From Cornus controversa (lineage: Eukaryota > Streptophyta > Magnoliopsida > Cornales > Cornaceae), in NCBI GenBank assembly GCA_026545225.1, contig CM048845.1, positions 95,296,533 to 95,360,532 of the forward strand: a stretch of 64,000 nucleotides of DNA, read 5' to 3'. Under the pieces are notes generated by a model. That model searched no databases, was not told where the DNA came from, and saw nothing but the letters and a program-made list of their open reading frames with translations. The position numbers and the translations under genes are program-made. This document shows, one piece after another, positions 1 through 64,000 of the stretch. Position 1 is the first letter of the stretch. Each line of letters starts with the position of its first letter.

Positions 1-1092
1 AAACCAAATTTCTCTAAAATTGATTCCGGATGGATCAATATCGTGCCCTCAATGCGCAGACCATTTCTCTCTTTTTCGACGTTGCCCAATTCCCGGCTTA
101 AGTTTCTAAAATTTGATGAAAAAGTGAAGAAGAAGATATAGTTATATATAGATATATATATTGTTCACCATTCAGCTGATGAGAATGAGAAATGAGGACT
201 GAGTCATTCTCCTTCTATTTATAGAATTTAATTTCCACTTATTTACAAAAATGCTACTACCTTTTCACTAAATTTTTTTGGATTTCGTTTTCGAATTCTG
301 CAACTCTGATTGACAAGAAATCAACTTTGTAATGCGTCAAATATTTTATTAAATTTACCCTCTAAATTTGGTGTAATTCTGACACTTTCAAATTTTCTGG
401 GCCCACGGGCCTACGCTGGGGTCAACTGAACTCGAAAAAGTTAACTTTTGTCAAACACTCCAAAATTTTCTTCAAACTTTAAATAAGTTTCCAAAACATG
501 TATTTTACATTTAAAACATATATATAATCATTTAAAACATTAATATGACAATAAATAAATAAATAAATAAATCGGCTAAAAATGGTCACTGTTCTTACAC
601 ATCATAATGGAGATTATGATGTATCGTAAAGCTATGACCCATCATATTGATAATTACGATGCATCATAATCTCTCAACAAGGAATTCTTCATAATTATCA
701 AAGTGTCCAAAATTTGTATAATTCATATCCAATTGTATATTATGGCCTCACACTTTCCTATGTCTCTTTAAATCAATCACAAAACTTGATAAAACCATTT
801 ATGTTTTACATTTGATTCAAAAACTCACTTTTCATTTATTCATTTCCCAAGTTCTCAAAACCTCCACCATAGATTCTAGATATACAAATCCAAATATATA
901 AGAGAAAATTTCTCATATATTTATACATTTCCATAACTTCAAAAGTTAGTCTCATGCCACAAGTCGGCATGAAAAACATGTATAATATTCAAAACAATTC
1001 AAAAATGCTACCGAGTACTCCACGTAGCTACTCAGATTCCATCCATTGTCGGTGCCTTATCTAAAAAAGTTTGGGGGGTGAGGGGTGTAACA
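1..1092 (-). mobile_element. LTR of a Ty3/gypsy-like retrotransposon, cut by the left window edge
   Basis: Read on the minus strand, this block starts at 1092 with TGTTACACCCCTCACC, the usual start of many plant Ty3/gypsy LTRs. It runs AT-rich to the window edge with no coding sequence. A diverged copy of its distal half follows directly at about 1175-1770, offset by about 1.17 kb. Both copies contain an 'ACATGTATTT' block and a purine-rich block around 'CTAAAAT'. The far LTR end is not visible, so I cannot tell a solo LTR from the end of a full element. It is a fossil without coding capacity here. Confidence 0.5.
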
Positions 1093-1790
1093 AAACAACT
1101 AGCTCGATGACTAAGAGAGAAGAAACACCCCTACATCAAGATTGAAGCTTTTATAGCAAAATCTTAGAATTCATCCAAGCTTCACCCTATCAAAATCTAA
1201 CTTTCTTCGGTTCAAACTGAAGTCCTTAACCTACAAAACACAAGGTCCTTCCTTGACAACCTCCAATTCCAAGCTTAAAGCCTCTAAAATGTCAAGAGAA
1301 GGAGAAGAGATGAAAATGGAGAGTTGGTCGGCTGTCTCTAGTTTCTCAAATGATTGGGATCTCATCCATATAAATATTTATAATATCTTGGGGTGTAAAA
1401 TGACTAAAATACCCTTGTGCCACTTAGCGTACCCTCCCGACCTTCGTTTTCGATTATGAAAGCAGCTACGACTCCGAAATTACTTCCTTAACTCTTTTAA
1501 CATTTCGTTTGGTCTAAACCCAAAAATATATATTTTTCAAAAAAAATATTAGATTTTTTTAGCCCACCTGAGTCACCTGACCCATGTCTCGAGCCCCCGG
1601 CGACCAGAAAATCTCAAAATGAATCAAATGACTCAAAAAATATTCGGACCTCTAAACAAGTCCCCAAACATGTATTTCATGTTTATAATACACGTAACAT
1701 CATTTTGCATCATTTATATGATAATGAATGAAAATAAAAGAAAATCGGTCAAAATTAGACCTAAGGTTTAGTGTAAGAAAGTAATGAAAT
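1093..1790 (-). repeat. Second, diverged LTR-like fragment of the same family
   Basis: Two stretches near 1262-1310 and 1639-1705 match 88-137 and 468-530 of the preceding LTR at the same spacing. This is therefore an older relative or duplicate of that LTR. No clean terminus or target-site duplication was found at its right side. The short open frame at 1253-1459 lies within the LTR-like sequence and is not taken as a gene. Confidence 0.4.
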
Positions 1791-2200
1791 GCTCGTTCAT
1801 TACAAAAAAAATTTTTAAAAAAATTACTAATTGAATTTGACATTCCATTATTTTGATTGAAAAAATTATAATTTTTGAATTTATTGAAAATGTGAAGGTG
1901 GTGATTTAAATAATTTAGGTTCATTAGAAAATATGATTCACATAATGTACCTAAACGGCAATTTTTATTCTATTTTTTATAAAATGGTTAGAATCAAAAT
2001 ATGATCTCATTCATTATATTGTTGTGTTTATAAATTATTGAATACTTGAAACACAATAATCAATACCCTGAGTGAGCTCAATGTAAGAAAGTAATGAAAT
2101 GCACATTCATTAAAGATTTTTATTAAATTGACTAATTGAACTTATGTTTCTTTATTTTGATTGATATAAAAAATTTAAAAATTTATTACTCATTTATTTT
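1772..2200 (+). repeat. Direct repeat, two diverged copies about 310 bp apart
   Basis: Both copies begin with GTAAGAAAGTAATGAAATGC, at about 1772 and 2082. They continue in parallel through 'ttcatta', 'actaattgaa' and 'attttgattga'. The DNA is AT-rich and non-coding. Confidence 0.5.
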
Positions 2201-2312
2201 ATAATTCATCCTATTTAATTTTTTTCCAAACATATTTAATTTATTTACGTTTTCAAATTGAAAAATAAGTCATTTTATTTAAAACAAACACATTTACTTC
2301 ATAAATAAACAA

Positions 2313-2316
<4 letters not shown>

Positions 2317-2363
<47 letters not shown>
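2317..2363 (+). repeat. Compound (TA)n(GA)n microsatellite
   Basis: An uninterrupted TA tract runs straight into a GA tract. Confidence 0.9.
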
Positions 2364-2375
2364 TAAAAAGAGTTT

Positions 2376-3093
2376 AAATAAATATCTATAAATTTTACAA
2401 TTTATATAGATTTAACACACTTAAGAGCAACTCCAATTGGTTCGCTAGACCCAGTGCTCCAATGGCATAAGCAATCGCTTAACTAAGTGATGTTTTAAGT
2501 GATCACTTTGACTAATTATTGCATTTAATAATAGATAAAAATCATATTTGAGTTTTTTTATCAAAAGCATTCCGAAGTTCTTTGCACGCTTATATATATA
2601 TAATTCTATATATATATTTGTCTTTCCTTCACTTAAACTATAATAACTTTTACTACAAATTGAATTTTTCGATGAAACTATTTATGTTAAAAAGAGAATT
2701 CTGAGAGCTTCAATTTGAGTACCACTTAAGCTATGTTACAACTTATTTTTTTTAAAATAAATTTATTTAAAATCAACACTTTTACTTTATAAATAAACAA
2801 TATGTTTCCCAATTTCAGCGACTCTAATTCTATTTTCAACGAAGTTAATTCATCTTTCTAAAACTCAATTTAAATTTTCAAGTATATTTTAAAAATAATA
2901 AATGGTATATATATAGAAAGATAAAGGAAGGTTAAATAAATATTTATAAATTTTAGAATTTATATTAATTTCACACACTTAGGATTAAAGTGGAGATTAT
3001 AAAAGTGAAAATTTGTAATATTATTTTATTACAATTCTTTTCTCTTTGAAAGAGTTATAATATTATTATATTACTATTCTTTTGTGTTGGGAA
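2376..3093 (+). repeat. Old tandem-repeat array, proximal units
   Basis: A block starting TAAATAAATAT and containing 'ttaacacactta' or a close variant occurs at 2376, 2934 and again at 11223. A second block ('gagagcttcaatttgagtac' and its flanks, 2594-2860) recurs at 3955-4190. The spacing of the first two units is about 558 bp. The third unit has been pushed 8.3 kb away by two transposon insertions. No gene is seen. Confidence 0.6.
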
Positions 3094-3883
3094 CTAGAAA
3101 GCACAGACACTTCGTATAGGGATGCCGTGTCCGTATCGGACACTCTTTAAAAGTGTCCAGAAACATATTTTTTTAGGACATGTGGGGGACACGGCGGGGA
3201 CACGACAAGGACACGCGGGAGACACAATGGGGTACATTTTGTAATTTTTAAAAGTGCAAAAAAACCCCTAAACTTTTTCAAAGTTACAAAAAAACCTATT
3301 TGAACTAATTTTTTGAGCATTTTAGCCCCTCATCTTCTAAAAGTTGACATCTTGACCCCTCGAAATAACTATAATGACATATATACCATTTAATATGATT
3401 TTTTTGCCCTTTTCTCTATAAATATAATATTTTCTAAAATAAAAAATTTTAAAAATAAAAAATAGTTAGATAAAATTCCTAAATAATAAATTTAGAAACA
3501 AAAAAATAAAAAAGCCAATAGAACTTTCTTTAATAGAAAGCCATGTTGGTTTATTTGGTATTTTGTATTTAAATTTATTTGTTTATTATTAGAAAAATAA
3601 GTAATGTGCAAGATTCTAATAGTGGGTTTGAATATAATGAACACCTTTTTTGAAAATACATTAATTGCTTGATAATAAATTGAAGTATTTGTGTAATTTA
3701 ATTTTTTTTTATTGTTAAATTTATGGTATTATGGATATTGGTTAACTTGTTGAATATATATTAATATATTATTTCATAGTTGTATCCCCACCGTGTCTGT
3801 GTCCTATTTTTTTTAAATTTGTCGTGTCGCCGTGTCCGTGTCGTATCGTACCCGTGTCCCGTGTCCGTGTCCGTGCTTTTGAG
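3094..3883. mobile_element. Non-autonomous TIR element rich in GACACGG motifs
   Basis: The left end is CTAGAAAGCACAGACAC. The reverse complement of the right end is CTCAAAAGCACGGACAC, so the terminal inverted repeats agree at 14 of 17 bases. The flanks are GTTGGGAA (3086-3093) and GTTGGAAA (3884-3891), an 8-bp duplication with one mismatch. Both ends are GC-rich runs of GTGTCCG-type repeats around an AT-rich core without reading frames. An 8-bp target duplication fits hAT, but an old MULE is not excluded. Confidence 0.6.
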
Positions 3884-4298
3884 GTTGGAAAGAGTTGCGC
3901 TACTTAGTTTTGGAAAGAGTTATAACATTTTTTTATTAATTTCTTTACTTTGATATATATAATTATATATATATTTTTTGTTTTATTCACTTGAACTACT
4001 AAAAAATGAATTTTTTTATGAAACCATTTCTGTTAGAAAGAGAATTCCAAGAGCTTCAATTTGAGTACCATTTAGACTATCTTCTAACTTAATTTTTTAA
4101 AAATAAATTTATTTAAAATTAACATAATTACTTAAAAAATAAATAACATATTTTCCTATTTCAACAAATTCAATTCTATTTCCCTGTCAAAGGATATAAT
4201 TTATTCGACAGAGATAACTTTTTTTATGGGTACTTTTTTTTTGTCATATCAAAAGAAAAAATTTCAGTAGAGATAACACTCTTTTTGGGTCTTTAATA
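3884..4298 (+). repeat. Tandem-array unit between two insertions
   Basis: Positions 3955-4190 are a diverged copy of 2594-2860. The rest is T-rich. No gene is seen. Confidence 0.5.
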
Positions 4299-4380
4299 GG
4301 GTAAATATCTTTGACCTTCCCTGAGGTTTATCGAAATCCCACATACCTCCCCTCTTGTTTGCATAATCCCACTGGCCTCC
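4299..4380 (+). repeat. MULE left terminal inverted repeat
   Basis: It pairs with 10801-10882. The first 18 bases of the two ends are identical. Confidence 0.9.
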
Positions 4381-4674
4381 CTTGACGTTTTGATCCGTGT
4401 ATCGGACATCCCCCTTCCGTTATAGCAGCTGACGCAGTTAAAGGGAATCTGTTGGCGTCAGCTCTGAAAGGTTTATTTTGCCCTTCTGACTCATTAAATG
4501 ACTCTTTTAACGTTTTGACCAACTAAAAATTACTTTATACCATTATATAAAGTTACCACAATACCCTTAGCCTTTATTATACATATACCTAACCTCTAGA
4601 CCCATTCGGCCATTGTAGCAGCTGTAGGAGGTCTCTCTCTCTTTTCGTTCCAGCCAGCCATGCTAGTAGCAGTT

Positions 4675-4822
4675 GCCTCTCTCTCTTTCTCCCCCTTTTG
4701 CTTGCGTAATATTAGGGATTTGAATCTATCATTATCAAACTAAAGATGGAGTTTCTCTTTCTCCCCTCTTTGCTTGTATAATATTAGGGATTTGAAGCTA
4801 TCTTTATCAAACTAAAGATGGA
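4675..4822 (+). repeat. 72-bp tandem duplication over the GRF gene start
   Basis: Two copies of about 72 bp each end in CTAAAGATGGAG. The first copy's ATG (4746-4748) opens a frame of 11 codons that ends at TAA 4779-4781. The second copy's ATG (4818) opens the GRF frame. The upstream copy is therefore a short uORF created by duplicating the start region. Confidence 0.7.
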
Positions 4823-5255
4823 GTCTCATAGCACACATGCAAACCATGGTAGGCATCTAAGGTACAGAGAAATCTTCTGTCATTGTGGTAGTGTGGCTGA
4901 AATTAAGGTTACCAAATCCAATGAGAACAACAACAAAGGAATGTTATATTATGTGTGCTCCAATAGATCTTGCATGAAGTGGAAATGGAAATGGTGTGAT
5001 CCAACTGATGATGACTTGGAAATTTTATCAGTAAGTGAAATGCAGCTATTCAATGATGAAGCAACCTCTACATAGGAAATGGTGGATACACATGTTATAT
5101 TGACTCGTTTGGCAGTGGTTGAAGCAAACTCTTCTTCCTTGAAAATTCTGGGCATTGCATGCATGTTGTTTTCTTTTATGTATTTTTTGATTTCCTTAGC
5201 TTCTATTGATAAGGATTACTCTAAGGGAGAACAAATAAGTTCATGTTTGTTTTGA
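4818..5255 (+). pseudogene. GRF-type zinc-finger protein with C-terminal membrane segment, carried inside the MULE
   Basis: The frame from 4818 encodes a GRF-type zinc finger in residues about 20-60. It has a Cys-His-Cys-Gly start, a later YYVCSN, and a Cys in a Trp-rich stretch followed by CDP, giving four candidate zinc ligands. A TAG at 5073-5075 ends the first 85 codons. The same frame then stays open to TGA 5253-5255 and encodes a hydrophobic helix (GIACMLFSFMYFLISLA) and a short polar tail. Zinc finger plus C-terminal transmembrane helix is the usual layout of small plant GRF proteins, which supports one original frame with a single nonsense change. The gene lies wholly between the MULE TIRs and converges on the transposase. 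Its function is unknown; nucleic-acid binding is inferred from the GRF fold. A still-translated 85-residue zinc-finger-only product is possible. Confidence 0.65.
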
Positions 5256-5670
5256 TTCACTAGCTTGGGAATAGTTCTGTATATACCTTTAATTATGTAT
5301 TGTTATGGTGATGAACTTTTTGTTTGTTATGTATATTATGTTATGAAGCAATATGTATTTGTACAATATGTTATGCAGCAATATGTATTTGTGTAATATG
5401 TAATTGTGCAATTAATTTCATGCCTTCCAGTAGTGTCTATTCTGTAATTAGCCAAACATATATGACAAACAGGTAAAAACCATTTTGAATAACATGCATT
5501 TGCAAAACCATAACAAATGTAAAAAATATCCAAACATAACACAAATCTAATTAGCCAAAATCACACAAACATCCATCAACGAGTTTTATGTTGCAAAAAA
5601 ACACAAACCAAACTACCAAAAATCCTAAACAGTTTTATGTTGCAATCTACCAAAAAACAAACAACAATGT
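5256..5670 (+). other. Spacer between the convergent MULE genes
   Basis: AT-rich sequence with short repeats such as 'caatatgtatttgt' around 5345-5400. No further coding potential is seen; it is probably the shared 3' region of the two convergent genes. Confidence 0.5.
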
Positions 5671-5699
5671 TTACATATTTTGAGATCCTCCCATCCCTC

Positions 5700-6139
5700 T
5701 TCCCCTAGCTCCTAGTTGGCCAAATACAGGTATGAATCTCCCTCTCCCCATAGTTGGTTGTGATGAGCTGTTTCTTCCTGTTTGTGCATTTGATGGAGCT
5801 GCAATGTTCCTACTTCCTCTTCCTCTTCCATATGTGAATGCAGACCCTCTCCCTCCTTGTGTGTTTGATGGAGCTACATTGCTTTCCCTTCCTCTTATAT
5901 GTGTGAATGCATCCCCTCTTCCTCTTTGTGCATTTGATGGAGGTGCATCCCCTCTTTTTCCTTGTGCATATGATGGATGTGCAACCCCTCTTCCTCCTTG
6001 TGCATTTGATGGAGGTGCAACCCCTCTTTCACTCTGCGCATTTGATGAATATGGTGGAGCTGCAGTCTCTCTCCCTCTCTGTGCAGATGGTGGAGCTGCA
6101 TTTCCTCTACCTCTTTGTTGTGGGGCTGAGCTCCCCCTT
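5700..6139 (-). repeat. Repeat-encoded Arg/Gly-rich tail of the transposase
   Basis: A unit of about 45-48 bp encoding variants of RGxAPPSNAQGG is repeated about six to eight times. The tail ends GMGGSQNM and a TAA at 5673-5671. Apparent open frames on either strand across this block are shadows of the repeats. Confidence 0.7.
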
Positions 6140-8241
6140 CTATGTGTGTCATTTTATTGTTATCACAAATAACAAAAAAAAATATGTCAAAATAAACTAT
6201 GAAGTGATTGGAAAGAAAATTATAACCCAACTCCACTTACTTGTTAGGTGACACATGACTATGATTGGGATGCCCCTGCACTTCCTATTCCTCTTCCAGC
6301 TTATTGTGCCTAACATAACAATATTATATCCTCAAATTAACTGATTCATAAATAAATAAAAAAGGATTCATTACATGCCAAAAAAAAAAAGTAAATTCAT
6401 ATCACCTGTTCCCTTCTAGTTGGAGTCTTTTGACAAGTTCTTTTGTTATGCCCAAATCTTTTGCAAAGTGTGCATGCAAGAGTGAAACTCCTTCTACATG
6501 GACTAGTACCTGGGGCAGCTTCATCAACATCTCTTCTTCTATTTTTCCTAGGCCTTCCAGGTAGTCTTCTAGGAGGAGGAGGATCCAATGGTATTCCAGT
6601 GTATGGCTCCCACAGTTTTGGGTCAGGTATAGGATATATCATTCCTTGATATGTCTTCATATATGTCTCAATAGTGTAACATGAATCACAGTAAGTCTCA
6701 ATATTGTCTATGGTGTAACATATTGCAGTTGCTGCATGCTTACAAGGTAAGCCTGAGATTTGCCAACCATGACAGTCATATGTTCTGTCATTCAGATTGA
6801 TGATATGCCTAAATGACTCATCCATTACCTCAAACAGTCCCCCACCAGCAACCCTCACATTATATTTCCTTCCTTCAACAGTTAGCTTATTTAATTGATT
6901 CATATTGTTTGGTGTGACCACACCATTCCAACTGCAACCCATTTGGTACCTTTTTTGAAGTCTTTCCATAAGTTTTACCCTAATCCCATCTAAGCATGAA
7001 AGTATAGGCATCATCCTAAGATCACCAACCCAATTGTTGAAACTCTCAGTTATGTTGTTGGTCACATGATCATTCCTCACACTTGGATTAAATGCATGCC
7101 TAGACCAAGTTGACAATTGAAAGTCAGGATCTAAGTTTCTCATTTGATCTATTGCCTCTTCAAAAGTATATGAGTTATAGGCTCTAGCAGCCTTCCAAAA
7201 CTTTTTCATTAACATGAACCCACCATATTTTTTCTTAAATGCATTATACAAATGCTTACAACACAGTCTATGAGTTGCTTGGGGAATGATTTCTACAATT
7301 GATTGGTCAAAGCCCTATTATATTTAACAAACTTAATTAAACAACAGAAATATAATTTAGGAAAGTAATTGATTTAAAAAAAATAGAATTTTGATTTACC
7401 TTTTGCATGTCTGACATGATGGTCCAATTCTTGGAAAGTGTATTTGCTTCAATTACAGTGCTTAAGTGTTGCAGAAAAAATACCCAACTGTCCTTTCTCT
7501 CACTCTCCACCACAGCAAATGCCACAGGAAATAAACCATTATTGGCATCCAAAGCAATGACTGCCAATAGTACACCACCATATGGTCCCTTCAAATGATA
7601 GCCATCCAACCCCAGAAATGGTCTACAACCCAACTTGAATCTAGTTCTCATTGCTTCAAATGAAATAAAAATTCTTCTAAATGTTGGGTTCACAGTAAAA
7701 TCAGGTTGCCAATGGTTGAACTTAACTAAGCTGCCTGGATTACTTTTTCTTATTTCATTTGCATACTGGGGTAGTAACTTATAGCAGACAGAATGACTGC
7801 CCTTAACTTCATCCATTGCCTTTCTTTTTGCCTTATACAACTTCATCTCTTTTGGTTGAAGTCCATAATTTGACCTAAGTGCCCTTTTCAATCCCTTCAC
7901 AGTAAACTCTGGATTTTCCTTAAACCTATTAACATTCTTCTTAGCTATCTACCTGGAATCAGCCTCTGTTGTCAGTGTTTATAAACCTAACACAATCATG
8001 TCTGTCATCCAATGTCTTAATCATATATGTCACATTATCTGGGAGAGGTGATGCATGTATCCTCCATGGGCAGCTAGGTGTGCTATACCTACAAATCACT
8101 CTTGTTTTTTTATTTTTTATTCTCCACAGTCTAAACCTCTCCTGAATTGCATAATCCTTCAATACTTCTCTAAAATGGTCTACATTGTCAAAGATATGAT
8201 ATTGCTCCAGTTCAATTTTAGCCCCTTCAACTCCAAGAAAT

Positions 8242-8810
8242 TGTAATACCCCGCTCCAACACATGGTATGATATTGTCTGCTTTGGGCTTGAGCCCGCAC
8301 GATTTTGCTCTTGGGTTTTACCCCAAAAGGCCTCATACCATCTGAAGAGAACATACTACATATAAGCACATCCCCTTTTTCACACCCAGGCGATGTGCGA
8401 TTGGGCACCCTGTATCCTGTCAGTGTGATAGCTCAGCCCAGTGTCTGTCTTCGCACCCGCCCACTCACACCCGTCCACAGGGGTTACTACAATCCACCCC
8501 CCACGAGGCCTGATGTCCTCGTCAGCACACTTCCGGCTGGGTTCAGGCTCTGATACCAACTGTAATATCTCGCTCCAACATATGGTATGATATTGTCTGC
8601 TTTGGACCTGAGCCCGCACGGTTTTGCTCTTGGGTTTTACCCCAAAAGGCCTCATACCATTTGAAGATAACATACTACATATAAGCACATCCCCTTATCT
8701 ACACCCAGGCGATGTGGGATTGAACACCCTATACCCTGTCAGTGTGGTAGCTCAGCCCAGTGTCTATCTTCGCACCTGCTCACTCACACCCGTCCACAAG
8801 GGTTACTACA
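8242..8810 (-). mobile_element. TRIM (terminal-repeat retrotransposon in miniature) nested in the MULE
   Basis: Two direct repeats of 250 bp (8242-8491 and 8561-8810), each TGTAAT...TACTACA on the plus strand, flank only 69 bp. On the minus strand the internal part starts with a primer-binding site TGGTATCAGAGCC (complement at 8546-8558) matching initiator Met-tRNA. It ends in a purine tract GTGGGGGGTGGAT. The flanks GAAAT (8237-8241) and AAAAT (8811-8815) look like a 5-bp duplication with one mismatch. There is no coding sequence, as expected for a TRIM. The LTRs differ at about 20 of 250 positions, so the insertion is several million years old. Both ends are present. Confidence 0.85.
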
Positions 8811-9639
8811 AAAATTCTTTTCCATACTTGCTGTAATCACACACCCTAATCTTTGGCATTTTTTTACTTCTTGCCTTTGTGCTTGTCTTTCCATAATATC
8901 CCTCTTCAACTTCATCTTCTTCATCCCACCCATCACTTGATGAATACCCACAGTCATCATTAGATTCATAGTCACTTAACCTATCATCACTTCTGTTCAA
9001 ATAAGCATTGTTCTCAACTGTTCTTTCATTTATTAGAGTTTCATCATTGCTAGATGATTCAGATTGAGAACCACCTTCATTCCAATCTTCATCTTCAGAA
9101 CTAAACCCATACACATAATCCTCTCCCTCACTGTTATTATCTACCTTAACATGTTCTTGTTCATTATGAGTTTGATTAAAGTCCCCTTCATTGTTATTAT
9201 CAACTTCAACATTTTCCTATTCATCCTCAAATTGATCATATTCCCTTTCATTATTCTCACCAAAATCAACACTAACAGGTGTCTCTACTTCAACAAATAG
9301 GTTTATGTCTCTCCTAGAAACATGAAAGCTAAACATGTCCATTACATCAACATCACTACTGACCAACATCTTATACTTACTATTAGGTAATTCATAGTGT
9401 ATTATTGGTGCTAAATCAACAATGCCATAAAAATTAGTAAGAGATTTATAACAATCCTCACTCAAATAAGATGAGAAAACCTATCAGGATCTACATTCCA
9501 TATTGTACTAACTGAATCCAAATGATGAAAATGTAAGTCATGATATGTATCCATGACTTTGACAAAAACACAAAATTACTGTACATAAAAAAATAAAGCT
9601 ACATTATCATATATTCAATGATAATAATTTACATCAGAA

Positions 9640-10330
9640 ATATAAAACCCCTAATTCAAAGCAGAACCATAAAAAGCGTAATTGGCAGCCCTAATTTCAG
9701 TCACAAACAAAAAAAAATTCCAAATTATAAGCCTTAATTGAAAGCAGAAACGAAAAACCCACAAATTAGAAGCCCTAATTTAAATTAGAAACAAAAAATC
9801 GCAAAATTCTAAACCTTAACTGAAAGCAGAAATGAAAAACCCCCAAATTGGAAGCCATATTGAAAGCAGAAGTATAAAAAATCTAATTGGAAGCCCTAAT
9901 TTAAATTAGAAACAAAAAAATCCCAAAATTCTAAGCCTTAATTGAAAGCAGAAACGAAAAGCCCCCAAATTGGAAGCCATAATTTAAAGCAGAAGTATAA
10001 AAAACCTAATTCGAAGCCCTAATTTAAATCAGAAACAAAAAAATCCCCAAATTTAAGCCTTAATTGAAAGTATAAACAAAAAACTCTAATTGGAAGCCCT
10101 AATTTAAATCAGAAACAAAAAATCCCCAAATTTAAGCCTTAATTGAAAACATAAACAAAAAACTCCCAAATTTAAGCATTAATTGAAAGCATAAACAAAA
10201 AACCCTAATTGAAAGTCCTAATTTAAATCAGAACCAAAAACCCCCAAATTCTAAACCTTAATTGAAAGCAGAAACAAAAAACCCCCAAATTGGAAGCCCT
10301 AATTGAAAGTAAATATATACAAAACCCTAA
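9640..10330 (-). repeat. Minisatellite-like array in the transposase leader
   Basis: About eight or more imperfect units built from 'gaagccctaatttaaat', 'cagaaacaaaaaa' and 'cccccaaattctaagcc'. The compound period is about 75-80 bp made of two half-units. It lies between the transposase ATG and the right TIR, so it belongs to the element's 5' leader or promoter. Confidence 0.7.
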
Positions 10331-10800
10331 TCGAAAGCTCCCAATAGTGAAAATGTGAAGAATGTAACAAATCCTAAACTTAACAAAAACACGAACAAGT
10401 TGAATATATAAAAAGTTTTGAGTTTTGTACATACCTCGCAGACACTAAGCCAAAATCGCGATCTTCTTACAGTTTCTGCTCTGATTAGGATATGAATCGA
10501 ACCGAAGATATCAAACCCCCAAACGATTCTGTGATTTTCTCTTACAATTTCTTCTATGTAACTTTCTCTCTCTACATCGTTCTCTTTCTCTCTACATCGT
10601 TCTAACTTGTCTCTGTGTACATTGTATAAGAGAGCCAAAAAATTTGACCAAGTGTGGATTACGAAGCTCATAGCACATAAGGGTACCTTCGTCATTTCTC
10701 ATTTGGACATAATTTAATATATAATAATATATATAATACGAGGGCATTACGATAAAATCACCCACAACCGTTAGTTTTTTGGACGACTGTCATTGATAGG

Positions 10801-10882
10801 AGAGGTCAGTGGGATTATGCAAACAAGAAGGGAGGTATGTGGGATTTCGATAAACCTCAGGGGAGGTCAAAGATATTTACCC
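10801..10882 (-). repeat. MULE right terminal inverted repeat
   Basis: It is the reverse complement of 4299-4380 with about three mismatches. Similarity ends after CCCACTGACCTC. Confidence 0.9.
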
Positions 10883-11421
10883 TTTTTTTTTTTTGAGTCT
10901 TATAAAGATAATTATTTTTTTGGTCCTTTTTTTTGCTTCCTATCAAAAGAGATAATTTATTCAACATGAATTACTTTTTTTGGGTCCTGTTTATAGAGAA
11001 AGAGATAACTATTTTTTGAGTCTTTTTTTTTTGGGTAATTATTATTTTGGATCTTGTCAAAAGATACTGAAAACATTAAAAATTGGAGACATGAAGGAGA
11101 TATATCAAAAATGGTAGTTGTGTAATTTGAAAAACAATAATCATTCACTTAACTTTAGAAATGTCATTTCATTTAAGATGAGAGCGTAAACGTAGAAAAT
11201 GAGAATGCTAACATCGTCCCTTAAATAAATATTTATAGATTTTAGAATTTATATTGATTTAACACACTTAGGATTAGAGTGAAAATTTATAAAAGTGAAA
11301 AATACAAATACTTTACAATTAAACAAAAATGGAGTCGGTTCACTCATTGCAGACACGGCAGAAGAACAGTCACTGCAAATGATCTAGACTCTTTACACTA
11401 TACACTCACCATTACAATTAT
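10883..11421 (+). other. Intergenic sequence, end of the tandem array
   Basis: T-rich DNA. Positions 11223-11310 are the third copy of the unit seen at 2376 and 2934. No gene is seen. Confidence 0.5.
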
Positions 11422-11684
11422 GAGTAAAATACACTGACCTCTCCTGTGATTTGCCCTAATTACACACGTGTTGTGTTTGTAAAAAATTACTCACCTCCTT
11501 TTTGTTCAAATATTGACTAAAATATCCTCCAATTCATTGAAATGATAAGGAGCAATCATTTTCAAATAATAAAGACATAATGATCATTTCAACGTATTAA
11601 ATAGAGATAAATGTAACTATTTTATAAATATAGCAGCCGTGTGTAATTAGACTAAACTTGATGAAAATATAGTCTATTTTACCC
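11422..11684. mobile_element. 263-bp MULE-type MITE
   Basis: A perfect 9-bp duplication TACAATTAT flanks it (11413-11421 and 11685-11693). The ends are GAGTAAAATACACT and, reversed, GGGTAAAATAGACT. The 9-bp duplication and the GGGTAAA-type end place it with Mutator-like elements. It has no reading frame. It lies about 340 bp upstream of the RLK-A start codon. Confidence 0.8.
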
Positions 11685-11693
11685 TACAATTAT

Positions 11694-12024
11694 CGCCATA
11701 TGCAAACACTTTTTTATTTTTCTTTAATGAACTGTCATAACATTTAATGCATACACCTTTCCGTCAGCCAAGAGAGATATGGTGGGGTCAAGCATTGTCT
11801 CTACTCTATACCAAGTTCGTTAGCAGACTCTGTACCAACGGAGAAGACTTCAAAAAGAGAGAGGAAGACTTCATAAATTAAGCGCATCTTTTCTGAATTA
11901 ATAACATTAATACAAGTTTTTCTTGATAGGTTTATACAAGTCTTTCCAAATATCGTAACCGAGGCGGTACTATACATGTCTTTCTAACCAACTAACCTCA
12001 CATTTCTGAAATCTACTTCCAAAA
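11694..12024 (+). promoter_or_regulatory. Upstream region of RLK-A
   Basis: The last 130 bp align with the region just upstream of RLK-B, sharing 'tacaagtctttc' and 'cctcacattt' before the ATG. They are probably the conserved 5' leader of this gene family. No clear TATA box could be assigned. Confidence 0.35.
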
Positions 12025-14905
12025 ATGACTCCAATTTTGCCTCTCAACTCCTTCATAATACAAACACTATCCATAGTGTTCATAACATTGCTACATATCA
12101 CCATGAGTACCCTCCCCAGTGCTGCTGCAATTGGGAAAAATGAGACAGATCATCTTGCCTTATTGGCCTTCAAGTCAAAAATTATTCATGACCCTCAAGG
12201 TGTGATGAGCTCATGGAATGAGTCCCTTCATTTCTGCAAGTGGAAAGGTGTTATATGTGGTCATCGCCATGGTAGAGTCATCAGCATTGATCTAGGGTCC
12301 AGAGGTTTAGTGGGTTCATTGTCACCTAATGTGGGAAACTTGAGCTTCATTCGGGTGTTAAAACTCTTCAACAACACCCTCCAAGGCGAAATTCCTTCTC
12401 AAGTTGGTCATTTGTTCAAGCTGCAGATATTGAACCTAAACAACAACAACTTTGAAGGGCAAATTCCAGCCAACTTATCACACTGCTCCAACCTCAGACT
12501 TCTTGCTGTAGCTTACAATAAGCTAGTTGGGAAACTTCCGGAAGAACTTGGTTCCTTGTCAAAACTCACAAATCTCAGCATTCACTGGAATGACTTAGCT
12601 GGAGGGATCCCTCAATCCATTGGAAGATTGAATTCTCTAGAATATATTTCTGCAGCTGAAAATCTTTTCACCGGCAGTCTTCCTATTGTCTTGGGTCAAT
12701 TGAAAAATCTTAAAGGACTTGGGCTTGGTGGCAATAAACTCTCGGGTACAATTCCTCCTTCCGTTTACAATCTTTCTTTTCTAACTCATTTTTCTTTGGC
12801 TAATAACCAACTTGATGGCACTCTTCCACCGCGCTTCGGTTTGATGCTCCCTAGTCTTCAACTCCTTCAATTATATGGTAACAAATTTACTGGACCCATT
12901 CCGCTCTCAATATCCAATTGTACAGCACTAGAAAGCCTTGATTTTGGAATAAATAATTTCAATGGGAAATTAGGAATTAATTTTGGAGGCCTCCAAAATC
13001 TCGGAGAAATTTTTCTAAGTGAAAATAATTTAGGAAGTGGAGAGCCAGATGAAATGAGCTTCATTGATTCTATGGCCAACTGTACCAATTTGGAGAATTT
13101 AGATCTGGCTGTTAACCAATTCAGAGGGGTCTTACCTAATTCTGTGGGTAATCTCTCAAACCAACTTTTTCAGCTATCAATTTTTGAAAATTTCATACAT
13201 GGAAAACTCCCTTCAGAAATAGGTAATCTTGTCAACTTAAATTTTTTAGATGTATATGATAATCGATTCACGGGCACAATTCCAGCAACCATAGGAAATC
13301 TTCAAAATTTACAAAGGGCATTTCTTGACAAAAATACATTCTATGGGAAAATTCCAGAATCTATAGGAAACTTGTCATTGTTGACAGAGCTTTCCTTTCG
13401 TGAGAACAGATTAGTGGGGAACATACCCTTGAGTCTTGAAAATTGCAAAAAATTGTTATTTCTTGATCTTTCCCAAAATAATCTTAGTGGCACCATACCC
13501 AAACAACTTTTGAGTATTTCCGCTCTTTCTATTTTACTAAATCTATCTCGAAACCATTTGTTTGGATCCCTTCCTTCAGAGGTTGGCATCCTCAAAAATT
13601 TGGCAGAGTTGGATATATCTGAGAATGAGTTGTCCGGTGAAATTCCTAATAGCCTTGAGAGTTGCACTAGCCTCGAAAATCTCTATATGGAGGGAAACTT
13701 TTTTAATGGATCTATTCCTCAATCATTGAGTTCCTTAAGAGGTATTCTGAACTTTGATCTTTCTAGGAACAAATTGTCTGGACAGACTCCGAGATTCTTC
13801 GAGCATTTTTCCTTAAAGAATCTTAACTTATCCTTCAATGATTTTGAGGGTGAGGTGCCCATTGAAGGAGTTTTTGCAAATGCTAGTGCAATATCAGTTG
13901 TTGGAAACAATAGGCTCTGTGGGGGCATACCCAAACTTCAATTACCAAAATGCAACATCAAAGAATCAAAGAAACAGAAAAGCTCTCTTGGGCTCATATT
14001 AGTGATCTCGATAGCGTGCACTCTTCTGGGTGTTACAATGGTGTTATCTTTCTTATTTTGTTGGGTTAAAAAGAAAAGAAATGCTCAACCTTCTGGAATA
14101 CTATTGAGGGAATCGTTCTTCAAAGTGTCTTATGAAATGCTTCTCAAAGCAACTGACGGGTTCTGGTCAGCAAATTTGATTGGTGTGGGTAGTTATGGAT
14201 CTGTCTACAAAGGAATCCTTGATCCAAATGAAGCCATTGTTGCAGTCAAAGTACTAAATCTCCAGCGTCAGGGAGCTTCCAAAAGTTTCATGGCAGAGTG
14301 TGAAGCCTTAAGAAATATCAGACATCGGAATTTGGTAAAGATCATTACTTCTTGCTCGAGCATAGATTTTCAAGGAAATGATTTTAAGGCTCTAGTCTAT
14401 GAGTTCATGCCCAATGGGAGTCTAGAGAGTTGGTTGCATCCAAGTCAAAAATCTACTAACGGAGAGAATGATCAAATGCAAAGCCTAAACCTTCTTCAAA
14501 GAATAGATGTTGCAATTGATGTGTTGTGTGCACTCGAGTATCTTCAGAATCATTGCCAAACGCCAATAATTCATTGCGATCTAAAGCCAAGCAATGTCCT
14601 ACTTGATAGTGACATGGTTGCTCATGTAGGAGATTTTGGCCTAGCAAGGTTTGTTCAACAACTCACAAATCCAAATCAAAGCAGTTCAATTGCAGTAAGG
14701 GGAACTGTTGGCTATGCAGCTCCAGGTAAACATGCACAATACATATATTATTGTTTCTTAATATTTGCATCTTCATCCCTTAGATTTAAAACTGTTTCAC
14801 TGAATACACCATAACTTGCTAGGATTTAGATTTGATACCTAATTATCTTCTTAGGATTAAAATTTGATAGCAGGTTAGTCCCTGTGGCTGTGCGCGCGTG
14901 TGCAC

Positions 14906-14959
<54 letters not shown>

Positions 14960-15624
14960 TGAAATGGAGGCATAAATGGAAAGGAATAAATATATATTTT
15001 TTTGGATTTGTTAATTGGTTCCAAATCCGTTTTCTCACACCAAGAGTTCCAAATTGAAGGTTGTTTGGGAATAGATATAACATATTTTAATTAGAATTTA
15101 AGTTGTTTTTAACCCATAAACCTAAATATTGAATAACCTATCATTTTAAAATGTGCTTCCCATCTTTGTCAAATAAAAATTTTCTTTTCTTGTCATTAAT
15201 TTTGTGCACGGCAGAGTATGGTCTGGGAAGCGAAGTGTCCATAAAAGGGGATATTTACAGTTTCGGGATTTTGGTATTGGAGATGATGACAAGAAAAAGG
15301 CCTACTGACAGCATGTTTGAGGGAGGCCTTAACCTTCATAACTTGGCTAGGATGGCTTTGCCTGACAGTGTGATGGAGATTGTAGATCCAATACTTCTGA
15401 ACATTGATGATGAAGAAGAGGTAGCAGCAGTGTAAAAAAGAAATCAGGTTCCTGAAGAATTAAAAAATGGCATCAGAATGGAGTGTTTGTTGTTAATGAT
15501 CAAAGTCGGGGTTGCATGCTCTGTGGAGTCCCCACAAGATCGGATGGACACAACTGACGTCTTTCGTGAGCTGAATTTGGTCAAGAAAAAACTTCAAGTG
15601 GCTCCAACGGGTCCTGATGCATGA
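12025..15624 (+). pseudogene. RLK-A: LRR-XII receptor kinase (EFR/Xa21/At3g47570 type) with an early stop
   Basis: Exon 1 is 12025-14725, the intron is 14726-15214 (GT-AG, phase 1), and exon 2 starts at 15215. The protein has a signal peptide (1 to about 35) and an LRRNT_2 cap (about 40-85, DHLALLAFKSKI). About twenty LRRs follow to about 630, then a transmembrane helix (about 654-677) and a Ser/Thr kinase. The kinase has GVGSYGSVYKG (about 719), VAVK (about 741), HCDLKPSN (about 850) and DFG (about 870). HCD instead of HRD marks a non-RD kinase, typical of pattern-recognition receptors. TAA at 15433-15435 replaces the TCG of RLK-B and RLK-C. The frame then stays open to the ancestral TGA at 15622-15624, so about 62 residues are lost, including the conserved Arg of kinase subdomain XI. 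It is either a recent pseudogene or a truncated receptor. Confidence 0.9.
14907..14955 (+). repeat. (GA)n microsatellite in the RLK-A intron
   Basis: Uninterrupted GA tract. RLK-B and RLK-C lack it in the homologous intron. Confidence 0.9.
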
Positions 15625-16160
15625 TGGAAGTGTTTGCTGAAATTTAAGCTTTATTCAGAGCAGCTATTGGCCGGTTGTTTTGATTTTCAATTTGAAGAGC
15701 CTCAGTCAGTAGAAAATGTCTGATCATTATTGTTGTCAAGAGTGGCCATCATCTTTCTGCAGAGTTGCTGAAGTTTCCTGTTCTCCTTTTATTTATGCTT
15801 TATGGTTTTTGAAAAGTGGTTCTTTTGTCAATTGTATTTTCTCTCAAGTGGTCAGGTGTTCAGATGACTGTATAGTTCTATGAGGGTTAATTCTCCCTCT
15901 TATATGTGCCAGAATTGTTTGTAGTCCACCAAAGATATGCTTTGACCTACATTTTTTCTTCTTTTTTCTGACAAATACTTCTACAATGCATTTGGAATAC
16001 TTCAACCCCTCAACATTTGGCTTAAGAAGCACAGGAAATTAATACCACTAATTTACTGACTTTAACAAATTTACTTTGATCGAGTAATAATACCTAATTG
16101 TACCTCTTAAATTAGAAAATGTGCGTGGTGTAGAAGCAAGTAGAGGGAATAGGCAAGAGA
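15625..16160 (+). other. RLK-A 3' flank
   Basis: Non-coding. It does not align with the 3' flanks of RLK-B and RLK-C, so the downstream part of this duplicate was replaced or lost. Nothing else is seen. Confidence 0.4.
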
Positions 16161-16167
16161 TAAATGA

Positions 16168-16235
16168 AACCATTTGTTAGGATCCCTCCCTTCGGAGGTT
16201 GGCATTCTCAAAAATTTTGCAGGTTTTCATCAAGA
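16168..16235 (+). pseudogene. Short LRR-RLK relic
   Basis: 'catttgttaggatcc' to 'aaaaattttgcagg' matches one LRR of RLK-A (LFGSLPSEVGILKN, nucleotides 13555-13605). Everything else of the gene is missing. Downstream, 16300-16365 matches the 3' flank of RLK-B (35545-35590), so this is an internally deleted receptor-kinase copy. Confidence 0.75.
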
Positions 16236-16365
16236 AAGGGGCCCTGGCTTGCTGTGTTTTTTCAATTTGGGGCTGAAAGAAATGCTAGAGTTTTTAGAAA
16301 CTCGAACTCTAGCCCTTCTACTGTTCTTAGTAATATTAAGAATAGCATCAGATTTAAGCTCATAT

Positions 16366-16986
16366 TGATAGATAAAAATTAAATGCGGAAGAAGATCGAA
16401 CATACCTCCAGCCATAGTTTTAATTTGATGATACCTTCAAAAACACGCAAATGCAAGTGAGTGGTAGTCCTTCTAGATGCTAGGATGACAGTACAGCAAT
16501 ACGGGAGTGTTTCCAAATGCAAATAGGATGACAATACGGCAGTACAGTAGTGTTACTGAAAACCTTCAACTTCAATATGCGATGTTGATGATAATATTGA
16601 ACTTCAATATCCAGACCCAGACCCTGATGATAGTGTTGAATTTCAAACAGACTATGATTATAATATTGCAATATTTCTTGAAGCCTTCTAACCTCTCCAA
16701 CCTGTATGTCTCAAAAGTGATGGAACACAGGCTCTCTGAAAACCATACGAGACTTTGATTGTTGTGAGATTAGGGACCCCAATATCTTTATTCACTGTAT
16801 ATACCTCTCCCATCAAGAGGCAGTTAACCAGAGAAAAGGGAACGGTTAATAAACCACCCATTAACACCATATAGCGTCTGTGGAGAAAGTTACGGTAACT
16901 GGATAGTTAAGAAACCACCCATAACACCATACAACGGTAACTGATGTGGCACATGGGCCACTAACAAAATAAAAAACCGTCTAACA
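16366..16986 (-). repeat. Copia 3' LTR
   Basis: 621 bp, TG...CA ends (TGTTAGACGG at the minus-strand start). Nearly identical to 22268-22888. Confidence 0.95.
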
Positions 16987-17435
16987 TTCTCCCACTTGGC
17001 ACATGGGCCACATATTTCTTGCTAGAAGACACTTTCTCCCACTTGGCCCACATCAAAATAAACTTAATGGGTGTTTAAACTTCTTATATATATGGCCATA
17101 AATAACCCTTTTATTTGGTTAACATCACTATTCTCAATTAAGAGTAGTCAACGCACGAATCATGGCGGAAAATACTTTATATACAAGTATCCCCTTCCAT
17201 GTATTACAATGTCATTTTCTATCTCTTAATGAGTGCTTTATATAGCATGTAATCCTTATGAATGAGCTACCAAATGCTCATTCGGGTCCAACATAATGTC
17301 CAAAAGGACCATCTGTCATTCTCAAACTTTATGTATACTACCAAATGAAGACAGAAAATTATAAATTAATTAAGTGCTGCAATACACAATAGTTCAAAGA
17401 TGACCAAATGCACATAACAATCAATAACACTTCAT

Positions 17436-20400
17436 CTAAAAGAGACTAGACAGTCCCATATGCATTACATGATCTTTACACAACTTAGGTGGTAATGCTT
17501 TCGTCATAGGATCTGCTATCATCATCTCAGTGTTGATGTGCTCAATTATCACCACCTTATTATGAACACATTCTCTGACAGCGAAGTACTTTATATCGAT
17601 GTGTTTACTTCGACTGCCACTTTTATTATTCTTAGAAAAGAATACTGCAGCAGAATTGTCACAGAAAATCCTCATTGGCCTAGAAATAGAGTCAATAACT
17701 CTAAGCCCTGTAATGAAATTCCGTAACCATATAACCTGTGATGTTGCCTCAAAACACGCTACAAACTCTGCCTCCATAGTTGAAGAAGCAGTTAAAGACT
17801 GCTTTGTGCTTCTCCAAGATATTGCTCCTCCCGCTAGAAGGAACACATAACCTGATGTTGACTTTCTAGAGTCAACACAACCAGCAAAGTCTGAATCTGA
17901 ATAACCAATCACCTCCAAATGATCAGATCGTCTATAGGTAAGCATGTACTCCTTAGTTCCTTGAAGATAACGTAACACTTTCTTTACAGCTCTCCAATGA
18001 TCCATGCCTGGATTACTTTGATATCTACCTAACATGCCAACTGCAAATGATATGTCCGGTCTAGTACAGACTTGGGCATATATCAAACTTCCAACTGCAG
18101 AGGCATAAGGAATATTTTTCATCTGTTCCCTTTCTAGATCATTTCTTGGACATTGATTTAGACTGAATTTGTCACATTTGACAATAGGTGCTACACCCGA
18201 TGCACAATTTTGCATTCTAAATCTCTCCAATACTTTGTTTATGTAGGCTTTCTGAGACAATCCTAATGTCCCTTGAGATCTGTCTCTATGAATCTCTATG
18301 CCAATGACATAAGAGGCTTCACCCATATCCTTCATATCAAAGTTTTGAGAGAGAAACCTTTTTGTTTCTTGTAGCAAACCTAAGTCATTACTGGAAAGTA
18401 GAATGTCATCCACATATAAGACTAAAAAAATGAATTTGCTCCCACTGATCTTGAGGTATATACAATGATCAACCGCATTCTCTTCAAATCCAAAAGAAGA
18501 TATCACATTGTGAAACTTTATATACCATTGACGGGAAGCCTGTTTTAGTCCATATATGGATTTCTTTAGTCTACAAACCAAGTGACTTTCCTTATCTAAA
18601 CCAAATCCTTCAGGTTGAGTCATGTAAACCTCTTCCTCTAAATCTCCATTGAGAAATGCCGTTTTCACATCCATTTGATGTAGCTCTAAATCATAATGAG
18701 CTACTAATGCCATGATTATTCTAAATGAGTCCTTCTTTGAAACTGGAGAGAAGGTTTCATGGTAATCTATGCCTTCCTTTTGAGTAAATCCTTTGGCTAC
18801 AAGTCTAGCTTTATATCTTTCTATATTACCATTTGAGTCCTTTTTGGTCTTATAGACCCATTTACAGCCAATGGCTTTGACTCCTTTAGGTAATTTAACA
18901 AGATCCCAAACTTCATTTCTAGCCATAGAATTCATCTCATCTTTCATAGCATCATACCAAAATGTAGATTTATCGCCACTCATGGCTTGTGAAAACGTAA
19001 TTGGATCATTCTCAATATCAATGTCATAGTCAGATTCTTGTAAGTACACCAAATAATCTCAAGAAATTGCAGTTTTTCTTTCTCTAGAGGATCTTCTTAA
19101 TGGGATATCAATAGTCTCATTTTGAGATTGTTGAATATCACCCTCTATGGCAATCAGTTCTTCATTGAGTGGCAAGGTTTGAATTGGTTGTTCTTCCTCA
19201 ATGATATTTTGTGGAACATCTTGAAAAACAACAAACTCAGATGTAATTGCAGGTGTAGGTACTGGATCCTGCATTTCCTCAAAGGTTAAACTTTGAGTTT
19301 GTGCACTCCCACTAATGTTGCCATCCTCAAGAAATTTTGCATTTCTTGCTTCAACTATTTTCATATTATGGGTAGGACAATAAAACTTATATCCCTTGGA
19401 TCGATCTGCATAGCCAATGAAAAAACCACTAACTGTTCTTGGATCCAATTTTCTCTCTTGTGGATTATACAGTCTGACCTCAACTAGACAACCCCAAATG
19501 TGTACATGCCTTAAACTTGGTTTCCAACCATTCCACAACTCAAAAGGAGTTTTAGGAACTGCTTTAGTGGGAACCCTATTTAAGATGTATACAGCAGTTT
19601 TTAAGGTTTCACTCCACAAGAATAATGGGAGATTGGAGTTGCTAAGCATACTCCTTACCATATCCATTAAAGTACGATTCCTTCTTTCAGCTACACCGTT
19701 CTGATATGGTGAGCCAGGCATCGTATACTGTGCAATAATTCCATGTTCCTCAAGGAATTTTACAAATGGACCTGGCTTTTGTCCTGTTCCCGTGTACCTG
19801 CTATAGTACTCCCCACCTCTATCTAATCTCACAATCTTAATTACTTTATCTGTTTGTTTCTCTACTTCCACCTTATAGGCCTTAAAAGCATTTAATGCTT
19901 CAGCCTTCTCAAATAGAAGATAGAGATACATATATCGTGTGTGATCATCAATAAAGGTGATGAAGTATTTCTGACCATTTAGACATGGTGTAGGAAAAGG
20001 TCCACAAATATCAGTATGTATGATTTCTAAAGTGTTAGAACTCCTCCTGGCACCCTTCTTGGTTTTGTTGGTCTGTTTGCCCTTAATACAGTCCACACAA
20101 GTACCAAAGTCAGAGAAATCAAGAGTCTGGAGGACCCCTTCATTCACTAACCTCTTAAGTCTCTCTATGGAGATATGTCCCAACCTATGCCACAACATAG
20201 AGGATGTTTCATTCATAATACTCCTCTTTATGCCAATACTTTCGGTTGTAGTAAAAAGATTAAAATCACAAACTGGATCTAGACATAGTTTATACAAACC
20301 ACCATCTAGAAGACCAGTACCAACAACAACAGAGTTTTGAAACAAGGTTACAGAACGGTCACAAAAACTGAAAGAAAAACCCAAAGGTTCAAGTCTGGAA

Positions 20401-21542
20401 ACAGAAATTAAGTTTCTAGAAAACGATGGAATATAAAAGGTCTTTTCCAAATTTAAAACAAAGCCAGTTTGTAAAACAAGTCTAAAGGTTCCAACAGCTT
20501 CCACATGTGAACGCATCTGGTTTCCTGAATAGATGCAACATTCACTTCCCATCGGATTCCTTTGGTTTAGAAAACCCTGCATAGTATTGGCAACATGGAT
20601 TGTAGAACCAGAATCAATCCACCAAGTATTATTACTAACACAAACCATATTAGATTCATAACATACTAATGAGATGAGATTACCTTTCTTTTCAAGCCAA
20701 GCTTGAAACTTCTTGCATTCTCTTTTAAAATGTCCTGTCTTTTTGCAGAAAAAGCACCTGATGGGGTCTTTATTGCCAGATTTGATAACTGACAGTTTTT
20801 TATTCTTTTCATTGTTAGAAGAACTCTCCCCTTTATGCCAATTCTTCCCTTTTCCTTTTCCATGAGAGACTAGATGGACACTTTCTAGACCCTCCTGCTT
20901 CAATCTCCCTTCCTCTTGAACACACATGATCAGTAACTCATTAATTGACCATTTATCTTTATGTGTGTTATAAGAAATCTTAAATGGTCCAAATTGATGT
21001 GGAAGAGAGTTGAGTATGAAATGGACAAGAAAGGACTCTGTAATCTCAATCTCAAGAGACTTTAGTTGTGCTGCAATGTCTCTCATTCCCATAATGTGCT
21101 CACGCACTCCTGAAGTACCATTGTATTTCATGGATGACAATTCTTTCATTAGGGTACTAGCCAGAGCCTTATCGGAACTTGCAAATTGCTCCTCAATAAA
21201 TTGAAGGTATTCCTTCACTTTAGTACTGTCTGGAATGGATCCCCGAATACTTTTTCCCATATGAGACTTAATAAGCATCAAACTCAAGCGGTTGGATCGC
21301 TCCCACCGTTCATATGATGCTTTCTCACCTGGTGTACTAGTTTCAGTGGGAATAGGAGGTTCTTCCACACGGATAGCCAAATCAAGATCCATGCACCCTA
21401 ACGTAAGGAGAATTTTCTCCTTCCAATCTTTATAATTGTCACCATTCAGAAACGGGATATGTGATGATTCCTTCGATAAATAGGTAGATGATATAGCTGC
21501 AAAAATTAATAAAGCATGCTTACTAACGTGTAATGAAAACAA
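17436..21542 (-). CDS. Copia gag-pol region
   Basis: Recognisable parts in order: gag with the knuckle [14 protein letters not shown], protease [11 protein letters not shown], and the integrase zinc-binding region LWHRLGH with its catalytic core. Reverse transcriptase with YVDDILL and RNase H near the end follow. Order and motifs are those of Ty1/copia (TNT1-94-like polyproteins). I do not assign a finer lineage. The region is nearly whole, with about one break. Confidence 0.9.
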
Positions 21543-21933
21543 TAATATTTTGGAAATTCAACCCACGTTAAATGTTCCAGAAACAAATCATTGCATCATT
21601 GTAACCATCCTGTGGGTAAAAGCTACAACATACTATTGATTTGTAAAATATCCTTTATAACAGAATTATTAAATTTAAGATATTGAAATAGAAAACTCTA
21701 TACCTGTGGGCATTTAGAATATTTCTAAAACAATATCTCTTCCATATATAATTCTATTGAAATTAACCTCATATATGTGACCTCCCTGTGGGGCCAAGTC
21801 ACTGTCCCAATGGTTAATTTTAAACTTTAATGTCATTTACATTTTTCAAGATTCACGATGCTTTGGCTACTCTAGAATCAGGCAAAATGTATTAACTTTA
21901 TAATGACAGTATTAACATGCACTAAAACATTAC

Positions 21934-21980
<47 letters not shown>

Positions 21981-22267
21981 ACATATAACATCTATGGTAT
22001 TACAGACAGTGAGCGTGTACAATTACTTTACTACAATATCATACATAGTTTAAAGAGATCATGAATATCTATTCTAGAAAATCATATTATTGTCATGTAG
22101 AATCAATAAACACATATAATATATTTTGGCATGTCAATAATATGACTTTAAATCATGTAAAGAACATCAGAAACTTCATACGCTTTTCACATTTTAGGCA
22201 TATTTATAACATCATATCAATTCAAATCAAAAACCAAACTGGAGTATTTTAAGGCTCTGATACCAAA
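21543..22267 (-). other. Copia leader between the 5' LTR and gag
   Basis: AT-rich and non-coding, with a (TA)n microsatellite at about 21940-21977. Confidence 0.6.
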
Positions 22268-22888
22268 TGATAGATAAAAATTAAATGCGGAAGAAGATCG
22301 AACATACCTCCAGCCATAGTTTTAATTTGATGATACCTTCAGAAACACGCAAATGCAAGTGAGTGGTAGTCCTTCTAGATGCTAGGATGACAGTACAGCA
22401 ATACGGGAGTGTTTCCAAATGCAAATAGGATGACAATACGGCAGTACAGTAGTGTTACTGAAAACCTTCAACTTCAATATGCGATGTTGATGATAATATT
22501 GAACTTCAATATCCAGACCCAGACCCTGATGATAGTGTTGAATTTCAAACAGACTATGATTATAATATTGCAATATTTCTTGAAGCCTTCTAACCTCTCC
22601 AACCTGTATGTCTCAAAAGTGATGGAACACAGGCTCTCTGAAAACCATACGAGACTTTGATTGTTGTGAGATTAGGGACCCCAATATCTTTATTCACTGT
22701 ATATACCTCTCCCATCAAGAGGCAGTTAACCAGAGAAAAGGGAACGGTTAATAAACCACCCATTAACACCATATAGCGTCTGTGGAGAAAGTTACGGTAA
22801 CTGGATAGTTAAGAAACCACCCATAACACCATACAACGGTAACTGATGTGGCACATGGGCCACTAACAAAATAAAAAACCGTCTAACA
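22268..22888 (-). repeat. Copia 5' LTR
   Basis: 621 bp. Followed on the minus strand by the Met-tRNA primer-binding site. Confidence 0.95.
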
Positions 22889-22893
22889 CATAT

Positions 22894-23834
22894 ATCTACA
22901 ACTCAAGGACTCTGCTTCAACTCGGAGGCTTGCATCTGAATGGAACCTTCCTGAGTTCATGCTTTCATGGGCCATTCTACCACCAACGACTAGCTAGTTC
23001 ATTCATCTTCATTTTGAACTGGTTAAGCTAGTGTTATGGTCCAGCTGCTGTTTGATTCTCAAGTTCTTGTTGCCTTTTAATTCATCTTCATTTTGTTGAT
23101 GTAGTGCTTTTGTCTACTTTTTGTTTGGTGGAGTACTTTTGTCCCCAGGGTATGCTCTGGTGCTGTGTATTCCTTCTTCTATTTTGCTCATCATGTGAAT
23201 ATTAAAATATGTATGTGTGTGTAAAGTTACTCTTGGTTTACATCACAAGGACTCGATGAGCAGCTCTTAAACAAATTCAAATGGTAGATCACAATCGCAT
23301 GGCTGGAAGAAAATTTGAAAATTAACCAAACAAGAAACATGTATCATCTGAGATCAATGGAATAGAGCTCCTAATAAAAGTTGCATCAAAGGATAATGCA
23401 TACAACAAACAACAATGGCGACCACAACCTAATTAATCCTACTTGTACAGTAATGCAGACAACTTGAGTATGTATGTATAATCCTTGGAAACAGGGCATC
23501 TATATTCTTTGTTCCTTCTTTTATTTTTTTCTTTTCTTTTTATTAATTTCTATTTTTGAGAAAAACACTAAAATTGTACATCCTGTATAAGTTAAGCCTA
23601 ATTTTTAGCTTCTTATATGCTTTATTTTGGGGATTGCATTGCCAATCACTGTGATAATCGACATTGAGCTTCAAAAAAACCTCAATTCAAAGCCTAGAAA
23701 AGATTTTGTAATAATTATGACCATTCCTTTAGTTTATTTTTGGCCTTTTTATCTTGGTAAAAAAACTCACACACTCTCTGTCTCTATGGAGACTTGAAGT
23801 GTGGATCTTCTTCTTTAGAATATGAGAAAATACC
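22894..23834 (+). other. Duplicated 3' flank of a lost receptor kinase, then plain intergenic DNA
   Basis: Starting with 'aactcaaggactctgcttca', 22900-23165 matches the 3' flanks of RLK-B (35600-35830) and RLK-C (40950-41180). It is the continuation of the flank split by the copia element. The rest shows no gene. Confidence 0.6.
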
Positions 23835-24116
23835 ATCTGCAAGTGGGAAGGTGTTGCATGTGGTCATCGCCATCGTAGAGTCATCAGCATTGATCTAAAG
23901 TCCAGAGGCTTAGTGGGTTTGTTGTCACCTTATGTTGGAAACTTGAGCTTCCTTGGGGTGTTAGAGCTCTCCAACAACACCCTTCAAGGAGAACTACCTC
24001 CTCAAGTTGGCCATTTGTTCAGGCTGCAGAAATTGAGCCCGAATAACAACAGCTTTCAAGGTAAAATTCCAGCCAACTTATCCCACGGCTCCAACCTCGC
24101 GTATCTTGGTCTATTT
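23835..24116 (+). pseudogene. LRR-RLK relic: LRR cap and first repeats
   Basis: It encodes ICKWEGVACGHRHRRV followed by about three LRRs (LVGLLSPYVGNLSFLG onward), ending at NLSHGSNLAYLG. It matches residues about 70-160 of RLK-A and RLK-B with the frame open. No signal peptide, further LRRs, or kinase follow. It is a truncated tandem copy. Confidence 0.85.
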
Positions 24117-27100
24117 GTTGTTATTTATTATTTCAGTTAGACTTTCTTTTTAGCATTTATAAATCTTTTCTTTTATCCTTGTATTCTATACTTATTTGTT
24201 ATCAGTTGCAGATATTCCTTACGTTTTATATGTGAGACTGGCCACCTCATGCGTAAAATTTTGTAAGGGGCATTTCACACACGGCTCTTGGCTCATGATC
24301 TCGAATGATAACTCTCGTAGTAGAGTCTCTTTGAAAGATTACTAGCTATTTTCTTCAAGATAGGAAGTAACTAGTTGCATCGTTACTCCTAACCTTGAGG
24401 AATCGAGCTTGTATAAAACCACAATGGTCCTTAGGCCATTTTTGGCGCCTAAGTGTATTGTGATATGGTCTGGGTGGTTATAGTGTCATAATGAGGCATA
24501 CGGTGCCATAATTATAAACGGGGAGATGAGTTAAGTGTAGAATGGAGGATTGAGAGGAAAGCTTGTTGGGCTAGGAGCATAAACTGGAAAGTTATACTAA
24601 ATTGACTTGCGAAGGCTTTGTCATAGCATTCCTTGCATACTTGATTAGTCCATGGGGAATAAGAATTGTGTTCATAGTTGCAACTAAGGGTGGTTATGGA
24701 AGGGACATGTGGCGACATGCCATGTATGATCGATAACAACCGTCAAATGTCACACTAGAAGTCTATAAATACCTCATGGTGTGGGGCCATATGACACATT
24801 CTGACCCCATCTCCCTCCTAATCACTCTTGCTTTCACTCTCTCCCGTCTCATAGTTAGCTCATTTTTCCTATATAGTTTCTTCATTCCAGTCCAGTTAAG
24901 TGTTACTCATTCCTCTTCCTAACCAGATGCCTCACATTTACTGTCATCAAAAAAAAAAAAATGACGTCAACTTATGCAAAATAGATTAATTGATTTACTT
25001 TAATTTCTAATCTGGCTATCAGCACTTAGCCATAAGCATGCTCATAGGTTATGGTCATCAAACAAGATTTTGTGCGAAAGGCCACCCCCTAAATTGTAAT
25101 GTACTGAATGCAAATATGTTAATTTTTTTTATGAAACTTTTAACGGTAAGAAACATCCTGGAAATTGAAGAGTCAACTACTTATCGGACATCAATTTATA
25201 GGGAAATGCTTGGAAAGTTCAAAATCAATCCTGAATGTTGAATTTGAGCCAATTTTGAGACTAAACAAATGAATCTGATTTCACTTAGTAGGGAATCTGA
25301 AAAGTGGGGTACAAAATGAAGTCATATCCAAATTCAAAGGTTTTAAGAAAAGGGGGTTGAGACAAAATGTACTACTACAAAAGTTATATGGCATTTGCAG
25401 AAGTGAACTTAGATTTAGGTTTGTACCAATTTTTACTTTAGGGCTTTTGTTTGCATTTTTGGTGGCCAGATAAAGGTGGAAGATTTGAAGCCTTGGTCCA
25501 TTATGTTTGGACAGGAATCGAAGTTGTTATTTCTTTTATTTATTTTTTTAAGATGACAAAGTTTTGGATTCTTGTAGGTGCTATTTATTCTTAATTTTTT
25601 GTTTACTGATGATGTTATTCTTAATTACGTAATTATCTAAAAAATATGTTGTTTATGCATCAATCTGCTTTTTTGTGTGCGCGCGCAGAGTAACATAGAA
25701 GTGGTTCATCTTAGGTAATCTTCGTTTTGTCTGAAGTTGAAAATAAAAAGATAAAACTGAGTAAAATACCTCAACAATGCTTTGATTGAGTAATACTTAT
25801 TCAAACTAAGTTGAGCGTAGTTGGAAAATGCGTGTGCTGTTTCAAACATGAAAATAAAGAAGTAGAATTATATGAGGTGGAAAGGGCCTTCGTAGGCGTT
25901 GCGTAAGGTCTAGCCAATAAAAGGATTCTAAAAAATACTTTTTCTTTATATTATAATTTTTTTTTTAAAAATTAATCTACTACTATTAGAATTCTTAATT
26001 TTTTTTCCTTTTATTATTAGACTCCAACCAATTTCGCAATTTTCTTAAAAAAATTTCTCTCTCTCTCTCTCCACGTTACACTCGCCGAAAGATTGTATTT
26101 AATATGTACCAACTCTTAAATGCTCTGTAACACTAATCGATAATTTTAGAAAACTGAAAATTGTAAAACTTTTCATTTCCATTAATTTTTTTTATTTTTT
26201 TATTTTTATGTTTTCGACTTTTTCTTCCTCTGGCATGGTTTATCTTTTATATTATCTCGCAAACTCTCCAATCTCTATCTCTCTCCTCTCTCTTTCATTG
26301 CAACGTATTTTCCTTATCCGCTCATTAGAGTTGTAAATTTATTGAAAGTTTTTAAGTTATTAGTTACAAAATAATTGAAATTTTTTTGAAGCATTAGACC
26401 GAATTTTTCTAACATCAGGTTCTTGTTCTTTAATTTAAGTTATTTTGTAGACTTATTATTTTTTGTTAAAATTGTATATTTTGTTTCTAATCATTGTTAT
26501 TTATATTATTGAATGTAAGAATATGTCTATGAATTAGAATATGAAAAACTTAAAAAGAAAAAAAAAACTAATTCAATCTCAAAAAGAAGCTCTTATAAAT
26601 TGTTAACTCTAATAATCGAACAAAAAAAAAATTAGGTTAAAATTCTACAAAGAAAACAACAAAATCATCTAAAAAAATTAGAAGATTGTAGAATAATGAA
26701 AGAAAAATATATTAGTGACTTGATTCATAATGATAATCAAATGTGTGATAAGAAATTTTTTTCTGAAGAATAAAAAAAAATTATAAAAAAAAGTGAAACA
26801 AGTAAGAAAAATAAATATGTTAATCAAAAATCATATTCATAATTTTGTATCTCCTAAAGCAAGAAAATAATTTTTAAATAAGTATTATTAATTATTATTT
26901 GATATTAATATATTAAATATTAAAATGTCACTTTTATAATTTTTTGACTAAGGGCTCAAATTATGCTGAGCGGCCGTCAGTGAAATATGTGTATTCTTCC
27001 GTTGATAATTTATTAATTAGTTCATGTGGAAAAAGGAATTGGCTCAACAAAGCCAGCCATGTGACTGAAACACAAGCTTTTAGTGGAGCCCTTCAAGTGT

Positions 27101-27700
27101 GATATTTTCCTTTCATGATTATCTTATTCCAAAACCAAAACAATTTCCAGATCTACTACCGTTTTTGCGAGATTATTTTTTAGTTTGTTGCAGCTGCAGA
27201 ACCTACTCTATTTTTGGATGAGAGTAGATGACAATTTATCATGCTCTATTAAACCGATTTTGAAAGAGCATAAATAGTTTTTAGACAATTATGCGGTGAA
27301 AGAAAAAAAAACTTACCATAATTGTGAGACAGAGATGTGATCAAACATCTCACCTTATTTCATTTATATTTTATATTTACTATATTACCTTTATATACAT
27401 TATACACATACAAAATTAGTGTTACATACTTATATATATATATATATATATATATAACCTCTAGTTATTCAAACTCACTTAAATTAACACGTTTTGAATA
27501 CAAAAAATTGCATATCACCACATTACTCCTATTTAAATGGTCCTGTCATAAAAAATATATATATCAAAATGCCTTGAAATAAAATTATAATAACTAGTTA
27601 AAAGTGGGTTCAATTTGATAAAAATTGGTAAAAAAAAAAAAGAGAGAGAGAATGTAAAATTTTGACTAAAGTGTGTAATTTATTATAAAATATTTTTAAT
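24117..27700 (+). other. Intergenic, AT-rich, no gene seen
   Basis: Positions 24240-24900 have the look of a worn LTR, with a TATAAATA near 24763 followed by a CT-rich leader; no ends were found and this is weak. Positions 25310-25400 and 25810-25870 resemble blocks at 36910-37030 near RLK-C, so some of this is duplicated cluster DNA. Positions 27020-27130 resemble 37545-37735. Short frames here show no family signature. Confidence 0.4.
27478..27602 (+). repeat. Cluster-specific dispersed repeat, copy 1 (3' part)
   Basis: It shares 'acacgttttga', 'tacaaaaaattg', 'tttaaatgg' and 'aaaataaaattat' with copies at 29745, 36325, 38088 and 39085. A (TA)n tract lies just upstream at 27430-27456. Confidence 0.55.
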
Positions 27701-28431
27701 ACAAAATTTTGACTGTATAATTATGCTACCGTTAATTCCTCAGGTTCTCATACCGCAAGGCCAAAGTCTTCAAATCCATCACCAACAATGCACAGGGAGT
27801 TGCTTTATAAAATGGTCATGACTTGCACGTGTGTTGAGTGTTTTAAAACAAAATTATGAAAAACAACTATGAGAAATTAGTCATATATTATACATACATA
27901 TATAACTAATTCTTATCATGTGTTGAGACTTTTGACAGATTTTTTATTAATCTATGAGAGAGATTTGCAAACAGTAGAAGTCTTCCCAATGTCTTTCCTC
28001 TTTTCAGTTTCCAGTGCGAAGAGACTCAAGAAAGAGACAGGGTAGACTTGGTGTTGGACTTTGGGTTTGGATCCAAATTGAGGCGTTCCTGGGTGAGTCC
28101 GACCTAGTTAAAAATTTTTAATTTTTATTTTGAAAATTAAGAAATAAGATAATATAAATATGTTATATTGTCTACTTTCTTTATATGCAATATACGCATA
28201 CACAATATCTCAGAGAAAATCCTAATATCGAAATTCTCTATCAATTGTTTTAGAGACCAAATAAAAAGTTCTTGGACTGTGAATTTGAGTGTTATGCTAG
28301 TTTTCGTAGTATAGTTCCACCGCGAGATCTAAAAAGGCTTTGGAGGCATGTAAAATAATTGATTCATTAATTCTTTTGGGTTAAAGTTATATTGAAGTAA
28401 TCCGATTCGCTTCCGCATCGATTAATATTAT
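27603..28431 (+). other. Intergenic with scraps of RLK upstream sequence
   Basis: Positions 27750-27990 share 'aagtcttcaaatccatca' and 'agtcttcc' phrases with 31585-31680 and 36755-36830, which lie upstream of the receptor kinases. No gene is seen. Confidence 0.4.
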
Positions 28432-29683
28432 GGATAAATACTGTTTACACACCTCAGTTTAGGCAATATCCCGAATACACTCCTTGTAGTTTCAATAATC
28501 CCGACTATACCCCTTTAATTTTGGAATCACGTATCGACTTGCCCCCTCCATTAGTGTGATGTCAACAAACAAACGGAATATGCAAACATCAGCAGCAGAA
28601 AAGTGAGTGAATGGTCCTTTTTACCCTTCTAATACATAAAATAACATATTTGACCTCATTAAGTCATGCACAATTACAAAACTAGCCTTATCAACCACCC
28701 ATATACTCTCTCTATTCCTTTAAATAAATAAATAAATATATATATATATATATATTTATTTCTGTTATATATATATATTTTTTTCTCTCTCCCTCCTTCA
28801 CCTTTCTCAATTATCTCTCTCTTCTTCTCTTCTCTTTCTCTGTAAATTCTCTCTCCACCTCACTCTTAGCTTCCCTCTCTCTCACTTGCTTCCTCTCTCA
28901 CCACTCTCTAATTGAGTCAACTGCCACCACCATTGGAGCACCGCCTCTGCCGACGGTGACTAAACCCAACTGAACCACCATCTTCTTCAGCCAAGCACTG
29001 TCGTGCCGACCAAACCCACCACCAAACTGAACCACCATCTTCTTCAGTTGAGCACTGCCGCACCGACCAAACCCACCACCAAATAGTCGCAATCACCAAT
29101 CAAACCACACCCACTTCGGAACAAGACCAAATCAGATCACACCCACTCTTGCGCCGGAACAGACCACAATAGTCACAAACCACAGCGCCAGCGCCACAAC
29201 CACTTGTGTCACTGCCAGTGCTACGAACAGTCAACATCAGACCCAACCAGTACTGCTCTGCCGTGGTCCAGACGATAGCTTCCCCCGTTACCACAGTCTG
29301 GTTTGTTGCTTCGACAAGTAGATCTGACGCACTACAAATATAAATTTACATGGGTGGCTGTTGTAGATGGTGGAGATGGTGTGATGAAGTTGATGGTTGT
29401 TGATGAAGGTGTGGACGAAGATAGAGTGAGACAGGCGTGAGACATTAAAGAGAGAAGGTAAGAGAAGAAGAGAGAGAGAGAAGGGCAGTTCAGTCTTTTA
29501 ACATTATTAATTTTTATTAATTAAATTAAATATTTTAATCAATGGTAAATTTGTAAAATCACCAAAAACCATTAGTCAGACTAACGGCCGTTAGTTACAA
29601 GGGGTGTGGTTGGGATTATTAAAACTAGAGAGGGTCTAGTCGAGATATTACCTAAACTGAGGGGGTGTAAGTGGTATTTACCC
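28432..29683. mobile_element. Non-autonomous MULE, Pack-MULE-like (1252 bp)
   Basis: A perfect 9-bp duplication TAATATTAT flanks it (28423-28431 and 29684-29692). Inverted ends of about 85 bp start GGATAAATACTG and, reversed, GGGTAAATACCA, and share 'CCTCAGTTTAGG'. The core at about 28900-29300 is much richer in G+C than the flanks. It contains a direct repeat of about 60 bp around 'ACTGAACCACCATCTTC'. This suggests captured genic DNA, but I could not recognise a parent gene. The small open frames in the core are not supported as genes. Confidence 0.85.
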
Positions 29684-29744
29684 TAATATTATTTTCCTAC
29701 ACTTGGGAAAATGATTGAAAGACTTCAGAAAAAGACTAGCTTTC

Positions 29745-29995
29745 TACAAAATTGCTATAGATGAAACGAAAATTTTCTCACAGAATTTTTTAAGAGCTTA
29801 CTCTCGTGCACTTTTTTTTGTTTTTTTTTTCCAAGAGGTGCACCTCATGACAACTGTCATGAACTCTCTCTTAAATTAACTGTTTTTGGTACAAAAAAAT
29901 TGTGTGCCGACGATATCATCATATTGCTCATATTTAAACCATCTTGTCATTAAAAAAACATATCATAATATCCAGTTCCTCCTCAATATATTAGG
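29745..29995 (+). repeat. Cluster-specific dispersed repeat, copy 2
   Basis: Nearly full-length relative of 38088-38342: 'tcacagaattttt', 'gtgcacctcatgacaac', 'tacaaaaaaattg', then 'cattaaaaaaacatat'. Confidence 0.6.
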
Positions 29996-30500
29996 ATGCC
30001 TAAAGTGAAAATTTCAAAAATGAACTTTTCATATTTATATATATTGAAATCAAATACTAATAATCATTTTATTCACAAATCATTCTTTTGAAACGCAAAT
30101 TAAATTACTAATTTAATTTTTCAATCTAAGTTTTTTATAATTTCTGTTTAATAGATATGGCTAATCCATTAAATCCTTCTTGTGAAATAGTTGAACTTAG
30201 GTTTCTAGTTTTGAAAAAATAGCAACTTGTCCAAAATATATTACTCCAACAAATTCTTTAGACGTATTTTGTAACTTCTTATGAAGTTGTGGCAGTCTAG
30301 AAAATACTTCCTATTTTTTAGCTTCAAAATAAAATATTAGTTTCAATTTTTTTGTAGAGTTTTTATCATTAGTAATATAGGCTTCAAGCAAATTATAGAA
30401 AATTTTAGATTGTAGAGGATTACCAAGAGACGTGAAAGAACATGAAATTTAGGGGAGATGAGGGGCATGAGAGAAGAAAATATTGAGGAGAAAAAAAATA
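29996..30500 (+). other. Intergenic, AT-rich, nothing recognised
   Basis: No reading frame, RNA or repeat signature was found apart from short A/T runs. Confidence 0.4.
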
Positions 30501-31070
30501 GGGTTAAATTCATAAAACTCCCTTCTAATATCAAAAATTCTTATAAAATCCCCTAAATTTTCAAAAACCCCCATCTACTATCAATTTCTCTTATATAAGG
30601 TCAAAGTTAAACGGCTCCGTTAATTTGATAACGAAATTACCAAAATATTCTTCCTTTATTTAATACAATAACTTCATAAAAAAAAGGTTATTTATAAATG
30701 ACGGATGTACCCTTTACGAATGGGCAATTTGAGAAAATTAAAAAGTAGAAGGGGGTTTCTTGATTGGGTTAAAATCATAAAACCCTCCTCTACTATAAAA
30801 AAATTCTCATAAAACTCCCCTCTACTATAAAAAATTCTCATAAAACCCCCCTTACTATGAGGGTATTTTAGTCCTTTTAATTTCAACAAACGCGTCAAGG
30901 ATAATTTAGTCATTTACACACCACTTAACAGATCACGTGAGATGCACGTGCCGCTTCTCCGTTAAGTTCAACAGAAAACTAACGGGAGGGGGCAAATTGA
31001 TTGATTTTTTAATATAGGGGGGTTTTATGAGAATTTTTGGTAAAAGAAGGGGGTTTTATGAATTTAACCC
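30501..31070. mobile_element. 570-bp MULE-type MITE with a nested end
   Basis: The ends are GGGTTAAATTCATAAAACTC and, reversed, GGGTTAAATTCATAAAACCC. Similarity extends into repeated 'ttctcataaaaccccc'. A perfect 9-bp duplication AAAAAAATA flanks it (30492-30500 and 31071-31079). A further end-like sequence starts at 30766 (GGGTTAAAATCATAAAACCC), so a second related element or duplicated end lies inside. It is about 1 kb upstream of RLK-B. Confidence 0.85.
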
Positions 31071-32112
31071 AAAAAAATAAGACAAAAGATTAGGAGAGAG
31101 AATGGGAGTAAGAGAAGGAAAAGATAAGAAGAAAGAAGAGAAAAAATAGGAGTTAGAAATAGAAAAATTAGAAAGAGATGTAGATGATACAATTTTGGCA
31201 CAAACGTTAAATATATATAGACTTCAAATAAATCTATTTAAATATATTAAAATTATATAAAAATGTAAGGGTGGGTCCGCTTTAACAAAATATAGTACTA
31301 AAAAAAAAATTTAGATGGGGTCATCTAGTGGTTGAAGTGCCACTGATGATTCGCTAAGAAATAAATATTATCAGTCAGTCGAAGGTGACACTTTAATTTG
31401 GTCAAAAAGTGGTTTAAAGAAAGCCAGTGTACAAGTTCAACGGTACTCTCTCTCTCACTCTTGTAGATATTAAGTGCATCCGGCCCGGCGCAACAAATAC
31501 CTACTCCTTCTTCTCTCTCCTGGTAATCAGAAGACTTGAAAAAGAGATACATACAAAAGACTTCTACTCGATCTTATTAGTGTGAGAAAGATTTGTAAGA
31601 GTACAAGTCTTTCCTACTATCTGTTTCCAATTAATGCCAAGAGACTTGGGAAAATGATCGGAAGACTTGAGAAACAGCCTTTCTGCATAGTTCCAAAGAT
31701 TCTAACTCAATAATTCCTTTAAATTTAAGATGATCATGCAATAACAACCATATATAAATCTCACCCGTTTCTCATTGCGCATGCATGCATCCCTCCAATT
31801 CTTAGAAAATCTCTAGCCCAACTTTAACGACACATTCTCTCTCCTAATTAAGTTTGTCATTGCGCATGGATGCATGCATGCATCCGTCCAATTCTTAGAA
31901 AATTTCTAGCACGACTTTAACGACACATTCTCTCTCCTAATTAATAGAGAAGACTTCCAAAGAGATCGAGGGAAGACAATTTGGAAATTAATTGCCTCAT
32001 ATCTTTTTCGCATTAACAACACAATACAAGTGATCCTAGCTTCTTGATATATAGATTCATACAAGTCTTTCAATCTATCCTCACATTTTTTTAAATCTTT
32101 GCACTTTCAAAA
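31071..32112 (+). promoter_or_regulatory. Upstream region of RLK-B
   Basis: Contains an 85-bp tandem duplication (31773-31942) and a TATATAAATC at 31751-31760. It also has leader sequence shared with RLK-A just before the ATG ('atacaagtctttc'). The TATA candidate is 360 bp from the ATG, so its use is uncertain. Confidence 0.35.
31773..31942 (+). repeat. 85-bp tandem duplication upstream of RLK-B
   Basis: Both copies run 'cattgcgcat...' to '...ctctcctaatta' and contain GCATGCATGC (RY-like) motifs. A third, partial copy at about 36828-36870 lies in the corresponding region upstream of RLK-C. Confidence 0.8.
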
Positions 32113-35100
32113 ATGAGTCCAATTATGCATCTCAACTCCTTCAAAATACAAACACTGTCCCTAATGTTCATTACGTTGCTGCATATCATCGTGATTACCC
32201 TCCCTAATGCTAATGCCACTGCCAGTGGTATTGTAACCATTGGCAAAAATGAGACAGATCATCTTGCCTTGTTGGCCTTCAAGTCAAAGATTATTCATGA
32301 CCCTCAAGGTATCTTGAGCTCATGGAATGAGTCCCTTCATTTCTGCAACTGGGAGGGGGTTGCATGTGGTCATCGCCATCGCAGAGTCGTCAGCATTCAT
32401 CTAGGGGCCAAAGGCTTAGTGGGTTCATTGTCACCTTATGTTGGAAACTTAAGCTTCCTTCGGAGTTTAAAGCTCTTCAACAACACCCTTCAAGGTGAAA
32501 TCCCTCCTCAAGTTGGTCATTTGTTCAGGCTGCAGATATTGAACCTGAACAACAACAGCTTTGAAGGAGAAATTCCAGCCAACATATCCTACTGCTCCAA
32601 CCTCTGGTATCTTGGTGTATGTTGCAATAAGCTAGTTGGGAAACTTCCGAAAGATCTTGGTTCCTTGTCAAAGCTCACAAATCTCATCATTTTCTTTAAT
32701 TACTTGACTGGGGAGATCCCTCAATCCATTGGAATGACTCCTCTGGAATATGTGTCTGCAGCTGACAATCTTCTCACGGGCAGTCCTCCTAAAGCCTTGG
32801 GTCAACTAAAAAACCTAAAAAGACTCATACTTGGTGGCAATCAACTTTCTGGTACCATCCATCCTTCCATTTATAATCTTTCTTTTCTAACTGTTCTCTC
32901 TTTGGAGGAAAACCAACTTCATGGCACTCTTTCACCGAGCTTCGGTCTGCTGCTCCATAATCTTCAAGTACTCCTTTTGTGGGGGAACAGATTAACTGGA
33001 CCCCTTCCGCTCTCAATATCCAATTGTACAGCACTAGGAAACGTTGATATTGCAGAAAATAATTTCAACGGAAAATTAGGAATTAATTTTGGAGGCCTCC
33101 AGAATCTCAACAAAATTTTCATATATAAAAATAATTTAGGAAGTGGAGAGCAAGATGAAATGAACTTCATTGATTCTATGGCCAACTGTAGCAATTTGGA
33201 GAAAGTAGATATTTCTGTTAACCAATTTAGAGGGCTCTTACCCAATTCTGTGGGCAATTTCTCAATACAACTTTCTTTTCTACTTCTTGGTCAAAATTTC
33301 TTATATCGACAACTCCCTTCAACTATAGGTAATCTTGTCAATTTAAATATTTTAGCTGTAGAAACTAATCAATTCACAGGCACAATTCCAGCTACTATAG
33401 GAAATCTTCAAAAATTACAACGGGCATTTCTTAACGGAAATACATTCAATGGGGAAATTCCAGAATCTATAGGAAACTTGTCATTGTTGACAGAGCTTTA
33501 CATGGCTGGGAACAGATTGATGGGAAACATACCCTTGAATCTTGGAAATTGCAACAAACTTTTATTGCTTGATCTTTCCCAAAATAATCTTAGTGGCACC
33601 ATACCCAAACAACTTTTGACAATTTCAGCTCTTGCTATTTTACTAGATCTATCTCGAAACCGTTTGTTTGGATCCCTCCCTTCAGAGGTTGGCAACCTCA
33701 AAATTTTGGAGGTGTTGGATATATCTAAGAATGAGTTGTCTGGTGAAATTCCTAATAGTCTGGAGAGTTGCACTAGCCTGGAAAATCTCTATATGGAGGA
33801 AAACTTTTTTAATGGATCTATTCCTCAATCATTGAGTTCTTTAAAAGGTATTCTGAATTTTGATCTTTCTAGGAACAAATTGTCTGGACAGATTCCGAGA
33901 TTCTTGGAGCATTTTTCCTTAAAGAATCTTAACTTATCCTTCAATGATTTTGAGGGTGAGGTGCCCATTGAAGGAGTTTTTGCAAATGCTAGTGCAATAT
34001 CAATTGTTGGAAACAATAGGCTCTGTGGGGGTATACCCACACTTCAACTACCAAAATGCAACATCAAACAATCAAAGAAACATAAAAGCTCTCTTGTGCT
34101 CATTTTAGTGATCTCGATAGCATGCACACTTCTGGGTGTTACAATGGTACTATCTTTCTCATTTTGTTGGGTTAAAAAGAGAAGAAATGCTCAACCTTCT
34201 GGAATATTGTTGAGGGAATCGTTATTGAAAGTGTCTTATGAAATGCTCCTCAAAGCAACTGACGGGTTCTCTTCAGCAAATTTGATTGGTGTGGGTAGTT
34301 ATGGCTCTGTCTACAAAGGAATCCTGGATCCAAATGAAACAATTGTTGCAGTCAAAGTACTAAACCTCCAACGTCGGGGAGCTTCCAAAAGTTTCCTAGC
34401 CGAGTGTGAAGCCTTAAGAAATATCAGACATCGGAATTTGGTAAAGACCATAACTTCTTGCTCAAGCATTGATTTCCAAGGAAATGATTTTAAGGCTCTA
34501 GTTTTCGAGTTCATGCCCAATGGGAGTTTAGAGAGTTGGTTGCATTCAAGTTCAACATCTAATAATGGAGAGAATGATCAAATTCAGAGCCTAAACCTTC
34601 TTCAAAGAATTAATGTTGCAGTTGATGTGTTATCTGCACTTGAGTATCTTCACCATTATTGTCAAACACCAATAATTCATTGCGATCTAAAGCCAAGCAA
34701 TGTCCTACTTGATAGTGACATGGTTGCTCATGTAGGAGATTTTGGGCTAGCAAGGTTTGTTCAACAACTCACAAATCCAAATCAAAGCAGTTCAATTGCA
34801 GTAAGGGGAACTATTGGTTATGCTGCTCCAGGTAAGGATGCATAATACATTATTGTTTCTTTTTATTTGCATTGTCTTGCTCTAGGTTTGAAACTGCGTC
34901 ACTAAAGACACCATAACTGATACCCAACTAGCTTCTTAGGATTAAAATTTTAATTAATTTTGTGAATGGCAGAGTATGGTCTAGGAAGCAAAGTGTCAAC
35001 AAAAGGAGATTTATACAGTTATGGGATCTTGGTATTGGAGATGATGACAAGGAAAAGGCCTACTGACAGTATGTTTGAGGGAGGTCTTAACCTTCATAAC

Positions 35101-35379
35101 TTTGCTAGGATGGCTTTGCCTGACCGTGTTATGGAGATTGTAGACCCAATACTTCTGAACGTTGATGATGAAGAAGAGGTAGCAGCAGTGTCGAATAGAA
35201 ACCGGGTTCCTGAAGAATTAAGAAATGGCATCAGAATGGAGTGTGTGTTGTCAATGATCAAGGTTGGAGTTGCATGCTCCATGGAGTTGCCACAAGACCG
35301 GATGGACATAACTGATGTCCTGCATGAGCTGAATTTGGTCAAGAAAAATCTTCAAGGCGCGCATTCGAACAACTCCTGA
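32113..35379 (+). CDS. RLK-B: LRR-XII receptor kinase (EFR/Xa21/At3g47570 type), apparently intact
   Basis: Exon 1 is 32113-34831 and exon 2 is 34973-35379, with a GT-AG intron in phase 1 as in the LRR-XII family. Together they encode 1041 residues, the usual length. In order: signal peptide (about 1-38) and LRR cap (DHLALLAFKSKI, CNWEGVACGHR). About twenty LRRs with LxxNxLxGxIP consensus follow, then NNRLCGGIP, a transmembrane helix (about 660-683) and a kinase. The kinase has GVGSYGSVYKG (about 725), VAVK (about 747), HCDLKPSN (about 856), DFG (about 875) and APEYG formed across the splice. HCD means a non-RD kinase, as in FLS2, EFR and Xa21. The likely role is perception of a microbial or self ligand at the plasma membrane; the ligand cannot be inferred. 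It is the only complete LRR receptor in the window. Confidence 0.95.
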
Positions 35380-35841
35380 CGGATAATGGTAAGAGCCAAA
35401 ACTCAAAACTTAAATGTCTTTATATTTTCTTGTCCTTTCTGTAGTTGGTTTAAAAATTGTATTACAAAACATAGCTTTGTGCTTTGGTTACCAGATTGGG
35501 GTAGGGTCCAAACCCTTGACAGATGGAGAATGAAATTCTAGCCCTTCTACTGTTCTTAGGAATGTCAAGGTACCATCAGATTCAAGCTCAAATCTCTAAA
35601 ACTCAAGGACTCTGCTTCAACTAGAAGGCTTGCATCTGAATGGAACCTTTCTATCAGCAATGACTAGCTATTTCAGAAGGATGCTGTTTAATTCTTAAGT
35701 TCTTGTTGCTGTGTTGTTGTAGTTAGTTGATTGCTTGTTGGTCGGTGGTTCTGCTGATGTTGTAGTTAGTCCTGTATTGGTTTCTCTTCTGTTCATGTAG
35801 TGGTCAATTTTGTCTAGTTTTCCAGAGCCATTTTTGTTTAG
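35380..35841 (+). repeat. RLK-B 3' flank, duplicated after RLK-C
   Basis: It matches 40739-41195 almost base for base ('gccaaaactcaaaacttaaa' onward). It includes the probable 3' UTR and marks the downstream part of the duplicated unit. A further copy of 35727-35870 lies at 37205-37348. Confidence 0.8.
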
Positions 35842-36032
35842 AGGTCTAATTTGGGACTTCACAATTCAAAACTATAAAGCTCAAAAATGTGAAAAGTAAA
35901 CAAATTAACCACACTATGATCGTAGCTCAGGACAGTGTTGTACATGTATTGATGCAGAACAACTTGTGCTGTTGGTGTATGACCCCAACAAGAGCCTTTT
36001 CGATCGTATGTCGCATGAGCGCACGCCATGGC
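35842..36032 (+). pseudogene. Fragment of the membrane-anchored kinase gene (intron end plus start of exon 2)
   Basis: It matches 43447-43642 of the kinase at 42438-44230. It covers the last 125 bp of the intron and the first codons of exon 2, reading EQLVLLVYDPNKSLFDRM against EQLLLLEYVPNKSLFDRM. The match stops within the first 25 codons. This is what remains of a kinase gene that once followed RLK-B. Confidence 0.85.
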
Positions 36033-36049
36033 TATATTTGTGTGAATTT

Positions 36050-36082
<33 letters not shown>

Positions 36083-36084
36083 AA
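36050..36084 (+). repeat. (TA)n(TG)n microsatellite
   Basis: An alternating TA tract grades into GT repeats. Confidence 0.85.
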
Positions 36085-36887
36085 AGTTACTCTTGGTTGG
36101 CATCAAAAGGACTCCCCCTCTTAAAAATTTCAAATGGTAGATGATAATCGATCCCATGGATGGAAGGGATACAAATTAAGGAACTTGTAAGTACATAGAT
36201 TAATGAAAAATTAAAAAGTAACCAAATAAGAAACTTGAAACATCCGAGATCAATGGAATAGATGGCCTAATAAAAGGAAGTGTAGTTATGTATGCATCTT
36301 AAACTTAACACAATCCAAGACTTTTGTTGCAGATGAAATCAACAGTCGTGCACATTTTATTTAGGGCAAGGCTGTCATAAGATGTATCTCATGACAATCA
36401 TCATGAGCTCTTCCTTACATTAACAATTTTGAGTACAAAAAATGGCGCACGAATCATTAACATACCCACTTTGCTCCATTTTAGGTCTGAATCCTCAGCC
36501 TCCTCTTTTGGTGGCGAAGGAGATTGACTTGGTGGAATACACGTTTGGTCCTACTCTACTCAATGGAAGTTGAATGAATGCACAAGTCCAAAATAAATGA
36601 TGGTTTTTGCCACTAAAAGGACCAAAAAATGGAATTTTCTTAACTTGAAAGTTGAACCCATGCCACCTTCACAGTAATTTATCAGATTCCCAGTTCCACT
36701 CAAATTAGACACTAAACATCAGAAACTAATTGCAATTTTGAATTATCCAAGTCTTCAAATCCATCATAAACAACGCATTGGGACTTGACTTGACTATGAA
36801 AAATGTCATACAAAGTCTTTAAATCCATAATTGCACATGCCTGCAATTCTTAGAAAATGTCTAGTCCAAACGAGAGAGGGAATACTT
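36085..36887 (+). other. Intergenic between RLK-B and RLK-C, first part
   Basis: Holds dispersed-repeat copy 3 (36325-36480) and a partial copy of the RLK upstream block (36755-36870). No gene is seen. Confidence 0.5.
36325..36480 (+). repeat. Cluster-specific dispersed repeat, copy 3
   Basis: 'gttgcagatgaaat', 'gcacattttatttagggcaa', 'ctcatgacaatcatcatgag', 'gagtacaaaaaatgg' match 38088-38342. The 3' part is missing. Confidence 0.6.
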
Positions 36888-37530
36888 TGTAAAGGAGTGA
36901 ATTAGCATGAATATTCAAAGGTTCTAGAAAAGGGTTGGGACAAAATGGATTACTACAAAAATTATATGGTATTTTCTAAACTGAAGTTAGGGTTGGTGAT
37001 GAAAATAAAGAAATGGAATTATTTGAGGTGGAATATATGTATGCCTCTGGCTCATTAGATGAGGATGATGGAGTGTTCTCTGCATCCAAAGACTTTATTC
37101 ATATAAAAGAGAGATGTGGCTCATTGCCAATTATTTTTTAAGATTGGTTCTTATTTATCTTTTATTGAATTTAAGGTCACTGTAAAGCAAATTTTATTAG
37201 TTAGTTGATTGCTTGTTGGTTGGTGGTTCTGCTGATGTTGTAGTTAGTCCTGTATTGGTTTCTCTTCTGTTCATGTAGTGGTCAATTTTGTCTAGTTTTC
37301 CAGAGCCATTTTTTGTTAGACGTCTAATTTGGGACTTCACAATTCAAGACTTTGTAAAGGAGTGAATTAGCATGAATCTTCAAAGGTTTTAGAAAGGGGT
37401 TGGGACAAAATGGATTACTACAAAAATGGAATTATTTGAGGTAGAATACATGTATGCCTCTGGCTCATTAGATGAGGATGATGGAGTGTTCTCTACATCC
37501 AAAGACTTTATTCATATAAAAGAGAGATTT
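36888..37530 (+). repeat. Direct duplication of intergenic DNA
   Basis: Positions 36888-37118 are repeated at 37351-37530. Shared phrases are 'gtaaaggagtgaattagcat' and 'gatgaggatgatggagtg'. An internal deletion lies in the second copy. Between them, 37205-37348 copies part of the RLK-B 3' flank. An older relative lies at 25310-25400. Confidence 0.75.
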
Positions 37531-38087
37531 GGAAAAAGGAATAGGCTCGACAAAGGCATTCATGTGACAGAATCCAATTACTACTTTCTTGAATGAGCCC
37601 AGTAATATATATATATATATATTATGCACAAGTCAAATCCGCGACACAAGCTCCTAGTAGAGTTCACTAAGGGTAATTTTTCCTTTGCTCATTTTTTTTT
37701 TTCCCAAAACTACAGCCAATTTGTAGATTTACCCCTTAGCATGCTTATATTTAATTTACTCATTGCACCTAAAGAATCTATTATTATTTTGTAGAAAATA
37801 AGTCTACCCTTAAGTTTTTTCTCTCTTATTCTTCTTTTTTCTCTTTTTTTGAGAAAACATTAAAATTGTATATGCATAAGTTTTAGCTTCTTAGATGCTT
37901 TATTTTGGGGATTGCATTGCCAATCCCTGACCTAAAGAGGCCCTACTTCCATTGTTCCTAGCTCACTCTTCAAAATTAATTTTCCACTTAAGATGACATG
38001 TTTGAGCAGCTTACTGTCTGAACTCCATGCACTAAATGTCAAGCTAATAAAAAAAAAAAAAAAAACAACCAACACAATTCAAGACTT
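37531..38087 (+). other. Intergenic, no gene seen
   Basis: A (TA)n tract at about 37603-37622, a poly-A run near 38050, and a block resembling 27020-27130. Nothing else is recognised. Confidence 0.4.
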
Positions 38088-38342
38088 TTGCTGCAGATAG
38101 AATGAAAAATTGCTCACAAAATTTTACAAAGGCTTACTTTCTTGCACATTTTATTTGGAGCAAAGCTGTCATAACGTGCACCTAGTGACAACTACAACTC
38201 TTTTTTAAATTGACACATTTTGAGTACAAAAAATTGGACATAGACCATATCACAATATTGATTGTATCTAAACGATACTGTCATTAAAAAAAAAATCATA
38301 TCTAAATACCCTAAAATAAAATTATACTAGCTACCTAGCCAA
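38088..38342 (+). repeat. Cluster-specific dispersed repeat, fullest copy
   Basis: It starts GCTGCAGATAGAATG and runs to 'attatactagctacctag'. It contains GTGCACCTAGTGACAAC and 'gagtacaaaaaattgg'. No inverted ends or tail were identified, so its class is open. All five copies lie in the receptor-kinase cluster. Confidence 0.6.
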
Positions 38343-39084
38343 AGGTGACATTTCAATTTAGTCAAAAGAAAGAAAATGCAAAAGTTCTCATTCAAACAAT
38401 CATATCTTTTCAAAATAACAATCACATATGGCAGGCACCGTTACAAGGAATTGTATTCATGGATGGGGGCACCATCTTCTACACCGTTACAGAACTGTCC
38501 AAAATTTGCAGAACTTGTTACATATATATTTAATAAGTTTGTTCCAAATTTTACTTTACCACTTTTATTTACATGTTTGATAGCCAGATAATTAAAGATG
38601 AAAATTTGAAGCCCTCGTCATTATGAATGATAGTTGACTCTATTTGTCTCTTTTGAGGAGAGATATTTAATTGTGTGAGTTACGCGGTACAGAAACGATT
38701 CAGTTAATTTAATATGAGATATTATTCCTTAGACTTAGAGGGTGATGAATAGGTTCTCTTTTTTAATTTTTATAATTAATTTATAACCCACAATAATTAA
38801 TAATAAAGTATCCAAACAATCACAAAATAAATAAAGCAAATAAAGAAAGTTAAAGATACCACCATCAATCTTACGTAGTAACCCTAGAACAAGGAAGAAA
38901 AACCATGAAGTAACAAACGCCTCTAAAGAAACTAATATATTATATCGAAAAAGACATTCACACACTCACACCCACTCCACTCAATATAATTTAAATTCTC
39001 TAGGAAATTTTCCAACACAAGACTAAAGTCTATAAACATAACAATCTCTCCTTTAGTCCTAACACCACCGATTCCACTTCTCAT
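38343..39084 (+). other. Intergenic, no gene seen
   Basis: AT-rich. Short frames on both strands carry no family signature. Confidence 0.4.
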
Positions 39085-39316
39085 CAACACGTTTTGAGTA
39101 AATTGCCTCAAGTTCATATCATCAAATTGTTCATGTTTAAATGGTCTTGTCATAAAAATAAAAAAAATTATAGGAACACCCGAAAATAAAATTATACTAT
39201 CTAGTCCTTGCACTAGAAATGTCAAGATAAAGATGAAAATAAAAAGAAATAACAAAATCCAAGACTTTTGCTGCAGATGAAATGAAAATCACTCATAGAA
39301 TTTAATAAGGGCCTAC
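39085..39316 (+). repeat. Cluster-specific dispersed repeat, tail of one copy and head of the next
   Basis: Positions 39085-39205 are the repeat's 3' part. Positions 39260-39316 are the 5' part ('gctgcagatgaaatgaaaat' to 'aagggcctact'). The 5' part breaks off where RLK-C sequence begins. Confidence 0.6.
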
Positions 39317-40738
39317 TGGAGTGTTTGCAAATGCTAGTGCAATATCAATTGTTGGAAACAATAGGCTCTGTGGGGGCATACCCAAACTTCAACTACCAAA
39401 ATGCAACATCAAAGAATCAAAGAAACATAAAAGCTCTCTTGTGCTCATTTTAGTGATCTCGATAGCATGCACACTTCTGGGTGTTACAATGGTACTATCT
39501 TTCTCATTTTGTTGGGTTAAAAAGAGAAGAAATGCTCAACCTTCTGGAATATTGTTGAGGGAATCGTTCTTGAAAGTGTCTTATGAAATGCTCCTCAAAG
39601 CAACTGACGGGTTCTCTTCAGCAAATTTGATTGGTGTGGGTAGTTATGGCTCTGTCTACAAAGGAATCCTTGATCCAAATGAAGCCATTGTTGCAGTCAA
39701 AGTACTAAATCTCCAGCGTCAGGGAGCTTCCAAAAGTTTCATGGCGGAGTGTGATGCCCTAAGAAATATCAGACATCGGAATTTGGTAAAGATCATAACT
39801 TCTTGCTCGAGCATAGATTTTCAAGGAAATGATTTTAAGGCTCTAGTCTATGAGTTCATGCCCAATGGGAGTCTAGAAAGTTGGTTGCATCCAAGTCAAA
39901 AATCTACTAACGGGGAGAATGATCAAATTCGGAGCCTAAACCTTCTTCAAAGAATTAATGTTGCAGTTGATGTGTTATCTGCACTTGAGTATCTTCACCA
40001 TTATTGTCAAACACCAATAATTCATTGCGATCTAAAGCCAAGCAATGTCCTACTTGATAGTGACATGGTTGCTCATGTAGGAGATTTTGGGCTAGCAAGG
40101 TTTGTTCAACAACTCACAAATCCAAATCAAAGCAGTTCAATTGCAGTAAGGGGAACTATTGGTTATGCTGCTCCAGGTAAGCATGCAAAATGCATTATTG
40201 TTTCTTTTTATTTGTATTTTCTTGCTCTAGGTTTGAAACTGCATCACTAAATTAAAGACACTATAACTGGTACCCAACTAGCTTCTTAGGAATAAAATAT
40301 TAATTAATTTTGTGTATGATAGAGTATGGTCTCGGAAGCGAAGTGTCAACAAAAGGGGATTTATACAGTTATGGGATCTTGGTATTGGAGATGATGACAA
40401 GAAAAAGGCCTACTGATAGTATGTTTGAGGGAGGTCTTAACCTTCATAACTTTGCTAGGATGGCTTTTCCTGACCGTGTTATGGAGATTGTAGACCCAAT
40501 ACTTCTGAACGTTGATGATGAAGAAGAGGTAGCAGCAGTGTCGAATAGAAACCGGGTTCCTGAAGAATTAAGAAATGGCATCAGAATGGAGTGTGTGTTG
40601 TCAATGATCAAGGTCGGAGTTGCATGCTCCATGGAGTTGCCACAAGACCGGATGGACATAACTGATGGCCTGCATGAGCTGAATTTGGTCAAGAAAAATC
40701 TTCAAGGCGTTCGAACAAGTCCTGACGGACAATGGTAA
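39317..40738 (+). pseudogene. RLK-C: receptor kinase lacking its LRR ectodomain (5'-truncated)
   Basis: Homology to RLK-B begins at about 39317 inside the last ectodomain segment (VFANASAISIVGNNRLCGG). It runs through the transmembrane helix and the whole kinase. The intron fits at 40177-40322 and the stop is TAA 40736-40738. The kinase motifs are intact: GVGSYGSVYKG, VAVK, HCDLKPSN (non-RD), DFG and APEYG. The signal peptide and all LRRs are missing, and the frame has no good ATG near its start. Without a new promoter it is a pseudogene. If transcribed from the repeat upstream, it could give a membrane-anchored or soluble kinase. Positions about 39671-39920 look like RLK-A while both sides look like RLK-B. 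Confidence 0.9.
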
Positions 40739-41195
40739 GAGCCAAAACTCAAAACTTAAATGTCTTTTTATTTTCTTGTCCTTGCTCTGTAGTTGGTTTA
40801 AAAATTGTATTCCAAAACATAGCTTTGTGCTTTGGTTACCAGATTGGGGTAGGGTCCAAACCCTTGACAGATGGAGAATGAAATTCTAGCCCTTGTACTG
40901 TTCTTAGGAATGTTAAGAGGACCATCAGATTCAAGCTCATGTCTCTAAAACTCAAGGACTCTGCTTCAACTAGAAGGCTTGCATCTGAATGGAACCTTTC
41001 TATCAGCAATGACTAGCTATTTCAGAAGGATGCTGTTTAATTCTTAAGTTCTTTGTTGCTGTGTTGTTGTAGTTAGTCGATTGCTTGTTGGTTGGTGGTT
41101 CTGCTGATGTTGTAGTTAGTCCTGTGTTGGTTTCCCTTGTGTTCATGTAGTGGTTGATTTTGTCTAGTTTTCCAGAGCCATTTTTGTTTGCTAGA
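40739..41195 (+). repeat. RLK-C 3' flank, copy of 35380-35840
   Basis: Near-identical to the flank of RLK-B, showing that the duplication unit extended past the gene. Confidence 0.8.
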
Positions 41196-41255
41196 CTTTG
41201 ACCCCAAGGTATGCCCTAGTTCTGTGTATTCCTTTTTATATTCTATACAAAGTTA

Positions 41256-41920
41256 TGTTGGAAAAAATATATGCGTATATGTTACTATTTAAGATATAAA
41301 GCAATTATACTAACACGTTAAATCACATAAACATAATGGAAAATCTCTTACCATTTCACAATATATAAAACCTTCTATAAGTTTCTATATCAAGTAAGAT
41401 TATAACACATGTAATAATCTAGACTACTGAACTCATGTACAGTACATATATCATATGTTATATAAACCATAAAAATATAACAGAACTTAAAATATATATA
41501 AATACTGAAGAACCTGTAGATCGAGGCTAGAGTTAGACTCTATGTCCTTAAGACAATTATCGCCTCGCAATGGTGTTGAACGGACTCTTGGCGACTGTCT
41601 CCCAGGATACAATACAATGATCTTCATCTCAATCAGTAGCAACACTACAAACCAACTGAGCTTCTGCGAACCACCTGTGTGTTTGTACTCTCTTGGACTT
41701 GACTATTCAGACCAAATTACTAATACTTACTGCCACTTGGATTAGGCTATATAGGTTTTGAGACGTGAGAGAAGAAGTCTTTTAAAAAACATATATTACA
41801 AATGGTAAATGACCTATTTATAGGCATATTGTGTCTATTCGATACTAACAGACACTTTTAGTGTTCATTCAGTGTGAATCGCACTGTTTCACATTTAATT
41901 TTCATTCAAATTTTCTAACA
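41256..41920 (-). mobile_element. Solo LTR, copia-type (665 bp)
   Basis: TGTTGG...CTAACA ends with a perfect 5-bp duplication AGTTA (41251-41255 and 41921-41925). A CCTATAAATAGG box on the minus strand (about 41812-41824) gives the direction. No second LTR, primer-binding site or coding part is next to it, so it is the product of LTR-LTR recombination. It is unrelated to the LTRs at 16366 and 22268 apart from the termini. Confidence 0.85.
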
Positions 41921-41925
41921 AGTTA

Positions 41926-42437
41926 TGCTTTACCAATATATATATATATATATATCAAAGTGGAACTACCAAACCTTGGCTTTATAGATTAATGGAACAT
42001 ACAATCAGACCTTAATCAGTTTGAAAACTATTTGGAAATTAATAGTTTTTGTAATTCAAGAAAGTGCATCATGAAGAATGTTTTGTGGATCCTACCATAT
42101 GTTTAACCCTGCCTATGGTACAGTTGAATCTTTATCAAGATAAATTAAAACATTTTAATGGTCTTAAAAAATAAAAAAGAGATATTAAGTTCTCTCTACA
42201 AATATGTTTGTGTGTGTTTTGGAGTGGATAAAATCAAAGATAAAAACAGAATTGTGACCCTTGTGTACATTTTATTCCCATGCATAAGACAATTTTCAGC
42301 TACTACAGATATCTAATGCTAAATTCCAAACCGAAGGATCTTTACAACACATGCACCAACTTAATTCTCTCCTCTATCCTTCTAAACCTTCCACTCTTCA
42401 ATTCTCTCTCTCTATTATATGAGAGTATAAGGTATAT
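41926..42437 (+). promoter_or_regulatory. Upstream region of the anchored kinase
   Basis: A (TA)n tract at about 41937-41954, otherwise AT-rich. A CT-rich leader ('attctctctctctattat', about 42400-42418) precedes the ATG, as in many plant 5' leaders. Confidence 0.35.
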
Positions 42438-42998
42438 ATGAGAGTGAAGAAGAGGAGAACAAAGAACAACACCATGTGGTTCCTTGGATTCTCCACCACA
42501 AATCCAAGAAACTATTGGATCATTGGTGCAATAATACTGGTGATCGTTCTCACCATTATCCTAAAACAATTGGCCATCTATCTAGAGTATTCTCAAGGGG
42601 ATAATTATTCTAAGCAAGAAGCTGATCATGGTGAAAAATATAAAGAATCATGTAAAATTGATTGCAGCCATTGTTGCTCTGGTGCTATAAGGACTTATGC
42701 ACTTGAAGAGCTGAAGACGGCTACAAGGGACTTCAGGATTCGAATAGGAGTTGGAGCCACATCCTTTGTGTATCTTGCAGAGCTTGGTGACGGACAATTT
42801 GGTGCGGTGAAGCGGGTTATAGAGGAGAGAGGTGGCAGCAAGAAGATGTTCTTAGATGAAGTTTCGGTTCTCCTTAGGATTTCACACCCAAATTTGGTAG
42901 GGTTGTTGGGTTTCTGCTTGGATAAAGGTAATTCAGCCATATATAATCCATTCTATACAAGTAATCATTGCAAGATTATAAATGTGTATACTGTATGA

Positions 42999-43054
<56 letters not shown>

Positions 43055-44230
43055 TGAACTAGTTCTTGTAGCCATTTCCTGTTTTCCCTAACTTGGGTAC
43101 ATCATTGTACCATGGAAGGATTTTGTTATTTACATACTATGCATGACTCCAAATGAGTTCAAACCAAACTTGTGCCTCACTGCAAACCAATATTTAGACA
43201 TTTGAACTAGTTTTTCTAGCACTTGGTCTTGGGTACCACATATGGGTGCCTACTATTCCATGGTCAAGTTTAGATTGAAGAGGGCTTAATTGAAGTCTTA
43301 ATCACAATGAATTGGACTTGAACCATAGGCTTTTCCGCCCATGGACATGTCTTTTCTCACAATATTTTAGGCTTGGGGTTGTCCAAATAATAATTAATTG
43401 ATTGCACAATAAGATCGATTAACCCAACTCAGACAGACTTAGATGTCTAACTTGGGACTTCGCAATTCAAAACTATAAGCTCACAAATGTGAAAAGTTAA
43501 TAAATTAATCACATTATGATCCTAGCTAGCTATACATAACTGAGGAGAGTGTTCCACATGTATTGAAGCAGGAGAACAACTTCTACTATTGGAGTATGTC
43601 CCCAACAAGAGCCTTTTCGATCGCATGCACACTCGCCATGGCCAATCCTCGGGCACACTTTCATGGTCCAATCGCCTCAGCATTGCCTTAGACATTGCCC
43701 GAGCTCTAGACTATCTCCATTCAGTAGCCGACCCTGCGGTCATACACAGAGATGTCAAGTCATCCAACATTCTCTTAGTCGATGACAACCACGCCAAGCT
43801 TGCTGATTTTGGGCTATGCAAGTTGGGACATGACATTCAAAGTGCACAAACTCCGACTACTATTAAAGGTTCATTAGGCTACGTCGACACCAGTTACCTT
43901 AACACGGGCCTAGTGTCACCAAAGAGCGATGTTTATAGCTTTGGAGTTCTATTGCTTGAGCTAATAACAGGGCTCAGGTCCGTGCAGGGCTCAACAACAC
44001 TCGCGGAGTGGACTGAGGAGTGCCGGAAGAATAACAATGTGGAGGTTGTGGTTGGGATGTTGGACCCAAAACTCAATGGTGATGTGAATGTAGAACAGCT
44101 TCATGTGTTGATCGATGTAGCCAATTTAGCTCTATTAGAAAACTCCAATGTAAGACCAGACATGAACTATATTGTGGACAGAATTTCAAGTTGTATGGAA
44201 CCTGATATTCAACCTGAGTTACCCGTATAA
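42438..44230 (+). CDS. Membrane-anchored receptor-like Ser/Thr kinase without ectodomain
   Basis: Exon 1 is 42438-42927 and exon 2 is 43572-44230 (GT-AG, phase 1), giving 382 residues. A short N-terminal stretch precedes a transmembrane helix (about 26-49, YWIIGAIILVIVLTIILK). A Cys-rich juxtamembrane part (CKIDCSHCC) follows, then the kinase: GVGATSFVY (104-112), VKRV with Lys 125, HRDVKSSN (222-229) and DFG (242-244). It is an RD kinase, unlike the neighbouring LRR receptors. Two oddities: the third glycine of the loop is Ser, and the APE/DPE motif reads VDTSY, without the conserved Glu. Activity may be reduced. Met13 is an alternative start. It lies 1.7 kb downstream of RLK-C in the same direction, and a fragment of a sister gene follows RLK-B. 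The subfamily is not assigned. Confidence 0.9.
43002..43050 (+). repeat. (TA)n microsatellite in the kinase intron
   Basis: Uninterrupted TA tract of about 49 bp. Confidence 0.9.
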
Positions 44231-44238
44231 AGTACTCA

Positions 44239-44330
44239 GCCAATTATGCTGTTTCTAGTTGTCCATCTATTCTATTCAATAGTTGCCAATTATGCTGTTT
44301 CTAGTTGTCCATATATTCTATTCAATAGTT
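44239..44330 (+). repeat. 46-bp tandem duplication in the kinase 3' region
   Basis: Two copies of 'gccaattatgctgtttctag...' differing at one or two positions, 9 bp after the stop codon. Confidence 0.9.
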
Positions 44331-45262
44331 GTAAAGTCCATTCTTTTACAAATAAGGTACTGCGTCTGTTCAGTTATTTGTATCAGTTCCTCACACATTG
44401 TATAGTTACGTGAATTCCAAAACATCAAAATCATGTACAAATTAAAAATTGGTGGGACTCCAATCTAATGAGTATTCTATTTAATTTATATGATCCATGT
44501 GATGAAACGAAATTAAATGGATCCATTAAAATATATTTGTGATAGTAAAGGCAGGGTCATTTTTCTGTGATTTTTCTTTTAAATTTTATTTTATCATTCT
44601 TTTTTTCTGTGCACCACTATGGAACATTATAGAATTAATCTGATTCACAACACTTAAAAACACTTTAATGAAAGGATCTCACCAGTGAAGAATATGGGTC
44701 CTCAGTATATTTAGATCTTGCTGAAGAGCCTGAGAATGACATGTCAAACCAGATGAATTTGGTTCATAAGACAAACTCAACCTCACAACCAAAAAAAGGA
44801 GAAAAGTACATTTTTGACTGAAAATGGACGCAGAGAAAGAAGTCCAAATAAATACAGAAACCTAAACGGAAAATCTCTCCAGTACACCATTATTATAACA
44901 ACATGAGAATGATCACGCCGTATGGTCCCCCCGAGTCCTCCAAAATCTAAAAGGCAGTAAACATGCACAAAATCTCCACTTATTGCACAGGGGAGCATTA
45001 TAATCCAACTCATTCTATTCTACAAGCACCAAATCTAAACCATCCTCCAACGAATATAGGGCTGTTCTTCGCTTCAACACCAACCGTAGAGGTTAACCAC
45101 TCTGTTCTGGATGCCTAGGGAACTCTTCCTGTAACTTGTAATTTCTATCATCAAATAACTGCACCATAAGCAGTAAATTGTGCAAGAAAAATTCTGCCTG
45201 AATTACACAGCAATTATGCTCAGACAATGATATCACTGCAGCATGACCAACTCAACAAAATA
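44331..45262 (+). other. Spacer between two convergent genes
   Basis: Contains the 3' ends of the kinase (plus) and AP4E (minus). No further gene is seen. Confidence 0.5.
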
Positions 45263-48234
45263 TCATCCAAACAAATCCTTGAACAAGTTGGGATTTTGGC
45301 TTGATGGTGTCACACCCATCTGCCTCACAAGTGCATCCTTTTCCAAGGAATCTTTAGTATTGGGTCCTTTGTTCAGTTGTGTTGAGTGCACAGTACTACT
45401 GTTGGTTACATTTGGCAATCCAGACATGAGATTAACCTCATCCCTGTTAGTTGAAATAGGATTTGCAACGGTACTACTCTGCCCACTTGTAGGCATCTCT
45501 GCATATAGTGACAGAATATCTGGTGCTTTAGTAGCATCCACTGAACCATGATTTGGAGTAGAAGTATCTTGTGCTGGGTCAAGAAGCCCTTCCAATTGCT
45601 TGAACGGATCCACAAATGGAGTACTACTTGTAACAGTTGGTTCACCCAAGTCAAGCAAATCCGGAGGTGGCTGAAGAGTTGTCTTCTCTGCAGCCAATTC
45701 GGAAGATAAAGCCACTCCCTTTGTCGCATGGGACTTATCTGTTGCCTGGCTGCTTGCCTTCGAAACCTTAGAAGTTGGTCTTTTCTCAGGTTTTGATTGA
45801 CCCCCAAATAGAGAAGCAGCGAGCTTTTGCTTTTCAGAAGAAACCTCGACTTGTGGCCTTCTTGAATCATAAGAGACATCAAGCACTTTTGAGTTTCCAC
45901 TGCCTGATCCATCAGGCTGTGTCACCCCATTAACAGGCCTTTGGGAATTAGAGTTCGACATAGATGATGTAGTAGAGGAGTAAGTTGGCTTACCCCACTT
46001 CTTTTGAACCCCATCAAGCCGTAGCTTGAGTTCTGAAGGTCCAGTATCAGAAACAGAGGGCAGTGTTACGGTGTGGTGGATTTCCCTAGGGTAAGATGGT
46101 TCGGGTACTGGAACAAGCTCAGTTGAGAATGCTGGTGTAGCAAGAGGAATTGTTAATGGCGTGGAATGTTTTGGGAGCTCGTAAGCCTCAAATCTAAGGG
46201 CATGTGCTGAAGTTTCATGCTGTTCTTGGTTTCTAAAGTTGCTCATATTTAATATTCCAGAACGTTCATTCTCAGGGATATAGGGTTGAGCCCCCTTTTC
46301 CAAAGATTGTTGTACATAACTGTTGAGGAATGAAAGGCTTTTATCAATCTGCAAGGACGATTCAGAGAGATTAGCATGCTGGGAAAAGATAATGTTAACA
46401 ACATGAATGAAGGAAGCAGTCAATGCTAAAGAAATTAGACATCTTCCAAATATAGAACACAGAAAAAACACACAATAATCACGAACGCAGGACACATGTA
46501 GACCCACACAAACACAAAGTTTTCCAGGTAAACATAAATAAATAATCAGATATGTCTATTATTTGTTCATCACATCACGAATATCACATTACATTCTGTC
46601 CATCAGTACATCCAAGTCATCCATTCTCTTTCATGTACCGAAAAAATATTTGCGTGTGAAATAAATGCCCAAAATACAAGAATGCTTGTGATGAAAATAC
46701 AAACCAGAAATATACTGCCCAAAAGTGAGGCATTCAAGCAAACAAAGGTATGTCTATTGCAAATTCGTCTATTTGCGTGTGAAATAAATGCCCACAATAC
46801 AAGAATGCTTGTGATGAAAATACAAACCAGAAATATACTGCACAAAAGTGAGGCAGTCAAACAAACAAAGGTATGTCTATGCAAATACGTCTATCTCCAA
46901 TTGCATGTAAAAGCAATAAAGAGATGAAAAAGTGAACAAGAAAGAACCAAAAAAAAAGACAGAAGGCAACTAAACAAGTACAATAGATCTGTAGTTGTGA
47001 CTCTTGATTAAGCTGCACAATCATACTATCAAACAACAAATTTTGTTAGCATATCATGTTTCAGCAAACTAGGCGAAAATCACCAGATCCAGAAGCACGT
47101 GTGCTTTTTTCCTTCCACAGTAACTAAATTGCCGTAGTGCAGTATATATGAAATACTAGTTTGCTTTCTTCGCATCTAAGCAACATATAGATTTATGATC
47201 ATCAATCTCATCCACTATTTCCAAACGTCAACTGAAATCCTTGTGGCTATGTTTGGAATCACAGTTTTAACATCAGCCACTTCAAAAGCATCATTGCTTT
47301 AGAGTTCATTAAACTTCCGCCAAATTTCCAATGTTCATTTCCGCTTTCTAAATGAATATGTCAACTAAAATCTAACTTTAAGAACTGTCAGTGAATTTGA
47401 TCAATGCTGTCTACCATAAGGTTTAGAAAACTAAGACCACCTCTATATGAGCTGAAATATGCTCTAATGTGGAAGTGCAGTTGTTTCCTGAATGTAGAGA
47501 GGCCAGGACAATTATTATCTGGATCATGAATCATTATGGCTCATTGATTTAAGAAGGGTACATGGTACACTACATACTCTAGTCTGCATGCTCAGGGTAT
47601 TGTAGATCAGGGACCATGGACTTTATAGTAGGCTAATTCAATTTGAAGACCAGCATTGTATAAAAAAGTCACTACATTGAAAATCCAACTTTTGCCTCAA
47701 GTGTAAATGACTTATTGTAAGACTTGTACATCATAAATTTATAGGAAAGGAAGAATAAGTAGACAATTTCTATATCATCAAATGTGTATTCTGGAACAAG
47801 TAGGGATGGAATTAAATGAGCTAATTGGTTAAACCTCCAAGTGCAAGCCCACAAGGTAAAAAAGAAATTATAAGAGTGTTGTTGGATACAAATACTCCTT
47901 GAATACTCACAAATACTGATACGTCCTAAATGTATCCACAACTTGAAAAATAGTTATTTTTTCATTTCAAGCATGTATATGATACTTCTTAGATACTCAA
48001 AAACATGCCTCTTAACACATTTTGGAACATTTAAATGCAACATTTCCAGTACAATATCATAGTAGAACTGTTAGGAAAAATCATAATTAGGGTTTTAAAT
48101 ACTTGAACTTTCTTAGGTAAAAAGATTAAGATAAAAAAAGAACATATCAGGTCTAATTTAGGAGAAGAATTAAGATATACGAAGATCACATCATATCCAA
48201 TTTAGTTCAAAGCGCACATGTCCATACAACACAA

Positions 48235-48265
<31 letters not shown>

Positions 48266-51200
48266 TGCTTTTTCATATATCAAAACATTTGATAGATGCA
48301 TAAAAATGCTTGTTCTAGTAATATATATCAATATATAACATAACAAACAATTACATTTTATACATCAATATATATATTATTTTTTTAGTAGGTTATATAT
48401 ATATATATTATTTCTTAATTCATATTTAGTGTAGTACCCATATTGCATATTTGTGTCCATGCCTTTTAGTCTTCATCCCTTTTCTTCTCTTGGGCTCCTC
48501 TTCTGCTTGGTGAAGACAAAAAATGGAGATAAAGACAAAAGAAATGTGGGCCTTGCCTGGTTCAACAGTAACACGAATGAGAGTTGGTGCCCCTGAAGCG
48601 AGTTCGGAACCTCTACACAATCACTTCGTGAAAAACCAAAGGTCAGGATTGTCTCAAGTCATCCCTCCTCAAGACCTTGTCATTGCGGAACCAGAACTGG
48701 ATGCTGGCTACAGAGAAGAAACATCTCAACAAGGCAAAGAATTTCTGAAAGTCACTCTGTGCTACCTGCCTTACGTGGCTCCTCACCATAGGCACTGCTC
48801 ACACCTTGGTAATCCATAATCGCCACTGCGCATTTTTTTGTAGACTTCAACATGAATCATGTAGTAAGTGATAATAATTATGAAGAAGTTCCAGGGTTCC
48901 CAACACCGAGTCCAGCCTTTTATCTTCTTTTTTTTTTTCTTTGGCTGTATTGTGTATCTGGTTTCTTCCTCATTTTCCTTTTCTTTCAATGAGTAGCGAG
49001 CACATATGCATTAGAAGCTTGTGCCTGCGCAGTCACAAGCATGCACACACGTCATGTCACTGGTGGAGCATGCACCCAGAGCAAGAGCTTGGCAGATTGC
49101 ACGTGTGACGTTTCCAAGAATTAACTTGCTTTAAAATTTATTTCAAGAGATTTTCAAACTAGCATAACACCAAACTCCCCCGAAACAGCCTGCCACATTT
49201 TCGTAGAGTGCCCAAGTCTTGGACAAGAAGTTTAGACCTGGTTCTTATCTCTCAGAGAAAATTCAAGGGGGACCACCCCGTTGAAAACCACCCAATTGCT
49301 AGTTCCTAGGAACGGAAGGTGTACATATACAAGGATTCTAGTACACTAATTAGAGGCAAACCATGTAAAACCTATGGATGCGAGATATATCTTGTTCTCC
49401 ATCAATACAAGTCTTCTGGCATCCAGGAGAGATAAAATGAGGGGAGAGAGAGGCAGACAGAGAGAAGGGACCAAACTCCAGCAATTTAAAGAGAGGTTCC
49501 AGGAAAAAAAAAATGTTTTGGACTCTAATATGTAACTCTAGTATTAATCTTTTTTTGTTCTAAATGAAAATAATCCAGTATAAACAGAATGATTAAAATG
49601 TTTACTTTGGCCAAAATACTTGTAACTTAACATATCTCAGAAGTTATCACCTTCTTCATCTCCACCAAAAATGAGTTGCATTAGTACCCTCTAACCCTAT
49701 TACCCAGTAGGTAGCAAATGCTTTGAACTTTAACTATTAATTAAGCATTGCACCAAAAGTTTTATAAGAAATTCAAAAATAAAAAGATCTGATTGAGCTT
49801 AACCCAGTACAAGTGGACCAGTTTTAAAGAAAGGTTCAAGACATAATTACCAGAACAAAACATAATATTTCCTGAAAAATGTATATCATAATGGCTTAGC
49901 TACAATAATATCTCTCACAGAAAATGGTAACTTAATTGCTGAGACAAACATTTATAAGATGATTGCGACTTCTATCACAGACATAATAAGTTATTGATTG
50001 GTAAATAGAATCAGGAACAAGGCCAAGAAAACAAATTGAACATGTTGTCACGAGGCAAAGATGAAACAAGACTCGGTGACTAAGACACTGTAAGAACTTA
50101 AATCACTAGGATACTGCAACAACTCCATATTTCACAAATAAGATGAATCTGAGATAGTCTACAAATAAACAACGAGAACAGTCAGACCAACCAACAGGGA
50201 AGCATACAAGACATGCATAACTATAATCTCTTTCAACCAAGTGTGAGAAAGCAAATTGACAAGCCAAGGATCCAACTATAATTGAAATAAACAAGTTCAG
50301 ATTTGGATATTAAAGAGGACCTCAATGTCTTCACAACTTGCATCTGATGGCATTATAATCTCAACAGCATGAGCATCTAAGCAGATGACTGATTGAAGTT
50401 CATATGCACGTTGTTGCAAATCTGTTGAATGGGATGCTGATAGTTCTTCAATCAATGATTGACACTGCAATAAGGAAAGAAAATTAAACAATCTGAAAAT
50501 TGTTCTTCAAAGGTCAGAATATTAAACACAAGTGATTCTAATGGTTTTGACTCTGTAAGCATAGAAAAGATAATCATATTAATTCTTAAATTTCATATCC
50601 TTCTTCTTTGATGATACGAATGCAAAATACAGTTTTATCTTAAACAACCAATCTATCACTGGACAAAAAACCTTTCAAACTCTATCAGCAAAAGGGCAGT
50701 GACCTAAATTAATCCCAGTAATTTGCTAATTGTTCTAACAAGGAACAAATTAGATATGTGAAAGTAAAAATGGCATGTGGCTCATTTTCATCTTACGCAC
50801 ACGAATAAATCAATTTTTCATTGGAGTTGTGATCCTCCGCATCAACAAATTCTAGTCACCTTTTTGAATCGAGGAGCTTATTTGGGGCACTTGTAGCCAT
50901 ATAGACACAAAGACGACAAGAAGGCTAAAGTACATTAAGCTACAAAAATTAGTCTTCACCCACTATAACATGAAATTAAAGTTGATCCATATTATGATAA
51001 GACACCAGCTATAAATCGATGCTAGCTCCAATCCCACTGAACATCAATGCAACAGATCACAACTTAAGCTTCGTTTACAACTAACAAGGTATTCAACATA
51101 AATTCTGTGTCTCTATCACCAGTAAAGCTCCAGTTAAACAACATGGCTATTATATCTTTCCTTACCAACTCAATACATGTTATTTTGGTCTTATCTTTCC

Positions 51201-54200
51201 CTATCATTACCCTTAATGCAGATCACGTCATCCTTCCTTATTACTGTCGTTATTGGTATTCACAAACATTGTCAAACCATCTTAGTCAAAATTACCTTGT
51301 TTTATATTTGCGGGTGCTGCTTTCATCGTTGCATAAATGTATTCATTTCAAATTTTTATCCTTTATGACTTATAGCATACATCCACCATAACATCTGAAT
51401 TTCAAGTTTTTTTTAGCAGCCCAGCCATTTTTCTCATAAAACATGGTTGGTACAATAACAATTTTATAAATTTACCTTTTACGCATGCATTGATTGTACA
51501 ATATTCTAGAAGCACTCCTCCATAACTCATTCTACTTTAATCTATGCGTAACATCATTTCCGAGTTTTCTTTTCTTGCAAAATAATCAAGCCAAACAACA
51601 AAATTGTTCTCTTTTTAGTGCTTATCAACTCTCAATCATCACCAGATCCCAATCTATATCTCAATTTCTTCTAAAATGATATTCCATATATTTAGTGATT
51701 AGTTCTATTCCTATTTATCCAAAAATCCTATTAATCTCCAAACAACTAGTTTAGTAATTATCTGTCATTAGTTTTTTCAATGAATCCAATATCATCATTT
51801 AATAGCATACATCAAGGGAACTGATCCTAAATGCATCTAGTTAATTAATTCACACAATAAAACAAAGAATACAGGCTTAATGATGATCTTTAATATAAGT
51901 CAATGATGAATAGAAATTTACATGTTTCTTCTGTATCTTTGAGGAAGTAATTGACTTGCTCAGAGAAAACCAACAATACTAGATGACCACGACCTTTCTA
52001 GCTGGTTAGTTTCACTCTCTACTCCAAGATAAGTCTCTCTCTTTCCTTTTAAAGATGTCACAAAATAAGCTCCCTTTAAAAGTCAATGTACAAAAATTAG
52101 AACTTTCCTAAATTGTCCTCAGATTTTGGAAACTCGCCCGACAAGTTAACTATGTAAAGCTTTGTAGTTTGAGGGTTAATATTACAAACTTATACATCTC
52201 ACCAAGGGTAAATTGTGCACTACCCAGTGTATAATCCTCCTGCCAGAATGCTAAGAGGGGAAGATTGGAGCATAGTTGTGAAAGGCGTGTTAAGTGCAAA
52301 AAGGCCCAGGCCACCTCCAGACACAAGATTTGTGCCTTGCTTTGACTTAGGCAAAGTGATTTACAAGAAGTGTGTGACTCTAAAACAGGTGTGACAAGTG
52401 CAAGGCTGGAAAAAGGAGTGTCCCAGTTAAAAAAGTAATCTTTTAATCATATTTTACTGCTCAGTTCTTTTGCTACGCTTTCTAATATGTTTACACGTCA
52501 TATTATAATGGAGAACACTGCAGCGTATAAAGCTCTCTCTATATAAAAGACCAAATCATTCCTTAACACTTAAATACTTAATAGAACAATCAGCAGCTCA
52601 GAAAAGAAAAAAAAAACTCAATTGGCAGAGCCAAAAGAGAGAGAAGAATGATATCTCACGTGACCAAACCCTATATCCAGAACCCTGCAGGTGAGCTCAG
52701 TGCTACAACTTCCGGTTCCTCCTCTTCTTCTTCTTCTCCATCACAAACTCTAGTTCCATAACAACCCTACTTTCTCTTTCTTCTTTTCTTCCCCTTTCAC
52801 AACAGAAATTTTTCTCTATTTGTTCCTTTTCTTCTTTGTTCTTCTGCCACAAAAAGAATTTCTCTCCCCAACAGATTTTTTCTCACTTTTTTCCTTTTTT
52901 TCTTTTTCCTGTTCTCTTCACTTTCAACAACCATTTTTTTCTCTTGGTTTCTTCAACCTTTCCCCTGTCTATTTTTTCCCCTCTCTCACTGTCGTTTTTC
53001 TGCAATGAAGCTCCAATTTTTTGATTGATTTCCCCTGTTATTTCCACTTCCTCCCCCACTCCCTCTTCTCTTCTCTTCTCTGTTCCCAACTCTATTTTTT
53101 CCCATGCAAGGTTGTTGAATCTTTTTTTATTATTATTTTGGCTGCATTTTTTACAAGTAGTTGCTATCATGACTGCAAATTGTTGATTATTCTATAGGAC
53201 AGCTTAATTTGCAAAACTATGAAACTTGATTGCTATTATTATTAATTTAGTTAAAAACTTGCAAACTTGTGAAAGATAGAACTAACAAATAAGCGTGTGA
53301 AAATAACCTTTATCGGCAAACTCTACAATCCAATTGATAAATATTTAATGTTATAATGATCAATTATGATATGCATCATTCCATATTAGTTGCATGAAAA
53401 AGATGTAATGTTCTTGACTCACTAACACTCTTATAGTTGTAAACCTTGTAATCAAGTACTACATATTTTAACTTTATGATATGCATCATTCCATATAATA
53501 TGTATGTTATATACTTGCCACACGCCTATATATACATATACATGCCACATGCCCATATATATAACTTGCTATATTTTAAGTTGTGAAAGAAAAGAAAGAT
53601 TCTTGTTTTATCACTTTCAATTTTTAATAAAATCTTAATTTTTTTCGTATAAAAGATTATATTAATCTCTCAACTAGAATAAAAAGACGGATTATATCTT
53701 GATTTAGAAAGTTTTAATTGAATGGATAATTAAATTAAAGTTGGCCAAATGTCCCATTTTTAAAACTGATTATGTTTTATGGAAAAGTATAACATGTTGG
53801 AAGGTATTACCATTTCATTCATGCATCATTCTCTATCCACAGCCAAATATTGGAATGAGAACCGTCATTCCATTCTATTCTCATTCTCTTCCCATTGCCA
53901 GCTTCATTCCATTCGTATTCCATTTCATTTATGCGTACCAAACTAGCCCTAAATGATTTACATTGCTCCAGATTCTCAATGCTATGGTGTTGTTCGGTAT
54001 GCACTTTGATTTAGTGTTTTTGTTTTTGAACAGCCACTGTAGCAGATTTGGAACACAAAACATGTTTTGCACCAACTGTTCTATTTGTACAGTGCCAAAA
54101 CGTTTGAAATATTTAGGTCCAAAGGAAAAACACCAAATTGGTGTTTTTGAGTGTGTTAACATTGTAGCGCTCGAATTTCTAACACAACTAAAACACACCC

Positions 54201-57200
54201 AAAACAGGTTTAAAAGTGAAAGTCAAAACAGAACTCATTTTTTCGTTCAATTTTCTCTCTCCTCTACCCCGGCTGTGCTCTGGCGATTCGAACGGATCTC
54301 TTGGTTTTGGCCATTTTCGTGAACAATAAAGCAGATCTAAGCTTGCAGAGTTCTGGTATGGTTTCGTATAATCATTCTGTATCTATCTATCTTTCTATGA
54401 TTCGATATAAAGAAGAGAGAGAAAAAGATGAAGGCTCTCTCTGAATTTGTGTGCATATACTACAGGCACATATGTATATATGTAATTGTATGTATTGTTA
54501 GGGCATGGAGGTTGAGGTGTCAGGTTCGGAGCTCATCACCGGTGACCGATTCGAGAGGGCCAAGAAAGAGAAGGAAAGCCTTGGAGGTTGTGCTCGAAGA
54601 ATGTCAGAGAGCTCTCCAATTGATCAATAACACCGGATGTGTCGACGGCGATGAGGCGGAGGAGAGCACCGAGGCTTCGTCGGGGTCGTGTCGTGACAAG
54701 GAGACTGATGCGGTGAGAAAATTTCGTGAATTTGGGGTTTGTGTTGGTTAATTGTGGGTTTGGATTTTTTCTCGCAATTTCTGTTTCTCTCTGATTTCTT
54801 CTGAATTAAAGTGTGAAAATTAATAGTTTCTAGCACTCTGTTCTATCTCTCGCTGTAGTTTCTTCATGGTAAAATGTAGGCTTTGTAGTTGTTTATGTTG
54901 TGCTTATGTAATCTCTCTTTCTTGCTTTCTCTCTTATTTTTTCTGAATTTAGGTAAAGTTCAATTGTTTCTAGCAGTCTCTCTTGATGTCTGTCTGTCTC
55001 CCTCTGTAATTTCCGAAGAATCAGAATACAAGCTTAGTGTTGAAGAATGTTTCTTTGCAACTGCTATAATTCTGTGTGATGAATCCAAAGGAAGACTCTT
55101 TTATTATAAGAAGAAGGGACAGAAGAGTTTTGCATGTTGTTTACGAAACTGCAGCAAACATCTCTTCTCTCTCTCTAGACAAAACAGGGACAGAAGATTG
55201 AAAAGGATGTTTGAGGTACTAAAATGAGGGCCAAAAACACTTGACTTTTATAAGTTGGATAAGTCTTTCAGCATCCCTTTGTTGCCAAGAAAAAATAATG
55301 AAAGGAAGACTTACAAAAATAAATAAATAATGAAAGGAAGGGAGAGTAAGAATTTGGAAGTATACTTGAGGCTTTTCTGGATATTCAAATATTGAATGCT
55401 TACCACAATGACTGAGCTAGATTTTGAGAAACAAGATATGTTTTGATATTTTCTTTTCATTTCCAAGGAGTCCAAAAGTCTCCATTTTCTGCTAGCTTGT
55501 AAATTAGATTCTGTAATCTCTTGGATGTATTTATAATAATGGTTTCAACTAAGCATCTTTTGAATTGCAATACACTTCTACTAAGTTTACTCTTCATAAA
55601 TGTATTAGTTATTATATCAATTCTACTTTTTGCTTTTATTTTGGGAATCAATTATGGTAGTTGCAAGCTACTTGATTGGATTCTTGGGTGTTTAGATTTT
55701 TTGTGGTGTTTGCCTGGAATGTGAACAACTTTTATGTTATAGCTGAAGGAAATTGCTTTTAGAGGTTGGTGGTTTTTCATTTTTATTAGTTTATTCTTTT
55801 TAATTCAAAGGAGTTGGCTTTATGATCTACATGGCATCAACAAACTTTGGTTGCTGTGTGCTTGTGCTTGTTCACTTGCAAGTTTCTTTCAATTTTCTGT
55901 TTGCATTTTCTATTTTATTGGTTATGCTTCCTTTTTGTATTTTTCTTTCCTTATTTTACAATACTAATTGCATTCTGATATTTTTATAATAACTTTTTGA
56001 CATCATGTAATGTCTATAATTTGATACCTCACAGTGTTCTATAACCTACTCTCCTGTGGACTTTTGTCTTGTAAGGACCTTTCTCACTGGCACTCCAGTC
56101 ACAAGTCACAGTGCCACCCAAGAAGTAGGCTGCAATGAAGTATGGGAAGGGATAGGCTACACTGGATGAATGACCCAAAAAGTCGAGCATTTGATGAATG
56201 ACCTCGGCATCCTAGATAGGTTTTCTTGATTTTTATCATGGATATGTTATGAGAGAATTTGAATCGTGCAACTCCCTCTGTATGTACTTTAATGTAAGAT
56301 CTATTGCACCATCATTAAAGACTTCTTGTAGTAAATGACTCTTATTTGGCATGTTGCTTCAGTTAATTCTCCTTAAACATCCAAAATTCAAGCTATTGTA
56401 TAACCAGCATGTTCTGACTCACTTTATGATTGAAATAATATATGAAGAAAATTTGTGTTCTTTTATATTTAGACTTGTGCAAGTTGATTTATGAGAATAA
56501 CAGGAATTGTAGTATGTCAATTTTTAAACAAGATTTTGCCAAATTTTTATAAAAATATTTGCCAGATTTATGATTTTAGACAAGTGTTGTTAATATATAT
56601 ATATATAATTTATCTAAACATAATTGTGTCTAACTATTGGCAAATAACATTAATTTTAAATTATAATAAATTTTAATTATAAATAATAATAAAAATATTT
56701 TAAAACAAAACACTCAAACAGGTTCGTGTCAAACATGTTTCTTAATTTCTGTTTCAATTTTTTTGCCAACGGTTGGACTTACCAAACATCTTTTGCATGT
56801 TTCTGTTTCAAAAAGCTTAAAACAGATTTTTCTTGCCAAACATGTTTTTGATTCTATTAAAAACACACTCATAACAAAACACTTGTTCTGTTTAGACAGA
56901 AACAAAATACCAAAAACAAAACGCATGCCAAACGGGCCCTATATGATTTATTTGCACGTTATATACAACATGCACCCGACACACCTCGCCTTGCGCCTTT
57001 AATAACTATGATTGGAGGCACTGAGACAGACCAACCTTTGGTGTTATTTTACACAAAGTAGCTTCTACCAAACTTGAAATTGAGACCTAACACTTAAGAA
57101 TGGCAACAGTGTAGGTATGGATAGGGGGGGATCCTCTCCCCTCCCATCCCCATCACCACTCACTAACCTCTTGCATTAACCATAGATTAAGGAAACCAAC

Positions 57201-60200
57201 TTTAACTACAGCAAAATAAATGCTAAGCAAAATCGAAGTCCTCCCAACATCCTCTGATAACAGGAAAATCCTATTTCCTTTTTATTAAGAAGAATTCCTT
57301 CATCACTTATATAATACCAAAAAAAAATGATATATGGAAGCCAAACAATGTCCAGGTGTACTGAGCTTGAAGTGACAAATTTGCTCAATTTTGTTAAACG
57401 CCATCCCAACTCACGCCGATGAATAAGCAACCCATTTTGCTTAATTTGAAACTACATTGTCAGTCAAAGTTGTATACACGAGAGCTCTTTCGAATGTACC
57501 ACTCAATTATTAACTTTTTAGCAATTAAGAAAACAAAAATCCCCTTCACAATAGAAATTTAAAACCTCAATTTGGAATTCATTAGACGAAACTAAATATG
57601 AACTTCTAAACGACTATTATGGAACATGAAACCTAATCGGTCCAAACAGTGTACCATTACATTTATTTGCATTATGCAAAATGCCAGCATATTTAAAATG
57701 AAACAAAATAAAAGCTCTGTAAACATTATAAAGACAATCATCTAAATTGACTGAAAGTGATCCAAAAATAAATTTAGAACAAAGAATTCAAGGAAGTGAC
57801 CAAATCCATAACTACCGAAGAAATTCTTAACTGATGCAATATACAGTCCTATCAAAATATTGGATTAACCCCCTATAGCAAACACTTCAATATACTACCT
57901 CAAGGATCCACCATCACTTTAGGGTCTAAGTGTGAAAATCAATTGGTTATATAATCAAGAGTACATCAGAATTAAAATGGGTGTTAACATGTGGTTAATT
58001 ACTGTAATATAGAAATCAATTTTGATGGCAAAGCAAAGAGAAGCATGCTTAAGTGGTACAAAGACCTACCTCATGTAGCATGTCCACTTTTCTCCCAGCT
58101 GCTATATCGAAAGCATATAATTTCATAAGTGCTGTCACTGCATACGCCTTCAAAACTCAAAAAATAGAAAAAACAAAAAAGATCGTCACAAATTTCCAAT
58201 ATATATATATATATTGACTTCAATCATTTGCAGAGCTGATTCTATAAATCTCTTCAAGAGCATCTTCTCCAATAAATTATCAAAAGAAAACGTATATATA
58301 TACATATGTTACCGCACCCCCGTGTGAGTGAGTGCTTACCTGTGAAGGAGGCCAACTTGGGGCTTTCTTCCTCTTTTAGTTCCCACACTCTCACATCAAT
58401 TAACCAATTACCCAACTTTTCATCTACTATATATGTTCTCACTTCCCACACAACCCAAGATGAACTAGTATCCCATTACCACAATCAACTGGACTAACAT
58501 GTAATTCCTAATTGTATGAACCAATTTGACATTAATCATTATTATTATTAACAATAATAATTTTATTATTATTTTGGCATTGGAGTGTTAGAACCCTAAA
58601 TAGAAGTTCTCAAGCATTTTTAGCAGATGCATTGCACATGGTTAGTAGCACAAGTGACAAAAAAGGATATGATTTAGCACGGTACAAACCAAAGCCGGAT
58701 TAAAAAGACTGATAATTCTTTGCTAGGTAAAAAACAAAATTGGAACAACTGAACCGCACAGGTGGCCCACTGGTTAAGGGGTCTCAGCCATATACTCGGA
58801 TGTCCTGATTCTGACTCTCGCAGGGTGCGAGTTTAAATGATGTGTAATTTGCAGGTGATTGCACATATCTGGGATTTTATTTTGCAGCCTTGTGTACAGA
58901 AGGTCACGAGGTTGGAAGGGTTCCGCGTTATCAACAAAAAAAAAAAAAATGTAACAACTGATTTGCAATTTCTATAACAGCTTCCGAATAACTTTCTACC
59001 ACAAAACAAAACATGCTAAGAAAATAGTCCAAAGTAGCTTGATGACCAATTTTTAAACCATGCAGCTACTAGATTAAATAGTTTTTCAAAACAAATCAAA
59101 CTGTATACGTCACTTTCTAATGCCAAGCCAGATTTATAGTTCAAGTTGCATAATGAAGAAGGGGCATTATCCTCAACAAGTCAACCCAATTATCAACAAT
59201 ACATTGAAGCATTTTTTTTTTTTTTGAGAAGTAACAATACCTTGAAGCATTTTGATAAGCATTCCCATATTAATTTGTATTAACTAATACATACACTCTT
59301 CATGACATGGAAAACACAAAATCAGTAACATCCAAAATCAATAATATTTTTTCTCAAGAGATTCAAAATTACTGCATCAAAATGATCCTCCCTAACAATA
59401 TTAAAATTTCACACAAATTGGTAATAATAAATGAAAGATCCTTGTTAGGGTGAAAAATAATGTAATCTGTACTTGCCGGAAAAAAATACTGTGTTATGTA
59501 GCTGATTTATCAAAGCTTATTATTTTAGTTATGGACATGTTTTAAATGGAATATAATTTTATGCAGATGTCAGCTAATATAGGAAGAATCCTCGAGGAAG
59601 ACACCTATGATCAAACAATGACCGGTCTATTCAGGGAAAAAGAATGGACGGTCTGAGACTTGAGGTAATAACATTAGGATTCAAGATCGAATCAGAATTG
59701 GACTGATTCGGCTAATGCGAATCCTCCCCCCCCCCCCAAAACACAATTTTAGACAGTGAGAGAGACGATTTTTAGGGTAGAAAGGTGGGTAAGTTCTCTT
59801 TAAAAGGATTTTATGATCAAAACACAAAATTTTGGCGATAAAATTGGGGTTATTGAAGGGCTATTCTGGTTATCAAGTGTAAATCTTAATAAATTAACAA
59901 AAAGGGAAAGGAAGAAGATTGGAACTTAACCTAGGCCTTACAGGAAACTCACTTGAAAGACATTAGTGGAACCTAACCACTAAAATGGAACAAAAAAACT
60001 GCAGATAACTCTTATTGATCATCCTCCTGAATTGTCTGTACTAGACTTGCTTATATAGATGTATAGCTAACATAATATAGGAACTGTCTAATTTTACGAA
60101 TTCATAATACACAAAGATCTCCTAACAAACCAATTTAGAACATATCAAGGACTTGCCAAAACTGATATCTAAACAACTTAGTGCAGGTTTGCCATTGAAA

Positions 60201-61836
60201 TAACTTGAAATAAGCACCTTTTCACATAGATCTGTAAAAAATGTTCTCCATGGAAGATCAAATAGTATTCGACAACATAGTATGTCAAGCAATTTTCACA
60301 AATACTCTATTTTAACCTCTACTTGCTAAAAGCATCAAATTTGATCTTTCCTTAAAAGTTTTGGTAGGCCAAATCTCTATCAATAAAAAGTGTTCTCTTT
60401 CTCTTTCGTTTCTTTTTTTGGCACCATCAACATAACAAAAAGTGAATTTTCATAATAAAAGTACTTCCAGTCATTCCAAGCACAATGCCAAAAATGCTCT
60501 TACCTTACAAAATAACACTAGAAGTTACTGAATTACTATGTATGAAGTTACTAAAACACCTCTGTATAAGGGTAAGAGACAGAAATGGCGACTGAAGAAT
60601 AGAAGTCTTTCTGGAAAGAATAGAAATATAATTTGTGCATTGACCTATCAATAAAGTCAACCTCAATCATCAGAAGATACTAGCAAGCAAGCTGCCTGCA
60701 GTTTTTTTCATACAAGCAACTCCTAGGACATCAGTTTTTCCTTGTAAATTTCAACCAATATTCTTTTTTCAAAATTTACCAAGAATTCATGACACAATTA
60801 CCATATATTTAGATAAGTTCCACACCAGATTCCAAAACAAGTTTCTCCAGTGTGGCTTTATCTCCTAATTATGTCTATAAATTTAGTAGTGTATTATAAA
60901 TTTATTAATTGCGCTTCAGAAAATAGAATACATGCAAAATGATCATATATTTCTACTGGCATATTATTCATCCAAACTAACATTATCCATTAGAAAACTT
61001 GGCACTGGATTTCTTTTCCATCTTTAAAGGCAAAGATTATATTGATCCCTAGGTTAGCCAGTGAGAAAACAAATTCTTTGGCTAAACAAGGGGCTTATTC
61101 CTTAGTTCTGATGGGGGAATTTTTACCCTCCTTGAAATTCTTTAGCAGTTAGGAGGGTGATGGGTTGTTTTTCCTTCGGGATCTCTAGCTTCACAGTTTC
61201 ATTGATAGCCCTTGCTAAGCAGAAGTCTGCATTACCCTCTTTGCCTCTCTCAATAATCAGAAATGAAAATACTTTAAGTACAGCGGCAAACTACCATTAC
61301 TAACTCATAAAATTCCAAATAGCAGAAAAATACAACTTCAAGGTATAAAAGAGCAGAATGCTAACAAGAAAAGATGCCCTATTTCAAATTCTACAAGGAT
61401 ATTCTATCCATCAGAACTGAGATTCAAAAGTATATTTATAAAAGATTATAAACAGGAAAAAAAAAAAGACTTAAACTGGGTCTGAAATTAAGGAACTTAA
61501 GTTACATATCACTAAGAAAAAAATAAATAGGTGGCAAACCACGAGTACCTTGACAGTGTCATCACTTGAATAAGCCTCTGCCACATCGCATAACCTCTCA
61601 GTGATGTAGGATGCAGAGTACTTACCATCTGCAGTTCCATACTCCCCCAAGACCCAGCAAATGACCTGTAACTCAAAAGCAACAAATAAGAAGATAAACA
61701 CAAGAAGGATGTCTTCAGAAATATTTAAATGTACAAAAGCACATAATAAAGATGAAACCAAGATTAGAACAGAATTTACTTGAAGGAATGCAGATGGAAG
61801 TTTCGGCTCTCCAATAAGGCGCAAATACGACTCCAC
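45263..61836 (-). CDS. AP4E: AP-4 adaptor complex subunit epsilon, 3' part (five exons)
   Basis: Minus-strand exons, 5' to 3': 61836-61780 (VESYLRLIGEPKLPSAFLQ), 61665-61549 (VICWVLGEYGTADGKYSASY and on), 58147-58070 (AYAVTALMKLYAFDIAAGRK and on), 50464-50321 (CQSLIEELSASHSTDLQQRA and on), 46348-45263. All junctions are GT-AG and in phase 0, giving 266... more exactly 19, 39, 26, 48 and 362 codons. The first four encode the end of the helical adaptin trunk. The last encodes a linker with PENERSG and a long Ser/Pro/Thr-rich hinge and ear, ending NPNLFKDLFG and TGA. Order and sequence match plant AP4E (At1g31730 type). The protein is the large subunit of AP-4 at the trans-Golgi network, sorting vacuolar cargo such as vacuolar sorting receptors. 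The 5' exons lie past the right edge. The introns are 4.0, 7.6, 3.4 and 0.1 kb. Confidence 0.95.
46648..46893 (+). repeat. 123-bp tandem duplication in the last AP4E intron
   Basis: Copies 46648-46770 and 46771-46893 differ at only a few positions ('tttgcgtgtgaaataaatgc' starts each). Confidence 0.9.
46894..48425 (-). other. AP4E intron sequence, no gene seen
   Basis: AT-rich, with a (CT)n microsatellite at 48235-48262. Nothing else is recognised. Confidence 0.5.
48440..48830. other. Gene-like block of unknown origin in an AP4E intron
   Basis: The G+C content is visibly higher than in its surroundings. An open frame of 98 codons lies at 48523-48819 on the plus strand, with a shorter one opposite. 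No domain is recognised and no ends or target duplication were found. It could be a captured gene fragment or an old transposon piece. Confidence 0.3.
48831..50320 (-). other. AP4E intron sequence, no gene seen
   Basis: No repeats with defined ends and no convincing frames. Confidence 0.5.
50465..52262 (-). other. AP4E intron sequence, no gene seen
   Basis: AT-rich. Short plus-strand frames at 51107-51391 and 51494-51679 are antisense to the gene and have no recognisable domain. Confidence 0.5.
52600..52740 (+). other. Possible first-exon-like segment inside the hAT-like element
   Basis: A short frame from ATG 52648 (MISHVTKPYIQNPAG) reaches a good donor site, CAG|GTGAGC, at 52690/52691. 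No downstream exon is recognised. Confidence 0.25.
54500..54713 (+). pseudogene. Captured gene fragment of unknown parent inside the hAT-like element
   Basis: A G+C-rich segment follows an intron-like acceptor (GTTAG|GGCATGGAGG). It ends at a donor-like GATGCG|GTGAGA. The most protein-like frame encodes RKRRKALEVVLEECQRALQL and an acidic Ser-rich stretch. The ATG at 54505 lies in another frame, so a frameshift separates start and body. Upstream, an untranslated-exon-like segment ends near 54357 at TCTG|GTATGG. It looks like the 5' end of a host gene. I do not recognise the gene. Confidence 0.4.
57018..58069 (-). other. AP4E intron sequence, no gene seen
   Basis: AT-rich, nothing recognised. 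Confidence 0.5.
58753..58952 (+). mobile_element. tRNA-derived SINE
   Basis: A 9-bp duplication AACAACTGA flanks it (58744-58752 and 58953-58961). The 5' part has an A-box-like GTGGCCCACTGG and a B-box-like GGTGCGAGTTTAAAT, spaced as in a tRNA-type RNA polymerase III promoter. A poly-A tail of about 14 precedes the right duplication. At about 200 bp it is a usual plant SINE size. It lies in the AP4E intron, antisense to the gene. Confidence 0.85.
58962..61548 (-). other. AP4E intron sequence, no gene seen
   Basis: A poly-C run of about 13 at 59726-59738 and a poly-T run near 59213 are the only marked features. Confidence 0.5.
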
Positions 61837-64000
61837 CTGTACACACACAAAGACACAACAAATAAAAGGAAAAAAGATAGAATCAGGAATAGGTGTGGCT
61901 GCGCTACTGAAGTATCCAACCCTTGAAATTCACATGTTTTAATGATATGAGAAAGGTAATTCCAGCATTTTTAATATCTTCTACCTATTTTGTTTAGTAA
62001 ATTATTAAAGGGAAAGAAAAACAGAAAAAGAAAATTCAAGAATTCTCAAACTCCATATGTTGCAATCAGCGAAGAAGCCTCGAAAATGCTTCGTTCGCTG
62101 CAGAGAGATGGATCGTCATATTTAAAAAGCCAGCACAGCCTAAGATCTGGGTTGTTCAACCAGAAGATGTAGAGAGAGAGAGATAGAGGATCAAATACTC
62201 TTTAATCTCACAAAATCTGGGTTGTTCAATCAGAAAGATACAGCATGGGGCAATGCCTAGATCAATTGAACAATGTGCCATTAGGATCGTATCTGGAGTT
62301 GTGGTCAATTACACAAATCAAATAAGTGACAAATTTTCTGTTAGGACTTAAGGTGTTGGTAAATTTGGTGCCAAATTTAGTAGTAATTGGTTGATTTTAC
62401 ATCATTCTGGGAAGATAGTTGATTTAGATGAGGAATTAATCAAAGAGAGGGCGGATCGAAGCAAAGTCAAGTTTGACATTGATTAGATGGAGATAACATA
62501 GTGATCATAATATTTTTGAATCAATGGATGAGATTAACTTTAGCCATAGAAATCAAGAGAATGTAAATTTTGATAGACTGGGGATTAATCTTGTTTGATT
62601 TGGACTAAAAATTGTTTTGGAAGTTTTTGGAAACCTTTGACTTGCTAAATGAGTATCCTAAAAGGTTTTCTGTCGCTAAAAGTGTGTTTTTTTCCTAAAT
62701 GAGACATTTGGAATACCTTTTTTCAAAAAAAAAATGTATACAGAACAGAAGCCTACGTCCCGATATATAAAGTCTATTGATATACATAAGGAGTGTGTAC
62801 TGTGATACATAAACTTCAAATGAGTTTTATAGAGATGCATAAGTTGGATGTACCATAACGTGCCAGGTTGCGAAAACCACTTGACGATCACTAGTGGCAG
62901 AGTGCCAGAGGTGGTTCGTGTGATGGACTGTGGTGGCCAACAATCACTTTTAAAGGCGGATAACAAAGGTGTGATCGCATTGATGGTAAATAGCTGTTGT
63001 ACTTACATGAGACAATCACTCAAGGATCAATCAAAGCTATGCATGATGATGTGTGAAACCTGAGCGAAGCGCTGACAGTCTAATAGGAATCAACGGGCTT
63101 CCGAAGTCTTAGTAATGATGCACTTCTTTGATGTAACAGTTTGTGAGCTCTAGACTAGATCTCGTGGCTATCCTGTGCACAGGGTTTTCCACATATCTCT
63201 CTTGTTTACTATTTTGGTGTGTTTGATTATAGTTTGCTTTATTATTTACAAATTGATAATTGAATGAGTTTTAGTTAACCATAATCACAGAGAGAGAGAG
63301 AGAGAGAGTCACCCTCATCTAGGTCTGAATCTACATATGGATCACTGGAATTTCCATCCGTGCAGCTCTCAATTTCAAATGGTTTAACTCAGAAGTTGAA
63401 TGACACTTTGATGCATTGTGAAACCAATGTTGTGTATGACGTGACAGACAAGGATGTGAAGTGTGACAAAAAACATACATCACAACATCCTTATTTTGAA
63501 TCGGCCTTGTTTAGATTCTATTACCGCAACATAATATAGCTAAAAAATTAATAAACTTGTTAAGAAACTGAAAATTTTTTATTCAACAGGATCATTCACA
63601 AATCACATCAGTGATAAAAAGATTGTGAAATCTATATCAATGAAGTTAAATATTATATTCAGATTACAAAGATGCTTATTGAATAATATCAAACATGATT
63701 GTGTGAACAGCTTTTTAAGCCCGCTGCACTGTGTCACGGATTACACAATCCATTTAGTATCAAATATCTTAGTCCTATTATCTGTTTAATAAACGATTTG
63801 TAATCATGTTCTAACACGAATAACAAATGGGTCATGTTCGGGTTGACACATATAACAATATATAACAGAGTACCTTTTTTTTATTTTATGATGCTTGTTG
63901 TTTCTTGTATAAGAAGCCACTTTATAAATGAGAAATGAAAGCAGGAAGGACAATACGTCCTCCAACATGAACAGTGAGCAGAAAAGGATAAAAGGAGCTA
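61837..64000 (-). other. AP4E upstream intron or flank, no exon recognised
   Basis: The next upstream AP4E trunk exon was not found here, so this is probably another long intron. It contains GA microsatellites (about 62171-62182 and 63291-63308) and a diverged direct repeat around 'atctgggttgttcaa' (about 62136 and 62216). Short frames at 61990-62172 and 62848-63063 show no domain. Confidence 0.45.

What the first reader, a model, noticed from the sequence alone, without database searches (positions are those of the whole stretch)
4299..10882. Two-gene MULE: transposase plus an opposing GRF zinc-finger/transmembrane gene
Both genes lie inside one pair of 82-bp inverted repeats and converge, as mudrA and mudrB do in maize MuDR. 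GRF/TM proteins are usually annotated as host genes of unknown role. Here one is clearly cargo or a second component of a Mutator-like element. If the pairing recurs, many plant GRF proteins may be transposon proteins, perhaps helping membrane or nuclear targeting or nucleic-acid binding.
Basis: partly seen in the sequence, partly recalled or inferred. Interest (0 to 1): 0.72.

Follow-up and report, generated by a model that had tools for sequence, protein, structure and literature searches.

The report
Jumping gene with zinc-finger membrane helper
A plant jumping gene of the Mutator type carries, besides its cutting enzyme, a small second gene for a zinc-finger protein with a membrane anchor, and in this plant's genome the same pair recurs in many related elements, so many such "unknown" zinc-finger genes may be jumping-gene parts.

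Summary
Window 4299-10882 is a Mutator-like element (MULE): 81-bp inverted repeats (78/81), a minus-strand MULE transposase, and a convergent plus-strand GRF zinc-finger/transmembrane (GRF-TM) gene. This copy is dead: both genes have stops, and a small LTR element sits in the transposase. In the window's own 772-Mb plant genome, 10 of 10 fetched sister elements with transposase also carry GRF-TM in the same place and orientation (two share one insertion); 9 short derivatives carry neither, one place shows GRF only. Genome-wide, among scored hits, 83 of 245 GRF places have a MULE transposase within 8 kb: all 83 convergent; random placement gives mean 0.99. Five further GRF-TM families (31-42% identical) keep the zinc ribbon and C-terminal membrane stretch; the ribbon is constrained between families. 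MULEs with an opposing second gene are known (MuDR, Abermu), so this is a new variant of a known kind; the paper searches showed no GRF-MULE link. Function is inferred: a tail-anchored, probably single-strand-DNA-binding transposition helper. 162 of 245 GRF places lack a scored partner; other plants were not searched.

The parts
4299..4379 (+). terminal inverted repeat, GRF side
   Evidence: 78/81 identical to the other end
10802..10882 (-). terminal inverted repeat, transposase side
4818..5255 (+). GRF-TM gene: frame from ATG 4818, interrupted at 5073-5075; in sister copies open to the end, the frame ends at the position of 5217-5219
4878..4988 (+). GRF zinc ribbon (residues 21-57)
   Evidence: Pfam PF23549/PF06839
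5145..5201 (+). single transmembrane stretch near the C-terminus (residues 110-128)
   Evidence: hydropathy 2.3 over 19 residues; confident helix (residues 105-135) in an otherwise poor model
5671..9554 (-). MULE transposase gene (broken), with introns inferred from frame breaks
8019..8192 (-). DBD_Tnp_Mut (PF03108)
7382..7615 (-). MULE transposase domain (PF10551)
6724..6777 (-). SWIM zinc finger (PF04434)
5671..6153 (-). glycine/arginine-rich C-terminal exon of the transposase
   Evidence: open frame; same exon in L013
8242..8810 (.). small LTR element (TRIM-like) inserted in the transposase gene: two direct repeats of about 250 bp
   Evidence: D4, 91% identical; ends read by eye
9650..10340 (.). 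about 40-bp minisatellite between transposase start and right repeat
   Evidence: D1 and D2

Best explanation
The locus is a degenerate copy of a two-gene MuDR-type MULE family. Its second gene, transcribed towards the transposase, encodes a small protein: GRF zinc ribbon, a linker with a short helix, then one C-terminal transmembrane stretch with only a few residues after it (tail-anchored layout). Shown here: the gene belongs to the element; the pair recurs in at least six families (this one and five more), always convergent where a partner was found; the transposase partners fall in two deep clades of the tree made here; the zinc ribbon is under constraint. Inferred: the ribbon binds single-stranded DNA, as GRF ribbons of repair proteins do (recall), and the anchor holds it at the nuclear envelope/ER membrane. 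There it would act as a MURB-like helper that tethers transposon DNA or transposase complexes and promotes insertion. I give the helper function about 0.3, and this exact membrane-tethering version about 0.2. The confidence below is for the structural claim that GRF-TM is a standing second gene of these MULEs.
For: 10 of 10 transposase-bearing sister elements carry it. 70 of 142 GRF-TM places and 83 of 245 of all GRF places have a transposase within 8 kb, all convergent, 0 in any other orientation; random placement mean 0.58 (max 4) and 0.99 (max 5) in 500 trials. Median spacing 2208 bp, quartiles 2136-2423. Of 5 divergent loci that I picked and read, 4 have convergent transposase remains within 3.5 kb, including both that had no scored partner within 30 kb. 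GRF and transposase distances correlate: r 0.875 over 15 copies, 0.58 over 6 family representatives (11 of 720 permutations as good). Family B has a repeat end 73% identical over 86 bp to this family's (E 1.9e-11), 519 bp before the GRF start, as in the window (positions). Between families pN/pS is 0.44 in the ribbon, 0.68 in the helix/TM part, 0.90 in the linker, 1.08 in the N-terminus. Transmembrane stretch with 2-6 residues after it in 17 of the 17 copies whose ends I had not cut; 3 more were cut by me. Profile matches NEIL3 GRF structures 7omk and 7jl5 (E 8.1e-5, 4.6e-4).
Against: 162 of 245 GRF places have no scored transposase within 8 kb, and 86 of 169 transposase places have no GRF; capped searches explain an unknown part. 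Of 105 GRF-TM places under 70% identity, 45 have a partner: 38 of 69 long matches but only 7 of 36 short ones. L033 and L034 show no transposase in the 8 kb fetched, L038 none in 3.2 kb. Within families A-C dN/dS is 0.70-0.93, near neutral, as expected of dead copies. Between-family dS is 0.8-2.0 or saturated. Mirror-tree support at family level is modest. The NEIL3 match rests on two weak domains added together (single-domain E 0.16 and 2.8 for 7omk). Abermu elements without an opposing gene are reported as polymorphic in rice, and the authors say ORFR may be unimportant for transposition (PMC9168764, passage). Nothing here tests DNA binding or membrane location.
Confidence: 0.92

Rival explanations
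1. The GRF-TM gene is a host gene captured by one MULE ancestor and then carried along as cargo without a role in transposition.
For: MULEs often capture host genes (passages of PMC6446971). Within-family dN/dS is 0.70-0.93 in families A-C. 162 of 245 GRF places have no scored transposase nearby; some may be host genes.
Against: Constraint between families is concentrated in the ribbon and, less, the helix/TM part; useless cargo would decay. The layout is kept in six families and two deep transposase clades.
Confidence: 0.2
2. The gene is an anti-silencing or host-interaction factor (like VANC of Arabidopsis Hiun), not a helper of DNA cutting or joining.
For: Extra MULE genes with an anti-silencing function are known (passage of PMC6446971). 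A zinc ribbon could bind nucleic acid.
Against: A C-terminal membrane stretch is unexpected for a protein acting on chromatin, though nuclear-envelope tethering remains possible.
Confidence: 0.2
3. Repeated independent captures: GRF genes were picked up several times by different MULEs.
For: The E family has a transposase from another deep clade. 13 further pairs involve PF06839-type GRF places that the family-A query did not list.
Against: Same side and same orientation in all 83 cases and narrow spacing in the 70 measured; GRF and transposase distances correlate, and D and F are sisters in both trees.
Confidence: 0.2
4. Chance overlap, or a host locus that a MULE jumped around.
For: The window copy alone could not exclude it.
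Against: Sister copies at other places with their own 9-bp target duplications carry the same gene.
Confidence: 0.01

Closest known systems
Maize MuDR (mudrA + mudrB)
   Same: MULE with two genes of opposite direction inside long inverted repeats, transposase plus a small second gene
   Different: No GRF or membrane part is known to me for it (recall).
Abermu MULEs of grasses and a few other plants (PMC9168764; sections 13 and 15 and passages)
   Same: MuDR-clade MULE, GGG...CCC ends, transposase plus an opposing gene (ORFR), between transposase and the 3' repeat in type II; ORFR Ka/Ks 0.39-0.56
   Different: What I read names no domain for ORFR, and it lacks detectable similarity between distant species; type III has no ORFR. 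No sequence comparison with the present element was possible.
VANDAL/Hiun, Mutyl and ULP1-carrying MULEs (PMC6446971, PMC2528002; passages)
   Same: MULEs with standing extra genes
   Different: Their extra genes are VANB/VANC, MutB or ULP1-like sequences, not GRF-TM
GRF zinc ribbons of NEIL3 (PDB 7omk, 7jl5)
   Same: Matched by the GRF-TM profile
   Different: DNA-repair enzymes; no tail anchor, not transposon-borne (recall)
Plant genes annotated as GRF-type zinc finger, such as At4g04775-like (name recalled)
   Same: Small GRF protein with C-terminal membrane part (recall)
   Different: Annotated as host genes; for example a spinach zf-GRF gene is listed as a GWAS candidate (PMC11844115, passage). 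Not compared here.

Membership tests
Mutator-like element (MULE) | MULE transposase with DBD_Tnp_Mut, MULE and SWIM domains | tested here: met
   PF03108, PF10551, PF04434 all above cut-off
Mutator-like element (MULE) | long terminal inverted repeats | tested here: met
   81 bp, 78/81; 80-89 bp aligned in the 19 sister elements measured
Mutator-like element (MULE) | 8-11 bp target-site duplication | tested here: met
   met by the family: perfect 9 bp in 13 of 19 sister elements, 8 of 9 in 4 more; not met by the window copy itself (5 of 9)
MuDR type (two convergent genes) | second gene transcribed towards the transposase gene inside the repeats | tested here: met
   window and 10 of 10 transposase-bearing sister elements
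MuDR type (two convergent genes) | second gene homologous to mudrB | not testable with these tools
   no mudrB sequence or plant protein database at hand
Abermu | GGG...CCC ends and opposing gene on the far side of the transposase | tested here: met
   against the description in PMC9168764
[quoted passage not shown]
   no such sequence at hand
Pack-MULE | host gene fragments without transposase | tested here: not met
   full elements carry transposase; the 9 short derivatives carry neither of the two genes
GRF zinc ribbon proteins | match to PF23549/PF06839 with the cysteine pattern | tested here: met
   7 of 7 aligned members match both families at E up to 0.1; L013 and L031 over the PF23549 cut-off; the window copy under both cut-offs
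GRF zinc ribbon proteins | binding of single-stranded DNA | not testable with these tools
   profile match to NEIL3 GRF structures only

The most novel reading that the evidence does not exclude
A tail-anchored GRF zinc-ribbon protein is an ancient core gene of a large part of plant MuDR-type MULEs, kept across at least two deep transposase clades, and a large share of the plant genes now annotated as GRF-type zinc-finger proteins of unknown function are MULE genes. It would be, as far as I know (recall), the first membrane-anchored helper of a cut-and-paste DNA transposon, tying transposition to the nuclear envelope.
Probability: 0.35. Interest if true: 0.78.

Novelty: new variant of a known kind. 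Interest (0 to 1): 0.64.

Why it matters
In the papers seen here, the second genes mudrB and ORFR have no assigned domain or mechanism. A recurrent second gene with a recognisable zinc ribbon and a membrane anchor makes the question of what MULEs need besides transposase directly testable. It also means that plant GRF genes annotated as host genes may need re-annotation as transposon genes, or as genes derived from them.

Tried and rejected
Relatives in viral contigs and genome contigs: none. Four viral-contig hits to an 18-base repeat end show one same GC-55% sequence that does not continue into the repeat: dropped. Idea that the window's in-frame GRF stop is the end of a 45-bp intron: dropped, because four copies are simply open there. 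AlphaFold model of the window GRF-TM protein: mean pLDDT 43.6, too poor for a fold search; only the membrane helix is confident. dN/dS on 8 family-A copies (pooled 0.76) is uninformative because copies are young and partly dead. The transposases L066-L071, chosen as GRF-less controls, are not a clean control: L069 has a classical GRF convergent to it and L066-L068 nest inside GRF-bearing families. Paper searches: (GRF terms with Mutator or transposase) gave 0 papers; one search gave 3 (one read as passages: no link; two by listing); one search gave 2 (listing); one search gave 40 (listing; PMC11734081 as passages: no link); some searches listed only 20 of 78, 20 of 341 and 40 of 12,654, so they are weak. 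Other wording, Repbase and most subscription papers are not covered. Rows dropped: L052/L064 (frames too broken) from alignment and trees; L051 from the GRF tree and the mirror matrix; L033, L036 and L051 cut by me in the GRF alignment, L053 at its N-terminus; L031 left out of the repeat and duplication counts because its far end was outside the fetched stretch; L038 not aligned. The 34 added transposase places were picked by eye.
Full report
What is in the window. Positions 4299-10882 are bounded by 81-bp inverted repeats, 78/81 identical. 100 dinucleotide shuffles of the region gave at best a 46-bit inverted match against 136 bits here. The minus strand holds a MULE transposase in pieces: an acidic N-terminal part, DBD_Tnp_Mut, the MULE domain, an inferred intron, a SWIM finger, and a glycine/arginine-rich last exon. 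The plus strand holds, between the transposase 3' end and the left repeat, an 85-residue GRF frame followed after one in-frame stop by a hydrophobic tail. The transposase carries frame changes, stops and a TRIM-like LTR element of about 570 bp with two repeats of about 250 bp, so this copy is dead. The flanks give no convincing target duplication.

Recurrence within the family. The own genome (771.7 Mb, 61 contigs) has 323 candidate places for the GRF-side repeat end; 40 were scored and all 40 matched. I fetched 20 places of 10 kb. Ten carry transposase pieces and all ten carry GRF and its tail in the same place, on the opposite strand (in L017 the tail match is partial); L021 and L030 have the same flanks and so are one insertion, duplicated. 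One more place (L031) has GRF with the far end outside the stretch; nine are 0.8-2.4-kb derivatives with neither. By coordinates, of all 40 hits: 18 have both genes nearby, 6 GRF only, 0 transposase only, 16 neither, two of the 16 being far ends of elements already counted. Thirteen of 19 measurable sister elements have perfect 9-bp target duplications and four more have 8 of 9. The GRF frame is open to its end in 4 of the 12 copies read, window included.

Recurrence beyond the family. The 133-residue GRF-TM protein of L013 gave 150 matches (150 of 242 candidates scored), 142 places after merging: 37 at 70% identity or more, 16 at 45-69%, 89 at 25-44%. The transposase of L013 gave 144 matches, with 138 of 729 candidates scored. 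A second transposase query (L055; 146 of 677 candidates scored) added 34 places, picked by eye, for 169 in all. 70 of the 142 GRF places have a transposase within 8 kb, every one opposite and downstream; random placement gave a mean of 0.58 and at most 4 in 500 trials. Median spacing is 2208 bp, quartiles 2136-2423. By identity group: 25 of 37, 3 of 16, 42 of 89. A Pfam search (PF06839; 115 matches, 150 of 378 candidates scored) shared 12 places with these and added 103, of which 13 have a convergent transposase within 8 kb and none another arrangement. Over the union, 83 of 245 GRF places and 83 of 169 transposase places are in such pairs; random mean 0.99, maximum 5 in 500. Random placement is uniform over contigs, with the lengths of C7 and C10 set by me at 65 and 50 Mb, so it ignores clustering of transposons; the orientation (83 of 83 convergent) does not depend on that. 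The pairs are copies, many of the same family, not independent events. PF23549 alone gave 17 matches (96 of 96 candidates scored): by eye, 13 of 17 lie just inside a repeat end; of the other four, fetched as L033-L036, two (L035, L036) have convergent transposase pieces and two (L033, L034) have none in 8 kb.

The protein. Twenty GRF-TM copies, in this family and five more, share CxC...NNKG.LYY.C...W.WC with single exceptions in some decayed copies, a variable linker, a short helix with an Arg and a Glu invariant in the 7 sequences, and one transmembrane stretch. In the 17 copies whose ends I had not cut it lies 2-6 residues before the C-terminus, the layout of tail-anchored proteins (established knowledge). 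Seven of seven aligned members, the other six 31-42% identical to the first, match PF23549 and PF06839 at E up to 0.1. The profile matches the GRF fingers of NEIL3 (7omk E 8.1e-5; 7jl5 E 4.6e-4), though each single finger scores weakly; GRF fingers of repair proteins bind single-stranded DNA (recall).

Selection and history. NG86 dN/dS is 0.76, 0.70 and 0.93 within families A, B and C, 0.42 and 6.3 in the two-copy families D and E (few changes), and 0.37-0.77 between families where synonymous sites are not saturated (12 of 15 family pairs; dS 0.8-2.0). pN/pS between families is 1.08 in the N-terminus, 0.44 in the ribbon, 0.90 in the linker and 0.68 in the helix/TM part. So the protein seems to have been kept for its ribbon and, less tightly, its anchor. 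GRF and transposase distances correlate: r 0.875 over 15 paired copies, 0 of 10000 permutations as good; 0.58 over six representatives, 11 of 720. The first value is inflated by relatedness within families. Families D and F are sisters in both trees. The transposase of family E falls in another deep clade of the midpoint-rooted tree, with L069 and L071; L069 itself has a PF06839 GRF convergent to it. Family B has a related repeat end (73% over 86 bp, E 1.9e-11) 519 bp before its GRF start, as in the window; in family C a GGG-starting stretch lies about 533 bp before the start but without significant similarity.

How it may work. Shown: a standing second gene of these MULEs with a constrained zinc ribbon and a predicted membrane anchor. 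Inferred: the ribbon grips single-stranded or processed DNA ends, or the transposase complex, at the nuclear envelope/ER membrane and helps insertion, as MURB is said to be needed for insertion of MuDR (PMC6446971 and PMC9168764, passages). Anti-silencing, as for VANC, is a serious rival. Simple cargo is less likely because of the constraint between families.

What is known. MULEs with an opposing second gene are known: MuDR, and the Abermu elements (PMC9168764: sections 13 and 15 read, passages of the abstract and of sections 3, 11, 14, 16, 17 and 23). The opposing ORFR has no named domain in what I read, and its authors say it may be unimportant for transposition, from polymorphic rice elements without it. 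PMC6446971, PMC2528002, PMC4334395, PMC11734081 and PMC11844115 were seen as passages only, all other papers as listings. The paper searches showed no paper linking GRF proteins and MULEs; several listings were capped, and Repbase and most subscription papers are not held. I therefore call it a new variant of a known kind.

Noticed in passing
window 8242-8810: TRIM-like LTR element, two repeats of about 250 bp at 91% identity, with a primer-site-like stretch (iMet tRNA type, recall) and near-identical 5-bp flanks (4 of 5, by eye), inserted in the transposase gene.
   Followed up: partly
window 9650-10340: A roughly 40-bp AT-rich minisatellite lies between the transposase start and the right repeat; blastn of sister copies to L013 gives summed aligned lengths well above the element length, suggesting they share repeats.
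   Followed up: no
L021/L030 (C5:16.18 and 14.58 Mb) and L033/L034 (C5:13.14 and 17.56 Mb): Pairs of copies with the same flanks or the same scores lie mirror-wise around about 15.35-15.4 Mb of contig C5, pointing to a large inverted duplication or an assembly artefact.
   Followed up: no
window 12010-14814, 32095-34845, 39309-44230: Leucine-rich-repeat receptor kinase genes (first two frames) and kinase-only frames or fragments beside the element.
   Followed up: no
window 17436-21557: Copia-type retrotransposon with gag, integrase and reverse transcriptase frames.
   Followed up: no
own genome, PF06839 places such as C3:12276942, C10:35047151, C5:29227659: Eight GRF matches with the same score and profile range (34.1 bits, positions 1-39; frames 55-69 aa) on several contigs without a scored MULE transposase within 8 kb: possibly another repeat family that carries a GRF piece.
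   Followed up: no
one of the 7 members of protein alignment A1: A GRF-TM member weakly matches DUF730 (PF05325, E 0.096), a family of unknown function that may be worth comparing.
   Followed up: no
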